Source: Candidatus Palauibacter scopulicola
GTDB lineage: Bacteria; Gemmatimonadota; Gemmatimonadetes; Palauibacterales; Palauibacteraceae
NCBI RefSeq assembly: GCF_947581915.1
Contig: NZ_CANPWG010000008.1
Location: forward strand, 62,001 to 126,000
Length of the DNA stretch: 64,000 nt
Reading direction: 5' to 3'
Position numbers and translations under genes: made by a program. The notes beneath the pieces were generated by a model. That model made no database searches. It had not been told where the DNA came from and saw only the letters and a program-made list of their open reading frames with translations. Position 1 is the first letter of the stretch. Each line of letters begins with the position of its first letter. This document shows positions 1 through 64,000 of this stretch, one piece after another.

Positions 1-1092
1 GCCGGCGCCGGCCATGAGCGGCATCGAGGAATAGCCGCACAGATCCGCCGCCGCGCGAACCGCGTCGATGCACCGGCCGGAAAACCGGACCGGAGGCGAG
101 CGCCAAACGTCGTCGAGCCGCCATGCCGCGCCCCGTTCGAGACAGGCGTCGGTCGCCGCCTCGCGCAGAGCGTCTTCCATGTCGTCGAGGGTGGGGGCGT
201 CGGGGTGCCGGAGGTCCACGCTGACCGTCACGCGCCCGGGCACGGTGTTCCGCGATGCCGGCTCGGCGGCCAGGACCCCGAAGGTCAGGCGTCCGTGCGG
301 CGCGAAGTCGCGTTCGACGCGGCGATACGCGTCGACGAGGAACCGCCCAAGCGCCGCCACCGGATCCGTTCGCCGCGACATCGGCGTCGACCCCGCGTGC
401 GCTTCGTCACCCATGAGCGACAGGTCGAACCAGCGCGCACCCTGCACGCCGGTCACCACGCCGATCTCGCATCCCTCCTCCTCGAGAACCGGACCCTGCT
501 CGATATGCAGCTCGAGCGCGGCGGCGATCGGACGACCCCCGACGGGGAGCGCGCCGCGATAGCCGATGCGGTCGATGGCGTCGGATACCGTCGTCCCGTC
601 CGCATCCGCCGCGCCGAGGGCGTCCGCGAGTTCGAAGCGGGCCGAAAACACGCCCGAGCCCATCATGGCGGGCGGAAAACGCGCGCCTTCCTCATTCGTC
701 CAGTTCACCACTTCGATCGGACGCGCCGTCCGCACTCCGTGCTCCTCGAGCGTTTCCACGACCTCCAGCGCCGCGAGCACGCCGAGCGGCCCGTCGAACC
801 GTCCGCCCGTCGGCTGGCTGTCGAGGTGGCTCCCGAGCACGAGAGGGGGCCGGCTCCCGGCGGCAACACCCGTTCCTTCCCGGCGGGCGAACATGTTGCC
901 GATCCCGTCGACCGACACGGCAAGGCCCAGCGATTCGGCCCACGCCCGGAAGAGGTCGCGCGCCCGACGGTCCTCCTCGCTCAGGGCCAGGCGGTGGACG
1001 CCCCCGGCCGGCGTCGCTCCGATGCGCGACATCTCCTCGATGCGTCCCCACAGCCGGTCTCCGTTCACCCGGAGTTCCGAGATCGCGGTCAC
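1..1092 (-). CDS. M20 hydantoinase/carbamoylase-family amidase (partial, C-terminus off window)
   Basis: The first 364 or so residues are visible; the 3' end runs off the left edge. Reading the minus strand from GTG at 1092 gives the signatures of the metal-dependent L-carbamoylase/allantoate amidohydrolase branch of peptidase family M20: GSHLDSQ followed by GGRFDGPLG (metal ligands), WTNEEGARF (catalytic Glu and metal-binding Glu) and LHIEQGP. Family members use two Zn or Mn ions to hydrolyse N-carbamoyl-L-amino acids or ureido acids in the cytoplasm; the substrate cannot be told from sequence. An in-frame GTG at 1110 is an alternative start; neither has a clear Shine-Dalgarno. The gene begins 46 nt after the CopD-like gene and may be cotranscribed with it. 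Confidence 0.85.
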   Translation of the reverse strand, partial: MTAISELRVNGDRLWGRIEEMSRIGATPAGGVHRLALSEEDRRARDLFRAWAESLGLAVSVDGIGNMFARREGTGVAAGSRPPLVLGSHLDSQPTGGRFDGPLGVLAALEVVETLEEHGVRTARPIEVVNWTNEEGARFPPAMMGSGVFSARFELADALGAADADGTTVSDAIDRIGYRGALPVGGRPIAAALELHIEQGPVLEEEGCEIGVVTGVQGARWFDLSLMGDEAHAGSTPMSRRTDPVAALGRFLVDAYRRVERDFAPHGRLTFGVLAAEPASRNTVPGRVTVSVDLRHPDAPTLDDMEDALREAATDACLERGAAWRLDDVWRSPPVRFSGRCIDAVRAAADLCGYSSMPLMAGAG

Positions 1093-1138
1093 GGTTCGGG
1101 ACCGGCCCACGCGCGTCCCGCCGGGCTTCCCATCGGCT

Positions 1139-2068
1139 TCAATGGACCGGGGGTGGCGTACCGGTGAGGATGGCCGTGACGAGGAGGAGCAGACCCGCCG
1201 CGCCCAATTCGACGGCAACGGTCGGTGGGAGCCGGGGCGGATCTCCTGCGTCCGCGACCCGGCCGGGAGCGCGGCGCCAGTTGTAAGCGCCGCAACCCGC
1301 GACTCCGAGGACGACGAGGAGCTTCAGACTCAACGTCCGGCCGTAGGGTTCAGTCCAGAGCGCCGAGACCGTGCCGACGTGGAGCCACGCCTGGAAGAGC
1401 CCCGTGACCGCGATGACCGCCGCCGAGCCCAGCGCGAGCGGAGAGAAGGCCGAGATCCAGTCAATGATGCGGCGCTTCGAGATCGGAATCCCCCGGTGCC
1501 GTCCCAGAACCAGGACTCCCGCTATCACAGCCAGCGTACCCAGCCACGCACCTCCCGCCACCATGTGGAAGACGTGAGCGGTAACCGCCGGAGTGACAAA
1601 GTGTTCGGCGCCGGCCGCGTGCCCGGCCAACGCGGGCGTGTACGCGAGGAGGACCACCCCCGCCGTGCCCGCCATCCAGCCGAACTCCGCCCGCGGACCC
1701 CGCGCGGCCGCGAGAGCGAACGCCAGCCCGGAGAGCACGACCGCCGCGATCTGCGCGAGCCACGCCCGACCCCAGGAAGTGGCGGTCACGAGCAGGCGAA
1801 CCTCGGCCCCCAGCGGTTCGAACGGATCGCGAAAGACGCTCACCTCCGCCGCGAGTCGGCCCAGGGCGCCCGCACCCGCCAGCAGTACGGCAAGCCCCCC
1901 GATCCGCGCGGCCAGCCGCTCGGGCATCGCGCCGGCGGCATCGTCCCCCTCCGGCTCGAACCCGGGGAAACGCCTGAGAACGACCAGCTTGAAGGCCACC
2001 ACGCCCACCGCGACGAGGAGGCCCGCGAACAGCGCCCAGCGCGAGAGCGTGCCGATCAGGAACCACAT
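1139..2068 (-). CDS. CopD-like integral membrane protein
   Basis: A 309-aa, very hydrophobic protein with about eight predicted membrane segments beginning at residue 5. The layout, with a block near residues 170-230 containing HVFHMVAGGAWLGTL and the following transmembrane helices, matches the CopD domain (copper resistance D/YcnJ family), thought to move copper across the inner membrane. His residues in that block are candidate copper ligands. No CopC domain is fused to it or lies next to it, so a copper role is inferred from family only. The start ATG lies 4 nt after the stop of the Asp-box protein, which implies cotranscription. Confidence 0.75.
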   Translation of the reverse strand: MWFLIGTLSRWALFAGLLVAVGVVAFKLVVLRRFPGFEPEGDDAAGAMPERLAARIGGLAVLLAGAGALGRLAAEVSVFRDPFEPLGAEVRLLVTATSWGRAWLAQIAAVVLSGLAFALAAARGPRAEFGWMAGTAGVVLLAYTPALAGHAAGAEHFVTPAVTAHVFHMVAGGAWLGTLAVIAGVLVLGRHRGIPISKRRIIDWISAFSPLALGSAAVIAVTGLFQAWLHVGTVSALWTEPYGRTLSLKLLVVLGVAGCGAYNWRRAPGRVADAGDPPRLPPTVAVELGAAGLLLLVTAILTGTPPPVH

Positions 2069-2072
2069 GCGA

Positions 2073-5000
2073 TCAGCTGATCACCACCCGCCGCCAGTTC
2101 GTAATGATCTTCGGCGCGTCCTCCAGGAGGTCGTTGAGGTCGGCGATCACGCCGTTCACTATGCCGGAGAGCTCCTCGGCCCGCTGGGCGGCGCCGGCTT
2201 CGATCTCCGTCAGCACCTCCATCTGCCCGACCGTCGGTCGCGCCTGCGGGCCGGAGACCGCGCGGGAGATGTTGCGAAGCTGCTCGATGAGGCGCGGCCA
2301 GTCGCGGTAGCCCATCGATCCCGGCGGACGCCGCACTTCGCCCGACACCGCCGTCAGCTGGCTCTGAGCATCGTCGGCGACGGCTCTCACCTGTTCTTCG
2401 TTGGACAGCTCCTTGCCTTCGATGGACTCGAGGAGTCCGTCGATCTGTCCGTCCAGATCGATGATCGTCCCCATCATCTCATTGAGGCGCGTCTCGAGGT
2501 CGCGTGCGCGCATGGCCGCGGTGAAGCGCTCGTCGTACACGGCCTGCGAGGCCGCCACGTTGGGGTCGCCGCGGAGCCGGAAGTCCTTCGACAGCTCCGT
2601 GCCGCCCACATCGATCGTCGCCGTGTAGGTGCCCGGGACGGCGGGCGGGCCGGTCGGGCCGAAGAAGAAGAACCCTCCACCCGGAGGACCCTGTCCCGGA
2701 ATCGGTTCCGCGCCGGTCCAGCGGAGGTCCCAGATCGCGCGGTTGACGCCCGGCGTGACGTCACGGTGCTGGAACTCGCGCACGAGCGTGCCGTTGCGGT
2801 CCGTGATACGTACATCGACCGAGTTGCCCGCAGCCTCGGCGGCATCCTCCGAGAGATGGAAGTGGATCCACGCGCCGGGGGCGGGGTTCTCCCCCGCGAA
2901 GCGGCTCTGTCCGAAGTTGCTGGTGCGGCCCCACATCTCCCACTCCGTCGCCATGCGGATGTCGAAGAGGTGGGCGTCCTGGCCGATGGCCTCGGTCAGC
3001 TCGACCATGGGCTGGATGTCGTCGAGGATGAACGCGCCCCGCCCGTGCGTGCCGATGACGAGGTCGTTGTACTGGCGCTGGATCTTCACGCCCCGCACCG
3101 ATACGCGCGGAAGGTTGCCGCGGATGTCCACCCACGTGTCGCCGCGGTCCCACGACGCGAAGATGCCGCGCTCCATGCCGACGAAGAGCAGATCCGGGTT
3201 CGAGGGGTGCTGCCGCACGACCTTCACGTAGTCGTCCTGCGGGAGCCCGGCGGAAATGTCTCGCCACGTCTGCCCGTAGTCGCGCGTCTCCCACAGGTGC
3301 GGGGTGAAGTCGTCGAGGCGGTGGTTGTCGACGGCCATGTACGCGGTGCCGGCATCCGTGGGCGACGCCTCGATGTTGCCGATCCAGGTCTCGGCGGGCA
3401 GGCCGGGCACGCGGTCGCGGACGTTCGCCCACGTCGCGCCGTTGTCGCGCGTGATCTGCACGTTGCCGTCGTCGGTGCCGACCCAGATCACGCCCGGCTC
3501 GAACTCGTCCTCGGCGATGGTGAGGATCGTGGTGTGGAATTCGGCCGCGGTGTTGTCCAGGTAGATCTCGCCGCCCGAATCGAGCTGCTTCTCCGGGTCG
3601 TCGGTCGTGAGGTCGGGGCTGATCACGTCCCACGAGTGGCCGTAGTCGTTGCTGCGGAAGACGACGTTGCCGCCCCAGTACACCGTCGCCGGGTCGTGCG
3701 GCGAGATGACGATCGGCGCGTCCCAGTTGAAACGGTACCTCGCCTGGTACATGCCCTGCCCCACCGAGCCGATCATGAGCGGCCACGGCTCGATCGACCG
3801 CATCTGCCCCGAGTTCGTGTCCGTGATGCGGAAGTAGCCGCCCTGCGCGTTCGAGTAGATGAGGTTCGGCTGGCCCGGCACCGGCACGGTGTAGAAGCCG
3901 TCGCCGCCGGAGACGGTGTAGAAATAGCCGGGCAGGATGCCGCGGCGGTCGTTGAGCCGGCTCGGCCCGCACCAGTTGCCGTTGTCCTGCAGCCCGCCGC
4001 ACACGTAGTACGGGTCGCGGTCGTCGACGAAGATGTGGTAGTACTGCGCAAGGCTGAAGTTGCGGAAGATGTGGAAGTTGGCGCCTCCGTCGTACGACAC
4101 CTGCATGCCGCCGTCCGAGCCCGAGAGGATCCGCTCGCCGTCTTCCGGGTCGATCCAGTACGCCTGGTGGTCGCCGTGCACGTCGTTGGCGATGCGGTCG
4201 AAGGTCCGGCCTCCGTCGGTCGATTTCGACAGCCCGCCCGAGAGCGTGTACAGCGTCTCGTGGTCGGACGGGTCGACGTAGACGTCGGAGTAGTAGAAGG
4301 GCCGGAAGTTGAGCTGGTTCTTGTTGTCGTTGACCATCTCCCAGGTCTCGCCGTAGTCGTCGGACATGAAGAGCGTGCCGGCGGTGGGGTATTCGGTGAT
4401 CAGGTAGACGATGTTCGGACGCGACTGCGCCACGCTGATGCCGATGCGGGCCATGGGCTCGTCCGGCGTCGTCGCGATCTTCTTCCACGAGATGCCGCCG
4501 TCGCGCGAGACGTAAAGCGCCGTCTCCCTGCCACCGTCGTCAAAACGCCACGGCAGGCGGCGGAAGGTCCACATGCCGGCGTAGACGTTGCGGGGGTTCG
4601 TCAGGTCGATGTCGATGTCCGAGCACCCCGTGTCCTCGTCGATGAACAGCACGTGGTCCCAGGTCCGGCCACCGTCGGTCGTACGGAAGACGCCGCGCTC
4701 CCGGTTGGGGCCCCATTCGTGGCCCATCGCGCAGACCAGGGCAACATCGGGATCGCGCGGGTCGACGACGATGCGCTTGATGCGTTCGCTGTCGTCGAGG
4801 CCGAGGTGGGTCCAGGTGGCGCCGCCATCGGTCGAACGGTACACGCCGTCACCGTACGAGACCGAGTTGCGCGGGTCGCCCTCGCCGGCGCCGAGCCATA
4901 CGACGTTGTGGTCGGAGGGGGCAAGCGTCAGCGCCCCGACCGAGTAGGTGTTCTCGTCGTCCCACTGATGCTCGAAGGTCACGCCGCCGTTGGTCGTCTT

Positions 5001-5225
5001 CCAGACGCCCCCGTTGGCCGCTCCGACCCAGAAGGTCCGCGGATCGCCCGGCACGCCCATGATGGCGGACACCCGTCCGCCCATGTTCACGGGACCGATG
5101 TGTCGCCACTCGATGTCGCCCAGCGCAGCCGAGATGGCGGCGGGGCTTTGGGCCTGGGCCGGTGTGGCGGCGAGAACGGCGAAGAGTGCGAGGGCGAGCC
5201 GGAATGCGCTGCGCGGCGACTTCAT
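2073..5225 (-). CDS. Secreted Asp-box (BNR/sortilin-VPS10-like) beta-propeller protein
   Basis: This 1050-aa protein has a Sec signal peptide (MKSPRSAFRLALALFAVLA, cleaved after AQA). It carries many Asp-box motifs of the S-x-D-x-G-x-T-W type: STDGGATW, TTDGGRTW, SRDGGISW, SDDYGETW, STDGGRTF, SNDYGHSW, TRDNGATW. These mark ten-bladed sortilin/VPS10-like or BNR propellers. Roughly residues 30-740 form the propeller part, then a beta-rich segment with a Gly/Phe patch (GGGFFFFG), then a helical tail of about 130 residues ending RRVVIS. Automatic annotation usually calls such proteins glycosyl hydrolases, but no catalytic residues of a glycosidase can be assigned here. The ATG has a good Shine-Dalgarno (GGGAGAA). 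Exported to periplasm or cell surface. Confidence 0.85.
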   Translation of the reverse strand: MKSPRSAFRLALALFAVLAATPAQAQSPAAISAALGDIEWRHIGPVNMGGRVSAIMGVPGDPRTFWVGAANGGVWKTTNGGVTFEHQWDDENTYSVGALTLAPSDHNVVWLGAGEGDPRNSVSYGDGVYRSTDGGATWTHLGLDDSERIKRIVVDPRDPDVALVCAMGHEWGPNRERGVFRTTDGGRTWDHVLFIDEDTGCSDIDIDLTNPRNVYAGMWTFRRLPWRFDDGGRETALYVSRDGGISWKKIATTPDEPMARIGISVAQSRPNIVYLITEYPTAGTLFMSDDYGETWEMVNDNKNQLNFRPFYYSDVYVDPSDHETLYTLSGGLSKSTDGGRTFDRIANDVHGDHQAYWIDPEDGERILSGSDGGMQVSYDGGANFHIFRNFSLAQYYHIFVDDRDPYYVCGGLQDNGNWCGPSRLNDRRGILPGYFYTVSGGDGFYTVPVPGQPNLIYSNAQGGYFRITDTNSGQMRSIEPWPLMIGSVGQGMYQARYRFNWDAPIVISPHDPATVYWGGNVVFRSNDYGHSWDVISPDLTTDDPEKQLDSGGEIYLDNTAAEFHTTILTIAEDEFEPGVIWVGTDDGNVQITRDNGATWANVRDRVPGLPAETWIGNIEASPTDAGTAYMAVDNHRLDDFTPHLWETRDYGQTWRDISAGLPQDDYVKVVRQHPSNPDLLFVGMERGIFASWDRGDTWVDIRGNLPRVSVRGVKIQRQYNDLVIGTHGRGAFILDDIQPMVELTEAIGQDAHLFDIRMATEWEMWGRTSNFGQSRFAGENPAPGAWIHFHLSEDAAEAAGNSVDVRITDRNGTLVREFQHRDVTPGVNRAIWDLRWTGAEPIPGQGPPGGGFFFFGPTGPPAVPGTYTATIDVGGTELSKDFRLRGDPNVAASQAVYDERFTAAMRARDLETRLNEMMGTIIDLDGQIDGLLESIEGKELSNEEQVRAVADDAQSQLTAVSGEVRRPPGSMGYRDWPRLIEQLRNISRAVSGPQARPTVGQMEVLTEIEAGAAQRAEELSGIVNGVIADLNDLLEDAPKIITNWRRVVIS

Positions 5226-5287
5226 GAGAGTTCTCCCGGGATGGTCTGGTGGAGGGGCGAAATACCCTCCGGATCGCGTAAGTTCAA

Positions 5288-5362
5288 TGGGCGAAGAGGG
5301 ATTCGAACCCCCGACCTCCTGCTTGTAAGGCAGGCGCTCTGAACCGGCTGAGCTATTCGCCC
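5288..5362 (-). tRNA. tRNA-Val (anticodon UAC)
   Basis: A cloverleaf can be folded on the minus strand: acceptor stem GGGCGAA/TTCGCCC with discriminator A, D-arm AGCTCAGCCGGTTCAGAGC, anticodon stem-loop CCTGC-CTTACAA-GCAGG giving anticodon TAC, variable loop AGGTC, T-arm with GGTTCGAATCC. This reads GTA valine codons. The 3' CCA is not encoded (the next bases are TTG), so a CCA-adding enzyme is needed. Confidence 0.95.
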
Positions 5363-5430
5363 CGAATCGCCGCCAGCCGCGCAGACTTGTGACGGGTCCT
5401 CCGCGGGCCGGGTCCCCTGGTGTCGTGTCC

Positions 5431-5655
5431 CTAGCCGAGCTTGCGCCAGCCCAGGATCAGTCCGGCGGGCAGGAACACCGCATAGCCCAGGATGAGCAGG
5501 AGCGGCGCGGCCGTCACGGATCCACGGTCGAGCAGCACGTACCCAACGGCGATCGACGTGAGGCCGAGCGCGAACGCCGCGTAGTTGGCCAATCCGAACT
5601 GGAGGCCCCGGGCGGGAGCGTCCCCGCCCCGCCGGTCTCGTCTTCCCTGGTTCAT
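5431..5655 (-). CDS. Small two-helix membrane protein (DUF3098-like)
   Basis: A 74-aa protein with a basic, Gly/Arg-rich N-terminus (MNQGRRDRRGG) and two hydrophobic helices (about residues 24-42 and 47-66) ending WRKLG. Length and two-helix layout resemble the DUF3098 family of inner membrane proteins of unknown function, a tentative match. It sits between rluD and tRNA-Val. The start ATG is supported by the size and by the absence of other coding in the gap. Confidence 0.6.
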   Translation of the reverse strand: MNQGRRDRRGGDAPARGLQFGLANYAAFALGLTSIAVGYVLLDRGSVTAAPLLLILGYAVFLPAGLILGWRKLG

Positions 5656-5728
5656 GCGGGGACGCTAGACGTCCCTCCGACATGCGTCAACCGTTACGCG
5701 GGCGCGTCCGCGGCCCTCCGGGAGCACC

Positions 5729-6715
5729 TCACGAGGTCGCCCGGGCCCATTCCGCGGCCTCCAGGAGCGGTGGGGGCAGCGGCGAGGCGAACGACAGCGC
5801 CTCGCCGGTCCGGGGGTGCTCGAACGCGAGGTGCGCGGCGTGCAGGAAGAGTCGCCCGGCCCGGCGCCGGAGCGCCTCCGCCCAGCGCCCCCCGGCGCCA
5901 CCGAACCCCCGTTCCCAGTCCGGCCCGTAAATCGGGTCCGCGACGACCGGGTGCCCGAGCGATCCGAGATGCACCCGAATCTGGTGCGTCCTCCCCGTGG
6001 CGAGCCGCACGGCGAGCAGTTCCGCGGCGTTCCAGCGTTCGAGGCGCTTGAAGTGCGTCACCGCGGGCCGGCCGGCCTCGTGCACGGCCATCCGCTTCCG
6101 GTCGCGCGGATCGCGCCCGATCGGGCGGTCCACCGTGAGGCGCTCCTCGTCGAGGTGGCCCCAGGTCGCGGCGACGTAGCCCCGCTCGACCTCGCGGCGG
6201 CGGAGCGCCGCCGACAGCGCTCGATGCACTTCGTCCCGGCGCGCGACGAGCATGAGCCCGCTCGTGTCCTTGTCCAGCCGGTGCACGACCCCGGGCCGGC
6301 GGTCGCCCCCGATGCTCGACAGGCCGCCGAGGTGAAACAGGAGGGCGTTCACGAGCGTGCCTCCCGGGTGGCCGGGCGCCGGGTGGACGACGAGGCCGGC
6401 CGGTTTCTCGACCACCGCGAGGTCGTCGTCCGCGTATCGGATCTCCACCGGGATGTCTTCGGGTTCCAACCGGGTGGAGACGGGGGGCGGCAGTTCGATC
6501 TCGATCCGGTCTCCAGGCCGCGGCCGATGCCGCTTCCGCACCGCCTGTCCGCCGATGGTGACCCGGCCGTCGGAGATGAGTTGCGCGACCCGGGCCCGGC
6601 TCAGGGACAGGCGTTCGGCCAACAGGCGGTCGAGCCGGTCGAGGGCCGCGTCCTCACCGATCTCGATGCGCCGCCGCTCGCCCGCACCCTCCGCGTCGGA
6701 CTCGGGCGGACTCAC
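5729..6715 (-). CDS. rluD: RluA-family 23S rRNA pseudouridine synthase
   Basis: This 328-aa protein has an N-terminal S4 RNA-binding domain (about residues 20-80, LDRLLAERLSLSRARVAQLI) and an RluA-type catalytic domain with the active-site motif HRLDKDTSGLML, whose Asp attacks the target uridine. Further conserved pieces are VVEKPAGLVVHPAPGH and the GRTHQIRVHL motif. Length and domain order match RluD, which modifies helix 69 of 23S rRNA, though RluC-type specificity cannot be excluded. GTG start; the lspA stop is one base upstream, so the genes are translationally coupled. Confidence 0.9.
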   Translation of the reverse strand: MSPPESDAEGAGERRRIEIGEDAALDRLDRLLAERLSLSRARVAQLISDGRVTIGGQAVRKRHRPRPGDRIEIELPPPVSTRLEPEDIPVEIRYADDDLAVVEKPAGLVVHPAPGHPGGTLVNALLFHLGGLSSIGGDRRPGVVHRLDKDTSGLMLVARRDEVHRALSAALRRREVERGYVAATWGHLDEERLTVDRPIGRDPRDRKRMAVHEAGRPAVTHFKRLERWNAAELLAVRLATGRTHQIRVHLGSLGHPVVADPIYGPDWERGFGGAGGRWAEALRRRAGRLFLHAAHLAFEHPRTGEALSFASPLPPPLLEAAEWARATS

Positions 6716-6716
6716 G

Positions 6717-7310
6717 TCACTCGGGGGCCGCCGCCTCCGCCGCCGCGGCCGCCATCTCCCGCTCGCGCCGGCCCTCGAGCCAGAACGAGATCAGCAACAG
6801 CACCGCGCCGACCGTCACGGCGGAATCCGCGACGTTGAAGATGGGAAAACGGCTCGTGCCGATGCCGAAGTCGAGGAAGTCCACGACCCCTGCTTCCAGC
6901 CGGATGCGATCCCAGATGTTGCCGAGCGCGCCGGCGGCGACGAGCGAGATGGCGAGGACGCGCAGTCGGTCGGAGGACGGCGTGCCGCGGTAGAGGACGC
7001 CGAGGACGCCGAGCGCGATCAGGGAGAGGACGAGAAAGAAGACCCGCGAATGCTCGCCGATGTTGAGCCCGAAGGCGGCTCCCGGGTTGTGCGTGTAGGT
7101 GAGGCGGAAGAAGTCGCCGATCACCGGCGTTCGCTCGTACAACTCGAACGTGTTCATGACCCACGCCTTGGTCGCGACGTCCAGCGCGAGGATGACGACG
7201 ATCGGAACGAGCGTCAGCCAGAGTCGCGCGGCGCGATCGCCGTTGCCCGGCAACCCGGGCGACTCCTGTTCGGGGGTGGCGTCGTCCACGTGCCCGGCGG
7301 CTTCAGGCAC
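6717..7310 (-). CDS. lspA: Lipoprotein signal peptidase (signal peptidase II)
   Basis: Inner membrane aspartyl protease that cleaves signal peptides of diacylglyceryl-prolipoproteins. Four transmembrane helices are visible, with the family motifs THNPGAAFGL, GALGNIWDR and FNVADSAV; the two catalytic Asp residues lie in the last two. A longer open frame reaches 7403, but its first 31 codons read the dksA-like gene out of frame with no hydrophobic content, so I chose GTG at 7310, overlapping that gene's stop (GTGCCTGA), giving 197 aa. The C-terminus is Ala/Glu-rich. Confidence 0.92.
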   Translation of the reverse strand: MPEAAGHVDDATPEQESPGLPGNGDRAARLWLTLVPIVVILALDVATKAWVMNTFELYERTPVIGDFFRLTYTHNPGAAFGLNIGEHSRVFFLVLSLIALGVLGVLYRGTPSSDRLRVLAISLVAAGALGNIWDRIRLEAGVVDFLDFGIGTSRFPIFNVADSAVTVGAVLLLISFWLEGRREREMAAAAAEAAAPE

Positions 7311-7680
7311 CGGTCTCTTCCTTTTCCTTGCACCGGATGCAAAGCCGCGCGTGCGGGAGGGCATCGAGCCGCTCGAAGCTGACCTCGTCGCCGCAGTGCT
7401 CACACCTTCCGAACTGCTCCGGGTTCCGGTAGAGCCGCCTCAGCGCCTCGTCGATGTGGTAGAGCAGCCGACCCTCCTTGCTCGCGAACAGGAACGCCTT
7501 CTCGCGCTCCATGGCGTCCGTCCCCTGGTCCGCCATATGGAAGCTGTACGCGGCCAGGTCGCTGTCCGCCCCCTGAAGGGAGCTCGTGAACTCTTCGTCG
7601 TACTGCCCCAGCTCCCGCGTCGCGCGCGCCCGGGCCTCGAGCAGCCTCTTCTCGATGTGTTTCCGTTGTTCCGCGTTCAT
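7303..7680 (-). CDS. DksA/TraR-family C4 zinc-finger protein
   Basis: This 125-aa protein has a helical first part (residues 1-80, coiled-coil-like) and a C-terminal four-cysteine zinc finger, CEHC at about 92-95 and CIRC at about 113-116, the DksA/TraR arrangement. Family members bind the RNA polymerase secondary channel and alter initiation, often with ppGpp. The classic DksA coiled-coil tip Asp pair is not obvious, so it may be a TraR/YteA-like relative. It is coupled to ileS (ATGA overlap) and to lspA (8-nt overlap). Confidence 0.85.
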   Translation of the reverse strand: MNAEQRKHIEKRLLEARARATRELGQYDEEFTSSLQGADSDLAAYSFHMADQGTDAMEREKAFLFASKEGRLLYHIDEALRRLYRNPEQFGRCEHCGDEVSFERLDALPHARLCIRCKEKEETGA

Positions 7681-10600
7681 CCTTCTCGGGCGCCTTCGCC
7701 GACGCCGCCGATTCCGATGAGGACCTCGACGTCGTCGATCTTCACCACAGCTTCATTCAGGCCTCCCCGCGGGGCCGACCCGGTTCGCACCTCCACTGCC
7801 AGCGTCTCGCCGGCAATGTAGTCCGCATGTGTCGACACGGCCCGTTCCAGCTCCCGCGGACCCGCCACGCCGAGGCGGATGCGGTCGGCGACCTCGAGCC
7901 CCGCGTCGCGCCGCAGCCGCTGCACGCGGTTCACGATCTCCCGCGCGTAACCTTCGGCGCGCAACGCATCATCGATATCGGTGTCCACGGCGGCGAGGTA
8001 ACCGCCCCCCGTCGCCACGGCGAGATCGGTGAGCGTCTCCTCCTGAATCACGAGGTCTTCGGGCGTCACCCGAACCCGTTCATCCCCGATCTCGATGTCG
8101 AGCGGTTCCCCGTCCCTGAGCGTTCTCAGGGCAGCAGCGTCCAGGTTCGCGATGCCGGCCGCGACCGCCGGCGTGCGCGCGCCGTGTTTCGGACCCAGGA
8201 CCCCGAACCGCGGCTTGGCGTACAGCCGGGTAAGATCTTCACTGTCCTCCAGCGACACAACCTTTTTTACGTTGAGTTCTTCCATCGCCAGTGCCGCCAT
8301 GGGGTCCGCAAGCGCCCGCCCCTCGGGCAGCACGGCGTGCAGCATGCGCAGCGGCTGCCGGATCCGGACCCCCGCCTTTTCCCGCGCGGCGCGGCCCAGG
8401 GCCACCAGCCGCCGCACGTCCTCCATTGCCTGTTCGAGTTCGGGCTCCGAACGTCCCGCCGGCTCCGGAAAGTCCGCCAGGTGGACGGATGTGTCGTCCG
8501 TGAGCGCCCGATACAGCCAATCGGACATGAACGGGGCGTACGGGGCGAGCAGCCGCGCGGTAGTGGCGAGACACTCGTGCAGCGTCGCGAACGCGTCGGC
8601 GCTCGCGGCCGCGGCCCCCGGCTGCGTCGCCCAGAAGCGGTCGCGGCTGCGGCGCACGTACCAGTTCGACACGTCGTCGAGCACGAACTCCTGGATGGCG
8701 CGCGCGCCGGCCGTGAGATCGAACGCGTCGAGCGCCCCTCCCACGATCCGCGCGACCCGGTCGAGGCGCGCGAGCACCCAGCGGTCGAGGTCGCTTCGGT
8801 CGGAGACCGGGGTCGGCGCGGAGGCGGTGTGGGACCACCCTTCCTCGTTCGCGTAGAGGGCGAAGAAGCGATACGTGTGGCGGAGCGTGGCGAACAGCTT
8901 GCGGTCGGTCTCGCGCAGCGCCGACGGGTCCCACCGCTTCGGCACCCACGGGTTGGACCCCGATAGGAAGTAGAAGCGCGTGACGTCGGCTCCGTAGCTG
9001 TCGAGGGCGTCGCGCGGGTCCACCGCGTTGCCGCGCGACTTCGACATCTTCCGCCCCTTGGCGTCGAGCACCTGGTCGTTGACGACGACGGCCCGGAACG
9101 GCGCGCGGTCGAAGAGGATGGTCGAGAGGGCGAGGAGGGAGTAGAACCAGCCGCGCGTCTGGTCCACGCCCTCCGCGATGTAGTCGGCCGGGAAGTAGCG
9201 CTCGAAGGTGTCGCGGTTCTCGAACGGATAGTGCCACTGGGCGTAGGGCATGGAGCCGGAGTCGAACCACGCGTCGGCGACCTCCGGCACGCGCCGCATC
9301 GTCCCGCCGCACGCGTCGACGCCGCACTTCCACTCGTATCCGTCGATCCCCGGCCGATGGGGATCGAAGTCCTCCGGGAGGCCGCCGGCGCGGCGCCCCA
9401 GCTCCGCGAAGGAGCCGAGCACCTCCCGTCGCCCGCAGTCCTCGGAGCAGAGCCAGATGGGGAGAGGGGTCCCCCAGTACCGCTCGCGTGAGAGCGCCCA
9501 GTCGATGTTGTTCTGCAGCCACTCGCCCATGCGGCCGGATCCCGTCTCGGGCGGATGCCAGTCGATGGACGCGTTGTGCTCGAGCAGGCGAGACTTCACC
9601 GCGGTCGTCCGGATATACCAGGAATCGCGCGCCATGTAGAGGAGCGCGCTGTCGCAGCGCCAGCAGTGCGGATAGCTGTGTTCGTACATCTCGCGCACGT
9701 ACAGCTGGTCGTGCGCGACGGTCCAGTCGCGGAGCGCGCGCTCGGTCTCCCGATCCTTGACGTGCATCCCGGCGAGTCCGCCCGGCACCGCGTCGAGGAA
9801 TCGTCCGTCCCCGCCGACCGTATGCTGCATCGGCAGCCCCGCGGCCTCGCCGAGCCGAAAGTCGTCCTCCCCGTACATCACCGCCGTGTGGACGACACCC
9901 GTCCCTTCGTCGACCGTGACGAAGTCCGCCTCGAGCACCGTCCACGCCGTGGTGGAGCCGGCCCGGTCCACCGCGCCCGGGAAGAGGGGCAGGTAGCTCC
10001 GCCCCGCGAGTTCGTCCCCGCGCATTTCCCCGACGATCTCATACGGGTGCCGCAGAACCTCGGAGACGCGGTCGCGGGCCAGGATGAGCACTTCACCGGG
10101 CGAGGCCCCGCCCGGCCCGTCGTGCGCCCGCGCGGGGGCCATGGCGCCGTCCGCGCCCTCGGGCAGGACGCGGACGCGGGCATACGGAATGTCGGGCCCG
10201 ACCGCGAGGCCGAGGTTGCCGGGAAGCGTCCACGGGGTCGTGGTCCAGCTCAGGATTCGCGCGTCGTCCGGGTCGTCCACGAGGTGGAACTTGATGTAGA
10301 CGGCCGGCTCGGTGACGTCCCGGTAACCCTGCGCCACCTCGTGGCTCGAGAGGCCCGTGCCGCAGCGCGGACACGTCGGTATGACGCGATATCCCCGGTA
10401 CAGCAGGCCCTGCTTCTCGATCTCCGAGAGCGCCCACCAGCCCGACTCGATGAACTCGGGCGAGTACGTGACGTAGGGTGCGCCGTAGTCCAGCCAGTAG
10501 CCGATGTCCCGGGACAACCGCTCCCAGGCGTCCTGGTAGCGGAACACGTTGTTCCGGCACACGTCGTTGAACTTCCGGATCCCGTAGCGCTCGATGTCCG

Positions 10601-10913
10601 GCTTGCCGGAAATGCCGAGCGTACGTTCGACTTCGAGTTCCACCGGCAGCCCGTGGGTATCCCAGCCCGCCTTCCGCGGCACGTGGTAACCGGACATGGT
10701 GCGGTACCGCGCCAGCGCGTCCTTGATCGTGCGGGCAAGGATGTGATGGACGCCGGGAGCGGCGTTCGCGGTCGGCGGCCCCTCGTAGAACACGAAATCG
10801 GGCGCAGCCGCCCGGGCCGCGAGGCTGCGCTCGAAGGTCTCCTCTTCCTCCCAGCGTGCGAGGACTTCGGTTTCGAGCCCGCGTACGGACTCCGGTATTG
10901 GCCGGTAGGCCAT
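7677..10913 (-). CDS. ileS: Isoleucyl-tRNA synthetase
   Basis: A class I aminoacyl-tRNA synthetase of 1078 aa. The HIGH-type motif is GVHHIL in the context PPTANAAPGVHH, the tRNA-synthetase context RKAGWDTHGLPVE follows, and KMSKSRGN is the second ATP-binding signature. Between them lies the large CP1 editing domain that hydrolyses Val-tRNA(Ile); two Cys pairs (CPRCG and CGVDACGG) suggest zinc sites. Length and motifs place it with the long, eukaryote-like IleRS2 forms, often less sensitive to mupirocin (family knowledge, not shown here). It overlaps the dksA-like gene by 4 nt. Confidence 0.97.
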   Translation of the reverse strand: MAYRPIPESVRGLETEVLARWEEEETFERSLAARAAAPDFVFYEGPPTANAAPGVHHILARTIKDALARYRTMSGYHVPRKAGWDTHGLPVELEVERTLGISGKPDIERYGIRKFNDVCRNNVFRYQDAWERLSRDIGYWLDYGAPYVTYSPEFIESGWWALSEIEKQGLLYRGYRVIPTCPRCGTGLSSHEVAQGYRDVTEPAVYIKFHLVDDPDDARILSWTTTPWTLPGNLGLAVGPDIPYARVRVLPEGADGAMAPARAHDGPGGASPGEVLILARDRVSEVLRHPYEIVGEMRGDELAGRSYLPLFPGAVDRAGSTTAWTVLEADFVTVDEGTGVVHTAVMYGEDDFRLGEAAGLPMQHTVGGDGRFLDAVPGGLAGMHVKDRETERALRDWTVAHDQLYVREMYEHSYPHCWRCDSALLYMARDSWYIRTTAVKSRLLEHNASIDWHPPETGSGRMGEWLQNNIDWALSRERYWGTPLPIWLCSEDCGRREVLGSFAELGRRAGGLPEDFDPHRPGIDGYEWKCGVDACGGTMRRVPEVADAWFDSGSMPYAQWHYPFENRDTFERYFPADYIAEGVDQTRGWFYSLLALSTILFDRAPFRAVVVNDQVLDAKGRKMSKSRGNAVDPRDALDSYGADVTRFYFLSGSNPWVPKRWDPSALRETDRKLFATLRHTYRFFALYANEEGWSHTASAPTPVSDRSDLDRWVLARLDRVARIVGGALDAFDLTAGARAIQEFVLDDVSNWYVRRSRDRFWATQPGAAAASADAFATLHECLATTARLLAPYAPFMSDWLYRALTDDTSVHLADFPEPAGRSEPELEQAMEDVRRLVALGRAAREKAGVRIRQPLRMLHAVLPEGRALADPMAALAMEELNVKKVVSLEDSEDLTRLYAKPRFGVLGPKHGARTPAVAAGIANLDAAALRTLRDGEPLDIEIGDERVRVTPEDLVIQEETLTDLAVATGGGYLAAVDTDIDDALRAEGYAREIVNRVQRLRRDAGLEVADRIRLGVAGPRELERAVSTHADYIAGETLAVEVRTGSAPRGGLNEAVVKIDDVEVLIGIGGVGEGAREG

Positions 10914-10992
10914 GGAGGTACCCCGTCTGGTGATGTCCTGGATCGCCGACGCAGTCGTCGGAACGGCGGGCGGGCGCGGCCGGGCGCCGCGG

Positions 10993-11628
10993 TCAGGTCG
11001 ACGCGGCGCCCGAACCGCCGACGTCGACCCGGCTAATCGATGGAGGCGGGGGGGAGGCGTCCCCGGCCGCAGCGGGAGCCCCGTCCCGGGTCGGCTCGAC
11101 CGGCTCGGAGCCTCCGCTCATGCCCCGCAACCGCTCGATGAACCGATCGACATCGCTCGCTCCATCCCCGAACCGTTCATCCTCGAAGTCGAGGTACTCT
11201 TCGAAACGCTCGAACAGCTTTCGCAGGGAGGCGAGGAAGCGGCCCCGCGTCGCCTTCAGGTCTTCGACCTTGTCGTGGCAGAGGCGGACGGCTCGCTCCG
11301 CGTCGGAGAGAACCGCCTCCGCGCGCATCTCGGCCTCGCGGACCCGCACGGTCGCATCGCGCTCGGACTGCAGGCGGGCTTCCTCGCGCAACTCCTGCGC
11401 GGCCAGGAGCGCTTCGTTCAGGGCTCGCTCGCGAGCCCTGTAGCTCTCCAACTGGTGTTTCTGCTGCTCGATCCGGTCGCTGAGCACGACGTGCTCGCGC
11501 ACATGGCGTTCGAGGCAGTCCGCCACAACCGCCAGAAACGCATCGACCTGCTGTGCATCGTACCCGCGCACGGAACGCCTGAAATCGTCCTTCTTCTTGC
11601 GGACGTCCAACGGCGTCAGGTCGATCAT
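10993..11628 (-). CDS. DivIVA-domain cell division/polarity protein
   Basis: This 211-aa protein opens with the DivIVA lipid-binding signature (LTPLDVRKKKDDF then RGYDAQQVDAFL, residues 4-30). A long charged coiled coil rich in Glu, Arg and Ala follows to about residue 160, then a Pro/Ala-rich disordered tail. DivIVA proteins bind curved membrane and recruit division or wall-synthesis partners. The position between yggS and ileS matches the common yggS-divIVA-ileS arrangement. It is coupled to yggS (4-nt overlap). Confidence 0.88.
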   Translation of the reverse strand: MIDLTPLDVRKKKDDFRRSVRGYDAQQVDAFLAVVADCLERHVREHVVLSDRIEQQKHQLESYRARERALNEALLAAQELREEARLQSERDATVRVREAEMRAEAVLSDAERAVRLCHDKVEDLKATRGRFLASLRKLFERFEEYLDFEDERFGDGASDVDRFIERLRGMSGGSEPVEPTRDGAPAAAGDASPPPPSISRVDVGGSGAAST

Positions 11629-12323
11629 CGTTCCCCCAGTAGCACCGTGCCGAGCCGCACCCGCGTGCTCCCCTCCTCGATCGCGATCTCGAAATCGTTG
11701 CTCATCCCCATCGAGAGCGCCCGGCCCTCAAAGTCCGGAACCTCCGCCCGGCAGCGCTCCAGCAGCCGTGCGGCGCCTCGAAACGCGGGTCGCACCACGG
11801 CTTCGTCCCCCGTAAAGGGCGCCATCGTCATCAGTCCGGCCACGCGCAGACCCGGCAGCTCGCAGATCTCGGCGACGGCATCGGGCGCGGCATCCGGACC
11901 CAAGCCGGCCTTCGCAGCCTCCCCCGACGTGTTCACCTGCACGAGCACCTCGATCGGTCCGCACCGCTCCTCCCCGATGATCCGGCTCAGCGTGCCCGCG
12001 AGCCGCACGCTGTCCACGGACTCCACGACATCGAACAGCCGAACCGCGCGTCGCGCCTTGTTGCGCTGCAGCCGGCCGATCAGGTGCCACGCGACACCGG
12101 GCGTCGGTCCCAGCTCCGACCGCTTGGCCTCGGCCTCCGGCACCCGGTTTTCGCCGATCCGGCCCACGCCCAGGGCGTTCAAGATCTCGATTCCCCGGGC
12201 GGGATGTCCCTTCGTCACGGGAAGGATCTCGACGTCGCTCGCACGCCGTCCGGCCCGCCTCGCCGCAGCGTCGATGCGCTCGGTCACCCTGGCCAGCCGG
12301 GCCTCGACCTGATCTTTCGTCAC
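11625..12323 (-). CDS. YggS/PLPBP-family pyridoxal phosphate homeostasis protein
   Basis: A 232-aa single-domain alanine-racemase-fold protein. The PLP-binding lysine is in the strand ILPVTKGH (about residue 38); other family motifs are IGENRVPEAEAK, WHLIGRLQRNKAR, VLVQVNTSGEAAKAG, GLMTMAPF and SMGMSNDFEIAIEEGSTRVRLG. Members carry PLP and control vitamin B6 and amino-acid pools without known enzymatic activity. First gene of the yggS-divIVA-ileS-dksA-lspA-rluD run. Confidence 0.93.
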   Translation of the reverse strand: MTKDQVEARLARVTERIDAAARRAGRRASDVEILPVTKGHPARGIEILNALGVGRIGENRVPEAEAKRSELGPTPGVAWHLIGRLQRNKARRAVRLFDVVESVDSVRLAGTLSRIIGEERCGPIEVLVQVNTSGEAAKAGLGPDAAPDAVAEICELPGLRVAGLMTMAPFTGDEAVVRPAFRGAARLLERCRAEVPDFEGRALSMGMSNDFEIAIEEGSTRVRLGTVLLGER

Positions 12324-12399
12324 GCGGCACAGTTTAGGGGCGCGCGTCCGGCGATGCGAGCCGCTCCGCCGGAGTTCCGGGCCGTGCGCGACGGGACGG

Positions 12400-12439
12400 A
12401 AAAAAGCGCCCGGCGTCGCTCTGGGCGTCGCCGGGCGCT
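12400..12439 (-). terminator. Rho-independent terminator downstream of tonB
   Basis: On the minus strand GCGCCCGGCG and CGCCGGGCGC form a 10-bp GC stem around a 13-nt loop, followed by six T. It lies 29 nt past the tonB stop and ends the exbB-exbD-exbD-tonB unit, insulating it from yggS. Confidence 0.85.
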
Positions 12440-12467
12440 TGCTGCTCCCTCAGATCCGTGGGACGGG

Positions 12468-13127
12468 CTAGATCACCTGGAACGTCACCCACTGGGAGAC
12501 CCAGACCGCCGTGACCTTGTCACGGTTCTTCGCGGGCGTGAACCTCATCTGCTGCACGACCTTCCCCGCGGCCTCATCGAGCAGGCCGTTATTGGAAGAG
12601 GTCTTCACCTCGAAGTTCTCGACGGCTCCATCCTCGGTCACGTAGAGCCAGAGTTCGACGCGGCCGCCGATGCCGGCATCCTTCAGCGTGCGCGGATACT
12701 CCCGCTCCAGAATCTGCTGAATCTCACCCCCGTTCAGCATCACGGGCGGCGTATCGTACGCGATGAAGGACGGCCGGTCCGCCGGGCTCCCGGTCTCGGG
12801 AGGCGGGGGCAGCGCGTTGTCCGTCGTGAACGACTCGAACGTCGTTTCCGCGATCGTGATGTCCTCGGAGATGTCGACCGAAGCGACCCGCGGCGTGGCC
12901 GGACGGGCGATCTGCTCCGGCGGCGGCGGGATCTTCACCTCGGGCGGCAGCGCCACGGCTTCGATCTCCTCGGCCACGAACCCGAGATCCGCGGCCTCGA
13001 ACGGGCGCACGAGGACAAACAGCCCGAAGTGGAGCGTGACGGCAACCATGAGGCCGATCTGCGTCCAGTTGGTGCTCGCTCGCTTGAACTGATCGTTCGC
13101 GGTGAGCCGAATTCCGGTCTCTTCCAT
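12468..13127 (-). CDS. tonB: TonB-family energy transducer
   Basis: This 219-aa protein has a cytoplasmic lead, one transmembrane helix (about residues 24-40, IGLMVAVTLHFGLFVLV), a Pro-rich linker (PPEVKIPPPPEQ, LPPPPE) and a C-terminal TonB domain with YPRTLKDAGIGGRVELWLYV and MRFTPAK. It transmits proton-motive energy from ExbB/ExbD to outer membrane transporters. The open frame extends much further upstream, but the added residues are the frame-shifted exbD, and the ATG at 13127 has GGGAGAG six bases upstream. Last gene of the unit. Confidence 0.9.
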   Translation of the reverse strand: MEETGIRLTANDQFKRASTNWTQIGLMVAVTLHFGLFVLVRPFEAADLGFVAEEIEAVALPPEVKIPPPPEQIARPATPRVASVDISEDITIAETTFESFTTDNALPPPPETGSPADRPSFIAYDTPPVMLNGGEIQQILEREYPRTLKDAGIGGRVELWLYVTEDGAVENFEVKTSSNNGLLDEAAGKVVQQMRFTPAKNRDKVTAVWVSQWVTFQVI

Positions 13128-13165
13128 CGTTCTCTCCCGGTCTCCAGAAACCCGTCGTGTGTCTG

Positions 13166-13612
13166 CTAGCGCCGAGCCCGCATTGCGCGCTGCTCGAGTC
13201 GCGTGGCGAAGGTGACGCGGACCGCGCCGGACGCCTGCAGTTCTTCCGTGATCGTATTGATCTGCTGATAGGGCACCTCGGAGTCGCCGCGAATCGCGAC
13301 CACGAGTTCCCGGTTCTCCGCGTAGATGGGCCGAACCGTTTCCGAGATGTCCTCGAACGGCGTCAGCACGTCGTTGATCCAGACCGAACCGTCGCGCTGG
13401 ACCCAGAGATGGAGGATGTTCTGCCGCTTCTCGTCGATCTTCTCGGTGGCTTCGGCGGTCGTCCACTCGATCTGCCGGTTCCGGTCCTTCCGGAAGACGG
13501 TCGTCACCATGAAGAAGATGAGGAGGAGAAACGCGATGTCGGCCATGGATGAGGTGGGGATCGACCCGTCCGACCCGGACTTTTTCTTGAAGCCGCTGTC
13601 CTTGATGGCCAT
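13166..13612 (-). CDS. exbD: ExbD/TolR-family biopolymer transport protein (second copy)
   Basis: A 148-aa protein with one N-terminal transmembrane helix containing the proton-carrying Asp in MADIAFLLLIFFMVTT (about residue 25) and a periplasmic alpha/beta domain ending with a basic tail. It starts right after the first exbD (adjacent at 13612/13613). Compared with that copy it has the same IPTSSMADIAFLLL segment but a diverged periplasmic domain (QIEWTTAEATEKID), so the two may form heteromers or serve different partners. Confidence 0.92.
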   Translation of the reverse strand: MAIKDSGFKKKSGSDGSIPTSSMADIAFLLLIFFMVTTVFRKDRNRQIEWTTAEATEKIDEKRQNILHLWVQRDGSVWINDVLTPFEDISETVRPIYAENRELVVAIRGDSEVPYQQINTITEELQASGAVRVTFATRLEQRAMRARR

Positions 13613-14035
13613 CTAGTTCTCCATCTCCTGAAGCGAGATTCGCTCGGCGCCCGCCAGCTTCACCTCATCGAGCACGTTGACCATGTGACGGTAGGGCGCT
13701 TCGGGGTGGGTCTGAATGGCGGCGATGAGATTCTCGTTGCCCGCCAGTTCGGTGCGCAGGATGTTCGCCACCTGCGTGTGCGCCACGACCTGTTCCTGCT
13801 CGCTCTCGCCCCGGCGCACGATGACGCGGCCGTCCGGCTGCACGATGAAGAAGATCAGGTTCCTTCCCGAAACATCCTGCTCCTCGGCCTGCTCCGGGAG
13901 CACGATCGGGAGTCCCCGTTCCTCGTTGAACACCGTGGTCGTGAGGAAGAAGACCAGGAGGAGGAACGCGATGTCCGCCATCGAAGAGGTCGGGATCTCA
14001 TCCGACACCTTCTGCTTGCGCTTCATGATCGCCAT
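13613..14035 (-). CDS. exbD: ExbD/TolR-family biopolymer transport protein (first copy)
   Basis: This 140-aa protein shares with the downstream copy the transmembrane segment IPTSSMADIAFLLLVFFLTT with the functional Asp, then a periplasmic domain (GRNLIFFIVQPDGRVIVRRG, then NVLDEVKLAGAERISL). Part of the ExbB-ExbD proton channel that powers TonB. It lies 51 nt downstream of exbB. Confidence 0.93.
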   Translation of the reverse strand: MAIMKRKQKVSDEIPTSSMADIAFLLLVFFLTTTVFNEERGLPIVLPEQAEEQDVSGRNLIFFIVQPDGRVIVRRGESEQEQVVAHTQVANILRTELAGNENLIAAIQTHPEAPYRHMVNVLDEVKLAGAERISLQEMEN

Positions 14036-14086
14036 TGTGGACTTCTTTCTCCGTTTGCCTTCCGGGATACGATCCCGGCCCGCCGC

Positions 14087-14743
14087 CTAGGCGCGCCGGT
14101 CCTCGAGGTCCCAGATGAGCCCGAGCACCTCCTGCGCCCCCTCCTCCATGTCGAGGATGAGACGATCGATGCGGGTGACGAAAAAGTTGTAGCCGATGTT
14201 GACGGGGATCGCGATCGAGAGGCCGGTGGCGGTCGTGATGAGCGCCACCTTGATGCCGCCGGCGACGAGTCCCGGCTCCACCTGTCCGGCGATCTCGATG
14301 GCCTGGAAGGCGAGAATCATCCCGATCACGGTTCCGAGGAACCCCAGCATCGGGGCGACGTTGGCGATCGTACCCAGCACGGTCAGGCCGCGTTCGAGGA
14401 AATCGAGTTCGATCACGCCCGTCGTCGCGATCGCCTTCTGGATGTCCTTACCGTCGGAGCGCGCATCGCTGCCGCGGTCGCGGAGCCGGCGCAGACCGGC
14501 GAGGAGGATCGCCGCGACCGGCCCCCGCGTCTCTTCCGCCGTCGTAATCGCTTCACCGAGGCGGCCGCTGACTCCGAGGTTCTCGATCTCGTCAAGCAGC
14601 TTCCTGGAGTCGCGGTGGGCAATCCAGAGGGTCCACGCCTTGGCCAGCATCACGCCGATCGCGATCAGCGAGCAGAGGACAAGCGGGTACATCATGAACC
14701 CGCCATCGGTGAACAGCGTCAGCAGCTCGTACTGATTGCCCAT
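14087..14743 (-). CDS. exbB: ExbB/MotA/TolQ proton channel protein
   Basis: A 218-aa three-helix membrane protein: helix 1 near residues 15-35, then a large cytoplasmic loop, then helices 2 and 3 around residues 120-145 (VAPMLGFLGTVIGMI) and 160-190 (VALITTATGLSIAIPVNI). These are the conserved MotA/TolQ/ExbB segments that form the pentameric channel around ExbD. First gene of the exbB-exbD-exbD-tonB set; the 57 nt upstream of it, after cdaA, probably hold the promoter, but no convincing -35/-10 pair is visible. Confidence 0.93.
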   Translation of the reverse strand: MGNQYELLTLFTDGGFMMYPLVLCSLIAIGVMLAKAWTLWIAHRDSRKLLDEIENLGVSGRLGEAITTAEETRGPVAAILLAGLRRLRDRGSDARSDGKDIQKAIATTGVIELDFLERGLTVLGTIANVAPMLGFLGTVIGMILAFQAIEIAGQVEPGLVAGGIKVALITTATGLSIAIPVNIGYNFFVTRIDRLILDMEEGAQEVLGLIWDLEDRRA

Positions 14744-14800
14744 ATCGCCTGCCCGTGAGGGATTTGTCGCCCGGTCCCGGCCTGGTGTATCTTGAAAAGT

Positions 14801-15670
14801 TTAGGGGACGGACGGAGCCTCGTCAAACCGCTGGGGCCCGTCCGGCCGATCCGCCGACTCCACGTCCCGATCCGCGCCGGGGCGGCTCAGTTCGGGCGCC
14901 GGGACGTCCGCCGCCAGGTGGTCCCGGAGCTGCTGCGCCGCGAGGTTCCGGCGCAGGACACCGCGACGGGCGAGAGAAATCTGGCTCGTCTCCTCGGACA
15001 CGACCACGACGTAGGCGTCGGTCTCCTCCGAAAGGCCGAGCGTCGCCCGGTGCCGGGTCCCCAGCGTCCGGTCGCTGAGAGGATACTGCGTGAGCGGCAG
15101 GTGGACGCCGGCGGCCACGATCTGCCCGTCGCGCACAATGACCGCCCCATCGTGGAGGGGCGACTTCGGCGTGAACAGCGACACGAGCAGGCTGGACGAT
15201 ACGTCGGCCCGGAGGCGCGTCCCGGTCTTCTCGATGTACTCTTCGAGCGACAGTTCGCGTTCGAGCGCGATGATCGCCCCCGTCCGCGTGCGGGACAGTT
15301 CGGCCGCCGCCTTCGCGATCTCGTCCGCGACCGCCTCGCTACGCTCCTGAAGCCGGGTCAGCGCGCTCAGCACCCGGCTGCGGCCGATCCGGGCGAGCGC
15401 GTTCCGCAGCTCGGGGTGAAAGACGACGATGAGGGCGAAGGCGCCGTAGGTGAAGGCCTGCGAGAGGATCGACCGGATGAGGTCGAGGCTGAGCCATCCC
15501 GCCGCCGCGTACACCGCGACGAGAAGGACGAGGCCGAACAGCATCTGGAACGCACGGGTGCCCGACCAGAGGATGAGCACCCGGTAGATGAGGACCGCCA
15601 CGACGGTGATCTCGAAGACGTCCAGGAGGTCGATCTCGAGTAGGCCCACGTAGTTCCAGAGCGCGCCCAT
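14801..15670 (-). CDS. cdaA: Membrane-bound diadenylate cyclase (c-di-AMP synthase)
   Basis: This 289-aa protein has three N-terminal transmembrane helices (about residues 8-75) followed by a DAC catalytic domain. The signature DGAVIVRDG (DGA motif) and the GTRHRATLGLSE segment (RHR motif), both needed for ATP binding and cyclisation, are present. CdaA makes the second messenger c-di-AMP from two ATP, which usually controls potassium/osmotic balance and wall homeostasis. The family usually pairs with CdaR and GlmM, but folP and ftsH are the neighbours here and no cdaR is seen. The start overlaps the folP stop (TGATG). C-terminus is disordered and acidic. Confidence 0.94.
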   Translation of the reverse strand: MGALWNYVGLLEIDLLDVFEITVVAVLIYRVLILWSGTRAFQMLFGLVLLVAVYAAAGWLSLDLIRSILSQAFTYGAFALIVVFHPELRNALARIGRSRVLSALTRLQERSEAVADEIAKAAAELSRTRTGAIIALERELSLEEYIEKTGTRLRADVSSSLLVSLFTPKSPLHDGAVIVRDGQIVAAGVHLPLTQYPLSDRTLGTRHRATLGLSEETDAYVVVVSEETSQISLARRGVLRRNLAAQQLRDHLAADVPAPELSRPGADRDVESADRPDGPQRFDEAPSVP

Positions 15671-16587
15671 CAGCTGCCCCCTCCGGCCGCCCGCGGGCGG
15701 ACCAACGTGCGGGCGTCGCGAACGTCGCCACCGCGGCCGGCATCGATCGCGTGCTCGACGTCGAGGGCCTGACGCGTCTCACGGACGTCGTGCACCCGGA
15801 GCACATCGGCGCCGCGCCGCGCCGCGGCCAGACACGCGGCCACGGAGGCGGTGACGCGCTCGGCCGGCCCCAGATCGAGCAGCGCCCCGAGAAAGGACTT
15901 GCGCGACGGGCCGACCCACACGGGCGCCCCGAGCGACGCGATCTCGTCGAGCCGGGCCAGCAGTTCGAGATTGCCTTCCAGCGACTTGCCGAAGCCAAGC
16001 CCCGGGTCGACCGCGATCCGGTCCGGCTCGCAGCCCGCGTCCAGCGCCGTCCGCCGCGCGTTGGCGAGCGCGCCGCGGACCTCCGCCGCAACGTCGCCGT
16101 AGGCGGTGTCGAGCTGCATGGTGCGGGGCGTGCCGCGCATGTGCATGAGGACGAGTCCGACGCCCGTCCGGGCCGCGAGCCTCGCCAGCCCCGGATCGGC
16201 GCGCAGGGCCGTCACGTCGTTGATCGCCGCGGCGCCCGCGTCCACCGCCCGCTCCGCCACCTCGAGTTTGTGCGTGTCCACGGAGATGGGGATCGGGAGG
16301 TCGCGCAGGCCGCGGAGCACGGGTTCGAGCCGGGCCCATTCCTCGTCCGCCGGCACCGGATCGGCGCCGGGGCGGGTGGACTCGGCCCCGATATCGAGGA
16401 TCGCCGCTCCCTCTTCCGCGATCTCCCGGCCTCGCGCGATCGCCTTCCGAGGCTCCTCGAACCGGCCCCCATCCGAGAACGAATCGGGCGTGACGTTCAG
16501 GATTCCCGCGATCACGGGCGATTCAAGAGAGATCCCCCGATCGCCGGCCCGCCAGGCGCGCGCCGACCCCACCGCCGAGAGGCTCAT
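15670..16587 (-). CDS. folP: Dihydropteroate synthase
   Basis: This 305-aa TIM-barrel enzyme condenses 6-hydroxymethyl-dihydropterin diphosphate with p-aminobenzoate in folate synthesis; it is the sulfonamide target. Conserved motifs: GILNVTPDSFSDGGRF near the N-terminus, ESTRPGA, SVDTHK, INDV, MHMRGTP, DPGLGFGKS, GPSRKSFLG and RVHDV. The ATG start at 16587 adds a short lead before the first strand. It is 29 nt downstream of ftsH and overlaps cdaA by one base; ftsH-folP-cdaA form one run. Confidence 0.95.
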   Translation of the reverse strand: MSLSAVGSARAWRAGDRGISLESPVIAGILNVTPDSFSDGGRFEEPRKAIARGREIAEEGAAILDIGAESTRPGADPVPADEEWARLEPVLRGLRDLPIPISVDTHKLEVAERAVDAGAAAINDVTALRADPGLARLAARTGVGLVLMHMRGTPRTMQLDTAYGDVAAEVRGALANARRTALDAGCEPDRIAVDPGLGFGKSLEGNLELLARLDEIASLGAPVWVGPSRKSFLGALLDLGPAERVTASVAACLAAARRGADVLRVHDVRETRQALDVEHAIDAGRGGDVRDARTLVRPRAAGGGS

Positions 16588-16616
16588 CCCGCTCGCCCGG
16601 GTTCCGCCACGGACGG

Positions 16617-18617
16617 CTAGGCGGGGGCCGGGGCGGGTTCGCCCCCCGCACCCTCCAGCGGACGCTCGCGCTGCGGCGCCGGCTCCAGGGCCGCCGGCTG
16701 CGGCTGCGGCGGCGCGGGTTCCGGAGCCGGAGCCGGCAGCTCCCGGCCCTCCTCGAGCAGCTTGATGTCTTCCGCATCGAGCGTTTCGCGCTCCAGCAGC
16801 GCCTCCGCGATCGATTCGAGCAGCGCCTGATTCTCCTCGAGGACGGTGCCCGTGGCGGCGTACGACTCATCCAGGATGCGCTTGATCTCGCCGTCCACGA
16901 GTTCGGCCGTCTTCTCGCTGACCTCGCGGCGCTGGGAGAGATCCCGCCCCAGAAAGACTTCCTGTTCGCGGTCCCCCACGGACATCGCGCCCACGGCCGG
17001 GGACATCCCGAACTGCGTGACCATGCGGCGCGCGAGATCCGTCGCGCGCTCGATGTCGTTGCCCGCGCCGGTCGTGATCTTGCCGGCGCCGAACATCATC
17101 TCTTCGGCCACGCGCCCGCCGAAGAGCATCTTGAGCTGACCCTCGAGCCATTCCTTCGTGTAGTTGTGGCGGTCCTCCTCGGGGAGCGAAGCCGTGATCC
17201 CGAGGGCCCGCCCGCGCGGGACGATCGTCACCTTGTGGAGCGGATCCAGGCCCGGGACGCGGAGGGCGACGACGGCATGCCCCGCCTCGTGGTAGGCCGT
17301 GACGCGGCGCTCCTCCTCGGAGATCACCATGCTCCGGCGCTCGGTGCCTAGCATGACCTTGTCCTTGGCCCGCTCGAACTCCTCCATGTAGACGCGATCC
17401 TTGTCGTCCCGCGCCGCGATGAGCGCGGCCTCGTTCACGACGTTCTCGATATCCGCACCCGACAGTCCGGGGGTCCCCTTCGCGAGCACCGCGAGGTCGA
17501 CATCGTCGGCGAGCGGGATGTCCTGCGTGTGCACCTGGAAGATCCCCTCGCGTCCCTTGATATCGGGATTGTCGACCACGATCTGGCGGTCGAAGCGACC
17601 GGGGCGCAGGAGCGCGGGATCGAGCACATCCGGCCGGTTCGTCGCCGCGAGGAGGATCACTCCCTCGTTCGATTCGAACCCGTCCATCTCGACGAGCAAC
17701 TGGTTCAGGGTCTGTTCGCGCTCGTCGTGCCCCCCTCCGAGGCCGGCCCCCCGGTGGCGTCCCACCGCATCGATCTCGTCGATGAAGATGATGCAGGGGG
17801 CCTGGGCCTTCCCCTGTTCGAAGAGGTCGCGCACGCGGGAGGCGCCCACGCCGACGAACATCTCCACGAAGTCCGAGCCGGACATCGAGAAGAACGGCCG
17901 GCCGGCCTCCCCGGCGACAGCTCGCGCGAGAAGCGTTTTTCCGGTCCCCGGCGGGCCGACGAGCAGCGCGCCCTTCGGCAGGCGCCCGCCCAGCCGCGAG
18001 AACTTCCGCGGATCCTTGAGGAACTCGATGATCTCCTGCAGTTCGTCCTTCGCTTCATCGCAACCCGCGACATCCGCGAAGGTGATCTTCGGCGTGTCTC
18101 CGCTCAGGAGCCGGGCCTTCGACTTCCCGAAGCTGAACGCCCGCGACCCTCCGGCCTGCATCTGTCGGATGACGAAGAGCCAGAGCCCGATGATGAAGAT
18201 CCAGGGAAGGATCGAGATGAATACGTTGAGCCAGTTGCTGCGGGCGGGGAGCGTCTCGATCGTGATGTCGGCCTCGAGCAGTTCGCTCATGAGGGCATCG
18301 CCGATCTCCAGCGTCGGCAGCAGAAGATGGAAGTTCGCGATCTCCGCCTCGTCGACGGGGATCGCGCTCCGGAGCGTGCCTTCCACCTCGCCGGTGCCGA
18401 GGCGCACCTGGATCGACTCGATGTTCCGCTGCTCGATCTGCTCCCGGAACTGGGTGTAGCTCAGCGTCTCCCGGGCCTCCCTGGCGCCTCCCATGAACTG
18501 GAGGAGGGCGACCGGGATCAGAATCAACAGGGCCCAGAACGACGCCGTCCTGAGCCATCGGTGCATGCGCCCCGAGGGATCGCTGCCGTCCGGCTTCTGC
18601 GGCTGTTCTTGTCTCAT
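16617..18617 (-). CDS. ftsH: ATP-dependent zinc metalloprotease FtsH
   Basis: This 666-aa membrane protease has transmembrane helices at about residues 25-42 and 130-150 around a periplasmic domain. An AAA+ module follows with Walker A GPPGTGKT (221-228), Walker B (IIFIDEIDA), second region of homology (RPGRFDRQI), and then the M41 peptidase domain with zinc motif HEAGH. The last 60 residues are a Pro/Ala/Glu-rich tail. FtsH degrades misfolded membrane proteins and selected cytosolic regulators. Neighbour of hpt, as in many bacteria (tilS-hpt-ftsH order is conserved). Confidence 0.97.
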
Positions 18618-18678
18618 TTTGATCTATTCCGACCTGTTCAAGGTCCGATGTCTCGACTCCGGCCGCCTCGCGTACGGC

Positions 18679-19242
18679 TCACGTACGAAGAGACGCGATA
18701 AACGGAAGGTGACGATAATCCTCCGCCTGATCCAATCCATACCCCACAAGGAACTCATTTGGTGCATCGAAGCCAACCCACCGCGGCTCCCACCCGAGGT
18801 CCGGCGCGATGTGCTTGTGGAGGAGCGCGCAGATCTCCAGCGAAGCGGGACGTCGCTCGGCGATCCCGCCGCACAACTGGTTCAGCGTGGTGCCGCTGTC
18901 GACGATGTCCTCGACGATGATGATGTGCCGGCCGGTCATCGGGGCTCGCGGGTCGTAGAGCAGTTCCACGTGGCCCGAACTCTTCGTGCCCCTGCCGTAG
19001 CTGGACGCGACGAGGAAGTCGACCTGCAGCGGACGCCGGATCTGGCGGACCAGGTCGCCGAGGAACACGAACGATCCCTTCAGCAGTCCGAGCAGCAGGA
19101 TGTCGGCGTCCGGCGGGTAGGCGGCGGCGATCTCCGCTCCCATGCCGGCGACGCGGGCCGCGATGTCCGACGCGGAGTAGACGATGCGTCCGAGGGGCTC
19201 GCCCCCCGTGTACTCCGTGAACTCACGTTCCGCGGCTGTCAT
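18679..19242 (-). CDS. hpt: Hypoxanthine phosphoribosyltransferase
   Basis: A type I phosphoribosyltransferase of 187 aa. The PRPP loop is VEDIVDSGTTL and the purine/pyrophosphate loop is LLGLLKGSFVFLGDL; a flexible loop carries SSYGRGTKSSG. It salvages hypoxanthine and/or guanine to IMP/GMP using PRPP. I chose the start at 19242 (MTAAEREF), overlapping tilS by 20 nt; an in-frame start at 19272 would add ten poorly conserved residues. The tilS-hpt-ftsH order is conserved in many phyla. Confidence 0.92.
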   Translation of the reverse strand: MTAAEREFTEYTGGEPLGRIVYSASDIAARVAGMGAEIAAAYPPDADILLLGLLKGSFVFLGDLVRQIRRPLQVDFLVASSYGRGTKSSGHVELLYDPRAPMTGRHIIIVEDIVDSGTTLNQLCGGIAERRPASLEICALLHKHIAPDLGWEPRWVGFDAPNEFLVGYGLDQAEDYRHLPFIASLRT

Positions 19243-20659
19243 GGTGCCGGTGTCGGCGCTCTGTGAATCCAATGGCGAACCACGCTCCTCCGGGGTGGGC
19301 CGGCTCCACCGCCGTCCGGGAGTGCCCGGCCACCCACAGCACTCTCCGGTCGGCGTCCGCGACGACCGGCACGCCTGAACGATCCGAGGCCGGCACGCGG
19401 CGCTCCATCAGGAGCTTCGCGACTTTCCGCGACCCGGCCCGCGTGCGGATCCGGTCTCCGGGCTGCGGCCCCCGTACCCGGATCGGGAACCGGATCCCGT
19501 CGACGGGGAGCGCGGTGGCCCACCGCTCGGTGCCCTCCAGCGCGCCCCAGCGCACCTCGTAGTCGCGTCCGCCGAGGCGGACCGGCTCCCGTCCCGCCCG
19601 CACCCCGTCGATATCGAACTCGCGGTCGGGCGGCGCCTCGCGCACGCGCCGTACATGAATCCGGTCGAACTCCCGCTCGACCCGCAGACCCGCCGCGATG
19701 TCCACTCCGTGCCCGCTCTTCGCCGTGTCGATGAAGGATGCGCCCGCGCGGGTTCCGCGCCGGGACAGCAGAAAACCCATGTCCCGGGCGACCCGCCGCA
19801 ACATGCGCCCGCGAGCCGCCCGATCATACCCCAGCAACAGGGACCGGGCAATTTGCGCCCCGCCGGCGCTTTTCCCGTATCCCGCGCTGGAGAGGAGCCG
19901 CCGGACGCCCGCTTCCAGCCCCCCCTCGGCCACGGCGGCATTCCGTCCGAGTTCCGTCAGCTGGCGGCGGATGGACGGCTCGTGGCCGGCCAGCGCCGGG
20001 AGCAGCCCGTACCGCACCCGAGCGCGCCGGTAACGAGGATTCCGGTTCGCGGGATCCCTCGCCCACTCGCGTCCCGAGGCCCGCAGATAGCCTCTCAGTT
20101 CCTCGCGCGCGAAGCCGAGCAGCGGACGCACGAAGGCGCCGCGGCGGGCGGGGATGCCGGCCAGTCCGCGAAAGCCGGGGCCGCGCAGGAGGTTGAGCAA
20201 CACCGTCTCCACGTGGTCATCGCGCTGGTGTGCGAGGGCGACGCGATCCGCTCCGGCCCGACGCCGGGCCTCGGCAAGAAACGCGTATCTGGCCGCCCGC
20301 CACTCGGCCGGGCCGCCCGTGAGTCCGGTCGCCCGGCCCACGTCGCACGGCACTTCGATCCGGCGGCAGAGGTCCGCGGCCCTCGCGGCCCATGCGGCGC
20401 TCTCCGGCTGGAGTCCGTGGTCGAAGTGGGCCGCGCACAGCTTCAAGGGCCAGGACTCGCCCAGCGCGCGGAGGAGGTGCAGGAGCGCCAGCGAGTCCGA
20501 TCCGCCGGAGAAGGCCACGACGACGCACGAACCTCGCGGCAGAAGCTCCGGAGCCGCCTGGAGCGCGGCCCTCAGGCGCGTTTCCACGCCGGCGCCCGCG
20601 ACCGGCGGGGCGGCGGCGCCGGGTGTCAGGACTCTCCTTGCGGGGGGCGGTCGCGCCAC
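19223..20659 (-). CDS. tilS: tRNA(Ile)-lysidine synthase
   Basis: This 478-aa N-type ATP pyrophosphatase has the PP-loop VVAFSGGSDSLALLHLL (about residues 46-62). It converts the wobble C34 of tRNA(Ile)(CAU) to lysidine so the tRNA reads AUA and is charged with Ile. The middle contains HQRDDHVETVLLNLLRG and RPLLGFAREEL, both typical of TilS, and the C-terminal part fits the substrate-binding domains (RKVAKLLMERRVP). The N-terminal 25 residues are Pro/Ala-rich; a later start is possible. Confidence 0.93.
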   Translation of the reverse strand: MARPPPARRVLTPGAAAPPVAGAGVETRLRAALQAAPELLPRGSCVVVAFSGGSDSLALLHLLRALGESWPLKLCAAHFDHGLQPESAAWAARAADLCRRIEVPCDVGRATGLTGGPAEWRAARYAFLAEARRRAGADRVALAHQRDDHVETVLLNLLRGPGFRGLAGIPARRGAFVRPLLGFAREELRGYLRASGREWARDPANRNPRYRRARVRYGLLPALAGHEPSIRRQLTELGRNAAVAEGGLEAGVRRLLSSAGYGKSAGGAQIARSLLLGYDRAARGRMLRRVARDMGFLLSRRGTRAGASFIDTAKSGHGVDIAAGLRVEREFDRIHVRRVREAPPDREFDIDGVRAGREPVRLGGRDYEVRWGALEGTERWATALPVDGIRFPIRVRGPQPGDRIRTRAGSRKVAKLLMERRVPASDRSGVPVVADADRRVLWVAGHSRTAVEPAHPGGAWFAIGFTERRHRHHDSRGT

Positions 20660-20877
20660 GCCGCCGGGCCGCGGCGGAAGTCCAGTTCCTCGGCCACGGC
20701 GACGCCGAACCTCGGCCGCGCCGGCAGTTCTCCGAACGCGATCTCCGCTGGAGGGTCGGGAGAGGGGTCTGCGGAGGCGAGCCCGGACCGGCCGAGCTTG
20801 CGCCCGTGCTCCCAGACGCGGTCCCGCCCGGCCACGTACGCCCGCAGAGCGTCGGCGACATTCTTCGATCCGTTCAA
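20626..20877 (-). CDS. Small conserved-position protein between frr and tilS, unknown function
   Basis: An 83-aa open frame that begins with MNGSKNVADALRAYVAGRD, overlaps frr by an ATGA junction (20874-20877) and tilS by 34 nt. The coupling at both ends argues that it is translated. The second half (about residues 45-83) is rich in Arg, Pro and Glu. I recognise no domain; it is too short and too basic/acidic to be a membrane protein. Confidence 0.5.
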   Translation of the reverse strand: MNGSKNVADALRAYVAGRDRVWEHGRKLGRSGLASADPSPDPPAEIAFGELPARPRFGVAVAEELDFRRGPAAWRDRPPQGES

Positions 20878-21431
20878 ACCTCCATCACCTCCGCTTCCCT
20901 GCGCGCCAGCATCGCGTCGATCTTCTTCACGTAGTCGTCCGTATGCGTCTGGACCTCGGCCATCGTGCGGCGGCAGATGTCCTCGCCGACCTCCCCGTCC
21001 CGCTGCATCTTCAGGAGCCGGTCGCGCGCGTCGTGCCTCGCGTGCCGTATCGACACCCGCCCCTCCTCCGCCATTCGGTGGAGGACCTTGACGAGTTCGC
21101 GCCGGCGCTCCTCGGTCAGCGGCGGGATGGGCACCCGGACCACCGCGCCGTCCACGGAAGGGTTCAGCCCCAGGTCGCCGCTCTGGATCGCGCGGGCCAC
21201 GTCGCGGGCGATGTTCGGATCGTACGGCTGCACCAGGAGCATCGTCGGCTCGGGGGCGCTGACGTTCGCCACCTGCCGCAACTGCACGACGGAGCCGTAC
21301 GCCTCGACCCTCACGCCGTCGAGGATCGCCGTCGTCGCCTTTCCGGTACGCACCGTGGCGAATTCCCGCGCGATCGCCTCGATCGCGCTTTCCATCGCCA
21401 GGACCGCATTCTCCAGCGTCTCCTCCGGCAC
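20874..21431 (-). CDS. frr: Ribosome recycling factor
   Basis: A 185-aa L-shaped tRNA mimic that works with EF-G to split post-termination ribosomes. Conserved pieces: EFATVRTGKA, VEAYGSVVQLRQVANVSAPEP, QPYDPN, IQSGDLGLNPSVDG, IPPLTEERRRELVKVL and the C-terminal DDYVKKID. The open frame continues upstream to 21524, but GTG at 21431 is preceded by GGAGG and matches the family N-terminus, so I chose it. The order tsf-pyrH-frr is canonical. Confidence 0.96.
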   Translation of the reverse strand: MPEETLENAVLAMESAIEAIAREFATVRTGKATTAILDGVRVEAYGSVVQLRQVANVSAPEPTMLLVQPYDPNIARDVARAIQSGDLGLNPSVDGAVVRVPIPPLTEERRRELVKVLHRMAEEGRVSIRHARHDARDRLLKMQRDGEVGEDICRRTMAEVQTHTDDYVKKIDAMLARREAEVMEV

Positions 21432-21471
21432 CGTCCCCTCCGATCTTCGCGAATCCGTCGGGACCCGGGAG

Positions 21472-22176
21472 TTACGCGACGAGGGTCCCGATCCTCTCGC
21501 CTCGCAACGCTGCCAGGATTGCACCCGGGCGCTTGATGTTCAAGACGACGATGGGCAGCGAGTTGTCCTTGCACAGCGAGATCGCCGCCGCGTCCATGAC
21601 GCCGAGTTCCCGGGTCATCACCTCGAGATAGCCGATCTCGTCAATGAGCGAGGCCTCCGGGTCGGTCTCCGGATCCGCCGTGTACACGCCATCGACCCGC
21701 GTCGCCTTCATGATCACGTCGGCCTCCATCTCGATCGCCCGGAGCACGGCCGCCGTATCGGTGGAAAAATACGGGTTCCCCGTACCTCCTGCGAAGATCA
21801 CAACCCTTCTCTTCTCCAGATGGCGCAGCGCGCGGCGCCGGATGTAGGGCTCCGCGAGTTCCTCCATCCTGATGGCGGACATCACCCGCGTCTCCACGCC
21901 GGACTGTTCGAGCATGTCCTGAAGCGCCATCGCGTTGATCACGGTCGCGAGCATGCCCATGTAGTCCGCGCTCACCCGGTCCATGCCGCGCGCGCTCGCC
22001 ACCGTGCCGCGCATGATGTTCCCGCCGCCCACGACGAGCCCGAGGCTCACGCCGCTCTCGTGGACGCGACGGATTTCGTGCGTGAGTTCCTCGATGACGG
22101 GCGGGTCGATGCCGAAACCCCGATTCCCGGCGAGCGATTCGCCGGAGAGCTTCACGAGGGCGCGGCCGTATTTCAG
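21472..22176 (-). CDS. pyrH: UMP kinase (probable CTG start)
   Basis: Amino-acid-kinase-fold enzyme that phosphorylates UMP to UDP. Motifs: [72 protein letters not shown]. The first ATG/GTG/TTG in frame is GTG at 22155, which would cut the first beta strand; the frame continues upstream as (L)KYGRAL before VKLSGES, just as KYKR(V/I)LLKLSGE does in the family. A CTG at 22176, preceded by a GGGGGG stretch, sits where the start should be. Only rare codons (CTG, ATT) are available between the tsf stop and 22155. Confidence 0.9.
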
Positions 22177-22211
22177 GTCGCCCGCCCCCCCGGGAATCCG
22201 GCCGGCGGAAC

Positions 22212-23069
22212 TCAGCCGCCCACCTCGAAGCGGACGAACCGCCGAACCGCCACATCGTCTCCCGCCTCGCGCAGGACGTCCTTCACCGTCAGGTCCGGAT
22301 CCCGCACGTAGGCCTGCCAGAGCAGCGCGTTCTCCTCGTAGAACTTGCGCATGCGGCCCTCCACGATCTTCTCGGTGATAGAGGCCGGCTTGCCCTGCTC
22401 CAGCGCCTGCTCGGTCAGCAGCTTGCGCTCCCGTTCGACCTCCTCCTCCGGAATGTCGTCCGGCGACACGCCCCGGGGGTTCGTGGCCGCGGCATGCATC
22501 GCGATCCCGCGGGCCGCCTCCTGCGCCGCGTCGTCCGAGTCCGAAACCTCCAGCAGCACGCCGATGCGATTCCCGAAGTGGACGTAGGACGCGAAGGCTC
22601 CGTGCGCGCCGAGGTCATAGCGCACGGCGCGTCCCACCTGGACGTTCTCTCCGACCTGGACCCGGAGTTCGTTGAGGCGGCTCTCGATGGCGTCTCCCCC
22701 CGCGAGTCGAAGCAGCGCGTCGCCGCGCACGGTCTCCCCGTCCGGCACCGGGAGGTCGAACAGCCGCTCCGCCAGGTGCCGCGAGAAGTCCTCGAATGCC
22801 TCGCTGCGCGCGACGAAGTCCGTTTCGCTCAGCACCTCGACCATCGAGGCGGACCCGTCACGCACCGCGATGCGGATCGTGCCCTCCGACACCGTGCGCG
22901 CCTCGCGCTTCGCCGCCTTCGCCGCGCCCGCCTTCCTGAGCAGGTCGATGGCCCGCTCCGAATCCCCCTCCGATTCGATGAGCGCGCGCTTGCAGTCCAT
23001 CATCCCGGCACCTGTCCGGTCGCGGAGAGCCTTCACCGCCCCGGCCGTGATCTGCGTCATGGTCTCCAT
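22212..23069 (-). CDS. tsf: Translation elongation factor Ts
   Basis: A 285-aa nucleotide-exchange factor for EF-Tu. The N-terminal UBA-like segment includes [16 protein letters not shown], followed by the core ([16 protein letters not shown] and the C-terminal dimerisation part). I chose ATG at 23069 ([10 protein letters not shown]) because GGAAGGAG lies just upstream; the frame's earlier part to 23117 runs through the terminator hairpin and cannot be real coding. It is separated from rpsB by that hairpin. Confidence 0.96.
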
Positions 23070-23080
23070 GTCTCCTTCCC

Positions 23081-23107
23081 AAAAAAAAGGGCCACCGAAG
23101 TGGCCCC
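23081..23107 (-). terminator. Hairpin terminator/attenuator between rpsB and tsf
   Basis: On the minus strand GGGCCAC-TTCG-GTGGCCC makes a 7-bp stem with an ultra-stable TTCG loop followed by eight T (23081-23088). It begins 7 nt past the rpsB stop and ends 12 nt before the tsf ATG. Its placement suggests partial termination that would set the rpsB:tsf ratio; an intercistronic terminator is known in the E. coli rpsB-tsf operon. Confidence 0.88.
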
Positions 23108-23113
23108 TTGCGG

Positions 23114-24094
23114 TCACTTCTCTTCCGACTCCACCTCTCCGGCCACTGCCGCTTCGGCATCCTCCGATCCGGCATCCGCCGCGGGCTCCGGGTTGTCGGC
23201 CGCTTCGGCCTTCGCATCGCTCTCGGCCGGCTCGCCGTCCCCGTCGGCGCTCTCTATCACGGCCGGATGGTGCAGTCGCTGCGCGATGACCTCGGGACGC
23301 GGCTTTCGCCTCGGCCTCCGGCGGCGCGAACCGCCCGCGGCGTCGGCGACCCCGCCGGCGTCGCTCGAATACGTGTACGCCTGCGACTCGGCTTCTTCCC
23401 GGCCCGCCTCCGGAATCTCGCGCCGCGACGCCTCCACGACGTCCGCGATCGAGCGCGTGATCAGGGAAACGGAGCGAATCGCGTCATCGTTGCCCGCGAT
23501 GGCGATGGTGAGGAGATCGGGATCCGCATTCGTGTCCGCGATCGCGACGACCGGGATGCCGAGGCGGTTCGCCTCTCGCACCGCGATCTCCTCGCGCGTC
23601 GAATCCACCACGAACACGAGCCCCGGCAGCCGCGTCATCTCCTTGATGCCGGACAGGTAGCGGTCGAGCTTCTCGCGCTCCCGCTCGAGGAGCAGCCGCT
23701 CCTTCTTCGTGTAGAACTCGAACGCCCCTTCCTCGACGCCCCGCTCGAGTTCCTTCAGTCGCGCGATGTTCTTCTTGATCGTCTGGAAGTTGGTGAGCAT
23801 CCCGCCGAGCCAGCGTTCCGTGACGTAGAAGGAGCCGCACCGCTCGGCCTCCCCCCGCACCACGCGGGCGAGTTGGGACTTGGTGCACACGAAGAGCACG
23901 GATTTGCCCTCTACGATCGTCTGGCGCACGAGTTCGTGTGCCCGTTCGAGCTCGCGCTGCGTCTTCTTGAGATCGATGAGGTAGATCCCGCCGCACTCGG
24001 CGAAGATGTATTTCCGCATCTTCGGGTTCCAGCGATGTGTCTGGTGCCCGAAGTGTACGCCCGCCTTCAAGAGGTCCTGCAGCTCGACGCCCAT
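23114..24094 (-). CDS. rpsB: 30S ribosomal protein S2 with acidic C-terminal extension
   Basis: The S2 core is clear: VHFGHQTHRWNPKM, FVCTKSQLARVV, ERWLGGMLTNFQTI, LPGLVFVVDSTREEIAVREA, GIPVVAIADTNADPDL. At 326 aa it is about 80 residues longer than usual S2. The extra tail is a basic patch (RRRRPRRKPRPE) followed by an Ala/Glu/Asp-rich segment (EPAESDAKAEAADNPEPAAD). It follows rpsI and precedes the terminator and tsf. Confidence 0.96.
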   Translation of the reverse strand: MGVELQDLLKAGVHFGHQTHRWNPKMRKYIFAECGGIYLIDLKKTQRELERAHELVRQTIVEGKSVLFVCTKSQLARVVRGEAERCGSFYVTERWLGGMLTNFQTIKKNIARLKELERGVEEGAFEFYTKKERLLLEREREKLDRYLSGIKEMTRLPGLVFVVDSTREEIAVREANRLGIPVVAIADTNADPDLLTIAIAGNDDAIRSVSLITRSIADVVEASRREIPEAGREEAESQAYTYSSDAGGVADAAGGSRRRRPRRKPRPEVIAQRLHHPAVIESADGDGEPAESDAKAEAADNPEPAADAGSEDAEAAVAGEVESEEK

Positions 24095-24117
24095 GCGTTC
24101 GGCTTTCCGCCTTCCCG

Positions 24118-24513
24118 CTATCGTTTGGAGAACTGGAAGCGCTTGCGCGCCTTGGGACGACCCGGCTTCTTCCGCTCGACGATGCGGGGATCGCGGGTCA
24201 ACATGCCGTGAGACCGCAAGGTCCGACGGCGGTCTTCATCCATCGCCAGGAGGGCGCGAGCGATGCCGAGGCGCGTGGCCTCCGCCTGGCCCGTGATCCC
24301 TCCACCGCGCACCCGAACGGCGATGTCGTACGACGCCCGCGTTCCGGTGACATCGAGGGGCGCCGCAACGAGCGAGCGGTGCCGCGGGATCGTGAAGTAC
24401 TCTTCGAACGCCCGGCCATTCACGTTCACGACGCCCACGCCACGCTTCATCGTGATGCGCGACACCGACTTCTTCCGACGTCCGACCGACTGGACCTGTT
24501 CCGTTTCCGCCAA
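24118..24513 (-). CDS. rpsI: 30S ribosomal protein S9
   Basis: A 131-aa protein with the S9 signature: GRRKKSVSRI near the start, GGGITGQAEATRLGIARAL in the middle and the basic C-terminal tail KKPGRPKARKRFQFSKR that reaches tRNA in the P site. It follows rplM after 36 nt, the universal L13-S9 pair. Confidence 0.97.
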   Translation of the reverse strand: MAETEQVQSVGRRKKSVSRITMKRGVGVVNVNGRAFEEYFTIPRHRSLVAAPLDVTGTRASYDIAVRVRGGGITGQAEATRLGIARALLAMDEDRRRTLRSHGMLTRDPRIVERKKPGRPKARKRFQFSKR

Positions 24514-24549
24514 CTCTCGTCTCCCTGGCAGTCCCCGTGCGCTGTGTCG

Positions 24550-24987
24550 CTATTCCGGGATCGTGTCGAAGGGGCGGGGGTGCTGAGGCGCGTGCGGATG
24601 CTCCGGCCCCGCGTACACCCTCAACTTTCCGAGCATCTGCCGGCCGAGCGTGTTCTTCGGCAGCATGCCCTTCACGGCCAGCTTGATCACCCGGTCCGGG
24701 TGCCGGTCGAGCATGCGCCGGAAGGGGATGAAGCGCTCTCCGCCCATGTAGCCGGAATGGCGGAAGTACTCCTTCTGATCCGCCTTGTTTCCGGTCAGCC
24801 GCACCCGCTCCGCGTTCACCACGACGACATAGTCGCCGGTGTCGAGGTGCGTGCTGTAGATCGGCTTGTGCTTTCCGCGAAGGACGGTCGCGATCCGCGT
24901 CGCGAGACGGCCGAGAACCTGATCCGCGGCGTCGACCACGTACCAGTCCCGTTCGATCTCCCCCGCCTTCACCGAGTACGTCTTCAT
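24550..24987 (-). CDS. rplM: 50S ribosomal protein L13
   Basis: A 145-aa L13: [17 protein letters not shown] near the N-terminus, then [54 protein letters not shown] and the C-terminal [15 protein letters not shown] chose ATG at 24987 ([10 protein letters not shown]), six codons inside the longer frame, because it matches the family start. It opens the rplM-rpsI-rpsB transcript, downstream of a terminator at 25014-25036. Confidence 0.97.
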
Positions 24988-25013
24988 GCGTTCTGCCCAC
25001 CTCAAAAAAACCG

Positions 25014-25036
25014 CCCGGCGGGACGGATGCCGAGCG
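25014..25036 (-). terminator. Probable rho-independent terminator after the sigma factor gene
   Basis: On the minus strand CCG(T)CCC-GCC-GGGCGG can form a six-pair stem with one bulged T and a 3-nt loop, followed by seven T. It lies 24 nt past the sigma-factor stop and 27 nt before the rplM start, separating lepB-sigma from the ribosomal protein operon. The short loop makes it weaker than the other terminators here. Confidence 0.6.
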
Positions 25037-25059
25037 CGTGAAAATGATAGCCCGTGAAG

Positions 25060-25854
25060 CTATTCAAGGCCTCGTATGAAGTCAATCGCGGGCGGAGGCG
25101 CATTTCTCCGAGCGGAACGGGAGAGCGGCGCGGCCCGAGCGGAGGCGCTTCCGGCCCCGGGGGCGCCATCGTTGACGAAGCGAACGAGCCCGGACCGTTC
25201 GGCGCCCGCGCGCAGCCGCGAAAGTCCGCGTGCCTTGAGTTGGCGCGTCCGCTCGCACGACACGTCGAGGGCCGCCGAGATCTCGGCCGGCGTCTGCGGT
25301 CTCTCGTAGCCCAGGCCGAAGTAGCGGCGCACGACCTCCGATTCGAGCGGTGGGAGGTCTGCCAGACTCGCCTCGACCGCGTCCTGCAGCCGCTCCCGAA
25401 TCACTCCGGCCCCGGGTTCGGGCGCCTGTTCGTCGGGCAGGAGTTCCTCGAAGGTGCAAGTGCTCCCCGGGGCCAGCTCGTCGAGGGAAACGCGGTGCGC
25501 GGCGGGGCCGCCGGGGGGCCGCTGAGCGCCGTGGTCGGCAATCGCCTGGATCATGGCCCGCCGCACCCAGTAGTGCGCGTAGCTGATGAAGCGGACGCCG
25601 CGCTCCGGATCGAAGCGGTCCGCGGCGCGCACGAGCCCCAGGTTCCCCTCGTTCACCAGGTCGGCCAGCGGGACGCCGCGGCCGCGGTAGCCACGCGCGA
25701 CGGACACGACGAAACGGAGATTCGCGTTGACGAGCCGTACGCGCGCCGCCTGGTCGCCGGCCCGACTCCGCCGCGCCAGTTCCACTTCGGCTTCCGCGTC
25801 GAGCAGACTCTCGCGGCGGATGTCCGCGAGGTAGCGTTCGAATATGCGGACCAT
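25060..25854 (-). CDS. Sigma-70-family factor with domain 3 largely missing
   Basis: A 264-aa sigma factor. The N-terminus (MVRIFERYLADIRRESLLDAE) is like region 1.2; region 2 has LVNANLRFVVSVARGYRGRG, LADLVNEGNLGLVRAADRF and ISYAHYWVRRAMIQAIADHG. Then, where other RpoD/RpoS proteins have regions 3.0-3.1, about 15 residues (GAQRPPGGPAAHR) lead directly to a region 3.2-like linker (VSLDELAPG...FEELLPDE). Region 4 follows: SEVVRRYFGL and SCERTRQLKARGLSRLR, the -35-binding helix-turn-helix. The tail after residue 220 is Ala/Ser-rich. The ATG at 25854 is 11 nt past the lepB stop; cotranscription is likely. Promoter class unknown. Confidence 0.85.
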   Translation of the reverse strand: MVRIFERYLADIRRESLLDAEAEVELARRSRAGDQAARVRLVNANLRFVVSVARGYRGRGVPLADLVNEGNLGLVRAADRFDPERGVRFISYAHYWVRRAMIQAIADHGAQRPPGGPAAHRVSLDELAPGSTCTFEELLPDEQAPEPGAGVIRERLQDAVEASLADLPPLESEVVRRYFGLGYERPQTPAEISAALDVSCERTRQLKARGLSRLRAGAERSGLVRFVNDGAPGAGSASARAAPLSRSARRNAPPPAIDFIRGLE

Positions 25855-25865
25855 TCCGGTCGACC

Positions 25866-26693
25866 TCAGTCGACGCCGCGCAGAATCCGGCCCCAGCGGA
25901 TCTCGGTGAGCCAGGCCCAGGGGCCCTCCGGCTCGCGAGCGTACGAATAGTACACGAGGAAGGGCCGGCCCCGGATCGCATCCCGGGGCACGAAGCCCCA
26001 GTAGCGGGAATCCTCGGAGTTCGACCGGTTGTCGCCCATGACGAAGTAGCTGTCCTCGGGCACGACGAGCGGACCCCAGTTGTTTCGCGTCGTTATGGCG
26101 CCGGAGCGGCGCGCGCCATCGGTCAGGAACCGGCGCTGCCACGCGAACTTCGGGCTCGGGGCGTCGGGAAAGTTCGAAGAGGCCTTCACGTAGGGTTCCT
26201 CGAACGGAGCCCCGTTCAGGAAAAGTCTCGCCCGCCGCATGCGCAGCGTATCCCCCGGCATGCCCACGATTCGCTTCACGTAGTTCGTGCGCGGGGGCTG
26301 TTCGGCGGACGCCGGCGGCTCGAACACGACGACGTCGCCGCGCGAAGGCTCGCCGAACGCCGGAAGCTCCAGGTCCGTACCGGGGATTTCGGCTCCGTAC
26401 ACCATCTTGTTGACGAGCAGAAAGTCGCCGATCAGGAGCGTATTCTCCATCGAGGCGGTCGGGATCTGGAAGGCTTCCACCACGAAGGTCCGGATGAAGA
26501 GAAACAGGACCAGGGCGACGAAGATGGACTTCGTCCACTCCCACATCCACCGGCCGACGGACGCGTCGCGACCCCGGCGCGCCCGGACCGTGGGTGCGCG
26601 AAACCTGCGGACTCGCCGCTCCGCCGCCGCGCCCTCTTCCACGCCTTCCCGTTCGGTTCCGGAAGCGGCTCCCTCAGTCGATCGTTCCTCCAT
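25866..26693 (-). CDS. lepB: Signal peptidase I
   Basis: This 275-aa inner membrane serine/lysine protease has a cytoplasmic lead of about 45 charged residues, one transmembrane helix (TKSIFVALVLFLFIRTFVV), the catalytic Ser in PTASMENTLLIGD, the catalytic Lys in NYVKRIVGMPGD, and the C-terminal GDNRSNSEDSRYWGFV. It removes signal peptides from exported proteins such as the Asp-box protein. I chose ATG at 26693 (MEERSTEG); the frame is open further upstream to 26768. Cotranscribed with the sigma-factor gene. Confidence 0.94.
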   Translation of the reverse strand: MEERSTEGAASGTEREGVEEGAAAERRVRRFRAPTVRARRGRDASVGRWMWEWTKSIFVALVLFLFIRTFVVEAFQIPTASMENTLLIGDFLLVNKMVYGAEIPGTDLELPAFGEPSRGDVVVFEPPASAEQPPRTNYVKRIVGMPGDTLRMRRARLFLNGAPFEEPYVKASSNFPDAPSPKFAWQRRFLTDGARRSGAITTRNNWGPLVVPEDSYFVMGDNRSNSEDSRYWGFVPRDAIRGRPFLVYYSYAREPEGPWAWLTEIRWGRILRGVD

Positions 26694-26827
26694 CCCATCC
26701 TTCCCTGTTTCCACAAGCCGGTGATTGGCGGTCCCGCGTGCGACCCCGTTTCGGGTCCCGTGCCTCAATCCGGGTCCCGTACCCTAAGATGTAAGGGGGG
26801 ACCTCAACGGGGTCTCACCGTCCGGCC

Positions 26828-28318
26828 TCACCAGTCGACGTCGATCTGCGCGCGCTGCAGCGTGCCGCTGTAATCGACGTACGCCACCTTGGTTTCCGAG
26901 TAGAACTCGTAGACTTCCCACCCCCCTTCACGGTGCCCGTTGCCCGTGTTTTTTACGCCGCCGAAGGGGAGGTGCGCCTCCGCGCCGATGGTGGGCGCGT
27001 TCACGTAGGTGATCCCGTTGTCGAGTTCCTCCACGGCGCGGAAAGACGCCGTCACATCCCGCGTGTAGATCGACGACGAGAGCCCGTATTGAACTTCGTT
27101 GTTGATATCGAAGGCTTCGTCGATCGTGTCGAAGCGGATCACGGAGAGTACCGGCCCGAAAATCTCCTCGCGCGCGGCCCGGTGTGCCCGGTCGACGCCC
27201 GCGAGAACCGTCGGTTCGAAGAACCAGCCGTCGGCGAGGCCGCTCTCCGGCGGGCGGCCGCCCCCGGTCGCGACCGTGGCCCCCTCGTCGCGGGCGATCG
27301 CGATGTAGCGCTCGCACTTTTCGCGGGCGGCCTCGTGGATGAGCGGTCCCACATCCACGCCGGCCTCCTGCCCGTCGCCGAGGCGGAGGGAGCGCGCTTC
27401 GTAACACAGCCTCTCCACGAACTCGTCGTGAACCTCGCTCTGCACGAGGAGGCGGCTGGTCGCCGTGCAGCGCTGCCCGGTCGTGCCGAAGGCGCCCCAC
27501 AGCACGCCCTCGAGGGCGAGGTCGAGGTCCGCGTCCGCCATGACGATCTGCGCGTTCTTGCCGCCCATTTCGAGGGAGAGACGCTTGTGCATGCGCCCGG
27601 CGACTTCGCCGATCCGGCTGCCCGTCTCCGTGGACCCGGTGAAGGAGAGGCCGGGGACGCCGGGGTGTTCGACGATGGCGCGCCCGATCGTCTCGCCGCG
27701 GCCGTGCAGCAACTGCACGCATTCGGGCGGCAGGCCGGCCTCGAGCAGGATCTCCACGAACCGGTGGGCGCTGTGGGGGACATCCTCCGAGGGCTTGTAG
27801 ATGATGCTGTTCCCGCACAGCAGCGCGGGGAAGATCTTCCAGCTCGGGACCGCGACCGGAAAGTTGAAGGGGGTGATGATCCCGAACACGCCGATGGGAC
27901 GCCGGAACGACATCGCCCACTTGCTCCGCAGCTCGGAGGGCGCCGTGCGTCCGAACAGGCGCCGGCCTTCCACCGCCGCGTAGTAGGCCGTGTCGATGGC
28001 CTCCTGGACGTCGCCGCGCGTTTCGTCGAGCACCTTTCCCATCTCGCGCGTGGCCGTGCGCGCGAGGTCCTCCTTGTGCCGCGTGAGGAGGTCCCCCGCC
28101 GCCTTCAGGACCAGGCCCCGCTCCGGGGCCGGCGTCCTCGACCAGCGTTCGAAGCCGCGCTGCGCGGACGCTACGGCCGCGTCCAGCTCCGACGCGCCGG
28201 TGTCCGGGAAGAGGCCGATGAGGTCCGAGGTGCGCGCCGGGTTGCGGTTCTCGAGGTGTTCGCCGCTGGCGGGCGCGGTCCACTCGCCCGCGATGTAGTT
28301 GAGGAACTTCTCAGCCAT
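26828..28318 (-). CDS. NAD(P)-dependent aldehyde dehydrogenase
   Basis: A 496-aa ALDH superfamily enzyme. Visible motifs: NPAR early on, GIITPFNFPVAVPSWK (nucleotide fold), FTGSTETGSRI, SLEMGGKNAQIV (general-base Glu), TGQRCTATSR (catalytic Cys), EEIFGPVLSVI and LPFGGVKNTGNGHREGG. This oxidises an aldehyde to its acid; the exact substrate cannot be told, and the neighbours give no hint. The start ATG at 28318 (MAEKFLNYIAGEW) fits the family; the frame upstream of it is out-of-frame noise. Confidence 0.92.
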   Translation of the reverse strand: MAEKFLNYIAGEWTAPASGEHLENRNPARTSDLIGLFPDTGASELDAAVASAQRGFERWSRTPAPERGLVLKAAGDLLTRHKEDLARTATREMGKVLDETRGDVQEAIDTAYYAAVEGRRLFGRTAPSELRSKWAMSFRRPIGVFGIITPFNFPVAVPSWKIFPALLCGNSIIYKPSEDVPHSAHRFVEILLEAGLPPECVQLLHGRGETIGRAIVEHPGVPGLSFTGSTETGSRIGEVAGRMHKRLSLEMGGKNAQIVMADADLDLALEGVLWGAFGTTGQRCTATSRLLVQSEVHDEFVERLCYEARSLRLGDGQEAGVDVGPLIHEAAREKCERYIAIARDEGATVATGGGRPPESGLADGWFFEPTVLAGVDRAHRAAREEIFGPVLSVIRFDTIDEAFDINNEVQYGLSSSIYTRDVTASFRAVEELDNGITYVNAPTIGAEAHLPFGGVKNTGNGHREGGWEVYEFYSETKVAYVDYSGTLQRAQIDVDW

Positions 28319-28343
28319 GGCCGGAGGAACTCCGCTCCTGGAG

Positions 28344-28991
28344 TTAGCGATCCATGAGGAGGACGACCTCCTCGTTCTCCACCCGGACGTCGACGACGGT
28401 CTCGGGGATGTCGAAGAGCACGGTTCGTCCGTCCGCACGCAACCCCAGTTGCTGCGCGGCCAGGCCGAGCATCATCGGGGGCACCGGGATGATGCCCGCC
28501 TGGAGACCCACGACGTGGAGGCGTCCCTCGCCCCTTTCTCCGACCTGCGGGAGCACTTCGCCGGCGACCCGGGCGGAATCCCCGAGCATCCTCGTGAGGC
28601 TCGCCGCCATGTCCGCTTCGATCGGGAGTTGCGTGAAGTCGAGCATGAGGGTGAAGGCGACGGTCGAGTCGCGCAGTTCGACCGCGGGCTCTCCGACGCC
28701 GGCCGGCAGCCGGGGGACCAGCTCGTAGCGAACGTAGCTCTGGAGTTCCGTCTCGGTGAACCGCGTCTCGGCCACCCCGCCGCCGGCCGCCAACTCCTGC
28801 AGAGCCGTTTCCACCTCCGCCGCCGCCTCGGGACCGAATTCGGGCGTGGACTCCGCGACGACGATTTCATCCGCGCCCGCGTTCGCGAGCCACGCTTCGA
28901 TGTCTCCGCGAAAGATCCAGCCGACGATCAGCAGGATCAGAAGGAAGATGAGAAAGCCCAGACCTTTGAAGAGCTTCCGGAAGATACCCAT
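28344..28991 (-). CDS. Membrane-anchored protein of unknown function
   Basis: A 215-aa protein with one N-terminal transmembrane helix (about residues 8-27, rich in Leu/Ile/Phe) and an extracytoplasmic part with acidic, Ala-rich and alternating hydrophobic segments. I do not recognise a family. Segments such as VELRDSTVAFTLMLDFTQLP and VLPQVGERGEGRLHV look like beta strands, suggesting a lipid-binding-like or DUF-type fold. It lies between thpR and the aldehyde dehydrogenase, 25 nt upstream of the latter. Confidence 0.6.
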   Translation of the reverse strand: MGIFRKLFKGLGFLIFLLILLIVGWIFRGDIEAWLANAGADEIVVAESTPEFGPEAAAEVETALQELAAGGGVAETRFTETELQSYVRYELVPRLPAGVGEPAVELRDSTVAFTLMLDFTQLPIEADMAASLTRMLGDSARVAGEVLPQVGERGEGRLHVVGLQAGIIPVPPMMLGLAAQQLGLRADGRTVLFDIPETVVDVRVENEEVVLLMDR

Positions 28992-29030
28992 GTCGACCGC
29001 CTCCGACCGGAATCGGGGAAAGAGGGTAAG

Positions 29031-29645
29031 CTAGTGCTGCGCCCGGCGGGCGTCATCGCCGCCGCCGGCCAGCCGGCAGGCGGCGACTTCCGTGTGCCGC
29101 GCGCCGCCGGGGAGAAGTTCGCTCCGCATCAGTGACACGCGCCGAACGTCCACCGTGGCCTCGAAGCGGACACGCGGGATGGCGCCCGCCAAACCTACGG
29201 GCGGCGGCGGGCGGCGGATTCGTCCCACCGTCACGTGCGGGCGGAAGGGGCGCGGGTCGGGGGCCACGCCGGCGCGGACCACGGCCTCCTCCACGGCTCG
29301 TTGCAGTTGCGCGAGGGCGGGCGTGTCTTCGACGCCGACCCAGAGGACGCGCGCGCGACGGTGGGAGGGGAACACGCCGGCGGCCCGCAGCCGGATCGGG
29401 AAGCCTGGGTGCTCTGCCGTGGCGGCGGCAATCTCCCGTGCGAGCGGCGTCTCGAGGCCGCGGTCGACCTCCCCGATGAAACGCAGCGTGAGGTGCAGTT
29501 GCTCGGCGCGCACCGGCCGCACGCCCTCCAGCGCCCGCAGCTCCGCGGTCGCGCGCGTGAGGTCCGCGCGAACCGGGGCCGGGAGGAGGACGGCCGCGAA
29601 GAGCCTCGACCGGACGTCGGGGGAGACATATCCTGCGCCTGCCAT
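29031..29645 (-). CDS. thpR: RNA 2',3'-cyclic phosphodiesterase (2H family)
   Basis: A 204-aa two-His protein: the two HxTx motifs are HLTL in LHLTLRFIGEV and HVTV in FRPHVTVGRI. ThpR-type 2H enzymes hydrolyse 2',3'-cyclic phosphates on RNA. I chose ATG at 29645 (MAGAGYV); the frame's six earlier codons extend into trpG. This ATG overlaps the trpG ATG on the other strand (palindromic CATG), see findings. Confidence 0.85.
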   Translation of the reverse strand: MAGAGYVSPDVRSRLFAAVLLPAPVRADLTRATAELRALEGVRPVRAEQLHLTLRFIGEVDRGLETPLAREIAAATAEHPGFPIRLRAAGVFPSHRRARVLWVGVEDTPALAQLQRAVEEAVVRAGVAPDPRPFRPHVTVGRIRRPPPPVGLAGAIPRVRFEATVDVRRVSLMRSELLPGGARHTEVAACRLAGGGDDARRAQH

Positions 29646-30282
29646 GATCCTCCTCATCGACAACTACGATTCGTTCGCCTTCAACCTCGCGCGGTATCTG
29701 GAGGAACTTGGGGAGACCGTGCGGGTGCGGCGCAACGATGACGTCGATCCGGGGACGCTGGGGGACGCGGGCTTCTCTCACATCGTCATCTCCCCCGGCC
29801 CCTGCACGCCCGCCGAAGCCGGCGCTTCCGTCGAGGTGGTCCGGACGGTGGGCGCCGAGATGCCGATACTGGGCGTCTGCCTCGGACATCAGTGTATCGC
29901 CGCGGCGACGGGGGGACGGGTCCTCCGGGCCGCGCGCCCGATGCACGGCCGCCTGTCGGCGATCCGGCACGAGGGGCACGGGCTCTTCGCGGGCCTCCCC
30001 TCTCCGCTCGAGGTCACCCGCTACCACTCACTCGTCGTAGATCCCGGCGAGCCGGGGGCCGGCCTCCGGGTCACGGCCCGCACGGAGGAGGGCGAAGTCA
30101 TGGCCCTCGAACACGAGTCGTGGCCCGTGTGGGGCGTGCAGTTCCATCCGGAAGCCGTGCTCACGGCCGGGGGACGCCATCTCCTCGGGAACTTCCTCGC
30201 GCTCGGCAGGGGGGACGTTCCCGCCTCCGAACCCGTGGAAGCCGGCCGCTGCCCCGAACTCCCGGCCGACGCCCTGCCGTAG
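29644..30282 (+). CDS. Glutamine amidotransferase subunit of anthranilate/aminodeoxychorismate synthase
   Basis: This 212-aa class I glutamine amidotransferase begins MILLIDNYDSFAFNL. The catalytic Cys is in GVCLGHQC, the oxyanion strand is ISPGPCTP, and His/Glu complete the triad in VQFHPEAVLT. It supplies ammonia to TrpE (tryptophan) and/or PabB (folate); which one cannot be decided since neither partner is nearby, although folP is in the window. The ATG is at 29644, one base from the thpR start on the other strand. The tail after residue 190 is low in conservation. Confidence 0.88.
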   Translation: MILLIDNYDSFAFNLARYLEELGETVRVRRNDDVDPGTLGDAGFSHIVISPGPCTPAEAGASVEVVRTVGAEMPILGVCLGHQCIAAATGGRVLRAARPMHGRLSAIRHEGHGLFAGLPSPLEVTRYHSLVVDPGEPGAGLRVTARTEEGEVMALEHESWPVWGVQFHPEAVLTAGGRHLLGNFLALGRGDVPASEPVEAGRCPELPADALP

Positions 30283-30323
30283 TCGAGGCGCCGGGTGACA
30301 CTGCTCTGCCGGGGGAATCTGCT

Positions 30324-31859
30324 CTATTGTGGTCCGCGGAAGCGGATTGCCTCGGCGACGTGGTCCTCGGATACGCGGCCCCGTCCCTCGAGGTCCGCGA
30401 TCGTTCGGGCGACGCGGAGCGCGCGGTGGTAGCCACGGGCCGTCAGGCCCAGATGCGTCACGGCCTTCCGCAGGAGCGAGCGGCCACCGCGCCCGACGCG
30501 GCACGCCTCCTCGAGACGGACGGGCGGGATCCGCGCGTTGATCGTTCCGTGGCGGCGGGCGGCGCGGGCGCGGGCCTTCGACACCCGGGCCCGCACAACC
30601 GCGCTCGTATCGCCGGACGCCGCTTCCGCGAGTTGCTCCCAGCGTACGGCCGGAACGTCGACGAGCATGTCGATCCGGTCGAGGAGCGGTCCGCTGACCC
30701 GGCGGCGGTACCGCCGCACGGTTTCCTCGAGACAGCGGCAGCGGCCCGGCGTGCCCAGGAAGCCGCACGGACAGGGGTTCATCGCGGCCACGAGCGTGAA
30801 CTCGGCGGGAAAGCTGGCCGATCCGGCCGCGCGGACGATCCGCACCTGTCCTTCCTCGATCGGCTGGCGCAGCGCCTCCAGCGTGCGGCGCCCGAACTCC
30901 GGGAGTTCGTCGAGGAAGAGCACGCCGTGGTGCGCCAGCGATACCTCGCCCGGCCGCGGACGGGTCCCGCCGCCGATGAGCCCGGCCTCGCTGATGGAGT
31001 GGTGTGGCGCCCGGAAGGGCCGGGCGCGCTTGAGCCCGGAACCATCGGCCACGAGGCCGGCGACGCTGTGGATCGCCGTCACGTCCACCGCCTCCCGGAT
31101 CTCGAGAGCCGGGAGGAGACCGGGGAGGCAGCGCGCAAGACTCGTCTTCCCCGCACCCGGGCAACCCGACAGGAGGACGTTGTGCCCGCCGGCGGCGGCG
31201 ATCTCCAGCGCCCGCTTGGCGGCCGACTGCCCCTTCACGGCCGACAGGTCGAACCCGCCGTCGTCCGGTCCGCGGCTTCCCGTCGTCCGAACGGAGGGGG
31301 ACAGCAGCGTCATGGGTCCGCGCAGGCGGGCCTCGCCGTTCAGAGCGGCGAGGATGTGGGTCAGCGACTCCGAGCCGCCCACGGCGATCCCTTCCGCGGC
31401 CGATGCTTCCCGCAGGTTCGCGACCGGCAGGAGGAGGCGCGCGACCTGCGGGTTCGCGGCCGCGAAGAGAGCGATCGGAAGGGCGCCCCGGATCGAACGC
31501 ACCGAACCGTCGAGCCCGAGTTCGCCCACCGCCAGTGTCCCGTCGAGGGCGTCCTGAGGGAGGTCCCCGTTCGCGCACAGGATCCCGAGCATGATCGGCA
31601 GGTCCAGCGCGGCCCCGGTCTTGGGAAGATCCGCCGGCGCCAGGTTCACCGTGATGCGCAGCCCGGGAACGTGAAGGCCCAGTTGGGCCGCGGCGGCCCG
31701 GATCCGCTCGCGGCCCTCGCGCACGGCGCTCTGCGCGAGGCCGACGATCTGCATCAGCGGCGTCCCCCTGATCAGCGACACCTCGACGCTCACCGGCCGC
31801 ACGTCGAGTCCCATCACCGCCGCCGACATCACCGAGGCCGACCCCACCCACTTTGCCAT
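30324..31859 (-). CDS. comM: YifB/ComM-family Mg-chelatase-like AAA+ protein
   Basis: A 511-aa protein: N-terminal ChlI-like domain (AKWVGSASVMSAAVMGLDV, VGLAQSAVREGRERIRAA), central AAA+ with Walker A SGCPGAGKTSLAR and Walker B GVLFLDELPEF, and a C-terminal domain with TSAVVRARV and RGYHRALRVARTIADLEG. ComM relatives promote branch migration in natural transformation in some bacteria. I chose ATG at 31859 (MAKWVGS) with GGGGAG upstream; the frame continues to 31907. It converges on trpG and diverges from the next gene. Confidence 0.88.
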   Translation of the reverse strand: MAKWVGSASVMSAAVMGLDVRPVSVEVSLIRGTPLMQIVGLAQSAVREGRERIRAAAAQLGLHVPGLRITVNLAPADLPKTGAALDLPIMLGILCANGDLPQDALDGTLAVGELGLDGSVRSIRGALPIALFAAANPQVARLLLPVANLREASAAEGIAVGGSESLTHILAALNGEARLRGPMTLLSPSVRTTGSRGPDDGGFDLSAVKGQSAAKRALEIAAAGGHNVLLSGCPGAGKTSLARCLPGLLPALEIREAVDVTAIHSVAGLVADGSGLKRARPFRAPHHSISEAGLIGGGTRPRPGEVSLAHHGVLFLDELPEFGRRTLEALRQPIEEGQVRIVRAAGSASFPAEFTLVAAMNPCPCGFLGTPGRCRCLEETVRRYRRRVSGPLLDRIDMLVDVPAVRWEQLAEAASGDTSAVVRARVSKARARAARRHGTINARIPPVRLEEACRVGRGGRSLLRKAVTHLGLTARGYHRALRVARTIADLEGRGRVSEDHVAEAIRFRGPQ

Positions 31860-31971
31860 TCTTTTTCGCTCCCCTTCGCGCAGCCTTGTAACTTCACCGT
31901 GAATCATGGATCGGCGCCGGTCTCAACCGGTTCTCAAACCGGCCGGGAACGAGCGCAGGAACGAGGGAAGT

Positions 31972-32715
31972 GTGGCGAAGAGCGTGAGATCGTCGTGCGG
32001 CGCCGCCGGGAGTCCGTGGCAGGACGCTGCGTCAGCGACGAGAGCGGTGGGGCTGCTGGGCGTGCTCCTGCTGGGTCCGTTGCTCGCGGGCCTGGCGGCT
32101 CCCCCGCCGCTGAGCGCGCAGGAACTCGACGCGGGCCACCTGTACCTGCGCGAAGCGGGGCGCCGCGTGGGGACCGAACGCTTCCGGATCTGGCGGACCG
32201 GATCCACGGTGAACGCCGCCGCGAGCGTCGAGATGGTGCAGCGAACCGCCTGGCTGGTGCGGCTCCAGATGGACCCCGACCTGCTCCCGGTGAAATACGA
32301 GATTCGCGAGGGGGTATCGGCTATCGTGAGCGGGGAGCGCTTCCCCGACCGGGTCCGCTTCCACTTCGCGACGCCGGAGGGCGAGCGCTGGAAGCAGTAC
32401 CCGGTCCAGGATGCGGCCGCGATCGTGGAGCCGGGGGTCGCACACCACTATCTCGTGCTCGTGCGTGCGCTCAGAGAAGCGCCGGACGGGCGGTTGAAGG
32501 CGATCCTGCCCCTCGGCGGCCGGACCGTGACCGTGCGCCTCGCCGCGCGGACGGAGGAGAGCGTTTCGCTCGGCGAGGAGTCGGTGGACGCGACCCGCTA
32601 CGACGTGGACATGGAAGGCGCCCTGCACCGGGTATGGCTCGACGCGGAAGACCGGCTCCTCCGCGTTCTGGACGCCGAGGGCCGCGAGGCCCTGCGCGCC
32701 CCCGCCGGAAGCTGA
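31972..32715 (+). CDS. Secreted protein of unknown function (DUF3108/DUF6134-like)
   Basis: A 247-aa protein with a Sec signal peptide (about residues 25-50, LLGVLLLGPLLAG then AQE) and a beta-rich mature part (YLREAGRRVGTERFRIWRTG, PVKYEIREGVSAIVSGER). The pattern, a single beta-barrel-like domain with a C-terminal YDVDMEGALHRVWLD, resembles periplasmic DUF3108/DUF6134-type proteins; tentative. GTG at 31972 is preceded by GAGGGA; the frame is open to 31906. Confidence 0.6.
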   Translation: MAKSVRSSCGAAGSPWQDAASATRAVGLLGVLLLGPLLAGLAAPPPLSAQELDAGHLYLREAGRRVGTERFRIWRTGSTVNAAASVEMVQRTAWLVRLQMDPDLLPVKYEIREGVSAIVSGERFPDRVRFHFATPEGERWKQYPVQDAAAIVEPGVAHHYLVLVRALREAPDGRLKAILPLGGRTVTVRLAARTEESVSLGEESVDATRYDVDMEGALHRVWLDAEDRLLRVLDAEGREALRAPAGS

Positions 32716-32750
32716 GGCAGACCGGGACCGAGACAGACTGGAGGAGAAGC

Positions 32751-33497
32751 ATGGAACACCATCCGGAATCGTCCGACGCATCGGCGGAGGAGCACGGGAT
32801 CCCCTCCCTGCCCGTGCGGATCGTGCAGGTCTTCGTCTCGCCGGCGAAGCTGTTCGACGCCCTCCGCCACCGGCCCGCCTGGATGGGCGCCGTCCTGACA
32901 CTGATCGGCGTAAGCATAGCGCTCCAGATCCTTACGCCGGTCATCGTCCCCGAAGAGATACTGCGGAGGGCGGCCGAGGCCCGGATGGCCGACTTCGTAC
33001 CCGCGGGAACCGATCCCGCGGTTTTGGAAGAGCAGATCGACGCAGCCGTTTCTCCGGGAGCGTTCTGGGTCGTCGGAGGCGCGGTCCTCGCGGCGCTCGT
33101 CCCAGTGTCGCTCATTGCGGGACTCCTCCTCATCGCGTTCAACGTCATCCTGGGGGGCGAGGGCAGCTTCAAGCAGCTGTTCAGCGCCGGCGCGCACGCC
33201 ATGTACATCTACACGGCGGGAGGGATCGTCTCCATCGGCCTGATGGCGACCGGCGCCGAGACCCTGACCCTCACGCCCGGTCTGTTCCTGCCCGAGATGG
33301 GGGGGTTCATCGGCAGGTTCCTAAACGGAATCAACATCTTCTCTGTTTGGACGTGCGGGGTGCTCGGGGTGGCGGTGAGCCGCTTTTATCCGGGACGGTC
33401 CGTGGCGGCGGGAACGACGTATCTGCTGGTGCTCTACCTGATCCTCGTGGCGGCGCTCGCGATGCTCGCAGGCCTCTTCGCCGGTCTGGGGGGCTAA
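32751..33497 (+). CDS. Yip1-domain-like integral membrane protein
   Basis: This 248-aa protein has five predicted helices, with an N-terminal cytoplasmic segment (PVRIVQVFVSPAKLFDALRH) typical of bacterial YIP1-family proteins. Their function is unknown. ATG at 32751 has GGAGGAGAAG upstream. Probably cotranscribed with the secreted protein 35 nt upstream. Confidence 0.75.
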   Translation: MEHHPESSDASAEEHGIPSLPVRIVQVFVSPAKLFDALRHRPAWMGAVLTLIGVSIALQILTPVIVPEEILRRAAEARMADFVPAGTDPAVLEEQIDAAVSPGAFWVVGGAVLAALVPVSLIAGLLLIAFNVILGGEGSFKQLFSAGAHAMYIYTAGGIVSIGLMATGAETLTLTPGLFLPEMGGFIGRFLNGINIFSVWTCGVLGVAVSRFYPGRSVAAGTTYLLVLYLILVAALAMLAGLFAGLGG

Positions 33498-33522
33498 CGG
33501 GTGAAACCGCGCACGCCGTCGC

Positions 33523-33541
33523 GACGTACCCGTGACGTACC
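33523..33541. repeat. Direct repeat GACGTACC x2 upstream of the efflux adaptor gene
   Basis: GACGTACC occurs at 33523-33530 and 33534-33541, an 11-bp period, about one helical turn, in the 122-nt gap between the Yip1-like and HlyD-like genes. Spacing and place are suggestive of an operator, but this is one observation and no regulator is known. Confidence 0.3.
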
Positions 33542-33619
33542 GATGATGCACCCCCGGGCGTGGGCCGTGCGGCTACCCGAACCGCCCGCCGAGTCTCGAA
33601 ATAAAGGTCCTTGTACAGG

Positions 33620-34945
33620 ATGAAGAAAGCGATCATCGCGGTCGTCGTCGTTGGACTTCTCGCGACCATGGGATTCCTCGCCACGCAGAGGCAGGGGCGT
33701 GGCGTCGTCGAAGTGCGCGTGGAGGCCGTCGGGTTGCGGGATCTCGTCGACGACGTCTCCGCGACGGGCCACATAGAGCCCAAGACGCAGGTTCAGATTA
33801 CGACGGATGTCGCCGGGAGGATCATCGAACTCCCGGTGGAGGAGGGCCAGGACGTGGAGGAGGGGGCCCTCCTGCTCCAGATCGACCCGGCGCTGTTCCG
33901 GGCCGCCGTGCAGCGGGCCGAGGCCGCGCTGGCGCAGGCGCGCGCCAGCCAGGCTCAGCAGGATGCGGCCTACCAGCAGGCTCAGCGGGACGCGGACCGC
34001 ATGACGGCGCTCCAGGCGCGCGGGACGGACTTCGTGACCGATGCGGAAGTCGAGCAGGCCGTGACGAACGCCGATGTCCAGTCGCGCCTGCTCGAAGCCG
34101 CGGAGTACCAGGTCGAACAGGCCGAGGCGAATCTCGCGCAGGAGCGCGACCGGCTCGGGAAAACCACCATCCGGGCGCCCATGTCGGGCCGGATCACGCG
34201 GCTCAACGTCGAACGCGGCGAGACCGCGATCGTCGGGACGATGAACAACCCGGGGACCGTGCTGCTGACGGTCGCGGACCTCTCCGTCATGGAAGCCGTG
34301 ATCGAGGTGGACGAGACGGACGTGCCCGACATCTCCATCGGCGACTCCGCCTACGTCGAGATCGACGCCTTCCCGAACCGGCGCTTCGTGGGGACCGTCA
34401 CCGAGATCGGCAACAGCTCGATCGTCCCCCTGAATCCCGCCACGTCCGGCGGTTCGGCCCAGGCGATCGACTTCGAGGTCAAGATCGAACTGCGCGCGCC
34501 GCCCGAAGGGATCCGGCCGGACCTGTCGGCCACGGCCGACGTGATCACGGCGACCCGCGACGACGTGCCCAGCATCCCCATTACGGCGCTCACGCTGATG
34601 GATGCGGATGAGTACGAGGAGATCCCGAACGAGAATCTGCCGAGCGCTCCACGATCCGACGCGGCTCGGGACATCGAGGGCGTCTTCGTCGTGGAAGGCG
34701 ACATCGTCCGCTTCCGGCCGGTGCAGATCGGGATCGCCGGCGAGAACTACTTCGAGGTCGTGTCCGGGATCGAAGTCGGCACGACCGTCGTCTCGGGCTC
34801 GTTCCAGGCGATCCGCGAACTCGGCGACGGGAGCCGGATCCGGATCGACGGGCCGGCCGGCGGCGGCGCCACCGCCAACCGCGAGGACGGTAGCGGAGGG
34901 AACGACGCGGCGGTCAACGGGGAGAACGGGGAGAACGGACGATGA
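33620..34945 (+). CDS. HlyD/MacA-type periplasmic adaptor protein
   Basis: A 441-aa membrane fusion protein: N-terminal signal anchor ([20 protein letters not shown]), biotinyl-lipoyl-like halves around a long helical hairpin (about residues 95-190, [20 protein letters not shown]), beta-barrel domain and a membrane-proximal domain. Conserved pieces: [19 protein letters not shown] and [12 protein letters not shown]. The adaptor bridges an inner membrane ABC transporter to an outer membrane channel; no TolC-type gene is in the window. ATG at 33620 chosen; a TTG at 33611 is possible. The stop overlaps the next gene (ATGA). Confidence 0.9.
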
Positions 34946-35994
34946 GCGGCAACGGACAGATGGAGTCGATCATCGTCACGCGCGACCTGAGGAAGGAGTA
35001 CGTGATGGGCACGGAGACGGTGCACGCGCTGGCGGGCGTGGACATCGAGATTCTCCGGAACGAGTACGTGTCGATCATGGGCCCCTCGGGCTCGGGCAAG
35101 TCGACGCTCATGAACATGATCGGCTGCCTCGACTCCCCGACGAGCGGGGAGTACGTCCTCAACGGGCAGGCGGTCCAGGATCTGAGCGACGACAACCTGG
35201 CCCGGATTCGAAACCGGGAGATCGGGTTCGTGTTCCAGACGTTCAACCTCCTGCCGCGGGCGACGGCGCTACACAACGTGGAGCTGCCGCTCATCTACGC
35301 GGGAGTGTCGAGCCGGGACCGGCAGAAGAAGGCGGCGCAGGCGCTCGAGATCGTTCAGCTCGCCGACCGCATGGACCACAAACCCAACGAACTTTCCGGC
35401 GGTCAGCGCCAGCGCGTGGCCATCGCGAGGGCGCTCGTCAACGACCCCTCGATCCTCCTCGCGGACGAGCCGACGGGCAACCTCGACTCCTCGACCTCCG
35501 AGGAGATCATGGATGTCTTCGACACGCTCCACGAGAACGGGCAGACCATCATCATGGTCACGCACGAGTACGACATCGCGGCCCGCTCCCAGCGCGTGAT
35601 CACGCTCGTCGACGGCAAGGTCGAGGCGCAGATGTCGGTGGACTACTACCTGGCGCGCGGACTCAAGCAGCCCACGGCGGCTTCGGGTGCGGCGGCGCGA
35701 CCGGCGAGCCCGGAGGCCGAGCCTGCACGCGCTCCTGAGCCGGAGACCGCTTCGGCACCGGAGGCCGCGCCCGAGCCGGCACCGCCCCGCGAAGCCGCTC
35801 CGTCACCGCCCCCGGAGATTGCTCCGTCGGTGCCGCCCCCGACGGCAGTGCCGATCGACCCGGTGGCGCCCCCGACGGCGGTCCCGGTGGACCCGGCGCC
35901 GCCCGAGGCGACCCCTCCGACCCCGGGAACCCCGCGTCCGATCTCGAACCCCTGGGCGCCCCCGACCACACCACCCGTGGATGGTGGCCGCTAG
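34942..35994 (+). CDS. MacB-type ABC transporter ATPase with long Pro/Ala-rich tail
   Basis: A 350-aa ATPase: residues 1-235 are a standard MacB/LolD nucleotide-binding domain with Walker [11 protein letters not shown]-loop ([14 protein letters not shown]), signature [15 protein letters not shown], Walker [10 protein letters not shown] and His switch VTHEYD. The remaining 110 or so residues are Pro/Ala/Glu-rich ([16 protein letters not shown]) and not part of the fold; such a tail is uncommon in this family. It is coupled to the adaptor gene and followed by three permease genes that lack an ATPase of their own. Confidence 0.92.
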
Positions 35995-36015
35995 CGGCCG
36001 CGCGACTCTCCGACG

Positions 36016-37260
36016 ATGAGATTCTGGGAGGGCATTCGCCTGTCGCTGCAACAGGTCCGGTCGCAGAAGCTGAAGTCGTTCTTCGCGCTCCTGGGCATCA
36101 GCATCGGCATCACGTTCCTCATGGCGGTGATCACGATCGTCGAGGGCATGAACAGCTATGTGCGCGACGACTTCGCGGGTTCCCTCTTCGGCGTGAACAC
36201 GTTCACCGTCGTGCGGCGGCCGCAGATCCAGACCGGCCGTGTCGATGAGGCCGAGCGGCGCCGACAGCGCCGCAATCCCCAACTCACCATGGAAGACGTG
36301 GCGGTGGTGCAGGCTGCGGCGCCCGACGCCCAATACCTGGCCTACTACGCGCGAGATGTCGCGGGCTCGGCTCGCTACGGGCAGTACGAACGGCGCAATG
36401 TCCTCATGGTCGGGGGGTCGCCGGAGTACGAGGCGGTCCAGGGGTGGAAGGTGGTGGATGGGCGGGGGCTGACGCCCATCGATGATCAGCAGGCGCTCCC
36501 CGTCGCCGTCATCGGCGCCCAGATCGCCGAACGGCTATTCCCCACGACCTCGCCCATCGACAAGCGCATCCGCGCGGGTGGGCACGGGTTCAGGGTCGTC
36601 GGCGTGCTGGAAGCGCAAGGCGGCCTCGCGGGAAATCTGCGCGATGCGGCCATACTCGTTCCCTTCGAAACGTTTCAGCGCACCGTGGCACGCCGGCGGC
36701 TGGAGGTCGACGGGATCACCGTCAAGATGGGATCGATCGACGAACTGGATCCGGCGATGGCGGAAGTGGAGGGCGCGCTGCGATCAAACCGGCGCCTCCG
36801 GCCCTCCGAGCCGAACAATTTCGGCATTGACACTTCGGGCGGACTGCTCGATGCGTGGGAGACGATCAACCGGGTGCTGATGACGGCATTGCCCGGCCTG
36901 GTCGGGATCTCGCTAGTGGTGGGCGGCATCGTGATCATGAACATCATGCTGCTCTCGGTCACGGACCGGACGCGGGAGATCGGGCTCCGCAAGTCTCTCG
37001 GAGCCCGGCGCCGCGATGTCCTGTTCCAGTTCCTGACCGAGGCGTCGACGCTCTCGATCCTGGGTGCGGCATTGGGTATCGGCTCCGGATTCGGGATGGC
37101 GCTGCTCGTCGAACAACTCACGCCGCTGCCGGCCGCTGTATCGGTGCCGGCGATGATCATCTCCCTCATTCTTGGGCTCGGAGTAGGGATCGTTTCCGGC
37201 CTCTATCCCGCCTATCGGGCGGCCCGGCTCGATCCGATCGAAGCCCTCAGGTTCGAGTGA
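36016..37260 (+). CDS. MacB-like ABC transporter permease 1
   Basis: A 414-aa permease with the MacB layout: N-terminal helix (LLGISIGITFLMAVITIVEG), a large periplasmic MacB_PCD domain, and three C-terminal helices with the FtsX-type motifs TDRTREIGLRKSLGARRRDVLFQFL and YPAYRAARLDPIEALRFE. No ATPase domain is fused, so it must use the ATPase encoded just upstream (start 21 nt after its stop). More diverged from permeases 2 and 3 than they are from each other. Confidence 0.9.
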   Translation: MRFWEGIRLSLQQVRSQKLKSFFALLGISIGITFLMAVITIVEGMNSYVRDDFAGSLFGVNTFTVVRRPQIQTGRVDEAERRRQRRNPQLTMEDVAVVQAAAPDAQYLAYYARDVAGSARYGQYERRNVLMVGGSPEYEAVQGWKVVDGRGLTPIDDQQALPVAVIGAQIAERLFPTTSPIDKRIRAGGHGFRVVGVLEAQGGLAGNLRDAAILVPFETFQRTVARRRLEVDGITVKMGSIDELDPAMAEVEGALRSNRRLRPSEPNNFGIDTSGGLLDAWETINRVLMTALPGLVGISLVVGGIVIMNIMLLSVTDRTREIGLRKSLGARRRDVLFQFLTEASTLSILGAALGIGSGFGMALLVEQLTPLPAAVSVPAMIISLILGLGVGIVSGLYPAYRAARLDPIEALRFE

Positions 37261-37267
37261 GGTTGCG

Positions 37268-38563
37268 GTGAACGCGGGCAAGCGCGGCATGCGAGGCATG
37301 GGGTTCATCGGGACGATCACCGAGGGGATCGCCGTGGCCTTCGACTCGCTCGGAGCGAACAAGGTGCGGAGCGGCCTCACGATCCTCGGCGTGACGATCG
37401 GGGTCCTCGTCGTCATGGTCATGGCGGCGGTGATCACCGGGGTCAATCGGAGCTTTTCGGAGCTGATGGCCCCGGAGGGAGTCACCACGTTCTGGGTGGC
37501 GCACTTCGACTTTTCCTCCATGCAGATCAGCGGCCCGCTCGAAGAAGGGGAGGATGCCTTCTTCCGGAACCCCCCTCTCAAGCCGGAATGGGCGAAGGAC
37601 CTGGGGCGGATCGAGGGGATCCAGAGTGCCGCGCCCATCGTGGACCTGGCGGGGTCGGGCTACGAGGCCTCATCCGGTGGCGACCGGGTCGAGATCGGAC
37701 TCTACGGAGTGGGCGCCGACTACATCGAGATCTCGGGCGGCGATATCATCTCCGGCCGCTGGTTCACGCAGTCGGAGGCCGACCGGCGCGCCGCGGTTAC
37801 CGTGATCGATTCGGCCACGGCGGTGGGGCTGTTCGGGACCCGGGATCCGATCGGACGCGACATCCGCATCAGCCGGGGCAGCGAGAACGCGAGGGTTCGC
37901 GTGGTCGGTATCTACCGGGTGCCCGCCAACCTCTTTGCCGGCCTCGTCTCGCACTACGTGTGGATGCCCTTCGCGACGGCGGACAAGCTGCTGCGGGTGT
38001 GGGACCGACAGATCAGCTTCATCGTGCGGCCGGAACCGGAAACGGAGCTCCAGGCCGCGCTCGACGCGACCCGCGCCCGCATGCGGCAGTTGCGAGGATT
38101 GGAGATCGGCGAGGAAGACGACTTCGCCATCATGACCCCCGATCAGATGATGGAGCTGTGGGGCCAGCTGACGAACGTGCTGTTCGCCGCGATGGTCGGC
38201 CTGTCCAGCATCGGACTCATGGTCGGCGGCGTCGGCGTCGTGGGCATCATGATGATCTCCGTCACGGAGCGGACCCGCGAGATCGGACTGCGCAAGGCGA
38301 TGGGCGGGCGCAGGCGCGACATCATGTGGCAGTTCCTCGTGGAAGCGGCCACGCTCACGCTGTTGGGCGGGGCGACCGGCATGCTGCTCGGAGGCGGGCT
38401 CGTGTGGGTCGTGAACCAGGCCACGCCGCTGACCGCGGTCGTGCCGCTGTGGTCGATCGTGGTCGCCCTCGCCGCCTCGATTCTGACCGGCGTCGGCTTC
38501 GGACTCTACCCCGCTTCCCGGGCCGCGGGTCTGGACCCCATCGACGCGTTGCGTTACGAGTAG
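37268..38563 (+). CDS. MacB-like ABC transporter permease 2
   Basis: A 431-aa permease. It has the N-terminal helix (ANKVRSGLTILGVTIGVLVV), a periplasmic domain of about 250 residues with DIISGRWFTQSEADRRAAV, and C-terminal FtsX-type helices (VTERTREIGLRKAMGGRRRDIMWQFL, YPASRAAGLDPIDALRYE). GTG start at 37268, 7 nt after the permease 1 stop. Much more similar to permease 3 than to permease 1, pointing to a tandem duplication. Confidence 0.9.
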   Translation: MNAGKRGMRGMGFIGTITEGIAVAFDSLGANKVRSGLTILGVTIGVLVVMVMAAVITGVNRSFSELMAPEGVTTFWVAHFDFSSMQISGPLEEGEDAFFRNPPLKPEWAKDLGRIEGIQSAAPIVDLAGSGYEASSGGDRVEIGLYGVGADYIEISGGDIISGRWFTQSEADRRAAVTVIDSATAVGLFGTRDPIGRDIRISRGSENARVRVVGIYRVPANLFAGLVSHYVWMPFATADKLLRVWDRQISFIVRPEPETELQAALDATRARMRQLRGLEIGEEDDFAIMTPDQMMELWGQLTNVLFAAMVGLSSIGLMVGGVGVVGIMMISVTERTREIGLRKAMGGRRRDIMWQFLVEAATLTLLGGATGMLLGGGLVWVVNQATPLTAVVPLWSIVVALAASILTGVGFGLYPASRAAGLDPIDALRYE

Positions 38564-38674
38564 ATCTCTCCCGCGGCAGAGAACGCGCGACCTGACTCCG
38601 GCAGGCGGTGGAAGCCGCGGGCGAGGGGGAGGCGCGTATGACCGCTCGTACACCTGGTGCAGTGCGCTAGCGGC
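38564..38674 (+). other. Intergenic gap with a possible 10-codon leader peptide
   Basis: The 111 nt between permeases 2 and 3 contain GAGGGGGAGG followed by ATG at 38638 and a 10-residue reading frame (MTARTPGAVR) ending in TAG at 38670, five bases before the permease 3 ATG. It may be a leader or a relic; no terminator or promoter is clear. Confidence 0.3.
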
Positions 38675-39956
38675 ATGGGGTTCCTTTCGATGGTCACGGA
38701 AAGGGATCGCGGTCGCCTTCGACTCGATCCGGGCCAACAAGGTTCGGAGCGCCCTCACGATCCTCGGCGTCACCATCGGCGTGCTCGTCGTCATGGTAAT
38801 GGCGGCCGCCATCACCGGCATCAACGAGAGCTTCGAAGACGCGATGTCTCCGAACGGCGTCGAGACGTTCTACGTGGCGCACTGGGACTTCACGTCGGCG
38901 GGCTTCGGTGGCGGTCCCCTGGGCGAGGAGGAGCCGGACCTCTTCAGGAACAAGCCGCTCGATCCGCGGTGGGCCAGGGACCTCGGGCGCATCCCGGGCA
39001 TCGCGAGCGCATCGCCGTTCGTCGAACTGACCGGCGATTTCGGTCCGGGGTCCTTCGAGGCGAGCGTCGGGTCGGATCGGGTCGAGATCCTGTTCTACGG
39101 CGTGGGTGCCGACTACCTCGAGATCTATAGCGGCGACATCATCTCGGGGCGTTGGTTCACGCACCCCGAGGCCGAGCGGCGGGCGCCCGTCGCCGTAATC
39201 GACTCCACCGTGGCGGCCGACCTGTTCGGGTCGCTCGATCCGATCGGCCGCGAGATCCGGATCGGCGAGGGCGGCCGCGGAGCCATGTTCCGCGTGGTCG
39301 GCGTGTACCGCGTCCCAGCCAACCTGTTCGCCGGCCTGGGGTCGCACTACGTGTGGGTGCCGTTCGCGAGCGCGGACAAGCTGCTGCCCGTCTGGGATCG
39401 GGCCGTCAGCATCATCGTGCGGCCCGAGCCCGAAGCGGACCTTCAGACGGCGCTCGATGCGACGCACGCGCGGATGCGGCAACTCCGTCGCCTGGAGCCG
39501 GGCGAGGAGGACGACTTCGCGGTGCTGAGCCAGGAACAGCTGCTGAATCTCTGGGGCCAACTGACCAACGTCCTGTTTGCGGCGATGCTCGGGCTGTCGA
39601 GCATCGGGCTCATGGTGGGGGGCGTCGGCGTGATCGGGATCATGATGATCTCCGTGACGGAGAGGACCCGGGAGATCGGGCTGCGGAAGGCGATGGGCGG
39701 GCGACGCCGGGACATCATGTGGCAGTTCCTGGTCGAGGCGGCCACGCTCACGCTGCTCGGCGGTGCGACCGGCATGCTGGTAGGCGGGGCGATCGTGTGG
39801 GCCGTGAACCAGTTGACGCCGCTGCCGGCGGTCGTGCCGCTGTGGTCGATCCTGGCCGCCCTTGCGGCGTCGGTGCTCACGGGGATCGGTTTCGGGCTCT
39901 ACCCGGCCTCGCGGGCCGCGGGGTTGGACCCCATCGACGCGCTGCGCTACGAGTAG
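38675..39956 (+). CDS. MacB-like ABC transporter permease 3, frameshifted near its start
   Basis: From about 38706 on the reading frame encodes the same protein as permease 2 (ANKVRSALTILGVTIGVLVV through YPASRAAGLDPIDALRYE), but the matching N-terminus MGFLSMVTE is in another frame beginning at ATG 38675. One extra base in GAAAGGG (about 38699-38705) would explain it; removing it gives MGFLSMVTEGIAVAFDSI, like permease 2. As read, the longest canonical start in frame is GTG at 38781, which would lose half of the first transmembrane helix. Either an assembly/sequence indel or a recent inactivating mutation; the rest of the frame is intact. Confidence 0.8.
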
Positions 39957-39985
39957 GCGGCTGAAAGCGAGCGGCTGACCGCCCG

Positions 39986-40711
39986 ATGACCGAACCACCG
40001 CTGGACCTCCTTGCCGTCGCGGCGCATCCCGACGACGCGGAACTCACCTGCGGCGGGACGCTGGCCCGTGCGGCGGAACAGGGGTACCGGACGGGGATCC
40101 TCGACCTGACGCGCGGCGAGATGGCCTCGCGCGGGACGCCCGAGATGCGGGCCGAGGAGGCGGCCCGGGCGGCGGCGGTGCTGGGCGTCGGGGTTCGGGT
40201 CAATGCCGGGCTCCCGGATGCACGGCTCGAGAACTCGCTGGAGGCCAGACGGATCGTCGTCGGACACCTGCGGGACCTCGCCCCCGCGACCGTGATCCTG
40301 CCCTGGCCGCGCGGGCGCCATCCGGACCACCGGGTCGCCTCGGAACTCGCGCGCGACGCCTGTTTTCTCGCGGGACTGCGGGAGTATGAGGGCGGGCCGG
40401 GGCGCCGGCCGGAGAAGATCCTCTACGCGATGGCGTACCGGGAGGACGCGGCGAAGCCGACCTTCGTCGTCCCGCTCACGGAAGCGCAGTTCCAGCGCAA
40501 GGTCGAGGCGGCGCGGTGCTACGCGTCGCAGTTCGAGGGCGCCACGGCGGCGGGCGAGATCTTCCCCACCGGACAGCCGCTCGTCGAACGCATCGAGACC
40601 GCGTCACGGCACTACGGCTCGCTGATCCGGGCGCCGCACGGGGAACCGTTTCGCACCGATGAGACGATGCGCGTGAGCGATGTCACGCGCCTCGGAGTCC
40701 GCTCGTTGTAG
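39986..40711 (+). CDS. bshB1: BshB1-type PIG-L deacetylase (bacillithiol synthesis)
   Basis: A 241-aa LmbE/PIG-L family zinc deacetylase. Motifs: AAHPDDAEL (metal ligands), LDLTRGEMASRGTPE, NAGLPDARLEN and HPDHRVAS. This pattern, notably DLTRGEMASRGTPE, is characteristic of BshB1, which removes the acetyl group from GlcNAc-malate to make bacillithiol precursor. Neither bshA nor bshC is in the window. Starts 29 nt after permease 3. Confidence 0.9.
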   Translation: MTEPPLDLLAVAAHPDDAELTCGGTLARAAEQGYRTGILDLTRGEMASRGTPEMRAEEAARAAAVLGVGVRVNAGLPDARLENSLEARRIVVGHLRDLAPATVILPWPRGRHPDHRVASELARDACFLAGLREYEGGPGRRPEKILYAMAYREDAAKPTFVVPLTEAQFQRKVEAARCYASQFEGATAAGEIFPTGQPLVERIETASRHYGSLIRAPHGEPFRTDETMRVSDVTRLGVRSL

Positions 40712-40726
40712 GCAGGCGCTGTAGGG

Positions 40727-41161
40727 TCAGCCGCAGCGAACCTCGACGAGGAGGCGCTTCCAGCTCGGGACGGACCTGGCGCCCACCTTGATCACCTGCA
40801 CGCGCGCCGCCCCGCCCCGCCGCATCCACGGAGCGAGCCAGGCGCCGATTTCGCGAGGGAGGTGGCCGACCGGGTCGCCGTCGCGGATGTGGACCCAGAC
40901 ATCGTCGGGGTCGCCTCCGGGTGGGTCGGGGATCAGGAGGAGTTCCTCCTTCGGGCCTACGGCGTCGAGGTGGCGGGCGCGGTCTTCGAAGGCGAGTCCG
41001 TGAACGGTGGTGCGGAACACCGGGGCCCCGAGCGGGGGTATGCTCTGCTCGTCGGACGTGGGCCCTGTGGGGCCTGGCGCCGGGGGGGAGTCCCCCGGCG
41101 CGGAACGAGGTGGTTCCATGTACTCCATCCCGAGTTGCGGCGTCGTTTGAAGCTTCGACAC
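40727..41161 (-). CDS. Stand-alone HIRAN-domain-like protein
   Basis: A 144-aa protein. Residues 48-140 fit the HIRAN pattern: VFRTTVHGLAFEDRARHL, ELLLIPDPPGGDPDDVWVH, then GDPVGHLPREIGAWLAPWM and RVQVIKVG. HIRAN domains (HIP116/Rad5 N-terminus) bind DNA 3' ends and are often fused to helicases or nucleases; here it is alone, after a Pro-rich lead. GTG at 41161 has GGAGGG seven bases upstream. Family assignment is by pattern and moderately certain. It diverges from the cysteine desulfurase gene. Confidence 0.6.
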   Translation of the reverse strand: MSKLQTTPQLGMEYMEPPRSAPGDSPPAPGPTGPTSDEQSIPPLGAPVFRTTVHGLAFEDRARHLDAVGPKEELLLIPDPPGGDPDDVWVHIRDGDPVGHLPREIGAWLAPWMRRGGAARVQVIKVGARSVPSWKRLLVEVRCG

Positions 41162-41208
41162 AATAGACCCTCCTTGCTCGGCGGGCGAATCCGGACCGAA
41201 GAACGACG

Positions 41209-42381
41209 ATGATACAGCCGGAAGAAGAGCGGCTTTACCTCGATTACGCGGCGACCTGGCCGATGCGGCCGGAGGTGTGGGAGGCCATGGGAGCGGAGCT
41301 GCGGCACGGCTTCAATCCCGCGAGCGCGCACGCCCCCGGGCGCCGGGCTCATCGCTGTCTCGAGGTCGCGCGCGGGCGGATCGCGGATCTGCTCGGGTGC
41401 CCGCGGTCATCCATCTACTTCACGGGCGGCGGCACGCAGTCGGACAACCTCGCGATCCTCGGCTTCGTGCGGTCGAATCCGGGGCGGAGCCCGCGCGTGT
41501 TCGTCTCGGAGATCGAGCACAAGGCGTGCCTCGAGGCGGCGGACCGCGGGGCCGTGGAGGGGGCCCGCGCGGCGCGGATTCCCGTGGATCGCTCGGGGAC
41601 GATCGATCTCGCGTGGCTGCGGAGGGAACTCGCGGCGGACCCGGACGCGCCGACGCTGATCTCGGTGATGTGGGCGAACAACGAGATCGGCACGGTCCAG
41701 GCGATGGGGGACATCGTGGAACTGGGCCAGGAATACGGGGCGCTCGTGCACACGGACGCCGTGCAGGCGCTGGGGAAGGTGGACTGCGACCTGGAGCGGA
41801 CGCCGGTCGACCTCCTGTCGGCGACGGCGCACAAGCTCGGCGGGCCCGTGGGGATCGGCCTTCTCTACCTGCGGCCGGGGGTGACGCTGGAGCCGCTGAG
41901 CTACGGCGGCGGCCAGGAGAGGTCCATGTGGCCGGGCACGCAGAATCCGATCGGCGCGACGGGCTTCGCGGCCGCGCTCGCGCTCGCGCTCGAGGACCGC
42001 GAGGCGGCGGTGGCGCGCTGGACCAGCCTGCGCGACCACCTCGAGGCGCGGATCCGGGCGGAGGTCCCGGATGCCCGGATTCATGCGGGCGACGCGCCGC
42101 TGCGGATGCCGAATCTCGTCAGCGTCGGGATCCCGGGGTGCGACAGCGGAGCGGTGCTCGTGTCTCTCGACTTCGAGGGGATCGCGGTCTCGGGCGGATC
42201 GGCCTGCGGTTCCGACTCGAGCGTCGGCTCCGACGTACTGGACGCGATCGGGATCACGAGCGATGTCCCCTACGCCGCCGTGCGCTTCAGTTTCGGCCAC
42301 GACACGACCCGGGCGGACATCGATGCGGCGGCGGACGCCCTGGCGCGGGTCGCCGCGCGGGTCCTCACCCTCACGGCCTGA
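41209..42381 (+). CDS. NifS/IscS-type cysteine desulfurase
   Basis: A 390-aa fold-type I PLP enzyme: YLDYAATWPM at the start, GGGTQSDNLAI, VMWANNEIGTVQ, HTDAVQALGK, SATAHKLGGPVGIG (PLP lysine in AHK) and the catalytic loop SGGSACGSDSS. It transfers sulfur from cysteine to acceptors. The next gene is mnmA, the usual acceptor for 2-thiouridine, so it likely feeds tRNA thiolation. Confidence 0.94.
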   Translation: MIQPEEERLYLDYAATWPMRPEVWEAMGAELRHGFNPASAHAPGRRAHRCLEVARGRIADLLGCPRSSIYFTGGGTQSDNLAILGFVRSNPGRSPRVFVSEIEHKACLEAADRGAVEGARAARIPVDRSGTIDLAWLRRELAADPDAPTLISVMWANNEIGTVQAMGDIVELGQEYGALVHTDAVQALGKVDCDLERTPVDLLSATAHKLGGPVGIGLLYLRPGVTLEPLSYGGGQERSMWPGTQNPIGATGFAAALALALEDREAAVARWTSLRDHLEARIRAEVPDARIHAGDAPLRMPNLVSVGIPGCDSGAVLVSLDFEGIAVSGGSACGSDSSVGSDVLDAIGITSDVPYAAVRFSFGHDTTRADIDAAADALARVAARVLTLTA

Positions 42382-42392
42382 GATCGTACGTC

Positions 42393-43490
42393 ATGATCGC
42401 CCCGACCCGCCTCGCGGACTCCGTGCTCGTCGCCATGTCGGGCGGGGTGGACTCCTCGCTCACCGCGGCGCTGCTGGCGCGCGAGGGCCGCCGGATCATC
42501 GGCGTGACGATGAAGACCTTCTGCTACACCGGCAGCGAGGGTCCGACGCGCACCTGCTGCGGCCTCGACGGGATCGCGGACGCCAAGTCCGTCGCCGCCC
42601 AGCTCGACATGCCGCACCACGTGTTCGACGTGGAGGAGGAGTTCACGCGCGACGTGATCGACGACTTCGTGTCGGAGTACGCGGCCGGCCGCACGCCGAT
42701 CCCGTGCGTCCGCTGCAACAGCTTCACGAAGTTCCGCGACCTCCTCGTGCGGGCGGATGCGCTGGACTGCCGCTGGCTCGCGACCGGGCACTACGCGCGC
42801 GTGGTCCGGCCCCGCTCCGGCCCGCCGGAACTCCACCTCGGCGCGGACGACCACAAGGACCAGACGTACTTCCTGTGGGGGATGCCCCGCGAGGCGCTCG
42901 ACCGCCTTCTGCTGCCGGTCGGCGAGCTCACGAAGCCGCAGGTCCGGGCGCAGGCGCGGCGGCTCGGCCTCGACACGGCGGACAAGCCTGAGTCGTTCGA
43001 GATCTGTTTCGTCCCCGACAACGACTACGCCGGGGTGCTGCGCCGGTACCTGCCGGAAGACCACCCCGCCCTCTTGCCCGGCGCCATCCGTTTCGAGGAC
43101 GGCTCGGACGCGGGCGAGCACCCGGGCTACGCGCACTACACGGTGGGGCAGCGCAAGGGGCTCCCGGGTGGCTTTCCCGAGCCGATGTTCGTGCTCGAGA
43201 TCCGCCCGGAGTCGCGCGACGTGATCATCGGGCCGCGGGCCTCGCTGGCGCGCTCGCGCATCGGCGCGCGGGGCGCGAACTGGCTGGCCGAGCCTCCCGC
43301 CCCCGGCGAGCGCCTCGGCGTCCGGATTCGGCATGGGGCGGCGATCGTCGACGCGGAGGTCATCGAGGCGACGCAGACCGGCTTCTCGCTGGAGCTGCCC
43401 ATCCCGCAGTCGGCCATCACGCCGGGACAGAGCGCCGTGCTCTACCGGGACGACCTCGTCCTCGGCGGCGGCATCATCGTCTCGAACTGA
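42393..43490 (+). CDS. mnmA: tRNA-specific 2-thiouridylase MnmA
   Basis: A 365-aa enzyme forming s2U34 in tRNA Lys/Glu/Gln. PP-loop SVLVAMSGGVDSSLTAALL near the start; first catalytic Cys in IPCVRCNSFTKF, second in the GLDTADKPESFEICFV region; DKDQTYF-like DDHKDQTYFL; and HYTVGQRKGLPGG. The frame is open far upstream through the desulfurase gene in the wrong frame; the ATG at 42393 is 11 nt after that gene's stop. Confidence 0.95.
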   Translation: MIAPTRLADSVLVAMSGGVDSSLTAALLAREGRRIIGVTMKTFCYTGSEGPTRTCCGLDGIADAKSVAAQLDMPHHVFDVEEEFTRDVIDDFVSEYAAGRTPIPCVRCNSFTKFRDLLVRADALDCRWLATGHYARVVRPRSGPPELHLGADDHKDQTYFLWGMPREALDRLLLPVGELTKPQVRAQARRLGLDTADKPESFEICFVPDNDYAGVLRRYLPEDHPALLPGAIRFEDGSDAGEHPGYAHYTVGQRKGLPGGFPEPMFVLEIRPESRDVIIGPRASLARSRIGARGANWLAEPPAPGERLGVRIRHGAAIVDAEVIEATQTGFSLELPIPQSAITPGQSAVLYRDDLVLGGGIIVSN

Positions 43491-43535
43491 CGGTCGGCGG
43501 GAGACCGCCGGCGACGTGCCCGCCGGCGCCGCGCG

Positions 43536-44636
43536 TCAGTAGGAGAGGCCCTCCTGTTGCGCGAGGTCCTTCACTTTCTGCAGGCCCTCGCCGGAGAGGT
43601 CGGGCGTCTCCACGACCACCTTGACGAGCTGGTCGCCGCGGTTCTCGCCGCGCCTGATGCCCTGGCCCCGGATCCGGAACGTGGTGCCGCTCTGGGTACC
43701 TGGCGGGATTCTGAGCACGACCCTGTTCCCGCCGATCGTCCTCACCTTCACCTTCGAGCCGAGGATCGCCTGCGCCACGTTGATCGGCACTTCGCAGGCG
43801 AGGTCGAGCCCGTCCCGGGTGAAGAAGCGGTCGGGGTCGACCTGGAACCTGATGATGAGATCGCCCGCGGGGCCGCCACCCGGACCGCGCTCACCCTTGC
43901 CGGAGATGCGGACGCGCGACCCGTTCTCGACTCCCGCGGGCACCTTCACGCTGAGCTTGCGCCGCGTGTTCACCTGGCCGCGCCCGGAGCAACTGGAGCA
44001 CGGCGTCTCCGGCACCATCCCGCGGCGCACGCACACGGGACACGGGCGCCTGACGGAGAACCCGCCCTGCCCGAACGTGACTTCGCCCCGGCCCTCGCAC
44101 TCGGGGCAGCGCTTCAGCGACGTGCCGGGCGCGGCCCCGTCCCCGTCGCACGTCGCGCACTCCTCGTTGATTGGCACCGTGACGGCGACCCGGCCGCCGC
44201 GCGCCGCCGTGCGGAGAGGAACCGTGACCAGATACTCGACGTTGCGGCCCCGCTTCGGCCCCTCTTCCTCCGACTTCGCCTTCTTCCCGAAATCGAAGAT
44301 CGAGGAGAAGATGCCGCCGATGCCGCCCAGGTCGGACAGATCCTCGAACTTGAAGCTTCCCGTCCCACCCGGGGCTCCTCCCGGCTGGCCGGGACCGAAC
44401 GCGCCGAGACCTCCGTACTTCCGCACGCGATCGTACTTGGTACGCTTGTCGGGGTCCGAGAGGACGCCGTGGGCTTCCGACACCTCCTTGAACTTCTCCG
44501 TCGCCTTCGGATCGCCCGCGTTCGCGTCCGGGTGGTGTTCCTTCGCGAGCTTGCGGTAGGCCTTGCGGATCTCGTCCGCGCTCGCGTTCTCGGCGACCCC
44601 GAGAATCTTGTAGTAGTCCTTCGCCTGCGTCGCCAT
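43536..44636 (-). CDS. dnaJ: Chaperone DnaJ
   Basis: A 366-aa type I Hsp40: J domain with [12 protein letters not shown] (HPD), Gly-rich region ([10 protein letters not shown]), four zinc-ribbon motifs [32 protein letters not shown], and C-terminal substrate-binding domains. The third motif departs from CxxCxGxG (RRG). It stimulates DnaK together with GrpE encoded just upstream. dnaK is not in the window. The gene converges on mnmA. Confidence 0.96.
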
Positions 44637-44640
44637 CGGA

Positions 44641-45288
44641 TCAGGAAGCTTCGGCTTCGTGGCGGTAGACGGTGACGCGCGCGGGGCGGAGCAGCCGGTC
44701 GCCGAGCCGGTATCCGATGAGGACGACCTGCGACACGAGTTCGTCCTGCTCCGGGTCGTGGGTCGGGGTCATCATGAGCGCGTCGTGGAGGTTGGGGTCG
44801 AAGCGCTCCCCCACGGGGTCCACCGGCTCCACTCCGGCGTCGGAGAGGACCTTCGCGAACTTCCGAGCCACCAGCCCGATCCCTTCGTGCAACGCCTCCG
44901 TCGTCGTGCCTTCGAGTGGCGTCCCGGCCACGCGCTGCAGGTCGTCCACCAGTTCGAGCAGCTTGCCGGCGAGGTCCGCGCGCGCCCGCTCTCCCGCGTC
45001 CCCCAGCTCGCGTCTCGTCCGGCGCCGGAAGTTGTCGAACTCCGCCGCAAGCCGGAGGTGGCGGTCCTGCAGCGCCGCGAGTTCGCCCTCGGGCCCGGGA
45101 TCATCGCCGGACTCCGGCGGGCGGACTTCGTCTACGTGCCCGGGCGTCTCCGAAGCATCCTCGGGCGCGTCCCGGCCGGCCGCGTCAGCGGAGGCCTCCG
45201 ATGCGGCATCTTCCGGCGCGGCATCTTCCGGAGCGACATCCTCGGGCGCCGCGCTCTTCATTTCCTGCTCCAGGTCCTTCGTTCCCAT
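44641..45288 (-). CDS. grpE: Nucleotide exchange factor GrpE
   Basis: A 215-aa DnaK exchange factor. After an acidic, repetitive N-terminus ([18 protein letters not shown], tandem-like) a long helix ([25 protein letters not shown]) leads to the GrpE head: [37 protein letters not shown]. The grpE-dnaJ order is common. The repetitive lead is about 60 residues, longer than usual. Confidence 0.94.
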
Positions 45289-45310
45289 CGAATATCCTCG
45301 AGTATGCTCG

Positions 45311-45775
45311 TCAAAGCCGTGAATTCAGCCAGCGCATCGCTTCGAGCGCGGCCGCTTCCCGGATCTCGTCCCGGTTCCCCCCGAAGCGGTGGCGCCGCGC
45401 GTCGCGAGAGGGGCCGTCGTGGGCGATCCACACCGTGCCCACGGGCTTGTCGGCGGTTCCGCCCGAGGGCCCGGCGATCCCCGTGACGGCGATGGACCAG
45501 GTGCTCTCCGCCACGCGCCGCGCCCCGGCCGCCATCTCCTCCGCCACCGTCCGCGAGACGGCGCCGTGCCGGCGGAGCGACGCCTGCGACACCTTCAGCA
45601 ACGCCCGCTTGGCGGCGTCATCGTAGCTTATCAGCCCACCCCACAAAACCTCCGAAGCCCCGGGTACGGCGGTGAGGGCGGCGCCGATCAGGCCGCCCGT
45701 GCAACTCTCGGCGAGCACGAGGGTGTGACCCCTCTCCCGCAGGCTTTCGATGAGCGCCGAGGCGGCCTCGAACAG
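45311..45775 (-). CDS. CinA C-terminal-type nicotinamide-nucleotide amidase (non-canonical start)
   Basis: The PncC/CinA-C domain is clear: LAESCTGGLIG, GGLISYDDAAKRALL, HGAVSRTVAEEMAAGA, VTGIAGPSGG and KPVGTVWIA. It converts NMN to NaMN. The first canonical start in frame is GTG at 45718, but that sits inside the first conserved block and drops the family's N-terminal helix. Upstream the frame reads FEAASALIESLRERGHTL before VLAESC, with a CTG at 45775 just before it and an ATT at 45796 that overlaps the pgsA stop. I list the CTG start as most probable. Gene is coupled to pgsA. Confidence 0.8.
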   Translation of the reverse strand: MFEAASALIESLRERGHTLVLAESCTGGLIGAALTAVPGASEVLWGGLISYDDAAKRALLKVSQASLRRHGAVSRTVAEEMAAGARRVAESTWSIAVTGIAGPSGGTADKPVGTVWIAHDGPSRDARRHRFGGNRDEIREAAALEAMRWLNSRL

Positions 45776-45788
45776 CGCCGGACCGCGC

Positions 45789-46418
45789 TTACGAATGGCG
45801 CCCCGCCATGACGCGCGAGAACATGCCCAGGTAGGTCACGGCGGAGGCCAGGGTGAGCAGCACGGCGAGGGTGAGAAAGGTCGTCGTGAACCAGCCGTGG
45901 AACGCGGAGAACGCCTCCCACGCCCAGCCGCCGGGGGCCACGAAGCCGGGGGTCAGGAACGCAACCCAGAGAATCGCGGAGCCGATGAAGATGTTCTGCG
46001 CGAGCGCCTTCCTCTTGCCCAGGATCTGCGCCGCGACGATCCGGCCGCGCCGCGCGGCGAACGACCGGAGCAGCGTGATCAGCGCTTCGCGCCCCAGGAA
46101 GATGAGGATGGCCCAGAGCGGAATGACGTGGAACACAGGGAGGGAGGGGGTTCCCGCCTGCCCGAGATTGATGCTGTAGACGGGGATGAGGGCGGCGACG
46201 AGCAGCAGCTTGTCGGCCAGCGGGTCGATCATCTTGCCGAAGGTCGTGACCTCGCCGCGGGCCCGGGCCAGGTGTCCGTCCCACAGGTCCGAGAGCGCGG
46301 CGACGACGAAGACGACGAACGCGACCATGCGGGGCGTCGGCCGGGGCTGCAGGAGCAGCGCCGTCACGACGGGGGCCGCGAGGATCCTGCCCGTGGTAAT
46401 CGCGTTCGGGAGATTCAG
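45789..46418 (-). CDS. pgsA: CDP-alcohol phosphatidyltransferase, PgsA-type (CTG start)
   Basis: A 209-aa membrane protein making phosphatidylglycerophosphate from CDP-diacylglycerol and glycerol-3-phosphate. The signature is DLWDGHLARARGEVTTFGKMIDPLADK (D-x2-DG-x2-AR-x8-G-x3-D-x3-D, split here at DLWDGHLARARG and GKMIDPLADK), and GREALITLLRSFAA follows. The family start MNLPN(A/L)(I/L)T corresponds to CTG AAT CTC at 46418. No ATG, GTG or TTG lies near it in frame. The CTG overlaps the stop of the upstream gene as CTGA and has GGAGGGCGGAG just upstream. Confidence 0.9.
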   Translation of the reverse strand: MNLPNAITTGRILAAPVVTALLLQPRPTPRMVAFVVFVVAALSDLWDGHLARARGEVTTFGKMIDPLADKLLLVAALIPVYSINLGQAGTPSLPVFHVIPLWAILIFLGREALITLLRSFAARRGRIVAAQILGKRKALAQNIFIGSAILWVAFLTPGFVAPGGWAWEAFSAFHGWFTTTFLTLAVLLTLASAVTYLGMFSRVMAGRHS

Positions 46419-46768
46419 TGTGGGTCTCCGCCCTCTAGCTTGTTTTCGTCGCCCGCGAGCACGCTCTCGAGACTCTCCAGGACCGCCATCGCGCGCTTGC
46501 GAAGGAGCGGCCGCTCCTCCCATGCCAGATAATCTCTCAGCAGCGGCAGATCGTCTACCGATGGGTGCGATTTCAGGTATCCGAGCGCCGCCAGGCGCCG
46601 GAGCGGATGCGGACTGAACAGTTCGCGCCGGTGGCGCCGCATCTGGTCTCGCGCGAGATAAATCCCGAGACCGACGGCCGCGGCGGCGCCGAGCAGGGCC
46701 GCAGCCGCGATCTTCCAACCCGTCGCGGAACGGCGGTCCGCGTCCTCGTATTCGATTCGAGTCGTCAT
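46415..46768 (-). CDS. Small membrane-anchored HEAT-repeat-like protein
   Basis: A 117-aa protein with a charged N-terminus, one transmembrane helix (about 19-40, AAAALLGAAAAVGLGIYL) and a helical C-terminal part (LRRLAALGYLKSHPSVDDLPLLRDYL and RKRAMAVLESLE) that looks like two HEAT-type helices. I recognise no family. Its stop overlaps the pgsA start. Confidence 0.55.
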   Translation of the reverse strand: MTTRIEYEDADRRSATGWKIAAAALLGAAAAVGLGIYLARDQMRRHRRELFSPHPLRRLAALGYLKSHPSVDDLPLLRDYLAWEERPLLRKRAMAVLESLESVLAGDENKLEGGDPH

Positions 46769-46775
46769 CGGTTCC

Positions 46776-47363
46776 CTACATCTCCCGTCGGCCAGCGAAG
46801 GCTTCGGCGATCGTCACCCCATCGGCGTACTCCAGGTCCCCCCCCACGGGCAGCCCGCGGGCGAGCCGCGTGACCGTGACGTCGGCGGCCGAGGCGAGCA
46901 GGCGCTGCAGGTACGTCGCCGTCGCCTCACCCTCGACGCTCGCGTTCGTCGCGATGATCACCTCCCGGACCGGCGTGTCGAGACGCCGCAGCAGGGCCCG
47001 GATGTTCAGGTCTTCGGGGCCTACCCCGTCGAGAGGGGACAACCGTCCGCCAAGTACATGATACAGGCCTCCGAAGTTCCCCGAATTCTCGATCGCCGGG
47101 ATGTCCGAGGCTTCCTCCACGACGCACACCTGTCCCGGATCGCGCCTCGGACTGCGGCAGTACTCGCACGGCTCCATGTCGCTGAGGTTGCCGCAGTCGC
47201 CGCACACGCGGACCTCCGCCGCGACCCGTTCGATGGCCCGCGCCAGCCGCCGGGCATCGTCCTTCGAACTCTTGAGAAGGTGATAGGTCAGCCGCCGCGC
47301 GGTCTTGCGGCCGATCCCCGGGAGCCGGCCGAGTTCGCCCACGAGCGCTTCGATCGCGTTCAC
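46776..47363 (-). CDS. recR: Recombination protein RecR
   Basis: A 195-aa RecFOR-pathway protein: helix-hairpin-helix (GRLPGIGRKTARRL), C4 zinc finger (CGDCGNLSDMEPCEYC), TOPRIM (VCVVEEASDIPAIE) and C-terminal Walker-B-like region with ATNASVEGEATATYL and VTRLARGLPVGGDLEYAD. GTG start; it is coupled to ybaB (GTGA overlap). The dnaX-ybaB-recR order is the classic one. Confidence 0.96.
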   Translation of the reverse strand: MNAIEALVGELGRLPGIGRKTARRLTYHLLKSSKDDARRLARAIERVAAEVRVCGDCGNLSDMEPCEYCRSPRRDPGQVCVVEEASDIPAIENSGNFGGLYHVLGGRLSPLDGVGPEDLNIRALLRRLDTPVREVIIATNASVEGEATATYLQRLLASAADVTVTRLARGLPVGGDLEYADGVTIAEAFAGRREM

Positions 47364-47695
47364 GGACGGCCGAGGAAATTACCCAGACCCGGCAGGGGCA
47401 GGCCTCCCGCCGCCTGGCGCATCTCGCTCTCCATGCGGTCCTTCGCCCGCTGCTGCGCCGCGGAGGCCGCGGCGACGATGAGGTCCTCGAGCATCTCGAC
47501 CTCTTGCGGGTCCACCGCGGAGGGGTCGATGGAGACGCCCTTGATGTTGCCCTGGCCGTCCACCGTCACTTCGACCATCCCGCCGCCCGAAGCCGCCGTC
47601 ATCGTCTCACGCTCGAGCTTCTCCTGCATTTCGCTCATGCGCGACTGCATCTGTTGACTGAGCTGAATCAACTGCTGGATGTTCACGCCGTCCAC
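47360..47695 (-). CDS. YbaB/EbfC-family nucleoid-associated protein
   Basis: A 111-aa DNA-binding protein: MQSRMSEMQEKLE helical start, GGGMVEVTVDGQGNIKGVSIDPSAV central strands, and a helical C-terminus. Located between dnaX and recR, as in most bacteria. Confidence 0.94.
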   Translation of the reverse strand: MDGVNIQQLIQLSQQMQSRMSEMQEKLERETMTAASGGGMVEVTVDGQGNIKGVSIDPSAVDPQEVEMLEDLIVAAASAAQQRAKDRMESEMRQAAGGLPLPGLGNFLGRP

Positions 47696-47705
47696 TCGGT
47701 TTCTC

Positions 47706-49442
47706 CTACTCCTTCAGGGTGAGGTCGAGTTCCTTGACGGCTTCCCGGAGCTGCGGGTTTCCGTCCATCAATCGTTCGACCCGCGACCGGGCCGCTTCCC
47801 CGGCGGTCATGCGGCCGCCGTTGTGGTCGACGATCGTGAACTTCACGGTCGGCAGCCCAAGGCGTTCCGCGAGATTCGCGCGCAGGGGGCCGGAACGCGA
47901 CTCGTCCTTGAACAGTTTCTCCAGTTCCTCCCGCAGCCCGGCCTGTACGCGGAGCCGGACCTCGTCATCCACGAGACCGTCGACCTCCGTGCCGTGCAGG
48001 GCCAGACCGGACATTCCACCCAGCCCCGTCACCTCGGCGACCGCCCCGGCCCACGCGTCGCGAACCCGGGACGCGGGCGCCGAGCCGGTGCGGCCTTCCG
48101 CGACGGGCTCCGGGGCCGGGGCGGGCGCAGGGGCCGGGGCCTCCTCCGCCTCGGCCGCGGGGGGCTGAGGGGGCGTCGGCGGCGGGGACCGGTCGGCGGG
48201 CGCGGGCGGCGAAGGACGCTTCTCGCGCGGACGCCGGGCCTGCTCCGGCGCTCGCCTGCGCGGTGCGGGCTCGCCGGCAGGGGCGCCGAGGGCGGCCAGG
48301 AGTTCCTCGAGTTCGACCGTCGATTCCATGCGGACGAGACGGAGCAGCAGCACCTCGAGCTGGATGCGCGGCTGCGAGGACCGGTGGAGCATGCCGGAGG
48401 CCTCGAACTCGCTGAGCGCAGCCAGCATCCTGAGCAGGTCGGCGGGAACCAGGGCCCCGGCGGCGGCGAGGAACCGCTCGCGCGACTCGGGCAGGAGTTC
48501 GACCGCCTCGGCGGCCGGATCGAGCCTCAGCACGAGGAGGGTCCGCAGCGCGTCGCCGAGTCCGCGCAGGAACTCCGCGGGGTCGTGCCCATCGTCGAGC
48601 AGGGCCTGAACGAAGGCGAACACGCCCGCTCGATCCCCGTTCGCCGCGATCTCGAAGAAGGCGAGATATCGATCTTCGTCAACGAGCCCGAGCATGCGGC
48701 GGACATCGACGAGTTCGACCGCGTCTCCCCGGAAAGAGAGCACCTGGTCGAGGGATGAGAGTGCGTCGCGGACGCCGCCTTCGGCCCGGCGCGCGATCGC
48801 CCGCAGCGCCCCCGGCTCGGCCGGGATGCCCTCCGCATCGAGCACCGTCTCCATGCGGCTCGCGATGTCCTGCACGGAGACCCGCCGGAAGTCGAATCGC
48901 TGGCACCGCGACATGACGGGAGCCGCGCCGCGCTCGATCTTCTGCGGCTCAGTGGTGGCGAAGGCGAAGATCACGCGGGGCGGCGGCTCCTCGAGGATCT
49001 TCAGGAGCGCGTTCCACGCGTCGCGCGTGAGCATGTGCGCTTCGTCGAGGATGTAGATCTTGTAGCGCTCCTCGCTCGTGGGGGCGTACGCGGCCCGGCG
49101 GCGGAGGTCCCGCGCATCCTCGACGCCCCGGTGGCTCGCCGCGTCGATTTCCACTACGTCGAGCGAGGCGCCTCCGGACCAGATCCGCTCGCACGAGGGA
49201 CACGTGCCGCATGGTTCGCCGTCCGAGCGGTCGGGGCAGTTCAGGGCCATCGCGAGGATGCGTGCGGTCGTCGTCTTCCCGACCCCGCGGGGACCGCAGA
49301 AGAGATACGCGTGGCCAACCCGCCCGGACTCGATCGCGGCCTTAAGCGTGGGCGCGATGTGGTCCTGTCCGATCAGCTCCGAGAAACCTCGGGGCCGGTA
49401 GGTTCTGGCCAGCGCGGTGCGGTACAAGGGCTCGTGAGCCAT
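47706..49442 (-). CDS. dnaX: DNA polymerase III subunit gamma/tau
   Basis: A 578-aa clamp-loader ATPase. Walker A FCGPRGVGKTTTARI, zinc module CPDRSDGEPCGTCPSC, Walker B YILDEAHML, and SRC motif (MSRCQRFDFR). Domain III is followed by a Pro/Ala-rich linker (PEPVAEGRTG etc., about residues 380-460) and a tau-like C-terminal domain. I chose ATG at 49442 (MAHEPLYRTALARTYRP); the longer frame to 49529 adds a basic, unconserved lead. Confidence 0.95.
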   Translation of the reverse strand: MAHEPLYRTALARTYRPRGFSELIGQDHIAPTLKAAIESGRVGHAYLFCGPRGVGKTTTARILAMALNCPDRSDGEPCGTCPSCERIWSGGASLDVVEIDAASHRGVEDARDLRRRAAYAPTSEERYKIYILDEAHMLTRDAWNALLKILEEPPPRVIFAFATTEPQKIERGAAPVMSRCQRFDFRRVSVQDIASRMETVLDAEGIPAEPGALRAIARRAEGGVRDALSSLDQVLSFRGDAVELVDVRRMLGLVDEDRYLAFFEIAANGDRAGVFAFVQALLDDGHDPAEFLRGLGDALRTLLVLRLDPAAEAVELLPESRERFLAAAGALVPADLLRMLAALSEFEASGMLHRSSQPRIQLEVLLLRLVRMESTVELEELLAALGAPAGEPAPRRRAPEQARRPREKRPSPPAPADRSPPPTPPQPPAAEAEEAPAPAPAPAPEPVAEGRTGSAPASRVRDAWAGAVAEVTGLGGMSGLALHGTEVDGLVDDEVRLRVQAGLREELEKLFKDESRSGPLRANLAERLGLPTVKFTIVDHNGGRMTAGEAARSRVERLMDGNPQLREAVKELDLTLKE

Positions 49443-49538
49443 CTGGGTCGGCCGGGTCACCGTCCCGGCCGGCTTGGACTCCTTCGGGTCTGAGGGCGAC
49501 CGCGCCCCGCGACGCGGGGACGCCGACATCGGGCGAAC

Positions 49539-49637
49539 GACCCCAGGCGGGCCGTGGCGACCGTCACACGCTTACCGCTGCTACCTTCACGGTCCTGACG
49601 GGATTTGCGCGCTCCGGCCCCACGGGCCTGGGGCACC
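49539..49637 (-). ncRNA. ffs: Bacterial signal recognition particle RNA (4.5S-type)
   Basis: On the minus strand GGTGCCCCAGGC at the 5' end pairs with GCCTGGGGTC at the 3' end. The apex carries the SRP signature GTCAGGACC, a GTGAA loop, GGTAGCAGCGG and TAAG; the AGCAGCGG internal loop side binds Ffh. In most species the apical tetraloop is GGAA; here it is GTGAA between the CC and GG pairs. About 99 nt; a TAAGAT -10-like box lies just upstream (around 49639-49648). It works with Ffh to target nascent membrane proteins. Confidence 0.85.
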
Positions 49638-49679
49638 GTTATCTTATCGGCCGACCGGGGCAGCGGCCAGAAAAAACCC

Positions 49680-50021
49680 TCATGCATCCTCGCCGTAGAA
49701 GGCCTCCGGGATGTGCCGGACCCGGCACCCTCCGCGGTGATCGACCTCTACCGCCACGACGTCGAAGCGGGCCTCCGCGGCGGCGCCGGGATGCCGGCTG
49801 AGCCATGCTCCGGCCGCGCGGCGGATTCTTCGCCGCTGGGCACGGGAGAGCGCCTCCTCGGGCGCCTGCACGCCGGGGCGGCGGGTCTTTACTTCGACGA
49901 AGGCCACCGTATCCCCGATCCGGACGACCAGATCGATCTCCAGCCGCCCGACGCGCCAGTTGCGCTCGAGAATCTCGTACCCCTCATCCGCCAGGTGACG
50001 CGCGGCGATTCGCTCGCCCAG
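49680..50021 (-). CDS. YraN/UPF0102-family protein (probable CTG start)
   Basis: A 113-aa restriction-endonuclease-fold protein: GERIAARHLADEGYEIL, ERNWRVGRLEIDLVV (the E-I-D motif) and FVEVKTRRPG. The first canonical start is GTG at 49907, inside the fold (AFVEVKTR), which would lose the conserved first half. The frame continues upstream without stop and a CTG at 50021 precedes GERIAARH, the usual family start region; earlier alternatives in the frame are only ACG or GTC. Function of YraN is unknown; PD-(D/E)XK-type core. Confidence 0.8.
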   Translation of the reverse strand: MGERIAARHLADEGYEILERNWRVGRLEIDLVVRIGDTVAFVEVKTRRPGVQAPEEALSRAQRRRIRRAAGAWLSRHPGAAAEARFDVVAVEVDHRGGCRVRHIPEAFYGEDA

Positions 50022-50067
50022 GCTGCCGAGGCCGCTCTTCGTCGCGGCCCGGACGCGCCGGGTCCGG

Positions 50068-51111
50068 TCAGCCGTGGGCGGGGACGCGGGCGCGCGCGAT
50101 CCGGCGGCCGATGGCGTTGGCGATGGCGTGAAGCTCGACCATCAGCGCATCGAACTGCTCGAACGTGAGAGACTGTTGGCCATCCGACGCCGCCGTCGGG
50201 GGATCGGGATGGACCTCGAGGATGAGCGCGTCCGCTCCGGCCGCCACCGCGGCCCGCGCCATCGGTCCGACCTTCGATCGGGCCCCCGTGCCGTGGCTGG
50301 GGTCCGCCACGACCGGGAGGTGAGACAGCTCGTGGATCGTCACGATGGCGGTGAGGTCGAAGAGGTTCCGCGCGTGTGTGTCGAAGTTGCGGACGCCGCG
50401 CTCGCACAGCATCACGCGTGATTCGCCCTCGGCGACGACATACTCCGCGGCGAGCAGCAACTCCTTGATCGTCGCGGAGAGCCCGCGCTTGAGGAGCACC
50501 GGTTTGCCGGCCCGGCCCGCCGCGCGCAGCAGGGAGTAGTTCTGCATGTTCCGCGCGCCGATCTGGATGACGTCGGTGTATTCGGCGACGAGGCCCATGC
50601 TCTCCGTGTCCAGCGCCTCGGTGACGATCGCGAGGCCGGTCTCCTCCCGCGCGCGCGCGAGCAACTGCAACCCCTCTTCCCCCAACCCCTGGAAGGAGTA
50701 GGGCGAGGTCCGCGGCTTGAAGGCGCCACCGCGCAGCACGGTCGCCCCGGCTTCCGCGACCCGGTGCGCGGTCTCCAGGATCTGTTCGCGCGATTCCACG
50801 GAGCACGGGCCGGCCATGACGACGACGTCCTTCTCCCCGACCCGCACGCCGTTGGACAGGTCGATGATCGTGTCTTCGGGCCACCATTCCCGGCTCACCT
50901 GCTTGTAGGGCGGCGACACGTGAATGACGCGGAGCACACCCTCGATTCCCACGAGCCGGCTTTCCTCGACGCGTCCATCGTTGCCGACCAGGCCCACGGT
51001 CGTGCGCTGGGCGCCCGGCATGGGCCGAGCGCGGTATCCCATGTCCTCGATCGCGCGGACCACGTCCCGGACCTGCCCGTCCGTGGCGCCGTGCTTCATG
51101 ACCACCAGCAT
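50068..51111 (-). CDS. aroF: 3-deoxy-7-phosphoheptulonate synthase (DAHP synthase, type I-beta)
   Basis: A 347-aa enzyme condensing PEP and erythrose-4-phosphate, first step of aromatic synthesis. An N-terminal ferredoxin-like regulatory domain ([18 protein letters not shown]) of about 70 residues precedes the TIM barrel with [71 protein letters not shown] and [16 protein letters not shown]. This layout is the I-beta (AroF/AroG-FL) type that is often feedback-controlled via the N-terminal domain. Confidence 0.95.
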
Positions 51112-51223
51112 CGTTCCCCCCGTGGGTGACGTTCGCCCGTCGTGCGCGCGCGCGGCGCGGCAGGGCCGTGAACCTCCGGCCCGCTCCGCGCGGCGCCGGC
51201 AGGAGCAGGATACTCCACTGGTG

Positions 51224-52063
51224 TCACCCGTTCGTCAACGAGACCCGGAGCCCCTCCCTCGCGATGCAGGCATCTCCGTCGTATCCGGCCTCGGCCACGA
51301 GACGGGCGACGTCGTGCTGCGTTCGGAAGTGCGGGTAGATGTGCGTGAGCACGAGAAGGCGCGGGCGCGCGGCGGTCGCCAACTCGGCGACGCGGGCGGG
51401 CGACAGGTGGTTGTCCGCCGCCTCCGAGTCGTGGATCGAGCACTCGCAGACGAGGGCGCTCACCCCGCGCATGAACGGGCCCAGTTCCGCGGACGGCCCC
51501 GAGTCGCCGGTGTACCCGAAGCTGAACGCCTCGCCTTCCAGCCGCCACGCGACGCTCTCCTCGGTGTGCGGCGTCTTGTGGGCTTCGAGCCGACGGCCTC
51601 CGCCCAGGTCGCGGGCTGCGCCCGGCGGGAGTTCCTCGATGAGGACGGGGAAACCGGGGGCCAGGATGAAGTCCCCATAGGCGCCCGCAAGCCTCGCGAG
51701 GAACCCGCGGGCGCCCGCTGGACCCCACACCGTGAGCGGCCGGCTGCGGGGCCGGGGAAGGCCGTGTTTCAGCGCGAAGAAGAGCCCCGGCAGCGCGCCG
51801 ACGTGATCCGCGTGAAAGTGGGTGATCGCGAGGTCGGTGACCTCCCCCCAGGGCAGGCCGAGGCGGGCGAGCGCCTGCAGGGCTCCGGGACCGCAGTCGA
51901 AGAGGACGTGCGCGGGTGCCGCGGATCCCGTACCCGGGGACGAGACCCAGTAGGAGGAGGCGGCCCGGTCCGCTTCAGGGACGACGGTGCCGCACCCGAC
52001 GACGACCAGCTCGGCCCCGGCCCTTCCGGCCGGCCCGTGCCCCGCGGGTTCGGTCTCGCTCAC
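51224..52063 (-). CDS. MBL-fold metallohydrolase (RNase Z-like)
   Basis: A 279-aa metallo-beta-lactamase-fold hydrolase. Metal motif [12 protein letters not shown] (HxHxDH); further ligands in [12 protein letters not shown]-like HKTPH, TGDSG and the C-terminal THIYPH. Layout resembles the RNase Z/elaC superfamily, but whether it processes tRNA 3' ends is unsure. It starts four bases into the end of the smc gene (52060-52063). Confidence 0.82.
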
Positions 52064-55000
52064 GCCACCTGCGTGGCGGAGTTCTGCGTGGCGGAGTTGA
52101 GCTCCACGCCGACGATCGAGGAGACGCCCGCCTCCTGCATCGTCACGCCGTAGATCCAGTCGGCGTTCTCGATCGTTCGCGGATTGTGCGTGATGACGAT
52201 GAACTGGGTCTCTTCCTTGAATTCCTTCAGCATGCGGACGAACCGCAGGATGTTCGTCTCGTCCAGCGGCGCGTCCACCTCGTCCAGCAGGCAGAACGGG
52301 CTCGGCTTCGCGAGGTAGATCGCGAACAGCAGCGCGAGCGCGGTCAGGGCCCGTTCGCCGCCGGAGAGGAGGTGGATCCGTTGCGTCTTCTTGCCGCGGG
52401 GGCTGGCCGAGATCTCGATCGGGGAGTCAAGGGCGTCATCGGGATTCTCGAACCGGAGATCGCACTGTCCGCCCTCGAAGAGGGTGTCGAAGGTGCGGTG
52501 GAAGTTGGTCCTCACCTGCTCGAACGTCTCCAGGAGCGCGGAGGTCGCCTGCCGGTTGATCCGGCGGATCGAGGTGCGGAGGTCGTCGCGCGCGCGGGTC
52601 AGGTCGTCGCGCTGTCCCGTCAGAAACTCAAGACGCTTCTGTTCCTCCTCGTATTCGCGCTGCGCGAGGAGGTTGACCGGACCGATGCGGGCGATCGAGC
52701 GCCGCACGCGCTCCAGCTCCGGCTCCCATTCGGCGGGATCCGCGTCGTCGACGGGATCGACGCGTTCCCGGAGTTCTTCGAGCGGGGCATCCCACTCCGC
52801 CTCGACGCGGCCGCGAATCCCGGACTCCCCCGCCTCCAGCTGCGTGATCTCCAGCTCGAGCCGATGCCGGGCCTCCACGCGCTTGCGCTCGAGCCGTCGC
52901 GCCTCGCTCAGCTCCGACTCGAGCGTGTCCAGTCGTCCGCGGCGTTCGCCGATCCGCCGTTCCAACTCCGACAGATCCTCTTCGCGCCGCGTCCTGGTTT
53001 CGAGCGCGGCCCCGATCGACGCCTCCAGCTCCTCGGCCCGCGCCTCGCTGTCGGCGATCGCGGCGTGGAGCCCGTCCACTTCCCGCGCCAGCGCCCGCGA
53101 CCGTTCCTCCGCGTCTTCCGCGGCTTCGGTGAGGCGGCTCTCCACTGCGCGTCGATTCTCGACCTCGGCCTCCCGCCGCGCCTGCGCCAGCTCCGCGCGG
53201 TGAAGTTCGGCCTTCCCCGCGTCGGCGGCGGCGCGGGCGTCGTCGGCCTTCTGTCGCGCCTCCTCGCACGTGGAGGACCACTCCGAGACGCTGCGGTCCA
53301 GTTCGCCGGCACGGGCGTCGTCGTCCGCCGAGAGCGACACCTCATCCTCGCCGAACGCCTCCAGTTGTTCGATCCGGCCGGCGAGTTCGCTGCGCTCGCG
53401 GTCCAGCCTGACGAGCCGCGCCTCCGCCGAGGTCCGATCGGCTTCGGCTTCGCGGCGCGCCGACTCCGCGTCAGACGCCGAGCGCTCCAGCGCGTTGGCC
53501 CCGGCGAGCGCCTCCGAGGCGGCGGCCCCCAGCTCCTTCACCGCTTCCCGCGAGCGAGCGCGCTCCTCTTCCAGCGCCGCCGCTTCCTCGCGCAGGGCCC
53601 CGAGTTCGGCCCGCCGGCTCAGGAGTCCCTCCGAGGCGGCGCCTCCGACGTAGACACCGCCCCACCGGTCCTGGCGCCGCCCCTCGGGATCCACCCAGGC
53701 GTGCGGGCGCGGCGCCAGTTCGCCGCCGGACGGGACCTCGACGCCCTCGAGCAGCGCCTTCACCCAGACCGCACCGGCCCCCTTCGCGTCAACGTGTCGC
53801 GTGAGGGGCGCGTCCGCCTCCGGCGGCCCCGGAAGCGGGCCCGGATCGAGCGGGAGCACGAGGACCGCCTCCTCGCCGCCCTGCTCCGCCAGCCATCTCT
53901 CGACCTCCCGGACCGCGGACCAATCGCGCACGACGACGCCGTGCAGGTACGGGCCGAGATGAGATTCGACCGCCGACGCCCAGGGAGCGGAAACCTCCAT
54001 GAACTCGGACAGCGCGCCGTGGAGTCCGGGGATCGCGCTCCGGTCCCTCAGCAGCTCGGCAACGGCCTCGGGGAGCAGCGCGCTCGACCCCACCAGGGAT
54101 CCGAGACTCGAGGCGCGCGCGCGCGCGGCGGCGAGGCGGCCCTCGAGGTCGGCCGCTTCATCGCGGGCGCGACGCAGCGCCGTCTCCGCGGCAACCGCGG
54201 CTTCACGGGCCGCCCGCAGCCGGTCGCGCGCATCCTTCAGCGTCCCGTCCGCCCGCGCCACGCGTTCCGACGCGCTCTCCGCCTCCTTCCGAAGCCCGCG
54301 CTCCTGGGCGGCGAGCGCATCGAGGGCCGGCCGGCGCCGCTCGAGTTCCTCGCTGCGGTCTCGGGCCCGAACCTCTCTCACTCCGAGTTCGAGCGTCCAG
54401 CGGTCCATCTCGCGGCGCGCCTCGTCGAGCGCCTCGCGGGCGGCGGCGCGCTCGCGCGCGGCCGTGCGGGCCGTCTCAGCCAGCGCCTCCGCCCGAACCG
54501 CGAGTTCAGCCGTCGTCGCGGCACCCTCGGCGGCGAGTGACTCCCCCTCCTTCAGGGCGGACCGCGCTTCCTCCACGCGCTCGCGCAGGTCCCCGCGGCG
54601 GCGCTCGTTCCGGCGCACCTCCTCCTCAAGGGTCCCGAGTCGGTCGCGCGCGCTCGAACCCCTCGCCCCGGCGAGGAGACGGGCGCGCTCCTGTTCCTCC
54701 ACGGCGCGCCGGGCTTCCTCCAGGCTGCGGGCGAGACCGGCCCGCTCCCGCTCCATTTCGGTGTACTCGAGACGAAGCGTTTCCGCCCGGGTCTCCGCCG
54801 TACTCAGATCCACATGGTCCGGGCCCGCGTCCGGCTCGAGGCGCTCGAACTCGGCCCTGGCTTCGGCCAACCGGCGGGTGGTGGCTTCGAGCTGGGCGTC
54901 GGCGACGGCGATCTCGAGTTGCAGGAGCCGGGCACGCAGCTTCGCGTGGCGCTCGGCCCGTCCCCGCTGCTGCGCGAGGGAGCGAACCTTGGACGCCACC

Positions 55001-55590
55001 TCGACGAGCACGTCATCGAGCCGCTGCAGGTCGCCATCCGCCTGCTCGAGCCGGCGGGTCGCGATCCGGCGACGGTCCTTGTAGCGCCCGATCCCGGCCG
55101 CTTCCTCGAACAGCGTCCGGCGCTCCTCGGCGCGATCCGAGAGGATCGCGTCCACCATGCGGCCCTCGATCATCGCGTAGGCGTTCGAGCCCAGCCCGGT
55201 GTCCCGGCACAGATCCAGGATGTCCTTGAGCCGGCAGGCCGTTCCGTTGAGCGTGTACTCGCTCTCTCCCCCGCGGTAGACCGTGCGGCCGATCGCGACG
55301 TCGGCGTAGGGCACGGGAAGCACGCCGTCCTCGTTCGAGAGCTCGAGCAGAACCTCGGCCCGGTGGATGGGCTGACGCGCCTCCGTCCCCCCGAAGATCG
55401 CCTCCTCCATGCGGGATCCGCGGATCGCCGTGGGGCGTTGCTCTCCCAGAACCCAGCGCAGCGCGTCGGAGAGGTTCGATTTTCCGCAGCCGTTCGGGCC
55501 GACGACGGCCGTGATGCCCTGGTGCAGTTCGATCCGCGTTCGGTCGGCGAACGACTTGAATCCACGCAGGGTCAGGGCCTTGATCTTCAA
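52060..55590 (-). CDS. smc: Chromosome segregation protein SMC
   Basis: An 1176-aa SMC. N-terminal head LKIKALTLRGFKSFADR with Walker A VVGPNGCGKSNLSDAL; two long coiled coils with the hinge around residues 520-650; C-terminal head with signature LLSGGERALTALALLFAIY and Walker B FCLLDEVDAPLDETN. TTG at 55590 is the first plausible start, giving the family-typical (M)KIKAL lead; longer reading to 55707 is out-of-frame noise. The stop overlaps the MBL-hydrolase start. Condenses and segregates the chromosome. Confidence 0.96.
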   Translation of the reverse strand: MKIKALTLRGFKSFADRTRIELHQGITAVVGPNGCGKSNLSDALRWVLGEQRPTAIRGSRMEEAIFGGTEARQPIHRAEVLLELSNEDGVLPVPYADVAIGRTVYRGGESEYTLNGTACRLKDILDLCRDTGLGSNAYAMIEGRMVDAILSDRAEERRTLFEEAAGIGRYKDRRRIATRRLEQADGDLQRLDDVLVEVASKVRSLAQQRGRAERHAKLRARLLQLEIAVADAQLEATTRRLAEARAEFERLEPDAGPDHVDLSTAETRAETLRLEYTEMERERAGLARSLEEARRAVEEQERARLLAGARGSSARDRLGTLEEEVRRNERRRGDLRERVEEARSALKEGESLAAEGAATTAELAVRAEALAETARTAARERAAAREALDEARREMDRWTLELGVREVRARDRSEELERRRPALDALAAQERGLRKEAESASERVARADGTLKDARDRLRAAREAAVAAETALRRARDEAADLEGRLAAARARASSLGSLVGSSALLPEAVAELLRDRSAIPGLHGALSEFMEVSAPWASAVESHLGPYLHGVVVRDWSAVREVERWLAEQGGEEAVLVLPLDPGPLPGPPEADAPLTRHVDAKGAGAVWVKALLEGVEVPSGGELAPRPHAWVDPEGRRQDRWGGVYVGGAASEGLLSRRAELGALREEAAALEEERARSREAVKELGAAASEALAGANALERSASDAESARREAEADRTSAEARLVRLDRERSELAGRIEQLEAFGEDEVSLSADDDARAGELDRSVSEWSSTCEEARQKADDARAAADAGKAELHRAELAQARREAEVENRRAVESRLTEAAEDAEERSRALAREVDGLHAAIADSEARAEELEASIGAALETRTRREEDLSELERRIGERRGRLDTLESELSEARRLERKRVEARHRLELEITQLEAGESGIRGRVEAEWDAPLEELRERVDPVDDADPAEWEPELERVRRSIARIGPVNLLAQREYEEEQKRLEFLTGQRDDLTRARDDLRTSIRRINRQATSALLETFEQVRTNFHRTFDTLFEGGQCDLRFENPDDALDSPIEISASPRGKKTQRIHLLSGGERALTALALLFAIYLAKPSPFCLLDEVDAPLDETNILRFVRMLKEFKEETQFIVITHNPRTIENADWIYGVTMQEAGVSSIVGVELNSATQNSATQVA

Positions 55591-55597
55591 GCGCCGC

Positions 55598-57169
55598 TCA
55601 GGGGATTGAGGGAGCGCCGCCGCGCCTCTCGACGAGTGCCGCGGTTTCGTCGGCCGCTTCGAGGAGGTCGCGCATGGGGGCGGCGGCCGCCTCGTTCTCG
55701 TACGCACCCCCGTACACCCTGAAGACCGGCCGGCCGTCGAGCGACGTCTCGAGGCTGTACGCGGGGATGCCGAGCGACGCGAGTTCGGCGATCCGCGCCT
55801 CCATCCCGGGACGCTCCGCGAACACGCCGAGGTCGTACGCGAATCTCACGGGACGAAGGAGCCACGCGTTCGCCTCCCGGGCCACGCCGGCCGACGCGAG
55901 TTCCTCCATGAGAGTGGCGGCCTCCGCCTCGCTTGCGACGGCCCCGGCGAGGATCCTCTGATACCGGACCTCGCGAATCGTCGTCGGGGCCATGACGTAC
56001 AGCACGTCTCCGCGGAGCGCGCGGATTTCCGCCACGCGCTCCGCCGCCTCGCCCGGATCCACGAAGCTCCCCAGTAGCACGGAGTACGGCCGCTCGGCGG
56101 CCGACTCGAAGGCGGCGGCAACCGCGGACGACGGGATGTCGTCCGCTGAGGTGTCCTCCGATGCGTCCGCCGGGGTGTTCGCAGCCTGGGTAGCCGGGCC
56201 ATCGTCCGCGGGCGTCACAGGCGTCGCCACCGCCGCCGGAGTCTCCTCCGAACCTCCGATCAGCGATCCGACGCGGGAGATGGCGCGGTCGAACCAGCCG
56301 TTTCTGTACGCCCACCAATTCCCGACCGCCAGCGCCGCGATCACCAGCGCCGCGACGAGCGGCGCGCGCGGGCGGCGGCCCCGGGCCCGTCCGGTCGCTG
56401 GCCCCGAGCCCGCGGGGGCGGCGTCCGGCCCGGGCTCGGGGGTCGGCCGGGCCGCGGGTTCGGGCCGGGGCTCGGATTCCAGCCGGGGCTCGGATTCCAG
56501 CCGGGGCTCGGCTTCCGCCGGGAGCTCGGGTTCCGGTGGAGGCGCGGGTTCCGGTGGCTCGGTCGCGCCTTCCGCGGGCGTCGCCTCGGGGACCGCACTC
56601 GACGCCTCCGACTCGCTCGACGCGTCCGACGTGCTCGACTCGAAAAGCACGTGACCGTAGCACCGCATGCCGTGATCCTCCGGGGGCACCCTTCCCACGG
56701 CGACGTACCCGTCGAGGAGATCGAGCAGGCCATCGGAGGGGCGCCCGCGATCGGACATGGTGATGAAGAGCGTCCCACCCTGCTCCTTTACGCGGGAGAC
56801 GAAGCGCTCGAGCGCGGCGGACTCAAGCAGTCCGATCACGCCTTCCGGCACCTGTCCCGCCGGCAGATATACATAGGGACAGTCCGCGCGGCGCACGGCG
56901 ATCCCGGCAAGTCCGGACTGGCCTCCGAGGAACCCGGCCATGCCGCCGGAATCTGTCCGTTCGGACGCGCCAGCCAGTTCGTCGAGGGGCGACGGCCCGG
57001 ATTCGGAGTTCAGGACGAGCGTCCGTCTCCGCCGGCGGGCGATGGAGGTGGCGATCGCGTCAATCGCCGTAGCGCTTCTCTCCGCCTCCGAACGCTGGAA
57101 CACGAGTGCAACGATCCGCGCATCGCCGGGCAGTTCCCACGCGAACGGGGCCGGGGCGCGGGCGCTCAC
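55598..57169 (-). CDS. SPOR-domain protein with degenerate ParA/MinD-like N-terminus
   Basis: A 523-aa protein: residues 1-165 look like a degenerate ParA/MinD-type domain (RIVALVFQRSEAERSA, GLAGIAVRRADCPYVYLPAG, VSRVKEQGGTLFITMSD) with no Walker A lysine visible. Then a Pro/Glu-rich linker holding a tandem repeat (LESEPR, from 21-bp units near 56468-56510), one transmembrane helix (LVAALVIAALAVGNWWAY), a Thr/Ala-rich linker, and a C-terminal SPOR-like domain (YSVLLGSFVDPGEAAE, FRVYGGAYENEAAA) that binds denuded peptidoglycan. Coupled to the upstream SPOR protein by a 4-nt overlap; it precedes smc. Confidence 0.8.
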   Translation of the reverse strand: MSARAPAPFAWELPGDARIVALVFQRSEAERSATAIDAIATSIARRRRRTLVLNSESGPSPLDELAGASERTDSGGMAGFLGGQSGLAGIAVRRADCPYVYLPAGQVPEGVIGLLESAALERFVSRVKEQGGTLFITMSDRGRPSDGLLDLLDGYVAVGRVPPEDHGMRCYGHVLFESSTSDASSESEASSAVPEATPAEGATEPPEPAPPPEPELPAEAEPRLESEPRLESEPRPEPAARPTPEPGPDAAPAGSGPATGRARGRRPRAPLVAALVIAALAVGNWWAYRNGWFDRAISRVGSLIGGSEETPAAVATPVTPADDGPATQAANTPADASEDTSADDIPSSAVAAAFESAAERPYSVLLGSFVDPGEAAERVAEIRALRGDVLYVMAPTTIREVRYQRILAGAVASEAEAATLMEELASAGVAREANAWLLRPVRFAYDLGVFAERPGMEARIAELASLGIPAYSLETSLDGRPVFRVYGGAYENEAAAAPMRDLLEAADETAALVERRGGAPSIP

Positions 57170-58713
57170 GGGTCTCGCCTCACCGCCTGATCTCCTTCCT
57201 CATGAATCCACGCATCGATCCCCCTCTCCCGCCGCAACTCGAGCGCCGCCCCCTCGGCATCGGGGCGCGTCTCGTACGGCCCGACGAGGAGCCGATACCA
57301 GATGTCGCTGGCCTCGTCCATCCGGCGCAACACGTGCGTCGAATAGCCCGACCGGTCGAGGAGCTGACGCACCTGTCCGAGCGCGGCCATCTGCCGCGAG
57401 GACTGAGCGACGGCATAGAACCCGGCGGGAAGCTCCGGCAAGGGGTCCCCCGGTACGGGATCGCCGAGGGTTCGCGGGCTGCGGTTCGACGTCCTCCCCA
57501 CCGTCAACAGTCCGATGCGGCCGGGCGGGACGCTGTCGGCGAGCGCATCGAGCGCCTCTTCGGCATCTTCCAGCGTGTCCTCCGGCACCACGGCGGCGGA
57601 GGCGACGGGCAGGCGGCGCCCCCATCGGAAGGGGAGCCACCAGGCGTCGGCGGGCCCTTCCACGGCGGCGACTTCGCCCTCCGGGCGGAGGAGAGCGAGG
57701 CCGCCTTCCGTGGACACGAGCACCGCCCCGCCCGGCAGCGCGAGCGGCAGGTCCGCGCGCCACTCTCCGGGCACCGCATTCAAACCGGCCTCTCCCGCCC
57801 TCGCCGACCACGCGTTCGAGCCATCCCAGGCTACGAGCCGACCGCCCGTCATGCCGGGCCGCAACGCCTCAAGGGGCGCCTCGAGCCGCGAGGATCCGAC
57901 CTCGCGCCAGTCGTAGCGGTCGATGACCGTGAAGCGCGGCCGGTCGACCGACGCCGCAAACACGCGGTGCTGCGAGGGGGAGATGGCCAGGGCCGACGGC
58001 GCGCCGCCGATCTCCGTCCCCTCCACCGGTTCGAGTTCGGGAATCGACCACTCCGTCAGTCCCCTTCCATCCCCGGACGCCGTCACGATCGTTCGGCCCC
58101 AGCCCGCAAGCGCGACGGGGCCGCTCGCGCCGACGACCCGAGTCGTCGCGGGCCGCGATTCCCCGGCCTCCCATACCGCGAGTTCCGGTCCGCTCGCGCC
58201 TTCAACGAGGGCGACGACCCGGTCTCCGGCGGCGGGGGCCGCCCAGTGCACGGCGCCACCGGCCGTCACCTCCGCGGTACGGGTGGGGGTGATGGCGAGG
58301 ATCCGTTCCCCCGACACGAAGGCGCCCCCCGAAGGCGAGGCGATCCAGCGCGCGTCGGCGGGCGCGTCGGGAAGCGGGGTGTCGGCCTCCACCGGCGAGG
58401 TCGTGTAGAGGCGAAGCCGCGACCCCCGCCGCAGCACGACCGCGGAACCGAGCGAATGGGCCGCCGTGACGCTTCCGAGAGGCAGGCGTCCGGTCCAGCG
58501 CACGGTGGACGGGCTTTCGATGGAACGGAACTGTGCGACGCCGCCGTCGTGCGGAATGACGAGGAGCCCGTACCGCTCGAGCGACGACCCGGAGACGAGC
58601 GCCGCGCCTTCGAGGGGGTCCGGCTGATCTTCCGGAGGGCTTCCGCAGGCGCCGGAAACACCCCCGACCCCAAGCAGGAGAAGGAGCGCAGCCGGCAACT
58701 TCGCACGATTCAT
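57166..58713 (-). CDS. Lipoprotein-like beta-propeller/SPOR-domain protein
   Basis: A 515-aa protein with a signal peptide (MNRAKLPAALLLLLGVGG) ending SGACGS, a weak lipobox. Residues 60-400 contain WD40/propeller-like blades (ERYGLLVIPHDGG, SPSGGAFVSGERILAI, ASGPVALAGWGRTIVTA). The last 80 residues are SPOR-like (FYAVAQSSRQMAALGQVRQLLDRSGY, YRLLVGPYETRPDAEG). ATG at 58713 chosen; the frame extends upstream to 59130 as an out-of-frame shadow of rsfS. May link envelope sensing with division. Confidence 0.8.
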   Translation of the reverse strand: MNRAKLPAALLLLLGVGGVSGACGSPPEDQPDPLEGAALVSGSSLERYGLLVIPHDGGVAQFRSIESPSTVRWTGRLPLGSVTAAHSLGSAVVLRRGSRLRLYTTSPVEADTPLPDAPADARWIASPSGGAFVSGERILAITPTRTAEVTAGGAVHWAAPAAGDRVVALVEGASGPELAVWEAGESRPATTRVVGASGPVALAGWGRTIVTASGDGRGLTEWSIPELEPVEGTEIGGAPSALAISPSQHRVFAASVDRPRFTVIDRYDWREVGSSRLEAPLEALRPGMTGGRLVAWDGSNAWSARAGEAGLNAVPGEWRADLPLALPGGAVLVSTEGGLALLRPEGEVAAVEGPADAWWLPFRWGRRLPVASAAVVPEDTLEDAEEALDALADSVPPGRIGLLTVGRTSNRSPRTLGDPVPGDPLPELPAGFYAVAQSSRQMAALGQVRQLLDRSGYSTHVLRRMDEASDIWYRLLVGPYETRPDAEGAALELRRERGIDAWIHEEGDQAVRRDP

Positions 58714-58766
58714 GGCCCTACAAACTAGTGTCGTGTACTCGGTCGCGGAACGGCCCCGGCCCCGCT

Positions 58767-59162
58767 TCACTCCAGTTCGAAGATGGGGGCGTCGCCCCAC
58801 AGCCGCTCGAGCCGGTAGAACTCCCGGACTTCGCCCAGGAAGACGTGCACGATGAGGCCCACGTAGTCCATCAGCACCCAGCGACCCGCGTTCAACCCCT
58901 CCACGCCGACCGGCCGGAACCCGTCCTCGCGCGTTCGATCGAGGATGTTCTCGCTGATCGCGCGGGCGTGCGTGTCGGAGTCGCCTGTCGCGATGAGGAA
59001 GAAGTCGGTGACATCCGACAGCCCCCGCAAGTCGAGGATCATCGGGAGGCGCGCGTTCCTCTCGAGCGCGGCCTCCGCCACGCTGCGGAGTTCCGGGGAA
59101 GGGGCTCCCCGTTCCGAGAGCCGGCGCCACACTTCGTCGAGCGGGAGCGGATCGTGCACCAT
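58767..59162 (-). CDS. rsfS: Ribosomal silencing factor RsfS
   Basis: A 131-aa protein that blocks joining of ribosomal subunits under stress by binding L14. Motifs: MILDLRGLSDVTDFFLIATGDSD, HARAISENIL, WVLMDYVGLIVHVFLGEVREFYRLERLWGDA, here cited in pieces (WVLMDYVGLIVHVFL and REFYRLERLWGDA). It lies downstream of rplI after 17 nt. Confidence 0.96.
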   Translation of the reverse strand: MVHDPLPLDEVWRRLSERGAPSPELRSVAEAALERNARLPMILDLRGLSDVTDFFLIATGDSDTHARAISENILDRTREDGFRPVGVEGLNAGRWVLMDYVGLIVHVFLGEVREFYRLERLWGDAPIFELE

Positions 59163-59179
59163 CGGTCGCGGACCGCTCG

Positions 59180-59629
59180 CTATTCCTCGGCGACCACGGA
59201 CACCTTGAGCCTGGGCTCGACGTCCACGTGGACTCTCACCGGAACTTCGTGTTCGCCGAGGTCCTTGATCGGATCGTCCAGCCGGATCGTGCGGCGGTCC
59301 ACGGCGACGCCTTCCTTCTCGAGTTCGTCCGCGATGTCCGCGGCCGTGACCGAGCCGAACAGGCGTCCGCTCTCGCTGGCCCGGCGGACGAAGCTCACCT
59401 CCCTGCCCTCGAGTTCGCCCGCCAGTTCCTGGGCGGCTTCACGCTCGCGTTCGGCGGACTGCTCGATCTGGCGCCGCTCCTCCTCGAACCGCTTCCGGTT
59501 CCCCTCCGTCGCCACGAGCGCGATCCCCTGCGGAATCAGGTAGTTGCGCGCATACCCCGGCCGCACGTTCACCATCTCGCCGGCGAGGCCGAGGTCCGCG
59601 ACATCCTTTCTCAGAATCACTTCAACCAT
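59180..59629 (-). CDS. rplI: 50S ribosomal protein L9
   Basis: A 149-aa L9: VILRKDVADLGLAGEMVNV, PGYARNYLIPQGIAL, a connecting helix, and a C-terminal domain ending IKDLGEHEVPVRVHVDVEPR. The start ATG at 59629 has a weak ribosome-binding site, GGATCGATG-like. Confidence 0.97.
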   Translation of the reverse strand: MVEVILRKDVADLGLAGEMVNVRPGYARNYLIPQGIALVATEGNRKRFEEERRQIEQSAEREREAAQELAGELEGREVSFVRRASESGRLFGSVTAADIADELEKEGVAVDRRTIRLDDPIKDLGEHEVPVRVHVDVEPRLKVSVVAEE

Positions 59630-59644
59630 CGATCCCTCCAGTTC

Positions 59645-60580
59645 TCATCCACCGTCCGTTTTCACCCCCGGACGCGACCTCAGGTCCAGCCACGTATCGC
59701 TGATTCCCATGACGAGAGCCGCCCCCGCCGTCACCGGGTAGAGGACCAGCGCCGCGAGCACCCACACGGCGATCGCCCAGCCCGAGCTTAGCACGGAAGC
59801 CCCCAGCCACACGAGCACCGCAAGACCCCGGAGCAGGTAGAGGCCGCCCATCGCCGTCACCATGTTGCCGCCCGCGCGCTCCGCCCACGCTCCCGCCGGG
59901 AGCACCAGCAGCGCGAGCCCCAGCACGAGCACCCAGGCCAGGTGGTCGCCGAACCGGAACTCCCGCAGCGGCGGGAGCGGCCTCCGTTCTCCCCGGACTC
60001 GTCCGAGGATGTAGCCGACGACCCCGAGGGCCGAGATCGAAGCGAGCGCGAGCATGGCGGGGTAGACGGCTGCCCACACGCTCGCGATGGTGCGCACCGT
60101 GGCTTCCACCGATCGGCCGCCCCACGCGTTGAAGTCGTACGCGGCCAGCGCCTGCCTGAACTGCGCCGTGATCCGCCAGTCGAGGTCCGCCGGAAGCTCG
60201 GGTCGCAGCACGGCGAGGACCGCGACCGTGGCTCCCGCGATCGCGACCGCCCACAGCGACCGGTCGAACACCCGCCGATCCGGCGCCAGTGCCGTGCTGA
60301 GGACGAACCCGCCGGCCAGCAGCAGCGCCCAGCCGCGCTCCATGAACCACAGCGGCCCGGCCTCCTGAAACCCGAGCCCCGCTCCGGCCAGGAGCAGCAG
60401 CGCCAGGGCGGCCGACCCGGACTGGGGCGGCGCGAAGGTCAGAATCGCCACGGCCGCGGGGACGCCGACGATCGCCATGAGCCCGAGCGGCGACGAACTC
60501 AGCGGAGACAGCAGCATGACCAGCAGGAGGAGTCCCGCGGCCGGCCAGAGACCGCTCCAGCGTTCCCTCAGCGGCCCCAC
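59645..60580 (-). CDS. DUF2232/YybS-like multi-spanning membrane protein
   Basis: A 311-aa protein with eight or so transmembrane helices (LWPAAGLLLLVMLLSPLSS, AALALLLLAGAGLGF, WALLLAGGFVLSTALA, VYPAMLALASISALGVVGYI and others). Position between rpsR and rplI is typical of DUF2232/YybS proteins in that ribosomal operon. GTG at 60580 just after the rpsR stop is the best start; the frame is open to 60682 but upstream codons overlap rpsR. Function unknown. Confidence 0.75.
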   Translation of the reverse strand: MGPLRERWSGLWPAAGLLLLVMLLSPLSSSPLGLMAIVGVPAAVAILTFAPPQSGSAALALLLLAGAGLGFQEAGPLWFMERGWALLLAGGFVLSTALAPDRRVFDRSLWAVAIAGATVAVLAVLRPELPADLDWRITAQFRQALAAYDFNAWGGRSVEATVRTIASVWAAVYPAMLALASISALGVVGYILGRVRGERRPLPPLREFRFGDHLAWVLVLGLALLVLPAGAWAERAGGNMVTAMGGLYLLRGLAVLVWLGASVLSSGWAIAVWVLAALVLYPVTAGAALVMGISDTWLDLRSRPGVKTDGG

Positions 60581-60591
60581 CCGGGGCTCGG

Positions 60592-60816
60592 CTAGTCGTG
60601 GTAGCCGCGGATGTACGGCAGTAGCGCGAGATACCTCGCCCGCTTGATCGCTGCCGTCACCGCCCGCTGGTGCCGCGCGCACGACCCCGTGGCTCGCCGC
60701 GGCAGGATCTTGCCGCGATCCGAGATATAGCGGTCGAGCGCGCGTTCATCCTTGTAGTCGATGCCGGGCTTACGGCCCCCGGCCACACAACACCGGCACG
60801 CCTTTCGAAATGCCAT
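60592..60816 (-). CDS. rpsR: 30S ribosomal protein S18
   Basis: A 74-aa S18: CRCC near the N-terminus plus a later Cys (CARH), suggesting a zinc-binding form, [22 protein letters not shown] and [19 protein letters not shown]. It follows rpsF after one base. Confidence 0.97.
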
Positions 60817-61506
60817 CTATTCCTCCTTCGCGTCGGCGGGCTCTTCCGCCTCAGCGTCGTCCGTCGGCGCCTCCGCTTCGGCTTCGGTTTCGGCGTCGGC
60901 GTCGGCGTCGGCTTCGGAGGGAGCCTCGTCGGCCTCGTCGGCCGCTTCTTCGGCGCCGTCCGTCTCCCCGGCCTCTTCGCTTTCCTCCGCCTCCCCGGTC
61001 TCCTCCGCTTCCCCGGTCTCCTCCGCCTCGGAGGCCCCGTCGGTCTCGGACCCTTCCTCGGCGTCGGGGGCATCTGCGGCGGCTTCCTCCACCTCGGGTT
61101 CCCCGGCTTCGGCTTCCTCTGCCTTGGCTTCCTCTGCCTTGGCTTCCTCCGCGGGTTCTTCTGCCTTGGCTTCCTCTGCGGCGGGCGTCTCCGGCGCCGG
61201 GTCGGGAAGCGGCAGCGGATGTTCCGCGATCACGATCAGGTACCGAAGGACGTCATCCTCGAGCTTCAGCAAGCGCTCCAGCTCCCTGAGCGGATCGGGC
61301 GCCGAAGTGAACTGGGCGACGACGTAGTAGCCGTTCGGCTGCTTCTTGATGGGGTAGGCGAGTTGACGCTTGCCCCAGTGGACCGAGGCGGTGATTTCGC
61401 CCGAACCGTCGGCCGTGATTGCGGCGTGGTAGCGTTCGAGTTTCGCCTCGATCTCCTCGGAGGTCAGGCTCGAACGGAAGATGTACACGATCTCGTAATC
61501 GCGCAT
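60817..61506 (-). CDS. rpsF: 30S ribosomal protein S6 with very long acidic tail
   Basis: The first 95 or so residues are S6: MRDYEIVYIFRSSLTSEEIE, WGKRQLAYPIKKQPNGYYVV, LEDDVLRYLIVI. Length is 229 aa; usual S6 is 95-140. The extra tail of about 125 residues is almost wholly Glu, Ala, Asp, Gly and Thr with repeated EEAKAEE and EETGEAEE units. It opens the rpsF-rpsR-DUF2232-rplI-rsfS run. No ssb lies between rpsF and rpsR, unlike in many bacteria. Confidence 0.96.
   Translation of the reverse strand: MRDYEIVYIFRSSLTSEEIEAKLERYHAAITADGSGEITASVHWGKRQLAYPIKKQPNGYYVVAQFTSAPDPLRELERLLKLEDDVLRYLIVIAEHPLPLPDPAPETPAAEEAKAEEPAEEAKAEEAKAEEAEAGEPEVEEAAADAPDAEEGSETDGASEAEETGEAEETGEAEESEEAGETDGAEEAADEADEAPSEADADADAETEAEAEAPTDDAEAEEPADAKEE
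60835..61200. repeat. Low-complexity tandem-like repeats encoding the S6 acidic tail
   Basis: Within rpsF, GC-rich short units such as CTTGGCTTCCTCTGC (encoding AEEAK-type units) recur several times around 61105-61185, and CCGGTCTCCTCCGC-type units (EETGEAEE) near 60985-61030. They could vary in number between strains. Confidence 0.6.
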
Positions 61507-61738
61507 GCGCAGGCTCCTTCGGTCTCGTCGGCCCCGATCCGCGCGGTCGGAGCAGGAGTCTCTTGTTGATGTGCCGATGTCCGGTCAACTCGACATCGGG
61601 TTGAAGAAGGTGAAGAAGGTATCGCCGGCGGTTTGTACGTCAAGCTCCGAGGATTGAACGCCAGGACGGAGACGGTGTGATCTTCCGCCGGTGGTGGCCA
61701 CGTTCGCTCGGCGGGAGGTTGGGCGATCGAAGGCGACG
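61507..61738. promoter_or_regulatory. 232-nt gap upstream of rpsF holding its probable promoter
   Basis: This gap lies between rpsF and the accessory genes and is the boundary between high-GC core and lower-GC DNA. On the minus strand TTGACC at 61583-61588 could be a -35 box for the rpsF operon; a matching -10 is not convincing. A tandem GAAGAAGGT x2 (about 61602-61620) is also present. No RNA gene, IS end or att-type repeat is visible. Confidence 0.3.
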
Positions 61739-62617
61739 CTATTGGGGCGGCTGCGCGAGTTGCCTTATCGTCTCCATCAGCAATCTCGCTCTTGCCAAAC
61801 GGAATTTCGAATACCGAACGTGCGTTTTTCCTGTCACGCTTATCATTTCCTCGTATGGGACAAGATGCCCCTCGATCCGTTCCCGCAACTCCCCTTCTGT
61901 GATTCCCTTCTTCCTCGTGACGTTCGCCACGTACTCGTGCGGCGGGTACTTCCAGAACTGCCGGTTTGTGCGCCTGTCCAGCACCACGCCGTTTAGGCCG
62001 TTGTTTATCTCTCTCTCCGGGACACCCGCTTCGAGCAGCACTTTCTTTGGAAACACGTGATGTCGATCCAAGTTCCTCTCCTGCTCAAGTTGCCGGATAT
62101 GGGTCGCCCGCAGAAACTCGCCCGTGATCCAATCGACAGGTGTCGTCTTGGACGCCAGAACCCCTGCAACCAAGGCCTTCCCGATCCGGCTTTTTCCGAT
62201 CCATCCCACGCTCTCTGCCAACCATTCCGAGGGATAGAGCGGATGATGTTGATCGCTAAAGATCCGCATAGTCCCTACCTCCCTCTCGCCTTTGAGTACG
62301 CTCGAGAGCTCCTCCAGATCCTCGTGTAGACGGTCGTTCGCCTGCCGTTCGTGTCGGTTCGTGAATAGAGAGCGCCAATAATATGCATCGATCAGCTGTC
62401 GCGCGGCGTTGACTTTCGCGGGATCGTCGTCACGTAACGAGCGCGATCCGACAGCGGTGAGGACGTGCACTGGCGGCCAGCTTGGGAGCGTGGATCGACT
62501 CGGCGAGCCCATGTTCGAAACACGCATCAGGGCCCACTCGACATCTCTCAGTACCTCCTCGAAGTTCCCGGGCACCCCACCGTTTTCGTCACTTTCCGTC
62601 TCAAATAGGTATTCCAC
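61739..62617 (-). CDS. HNH (DUF1524-like) protein resembling the C-terminal half of GmrSD-type nucleases
   Basis: A 292-aa protein. Residues 70-115 (QLIDAYYWRSLFTNRHERQA, DRLHEDLEELSSVLKG) match the helical region seen in DUF262-DUF1524 proteins. The last part has an HNH-like motif: NLDRHHVFPKKVLLEAG, INNGLNGVVLDRRTNRQFW. The N-terminal DUF262 domain (ParB-like, DGQQR motif) is absent; the protein starts where it would end. GTG at 62617 overlaps the upstream gene by 17 nt, with AGAGGGAG just before it. GmrSD-type enzymes restrict modified phage DNA (family knowledge). GC is lower than in the rest of the window. Confidence 0.75.
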   Translation of the reverse strand: MEYLFETESDENGGVPGNFEEVLRDVEWALMRVSNMGSPSRSTLPSWPPVHVLTAVGSRSLRDDDPAKVNAARQLIDAYYWRSLFTNRHERQANDRLHEDLEELSSVLKGEREVGTMRIFSDQHHPLYPSEWLAESVGWIGKSRIGKALVAGVLASKTTPVDWITGEFLRATHIRQLEQERNLDRHHVFPKKVLLEAGVPEREINNGLNGVVLDRRTNRQFWKYPPHEYVANVTRKKGITEGELRERIEGHLVPYEEMISVTGKTHVRYSKFRLARARLLMETIRQLAQPPQ

Positions 62618-63245
62618 TCCCTCTGAGGTTGATGGCGGTCACCGCTCGCAGCTGCCGCGCGATATCGACGTCTCCTTGTGCTACTTCCTGCACCAACCAC
62701 GCTCTCCACCACGCACGTCCGAAGGGGCAGTCGACGTAGACGGTACGTTTGCCACGGGCTTCCGGGATGCCGCCCAGGCGGCGAAGAACTGTACGCAAGC
62801 AGTCGTCGATTGCCTTTTCGCGCGTAGCGCCACTAGACCTCAGAGCCATCTCGATGCGTGCCGCCCCGCTTGGCACGGATGGTGACGTGGCGAGATACGA
62901 TGCGTCGATGCGCCCCTCGAGAATGTGTCGGCGGGTCACATTGGCCCAGAAGGTCGTTCGTGACGCGATGCGGCAACCGATCGACTGCCACAACTCGTAC
63001 AGGCGGGTTTCGGTGTCAGATGGTGGATTGCCGAACTCGTTCTCTGTCATCGGCACTTCGCTCAAATCGACTTCAGATTGTCCTACGGTGCCGATCTCAC
63101 GGTCAAGATAGGCCACGAAATCGACGCTGGATTTCGCCGCTTCGAGGAACTCGACCTGTCGTGGGCTCCCCTTCTTGGTCAGGAGCGAGCGGCGGAACTT
63201 CGTGTAGTCTGAATCTGAGAGTTCGCGGTATGTGCGATCCGTCAT
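62601..63245 (-). CDS. Unknown protein of a putative defence-type module
   Basis: A 214-aa soluble protein starting MTDRTYRELSDSDYTKFRRS. No known domain is recognised. Notable: acidic and helix-rich N-terminal part, central SRTTFWANVTRRHILEGRID, and a Trp-rich segment PFGRAWWRAWLVQEVA near the end. It overlaps the next gene by 17 nt and its start overlaps the stop of the upstream gene by 4 nt (63242-63245), so the three genes form one translation-coupled unit. Confidence 0.6.
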   Translation of the reverse strand: MTDRTYRELSDSDYTKFRRSLLTKKGSPRQVEFLEAAKSSVDFVAYLDREIGTVGQSEVDLSEVPMTENEFGNPPSDTETRLYELWQSIGCRIASRTTFWANVTRRHILEGRIDASYLATSPSVPSGAARIEMALRSSGATREKAIDDCLRTVLRRLGGIPEARGKRTVYVDCPFGRAWWRAWLVQEVAQGDVDIARQLRAVTAINLRGSGIPI

Positions 63246-64000
63246 CGATCTCCGTCCGGGTCAGGGAGCACATGCGGATACAGCACGGTGGCCGCTTCTT
63301 CCGGATGGAAGTCCTCTTCGTCCCATCCGTAGGGGTACTTTCCGGCGAGATGATCCGCGAGGCGGGACAAGTTCCGATCCCACTCCTCGGGATCGCGAAA
63401 CTGCCTCTGCAGCACGGCGAGACACGCTGTAACTACATGTGTCATGATGTTGCTGCGGGTCTCGCTTCGGGGAGCGCTTCGGAAGTAGCGGATCAGTTCC
63501 GGACCACACTTGACGACGAAGCGGAACGGGTCGCTACCTGTATCCACCAGAAACGTGCTTCCGCTCAGGGTCTCGTCCGGCTGTATTGTGATGAGCTGAG
63601 TCACGGACGAGCGTAGGTCGAAGACATGTCCCACGGCGAGCCGTGCGCCACGAGGAATCTCAACGCGGATACCGTGCCAAGCTGGGTGGACTTCGTCACG
63701 GGCAGAGTCGAGGTCAACGGCGACCGCATCGGTACAGAGGATCACCGGCGTGAACAGCGGCGGCTCGCCGAGATCCCGATCACTCCACCTCACGCGCTGG
63801 CTGGGCGAGCGCTGCAGAAGCGTTCGGCGGTAAAACGACTTGGGGGAAGACACGATGCATGCGTATTCCGCCTTCTTCTGGCGGATCAGCCGCTTGATCA
63901 GGCTGGCTCGCTCGACCCGGTGCTCAAGTCTGAGTTCCTCACTGCCGACTCCATCTTCCGGGAAGGCGACAACATACCGACCGTTAGGGAACGAAAGATT
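63242..64000 (-). CDS. Unknown protein, N-terminus off the right edge
   Basis: The frame is open from the stop at 63242 to the right end of the window; the GTG at 63853 lies inside it and the frame continues upstream as NGRYVVAFPEDGVGSEELRL and ASLIKRLIRQKKAEYACIV directly before SSPKSFYRR. So at least 250 residues are visible and the start is outside. Beta-rich middle (FDLRSSVTQLITIQPDETL, FRFVVKCGPELIRYFRS) and a His/Asp/Glu-rich end. No family recognised. It is the upstream member of the three-gene unit. Confidence 0.6.
   Translation of the reverse strand, partial: NLSFPNGRYVVAFPEDGVGSEELRLEHRVERASLIKRLIRQKKAEYACIVSSPKSFYRRTLLQRSPSQRVRWSDRDLGEPPLFTPVILCTDAVAVDLDSARDEVHPAWHGIRVEIPRGARLAVGHVFDLRSSVTQLITIQPDETLSGSTFLVDTGSDPFRFVVKCGPELIRYFRSAPRSETRSNIMTHVVTACLAVLQRQFRDPEEWDRNLSRLADHLAGKYPYGWDEEDFHPEEAATVLYPHVLPDPDGDR

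What the first reader, a model, noticed from the sequence alone, without database searches (positions are those of the whole stretch)
61739..64000. Lower-GC, translation-coupled three-gene module with a half-GmrSD nuclease at the right edge
Three minus-strand genes overlap each other (4 and 17 nt). The downstream one keeps the helical region and HNH end of DUF262-DUF1524 (GmrSD-type) proteins but not the DUF262 half, while the two upstream genes match no family I know. Two 60-base lines I counted here are 45% and 52% GC, against a clearly higher GC elsewhere. Overlap plus a nuclease-like end and foreign composition suggest a multi-gene restriction or anti-phage system, continuing beyond the window, in which the missing DUF262 role is taken by other subunits.
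Basis: partly seen in the sequence, partly recalled or inferred. Interest (0 to 1): 0.65.

Follow-up and report, generated by a model that had tools for sequence, protein, structure and literature searches.

The report
Broken copy of sulphur-tagging defence operon
The three overlapping genes at the window's edge are the tail of a six-gene, horizontally acquired operon that looks like an undescribed kind of anti-virus system combining DNA sulphur-tagging enzymes with an unusual ATPase trio; the odd "half nuclease" that drew attention is most likely just the stump left by a deletion in this one genome.

Summary
In detail: three minus-strand ORFs overlap by 4 and 17 nt, GC is about 60% against about 70%, and the last ORF is a DUF1524/HNH-type end without DUF262. 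Read beyond the window, the locus is a ~7.2 kb island between rpsF and hppA, absent at that site in 11 of 11 same-genus genomes. It holds six genes: PAPS-reductase-like (frame-broken), IscS/SspA-like cysteine desulfurase, GHKL ATPase (PADLOC PDC-M33A), PDC-M33B, DUF6339/PDC-M33C, and the HNH fragment. The first five form a co-inherited operon in dozens of metagenome-assembled genomes from many phyla. Relatives carry phosphorothioate (PT)-linked partners: full-length DUF262-HNH (SspE-like), PT-DNA-binding HNH endonuclease, dnd_rel_methyl. Elsewhere the same trio sits beside methylation-based restriction systems. The claim that other subunits replace DUF262 is not: relatives have the full DUF262-HNH protein, and one ~1.3 kb deletion explains both the missing DUF262 half and the missing end of the neighbouring gene. 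Most likely this is a damaged copy of an unnamed PT-type modification/defence system built on a GHKL ATPase trio, whose exact job (sulphur writer or restriction machine) is unresolved.

The parts
61562..64000 (.). Part of a ~7.2 kb strain-specific island lying in the window; it continues to window-equivalent ~68770 (G000:C8:123562-130770), between rpsF and hppA
   Evidence: 11/11 same-genus genomes have sequence up to L002 3561 joined almost directly to the hppA 3' end; GC drop
61739..62617 (-). P0007, 292 aa: C-terminal (helical + DUF1524/HNH) fragment of a DUF262-DUF1524 (GmrSD/SspE-like) protein; DUF262 half missing
   Evidence: Aligns over residues 1-292 with residues 308-598 of the 599-aa L032 protein; own HMM covers only positions 296-559 of 565 here
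61838..62170 (-). HNH/DUF1524-like region with DRHHVFPK ... N motif (approximate limits)
   Evidence: H493, H494, N516 and N525 of the L032 protein are invariant in alignment A5
62601..63245 (-). P0006, 214 aa: truncated PDC-M33C/DUF6339 protein; relatives are ~285-300 aa
   Evidence: Residues 7-206 align with 13-213 of a 299-aa relative, then homology stops; DUF6339 match in the relative L031 lies at residues 173-286
62601..62630 (.). Inferred deletion junction: ~1.3 kb (end of M33C gene + spacer + DUF262 half) missing
   Evidence: Homology of P0006 ends and homology of P0007 begins here; the two genes are intact and adjacent in L032
63242..64000 (-). P0005 (window part), 278 aa in full: PDC-M33B, predicted beta-rich protein with C-terminal helices; 4-nt overlaps with both neighbours
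   Evidence: PADLOC PDC-M33B 5e-7; family alignment A4 and model. Further genes upstream, outside the window: GHKL ATPase PDC-M33A (equiv. 64075-66030), cysteine desulfurase (~66097-67242), PAPS-reductase-like gene with a frame break (~67298-68550)

Best explanation
The feature is the 3' end of a damaged copy of a mobile six-gene defence operon. Proposed working of the intact system: the cysteine desulfurase takes sulphur from cysteine and the PAPS-reductase-like ATP-pyrophosphatase activates and passes it on (by homology to DndA/SspA and DndC/SspD). The GHKL ATPase with PDC-M33B and PDC-M33C forms an ATP-driven DNA-engaging machine. It works with the sulphur enzymes to place or police a phosphorothioate-type mark, and swappable effectors (DUF262-HNH or PT-DNA-binding HNH nucleases) cut DNA according to that mark. 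In this genome a ~1.3 kb deletion has cut off the DUF6339 end of PDC-M33C and the whole DUF262 sensing/GTPase half of the effector, and the PAPS-reductase gene is out of frame, so this copy is probably non-functional. Shown here: gene content, homology, conservation, co-inheritance, empty site, truncation pattern. Inferred: the sulphur mark itself, the division of labour, loss of function.
For: Operon content and families. 58 loci from many phyla with the same genes; PAPS-reductase within the locus in 55 of 59 (three of the other four run off a contig), desulfurase in 28. Trees of the five proteins agree (Mantel r 0.83-0.955, p 0.001). PT-linked neighbours: dnd_rel_methyl 1.5e-186, PT-DNA_restrict above cut-off in L032 and L060, dnd_restrict_1 2e-95 and DndD-like 1e-25 (both below their curated cut-offs) in a mainly gammaproteobacterial subset, DUF262-HNH proteins in 16 other loci. 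16 of 24 genomes tested, including this one, have neither DndE nor DUF4007/SspB. Truncation pattern; no other DUF262 domain in the genome; empty sites.
Against: No DNA or activity data: phosphorothioation is inferred from homology and gene company. The PAPS-reductase match is weak (Pfam below cut-off; SspD 3.8e-6). The same trio occurs without sulphur genes beside methyltransferase-based restriction systems, so its basic role need not be in sulphur writing. The deletion and the frame break could be errors of a draft assembly. Not every relative has a recognisable effector.
Confidence: 0.62

Rival explanations
1. The GHKL-M33B-M33C trio is a self-contained restriction/anti-phage machine of the paraMORC kind that merely rides with whatever modification enzymes are at hand (5mC or N6 methyltransferases, or sulphur enzymes) and takes no part in making the mark.
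For: Trio beside type II restriction-modification genes, Vsr, HsdS/N-6 methylase, Shedu or AIPR on plasmids of Lactococcus, Ligilactobacillus, Priestia, Deinococcus, Planococcus, Arthrobacter, Paenarthrobacter and Enterococcus; L084 has a DNA methylase in place of PAPS-reductase; GHKL proteins of restriction operons were proposed to loop DNA between sites (PMC2292703).
Against: In most sulphur-type genomes tested no DndE or SspB homolog exists, so something in the operon must replace the known sulphur-writing partners; sulphur genes and trio are almost invariably together and co-inherited.
Confidence: 0.4
2. The stand-alone HNH half is a functional, deliberately split nuclease whose DUF262 role is taken by the upstream subunits.
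For: ORF intact, HNH residues kept, overlaps its neighbour by 17 nt.
Against: Relatives have both halves; the missing stretches in two adjacent genes are contiguous; no DUF262 elsewhere in the genome.
Confidence: 0.06
3. Deletion and frame break are assembly artefacts; the real strain has an intact operon.
For: 79-contig draft genome; other draft genomes show frame breaks in the same genes (L033, L034, L051, L057).
Against: A clean 1.3 kb loss inside a contig is less typical of assembly error than a 1-nt indel; no reads were available.
Confidence: 0.2
4. The sulphur enzymes modify something other than DNA (for example tRNA or a small molecule).
For: PAPS-reductase/ATP-pyrophosphatase and cysteine desulfurase families also serve tRNA thiolation (established knowledge).
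Against: PT-DNA-binding endonuclease, dnd_rel_methyl and DUF262-HNH genes in the same loci.
Confidence: 0.1

Closest known systems
Ssp system (SspABCD-SspE)
   Same: Cysteine desulfurase and PAPS-reductase-like protein; relatives carry a DUF262-HNH effector with the DGQQR motif, as SspE does
   Different: No SspB/DUF4007; GHKL ATPase plus PDC-M33B/C instead; here the effector lacks its DUF262 half
Dnd system (DndABCDE) and its accessory genes
   Same: DndA-like desulfurase; relatives carry dnd_rel_methyl, dnd_restrict_1-like and PT-DNA-binding HNH genes
   Different: No DndD or DndE in this genome; PAPS-reductase only distantly similar; GHKL trio absent from the published survey as far as its main text could be searched (PMC10853773)
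PADLOC candidate PDC-M33
   Same: A and B detected here; C detected in relatives
   Different: PADLOC lists a candidate with no published mechanism found; link to sulphur enzymes and PT effectors not found described
MORC/paraMORC GHKL ATPases of restriction-modification operons (PMC2292703)
   Same: N-terminal GHKL ATPase, patchy lateral spread, company of restriction genes
   Different: Company of PAPS-reductase and desulfurase; family assignment to a particular paraMORC class not tested
Type 4 BREX
   Same: Methylation enzyme replaced by PAPS-reductase, desulfurase often present (PMC12839542)
   Different: No PglZ, BrxC, BrxL or DUF4007 in the island

Membership tests
GmrSD/SspE-type (DUF262-DUF1524) nuclease | N-terminal DUF262 domain with DGQQR motif | tested here: not met
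   Absent from P0007 and its upstream frame; no GmrSD_N in the genome
GmrSD/SspE-type (DUF262-DUF1524) nuclease | C-terminal HNH/DUF1524 motif | tested here: met
   HH and N residues conserved with full-length relatives; no Pfam hit by itself
GmrSD/SspE-type (DUF262-DUF1524) nuclease | PT-stimulated GTPase and nicking activity | not testable with these tools
   Needs biochemistry
Dnd phosphorothioation system | DndD and DndE present | tested here: not met
   No TIGR03185 or PF08870 match in this genome
Dnd phosphorothioation system | DndC-type PAPS reductase | tested here: inconclusive
   PAPS_reduct E 0.002, below cut-off; SspD 3.8e-6, BrxP 1.2e-5; frame-broken here
Ssp phosphorothioation system | SspA-type cysteine desulfurase | tested here: met
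   SspA 1e-133, DndA 4e-133, but also generic IscS
Ssp phosphorothioation system | SspB (DUF4007) | tested here: not met
   No PF13182 match in this genome
Ssp phosphorothioation system | SspC ATPase | not tested
   No model accession was at hand
PADLOC PDC-M33 | PDC-M33A (GHKL ATPase) | tested here: met
   3.6e-30; GHKL motifs invariant
PADLOC PDC-M33 | PDC-M33B | tested here: met
   5e-7
PADLOC PDC-M33 | PDC-M33C | tested here: inconclusive
   Truncated protein here gives no hit; 9 and 3 of 31 family members match the two models
Type 4 BREX | PglZ/BrxC/BrxL core | tested here: not met
   None among the six island proteins; rest of genome not searched
paraMORC GHKL ATPase | GHKL plus S5 domain | tested here: inconclusive
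   GHKL motifs present; S5 domain not tested

The most novel reading that the evidence does not exclude
A third, independently assembled DNA phosphorothioation writer: a MORC/MutL-like GHKL ATPase with PDC-M33B and DUF6339 proteins replaces the SMC-like DndD-DndE or the SspB-SspC pair as the DNA-engaging engine that lets a PAPS-reductase put sulphur into the DNA backbone.
Probability: 0.35. Interest if true: 0.8.

Novelty: new variant of a known kind. Interest (0 to 1): 0.58.

Why it matters
The known DNA phosphorothioation machines (Dnd, and the Ssp/BREX-4 type) use P-loop ATPases. A widespread operon pairing the sulphur enzymes with a GHKL ATPase trio, and that trio pairing elsewhere with ordinary methyltransferases, would show that the DNA mark and the ATP machine are interchangeable modules, and gives a concrete, testable function to the unnamed PDC-M33/DUF6339 families. 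The half nuclease itself is a caution: a striking gene architecture in one draft genome turned out to be a probable deletion scar.

Tried and rejected
A stand-alone half-GmrSD as a real split effector was rejected after comparing 16 other loci. A DUF262 partner elsewhere in the genome: none. Pfam, NCBIfam and PDB searches with P0007 gave nothing useful. Fold searches: the DUF6339/PDC-M33C model (pLDDT 92, all helical) has no PDB match with E below 1.6, and the PDC-M33B model (pLDDT 87) only weak fibronectin-III-like matches with E 0.02 or more, so no fold-based function is claimed. Phage records: no homolog of the GHKL protein. Rfam scan of the island: none. Repeats in the island: nothing convincing. 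Papers: none found on PDC-M33 or DUF6339, and none on a GHKL-phosphorothioation link. Programmed frameshift in the PAPS-reductase gene was considered because L033 breaks at the same place; most relatives are unbroken and L033's break is at a G6 run, so chance or sequencing error is likelier.

Full report
What is there. The window is G000:C8:62001-126000. The three ORFs are real, minus-strand, and overlap by 4 and 17 nt. GC is 0.60-0.61 against ~0.70 for the rest of the window. Reading on past the window edge (L002 = G000:C8:120001-139000, window position = L002 position + 58000) shows six genes in one direction: a PAPS-reductase-like gene in two frames (P0001/P0002), a cysteine desulfurase (P0003), a 651-aa GHKL ATPase (P0004), the 278-aa P0005, the 214-aa P0006 and the 292-aa P0007. 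The hppA gene lies next to them at L002 10771.

Island. In 11 of 11 other genomes of the genus the sequence up to about L002 3561, just upstream of the rpsF start, is joined within about 145-240 nt to the 3' end of hppA. The island therefore occupies L002 ~3562-10770, and this genome is the only one of the 12 that has it. No GHKL homolog was found in the 15 other same-genus genomes listed in the phylum search.

Families. P0003 is IscS/DndA/SspA-like (SspA 1e-133). P0001 has weak PAPS_reduct (0.002), SspD (3.8e-6) and BrxP (1.2e-5) matches. P0004 matches PADLOC PDC-M33A (3.6e-30) and, weakly, GHKL models; the GHKL motif residues are invariant in alignment A1. P0005 matches PDC-M33B (5e-7). P0006 and P0007 match nothing by themselves. 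Full-length relatives of P0006 match PDC-M33C and Pfam DUF6339. Full-length relatives of P0007 match Pfam GmrSD_N above cut-off and carry the DGQQR motif.

Conservation. A genome-contig scan with the GHKL family found 58 loci in metagenome-assembled genomes of Acidobacteriota, Alpha- and Gammaproteobacteria, Acidimicrobiia, Gemmatimonadota, Chloroflexi, Dadabacteria, Verrucomicrobiae, Nitrospinota and others. With this genome's locus added, the PAPS-reductase lies in the locus in 55 of 59, PDC-M33B in 55, PDC-M33C in 53 and the desulfurase in 28; three of the four loci without PAPS-reductase run off the contig. Distances in the protein trees correlate strongly (Mantel r 0.83-0.955, p 0.001). 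Our GHKL protein branches near Acidobacteriota and Gammaproteobacteria sequences, not with those of its own class, consistent with lateral transfer.

The half nuclease. In L032 the same order continues into an intact 299-aa PDC-M33C gene, a 140-nt spacer and an intact 599-aa DUF262-HNH gene. Our P0006 aligns to L032 residues 13-213 and stops. P0007 aligns, from its first residue to its last, to residues 308-598. The missing stretch is thus contiguous: about 86 codons + 140 nt + 307 codons, or ~1.3 kb. In 15 of the 16 other loci with this type of gene both ends are present, whole or in frame-broken pieces (L039, L056, L073); the exception, L046, shows only the DUF262 end. No GmrSD_N domain exists elsewhere in this 95.9%-complete genome. 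In SspE the DUF262 part senses the PT mark and hydrolyses GTP to license the HNH part (PMC13251355); a copy without it should not be regulable in that way. The PAPS-reductase gene here also changes frame near L002 9765. A draft-assembly artefact cannot be excluded for either defect.

What the intact system probably does. The sulphur enzymes plus the company of PT-specific genes point to DNA phosphorothioation: dnd_rel_methyl (1.5e-186; 621 bits, cut-off 150); PT-DNA_restrict (312 and 313 bits, cut-off 180) directly upstream of the GHKL gene in L060 and directly after the DUF262-HNH gene in L032; and, in a mainly gammaproteobacterial subset, a sigma-region-4-like protein, a dnd_restrict_1-like helicase and a DndD-like ATPase, the last two below their curated cut-offs. 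Of 24 host genomes tested, 16 have neither DndE nor DUF4007/SspB, so in those the known sulphur-writing partners are missing and the GHKL trio is the natural candidate to stand in; several of these genomes are drafts, so some absences may be gaps. Against a simple 'writer' role, the same trio occurs on plasmids of Bacillota, Actinomycetota and Deinococcota beside type II or N-6 methylase restriction genes and no sulphur genes, and in L084 beside an N6/N4 methylase. This recalls the GHKL (MORC/paraMORC) proteins of restriction operons, which were proposed to loop DNA between recognition and cleavage sites (PMC2292703). My commitment: PT-type modification/defence operon, about 0.85; trio needed for writing the mark, about 0.35-0.4; this copy broken, about 0.8. 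These figures are judgements, not computed values.

Novelty. Published surveys of Dnd/PT systems and of BREX that could be searched here mention no GHKL, Hsp90 or DUF6339 partner of PAPS-reductase, and no paper in the library names PDC-M33 or DUF6339. The library holds only openly licensed papers, so absence there is not proof. I file it as a new variant of a known kind (modification-based restriction, PT branch).

Noticed in passing
window 60817-61506 (-): Ribosomal protein S6 gene just outside the island encodes a 229-aa protein with a long Glu/Ala-rich acidic C-terminal tail.
   Followed up: no
L033-L035, L037, L038, L040, L051, ~12700-19900: In Gammaproteobacteria the core operon continues into a composite block: dnd_rel_methyl (some), sigma-region-4-like protein, dnd_restrict_1-like helicase and a DndD-like ATPase.
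   Followed up: partly
L054 1033-8956: Two divergently oriented GHKL-M33B-M33C trios back to back on one contig, only one next to PAPS-reductase and desulfurase.
   Followed up: no
L100-L102, L105-L107 (plasmids), ~6600-7980, upstream of the GHKL gene: Methylation-linked versions of the trio often have a small ~60-80 aa gene directly upstream of the GHKL gene; Shedu or AIPR genes occur nearby in Arthrobacter, Paenarthrobacter and Enterococcus plasmids.
   Followed up: partly
one search hits, L029-L086: The hits are all uncultured MAGs, many with bin names I recall from marine sponge microbiome studies; the ecological concentration was not verified.
   Followed up: no
L033 7250-7480: Another PAPS-reductase gene is frame-broken at the same position as ours, at a run of six G.
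   Followed up: partly
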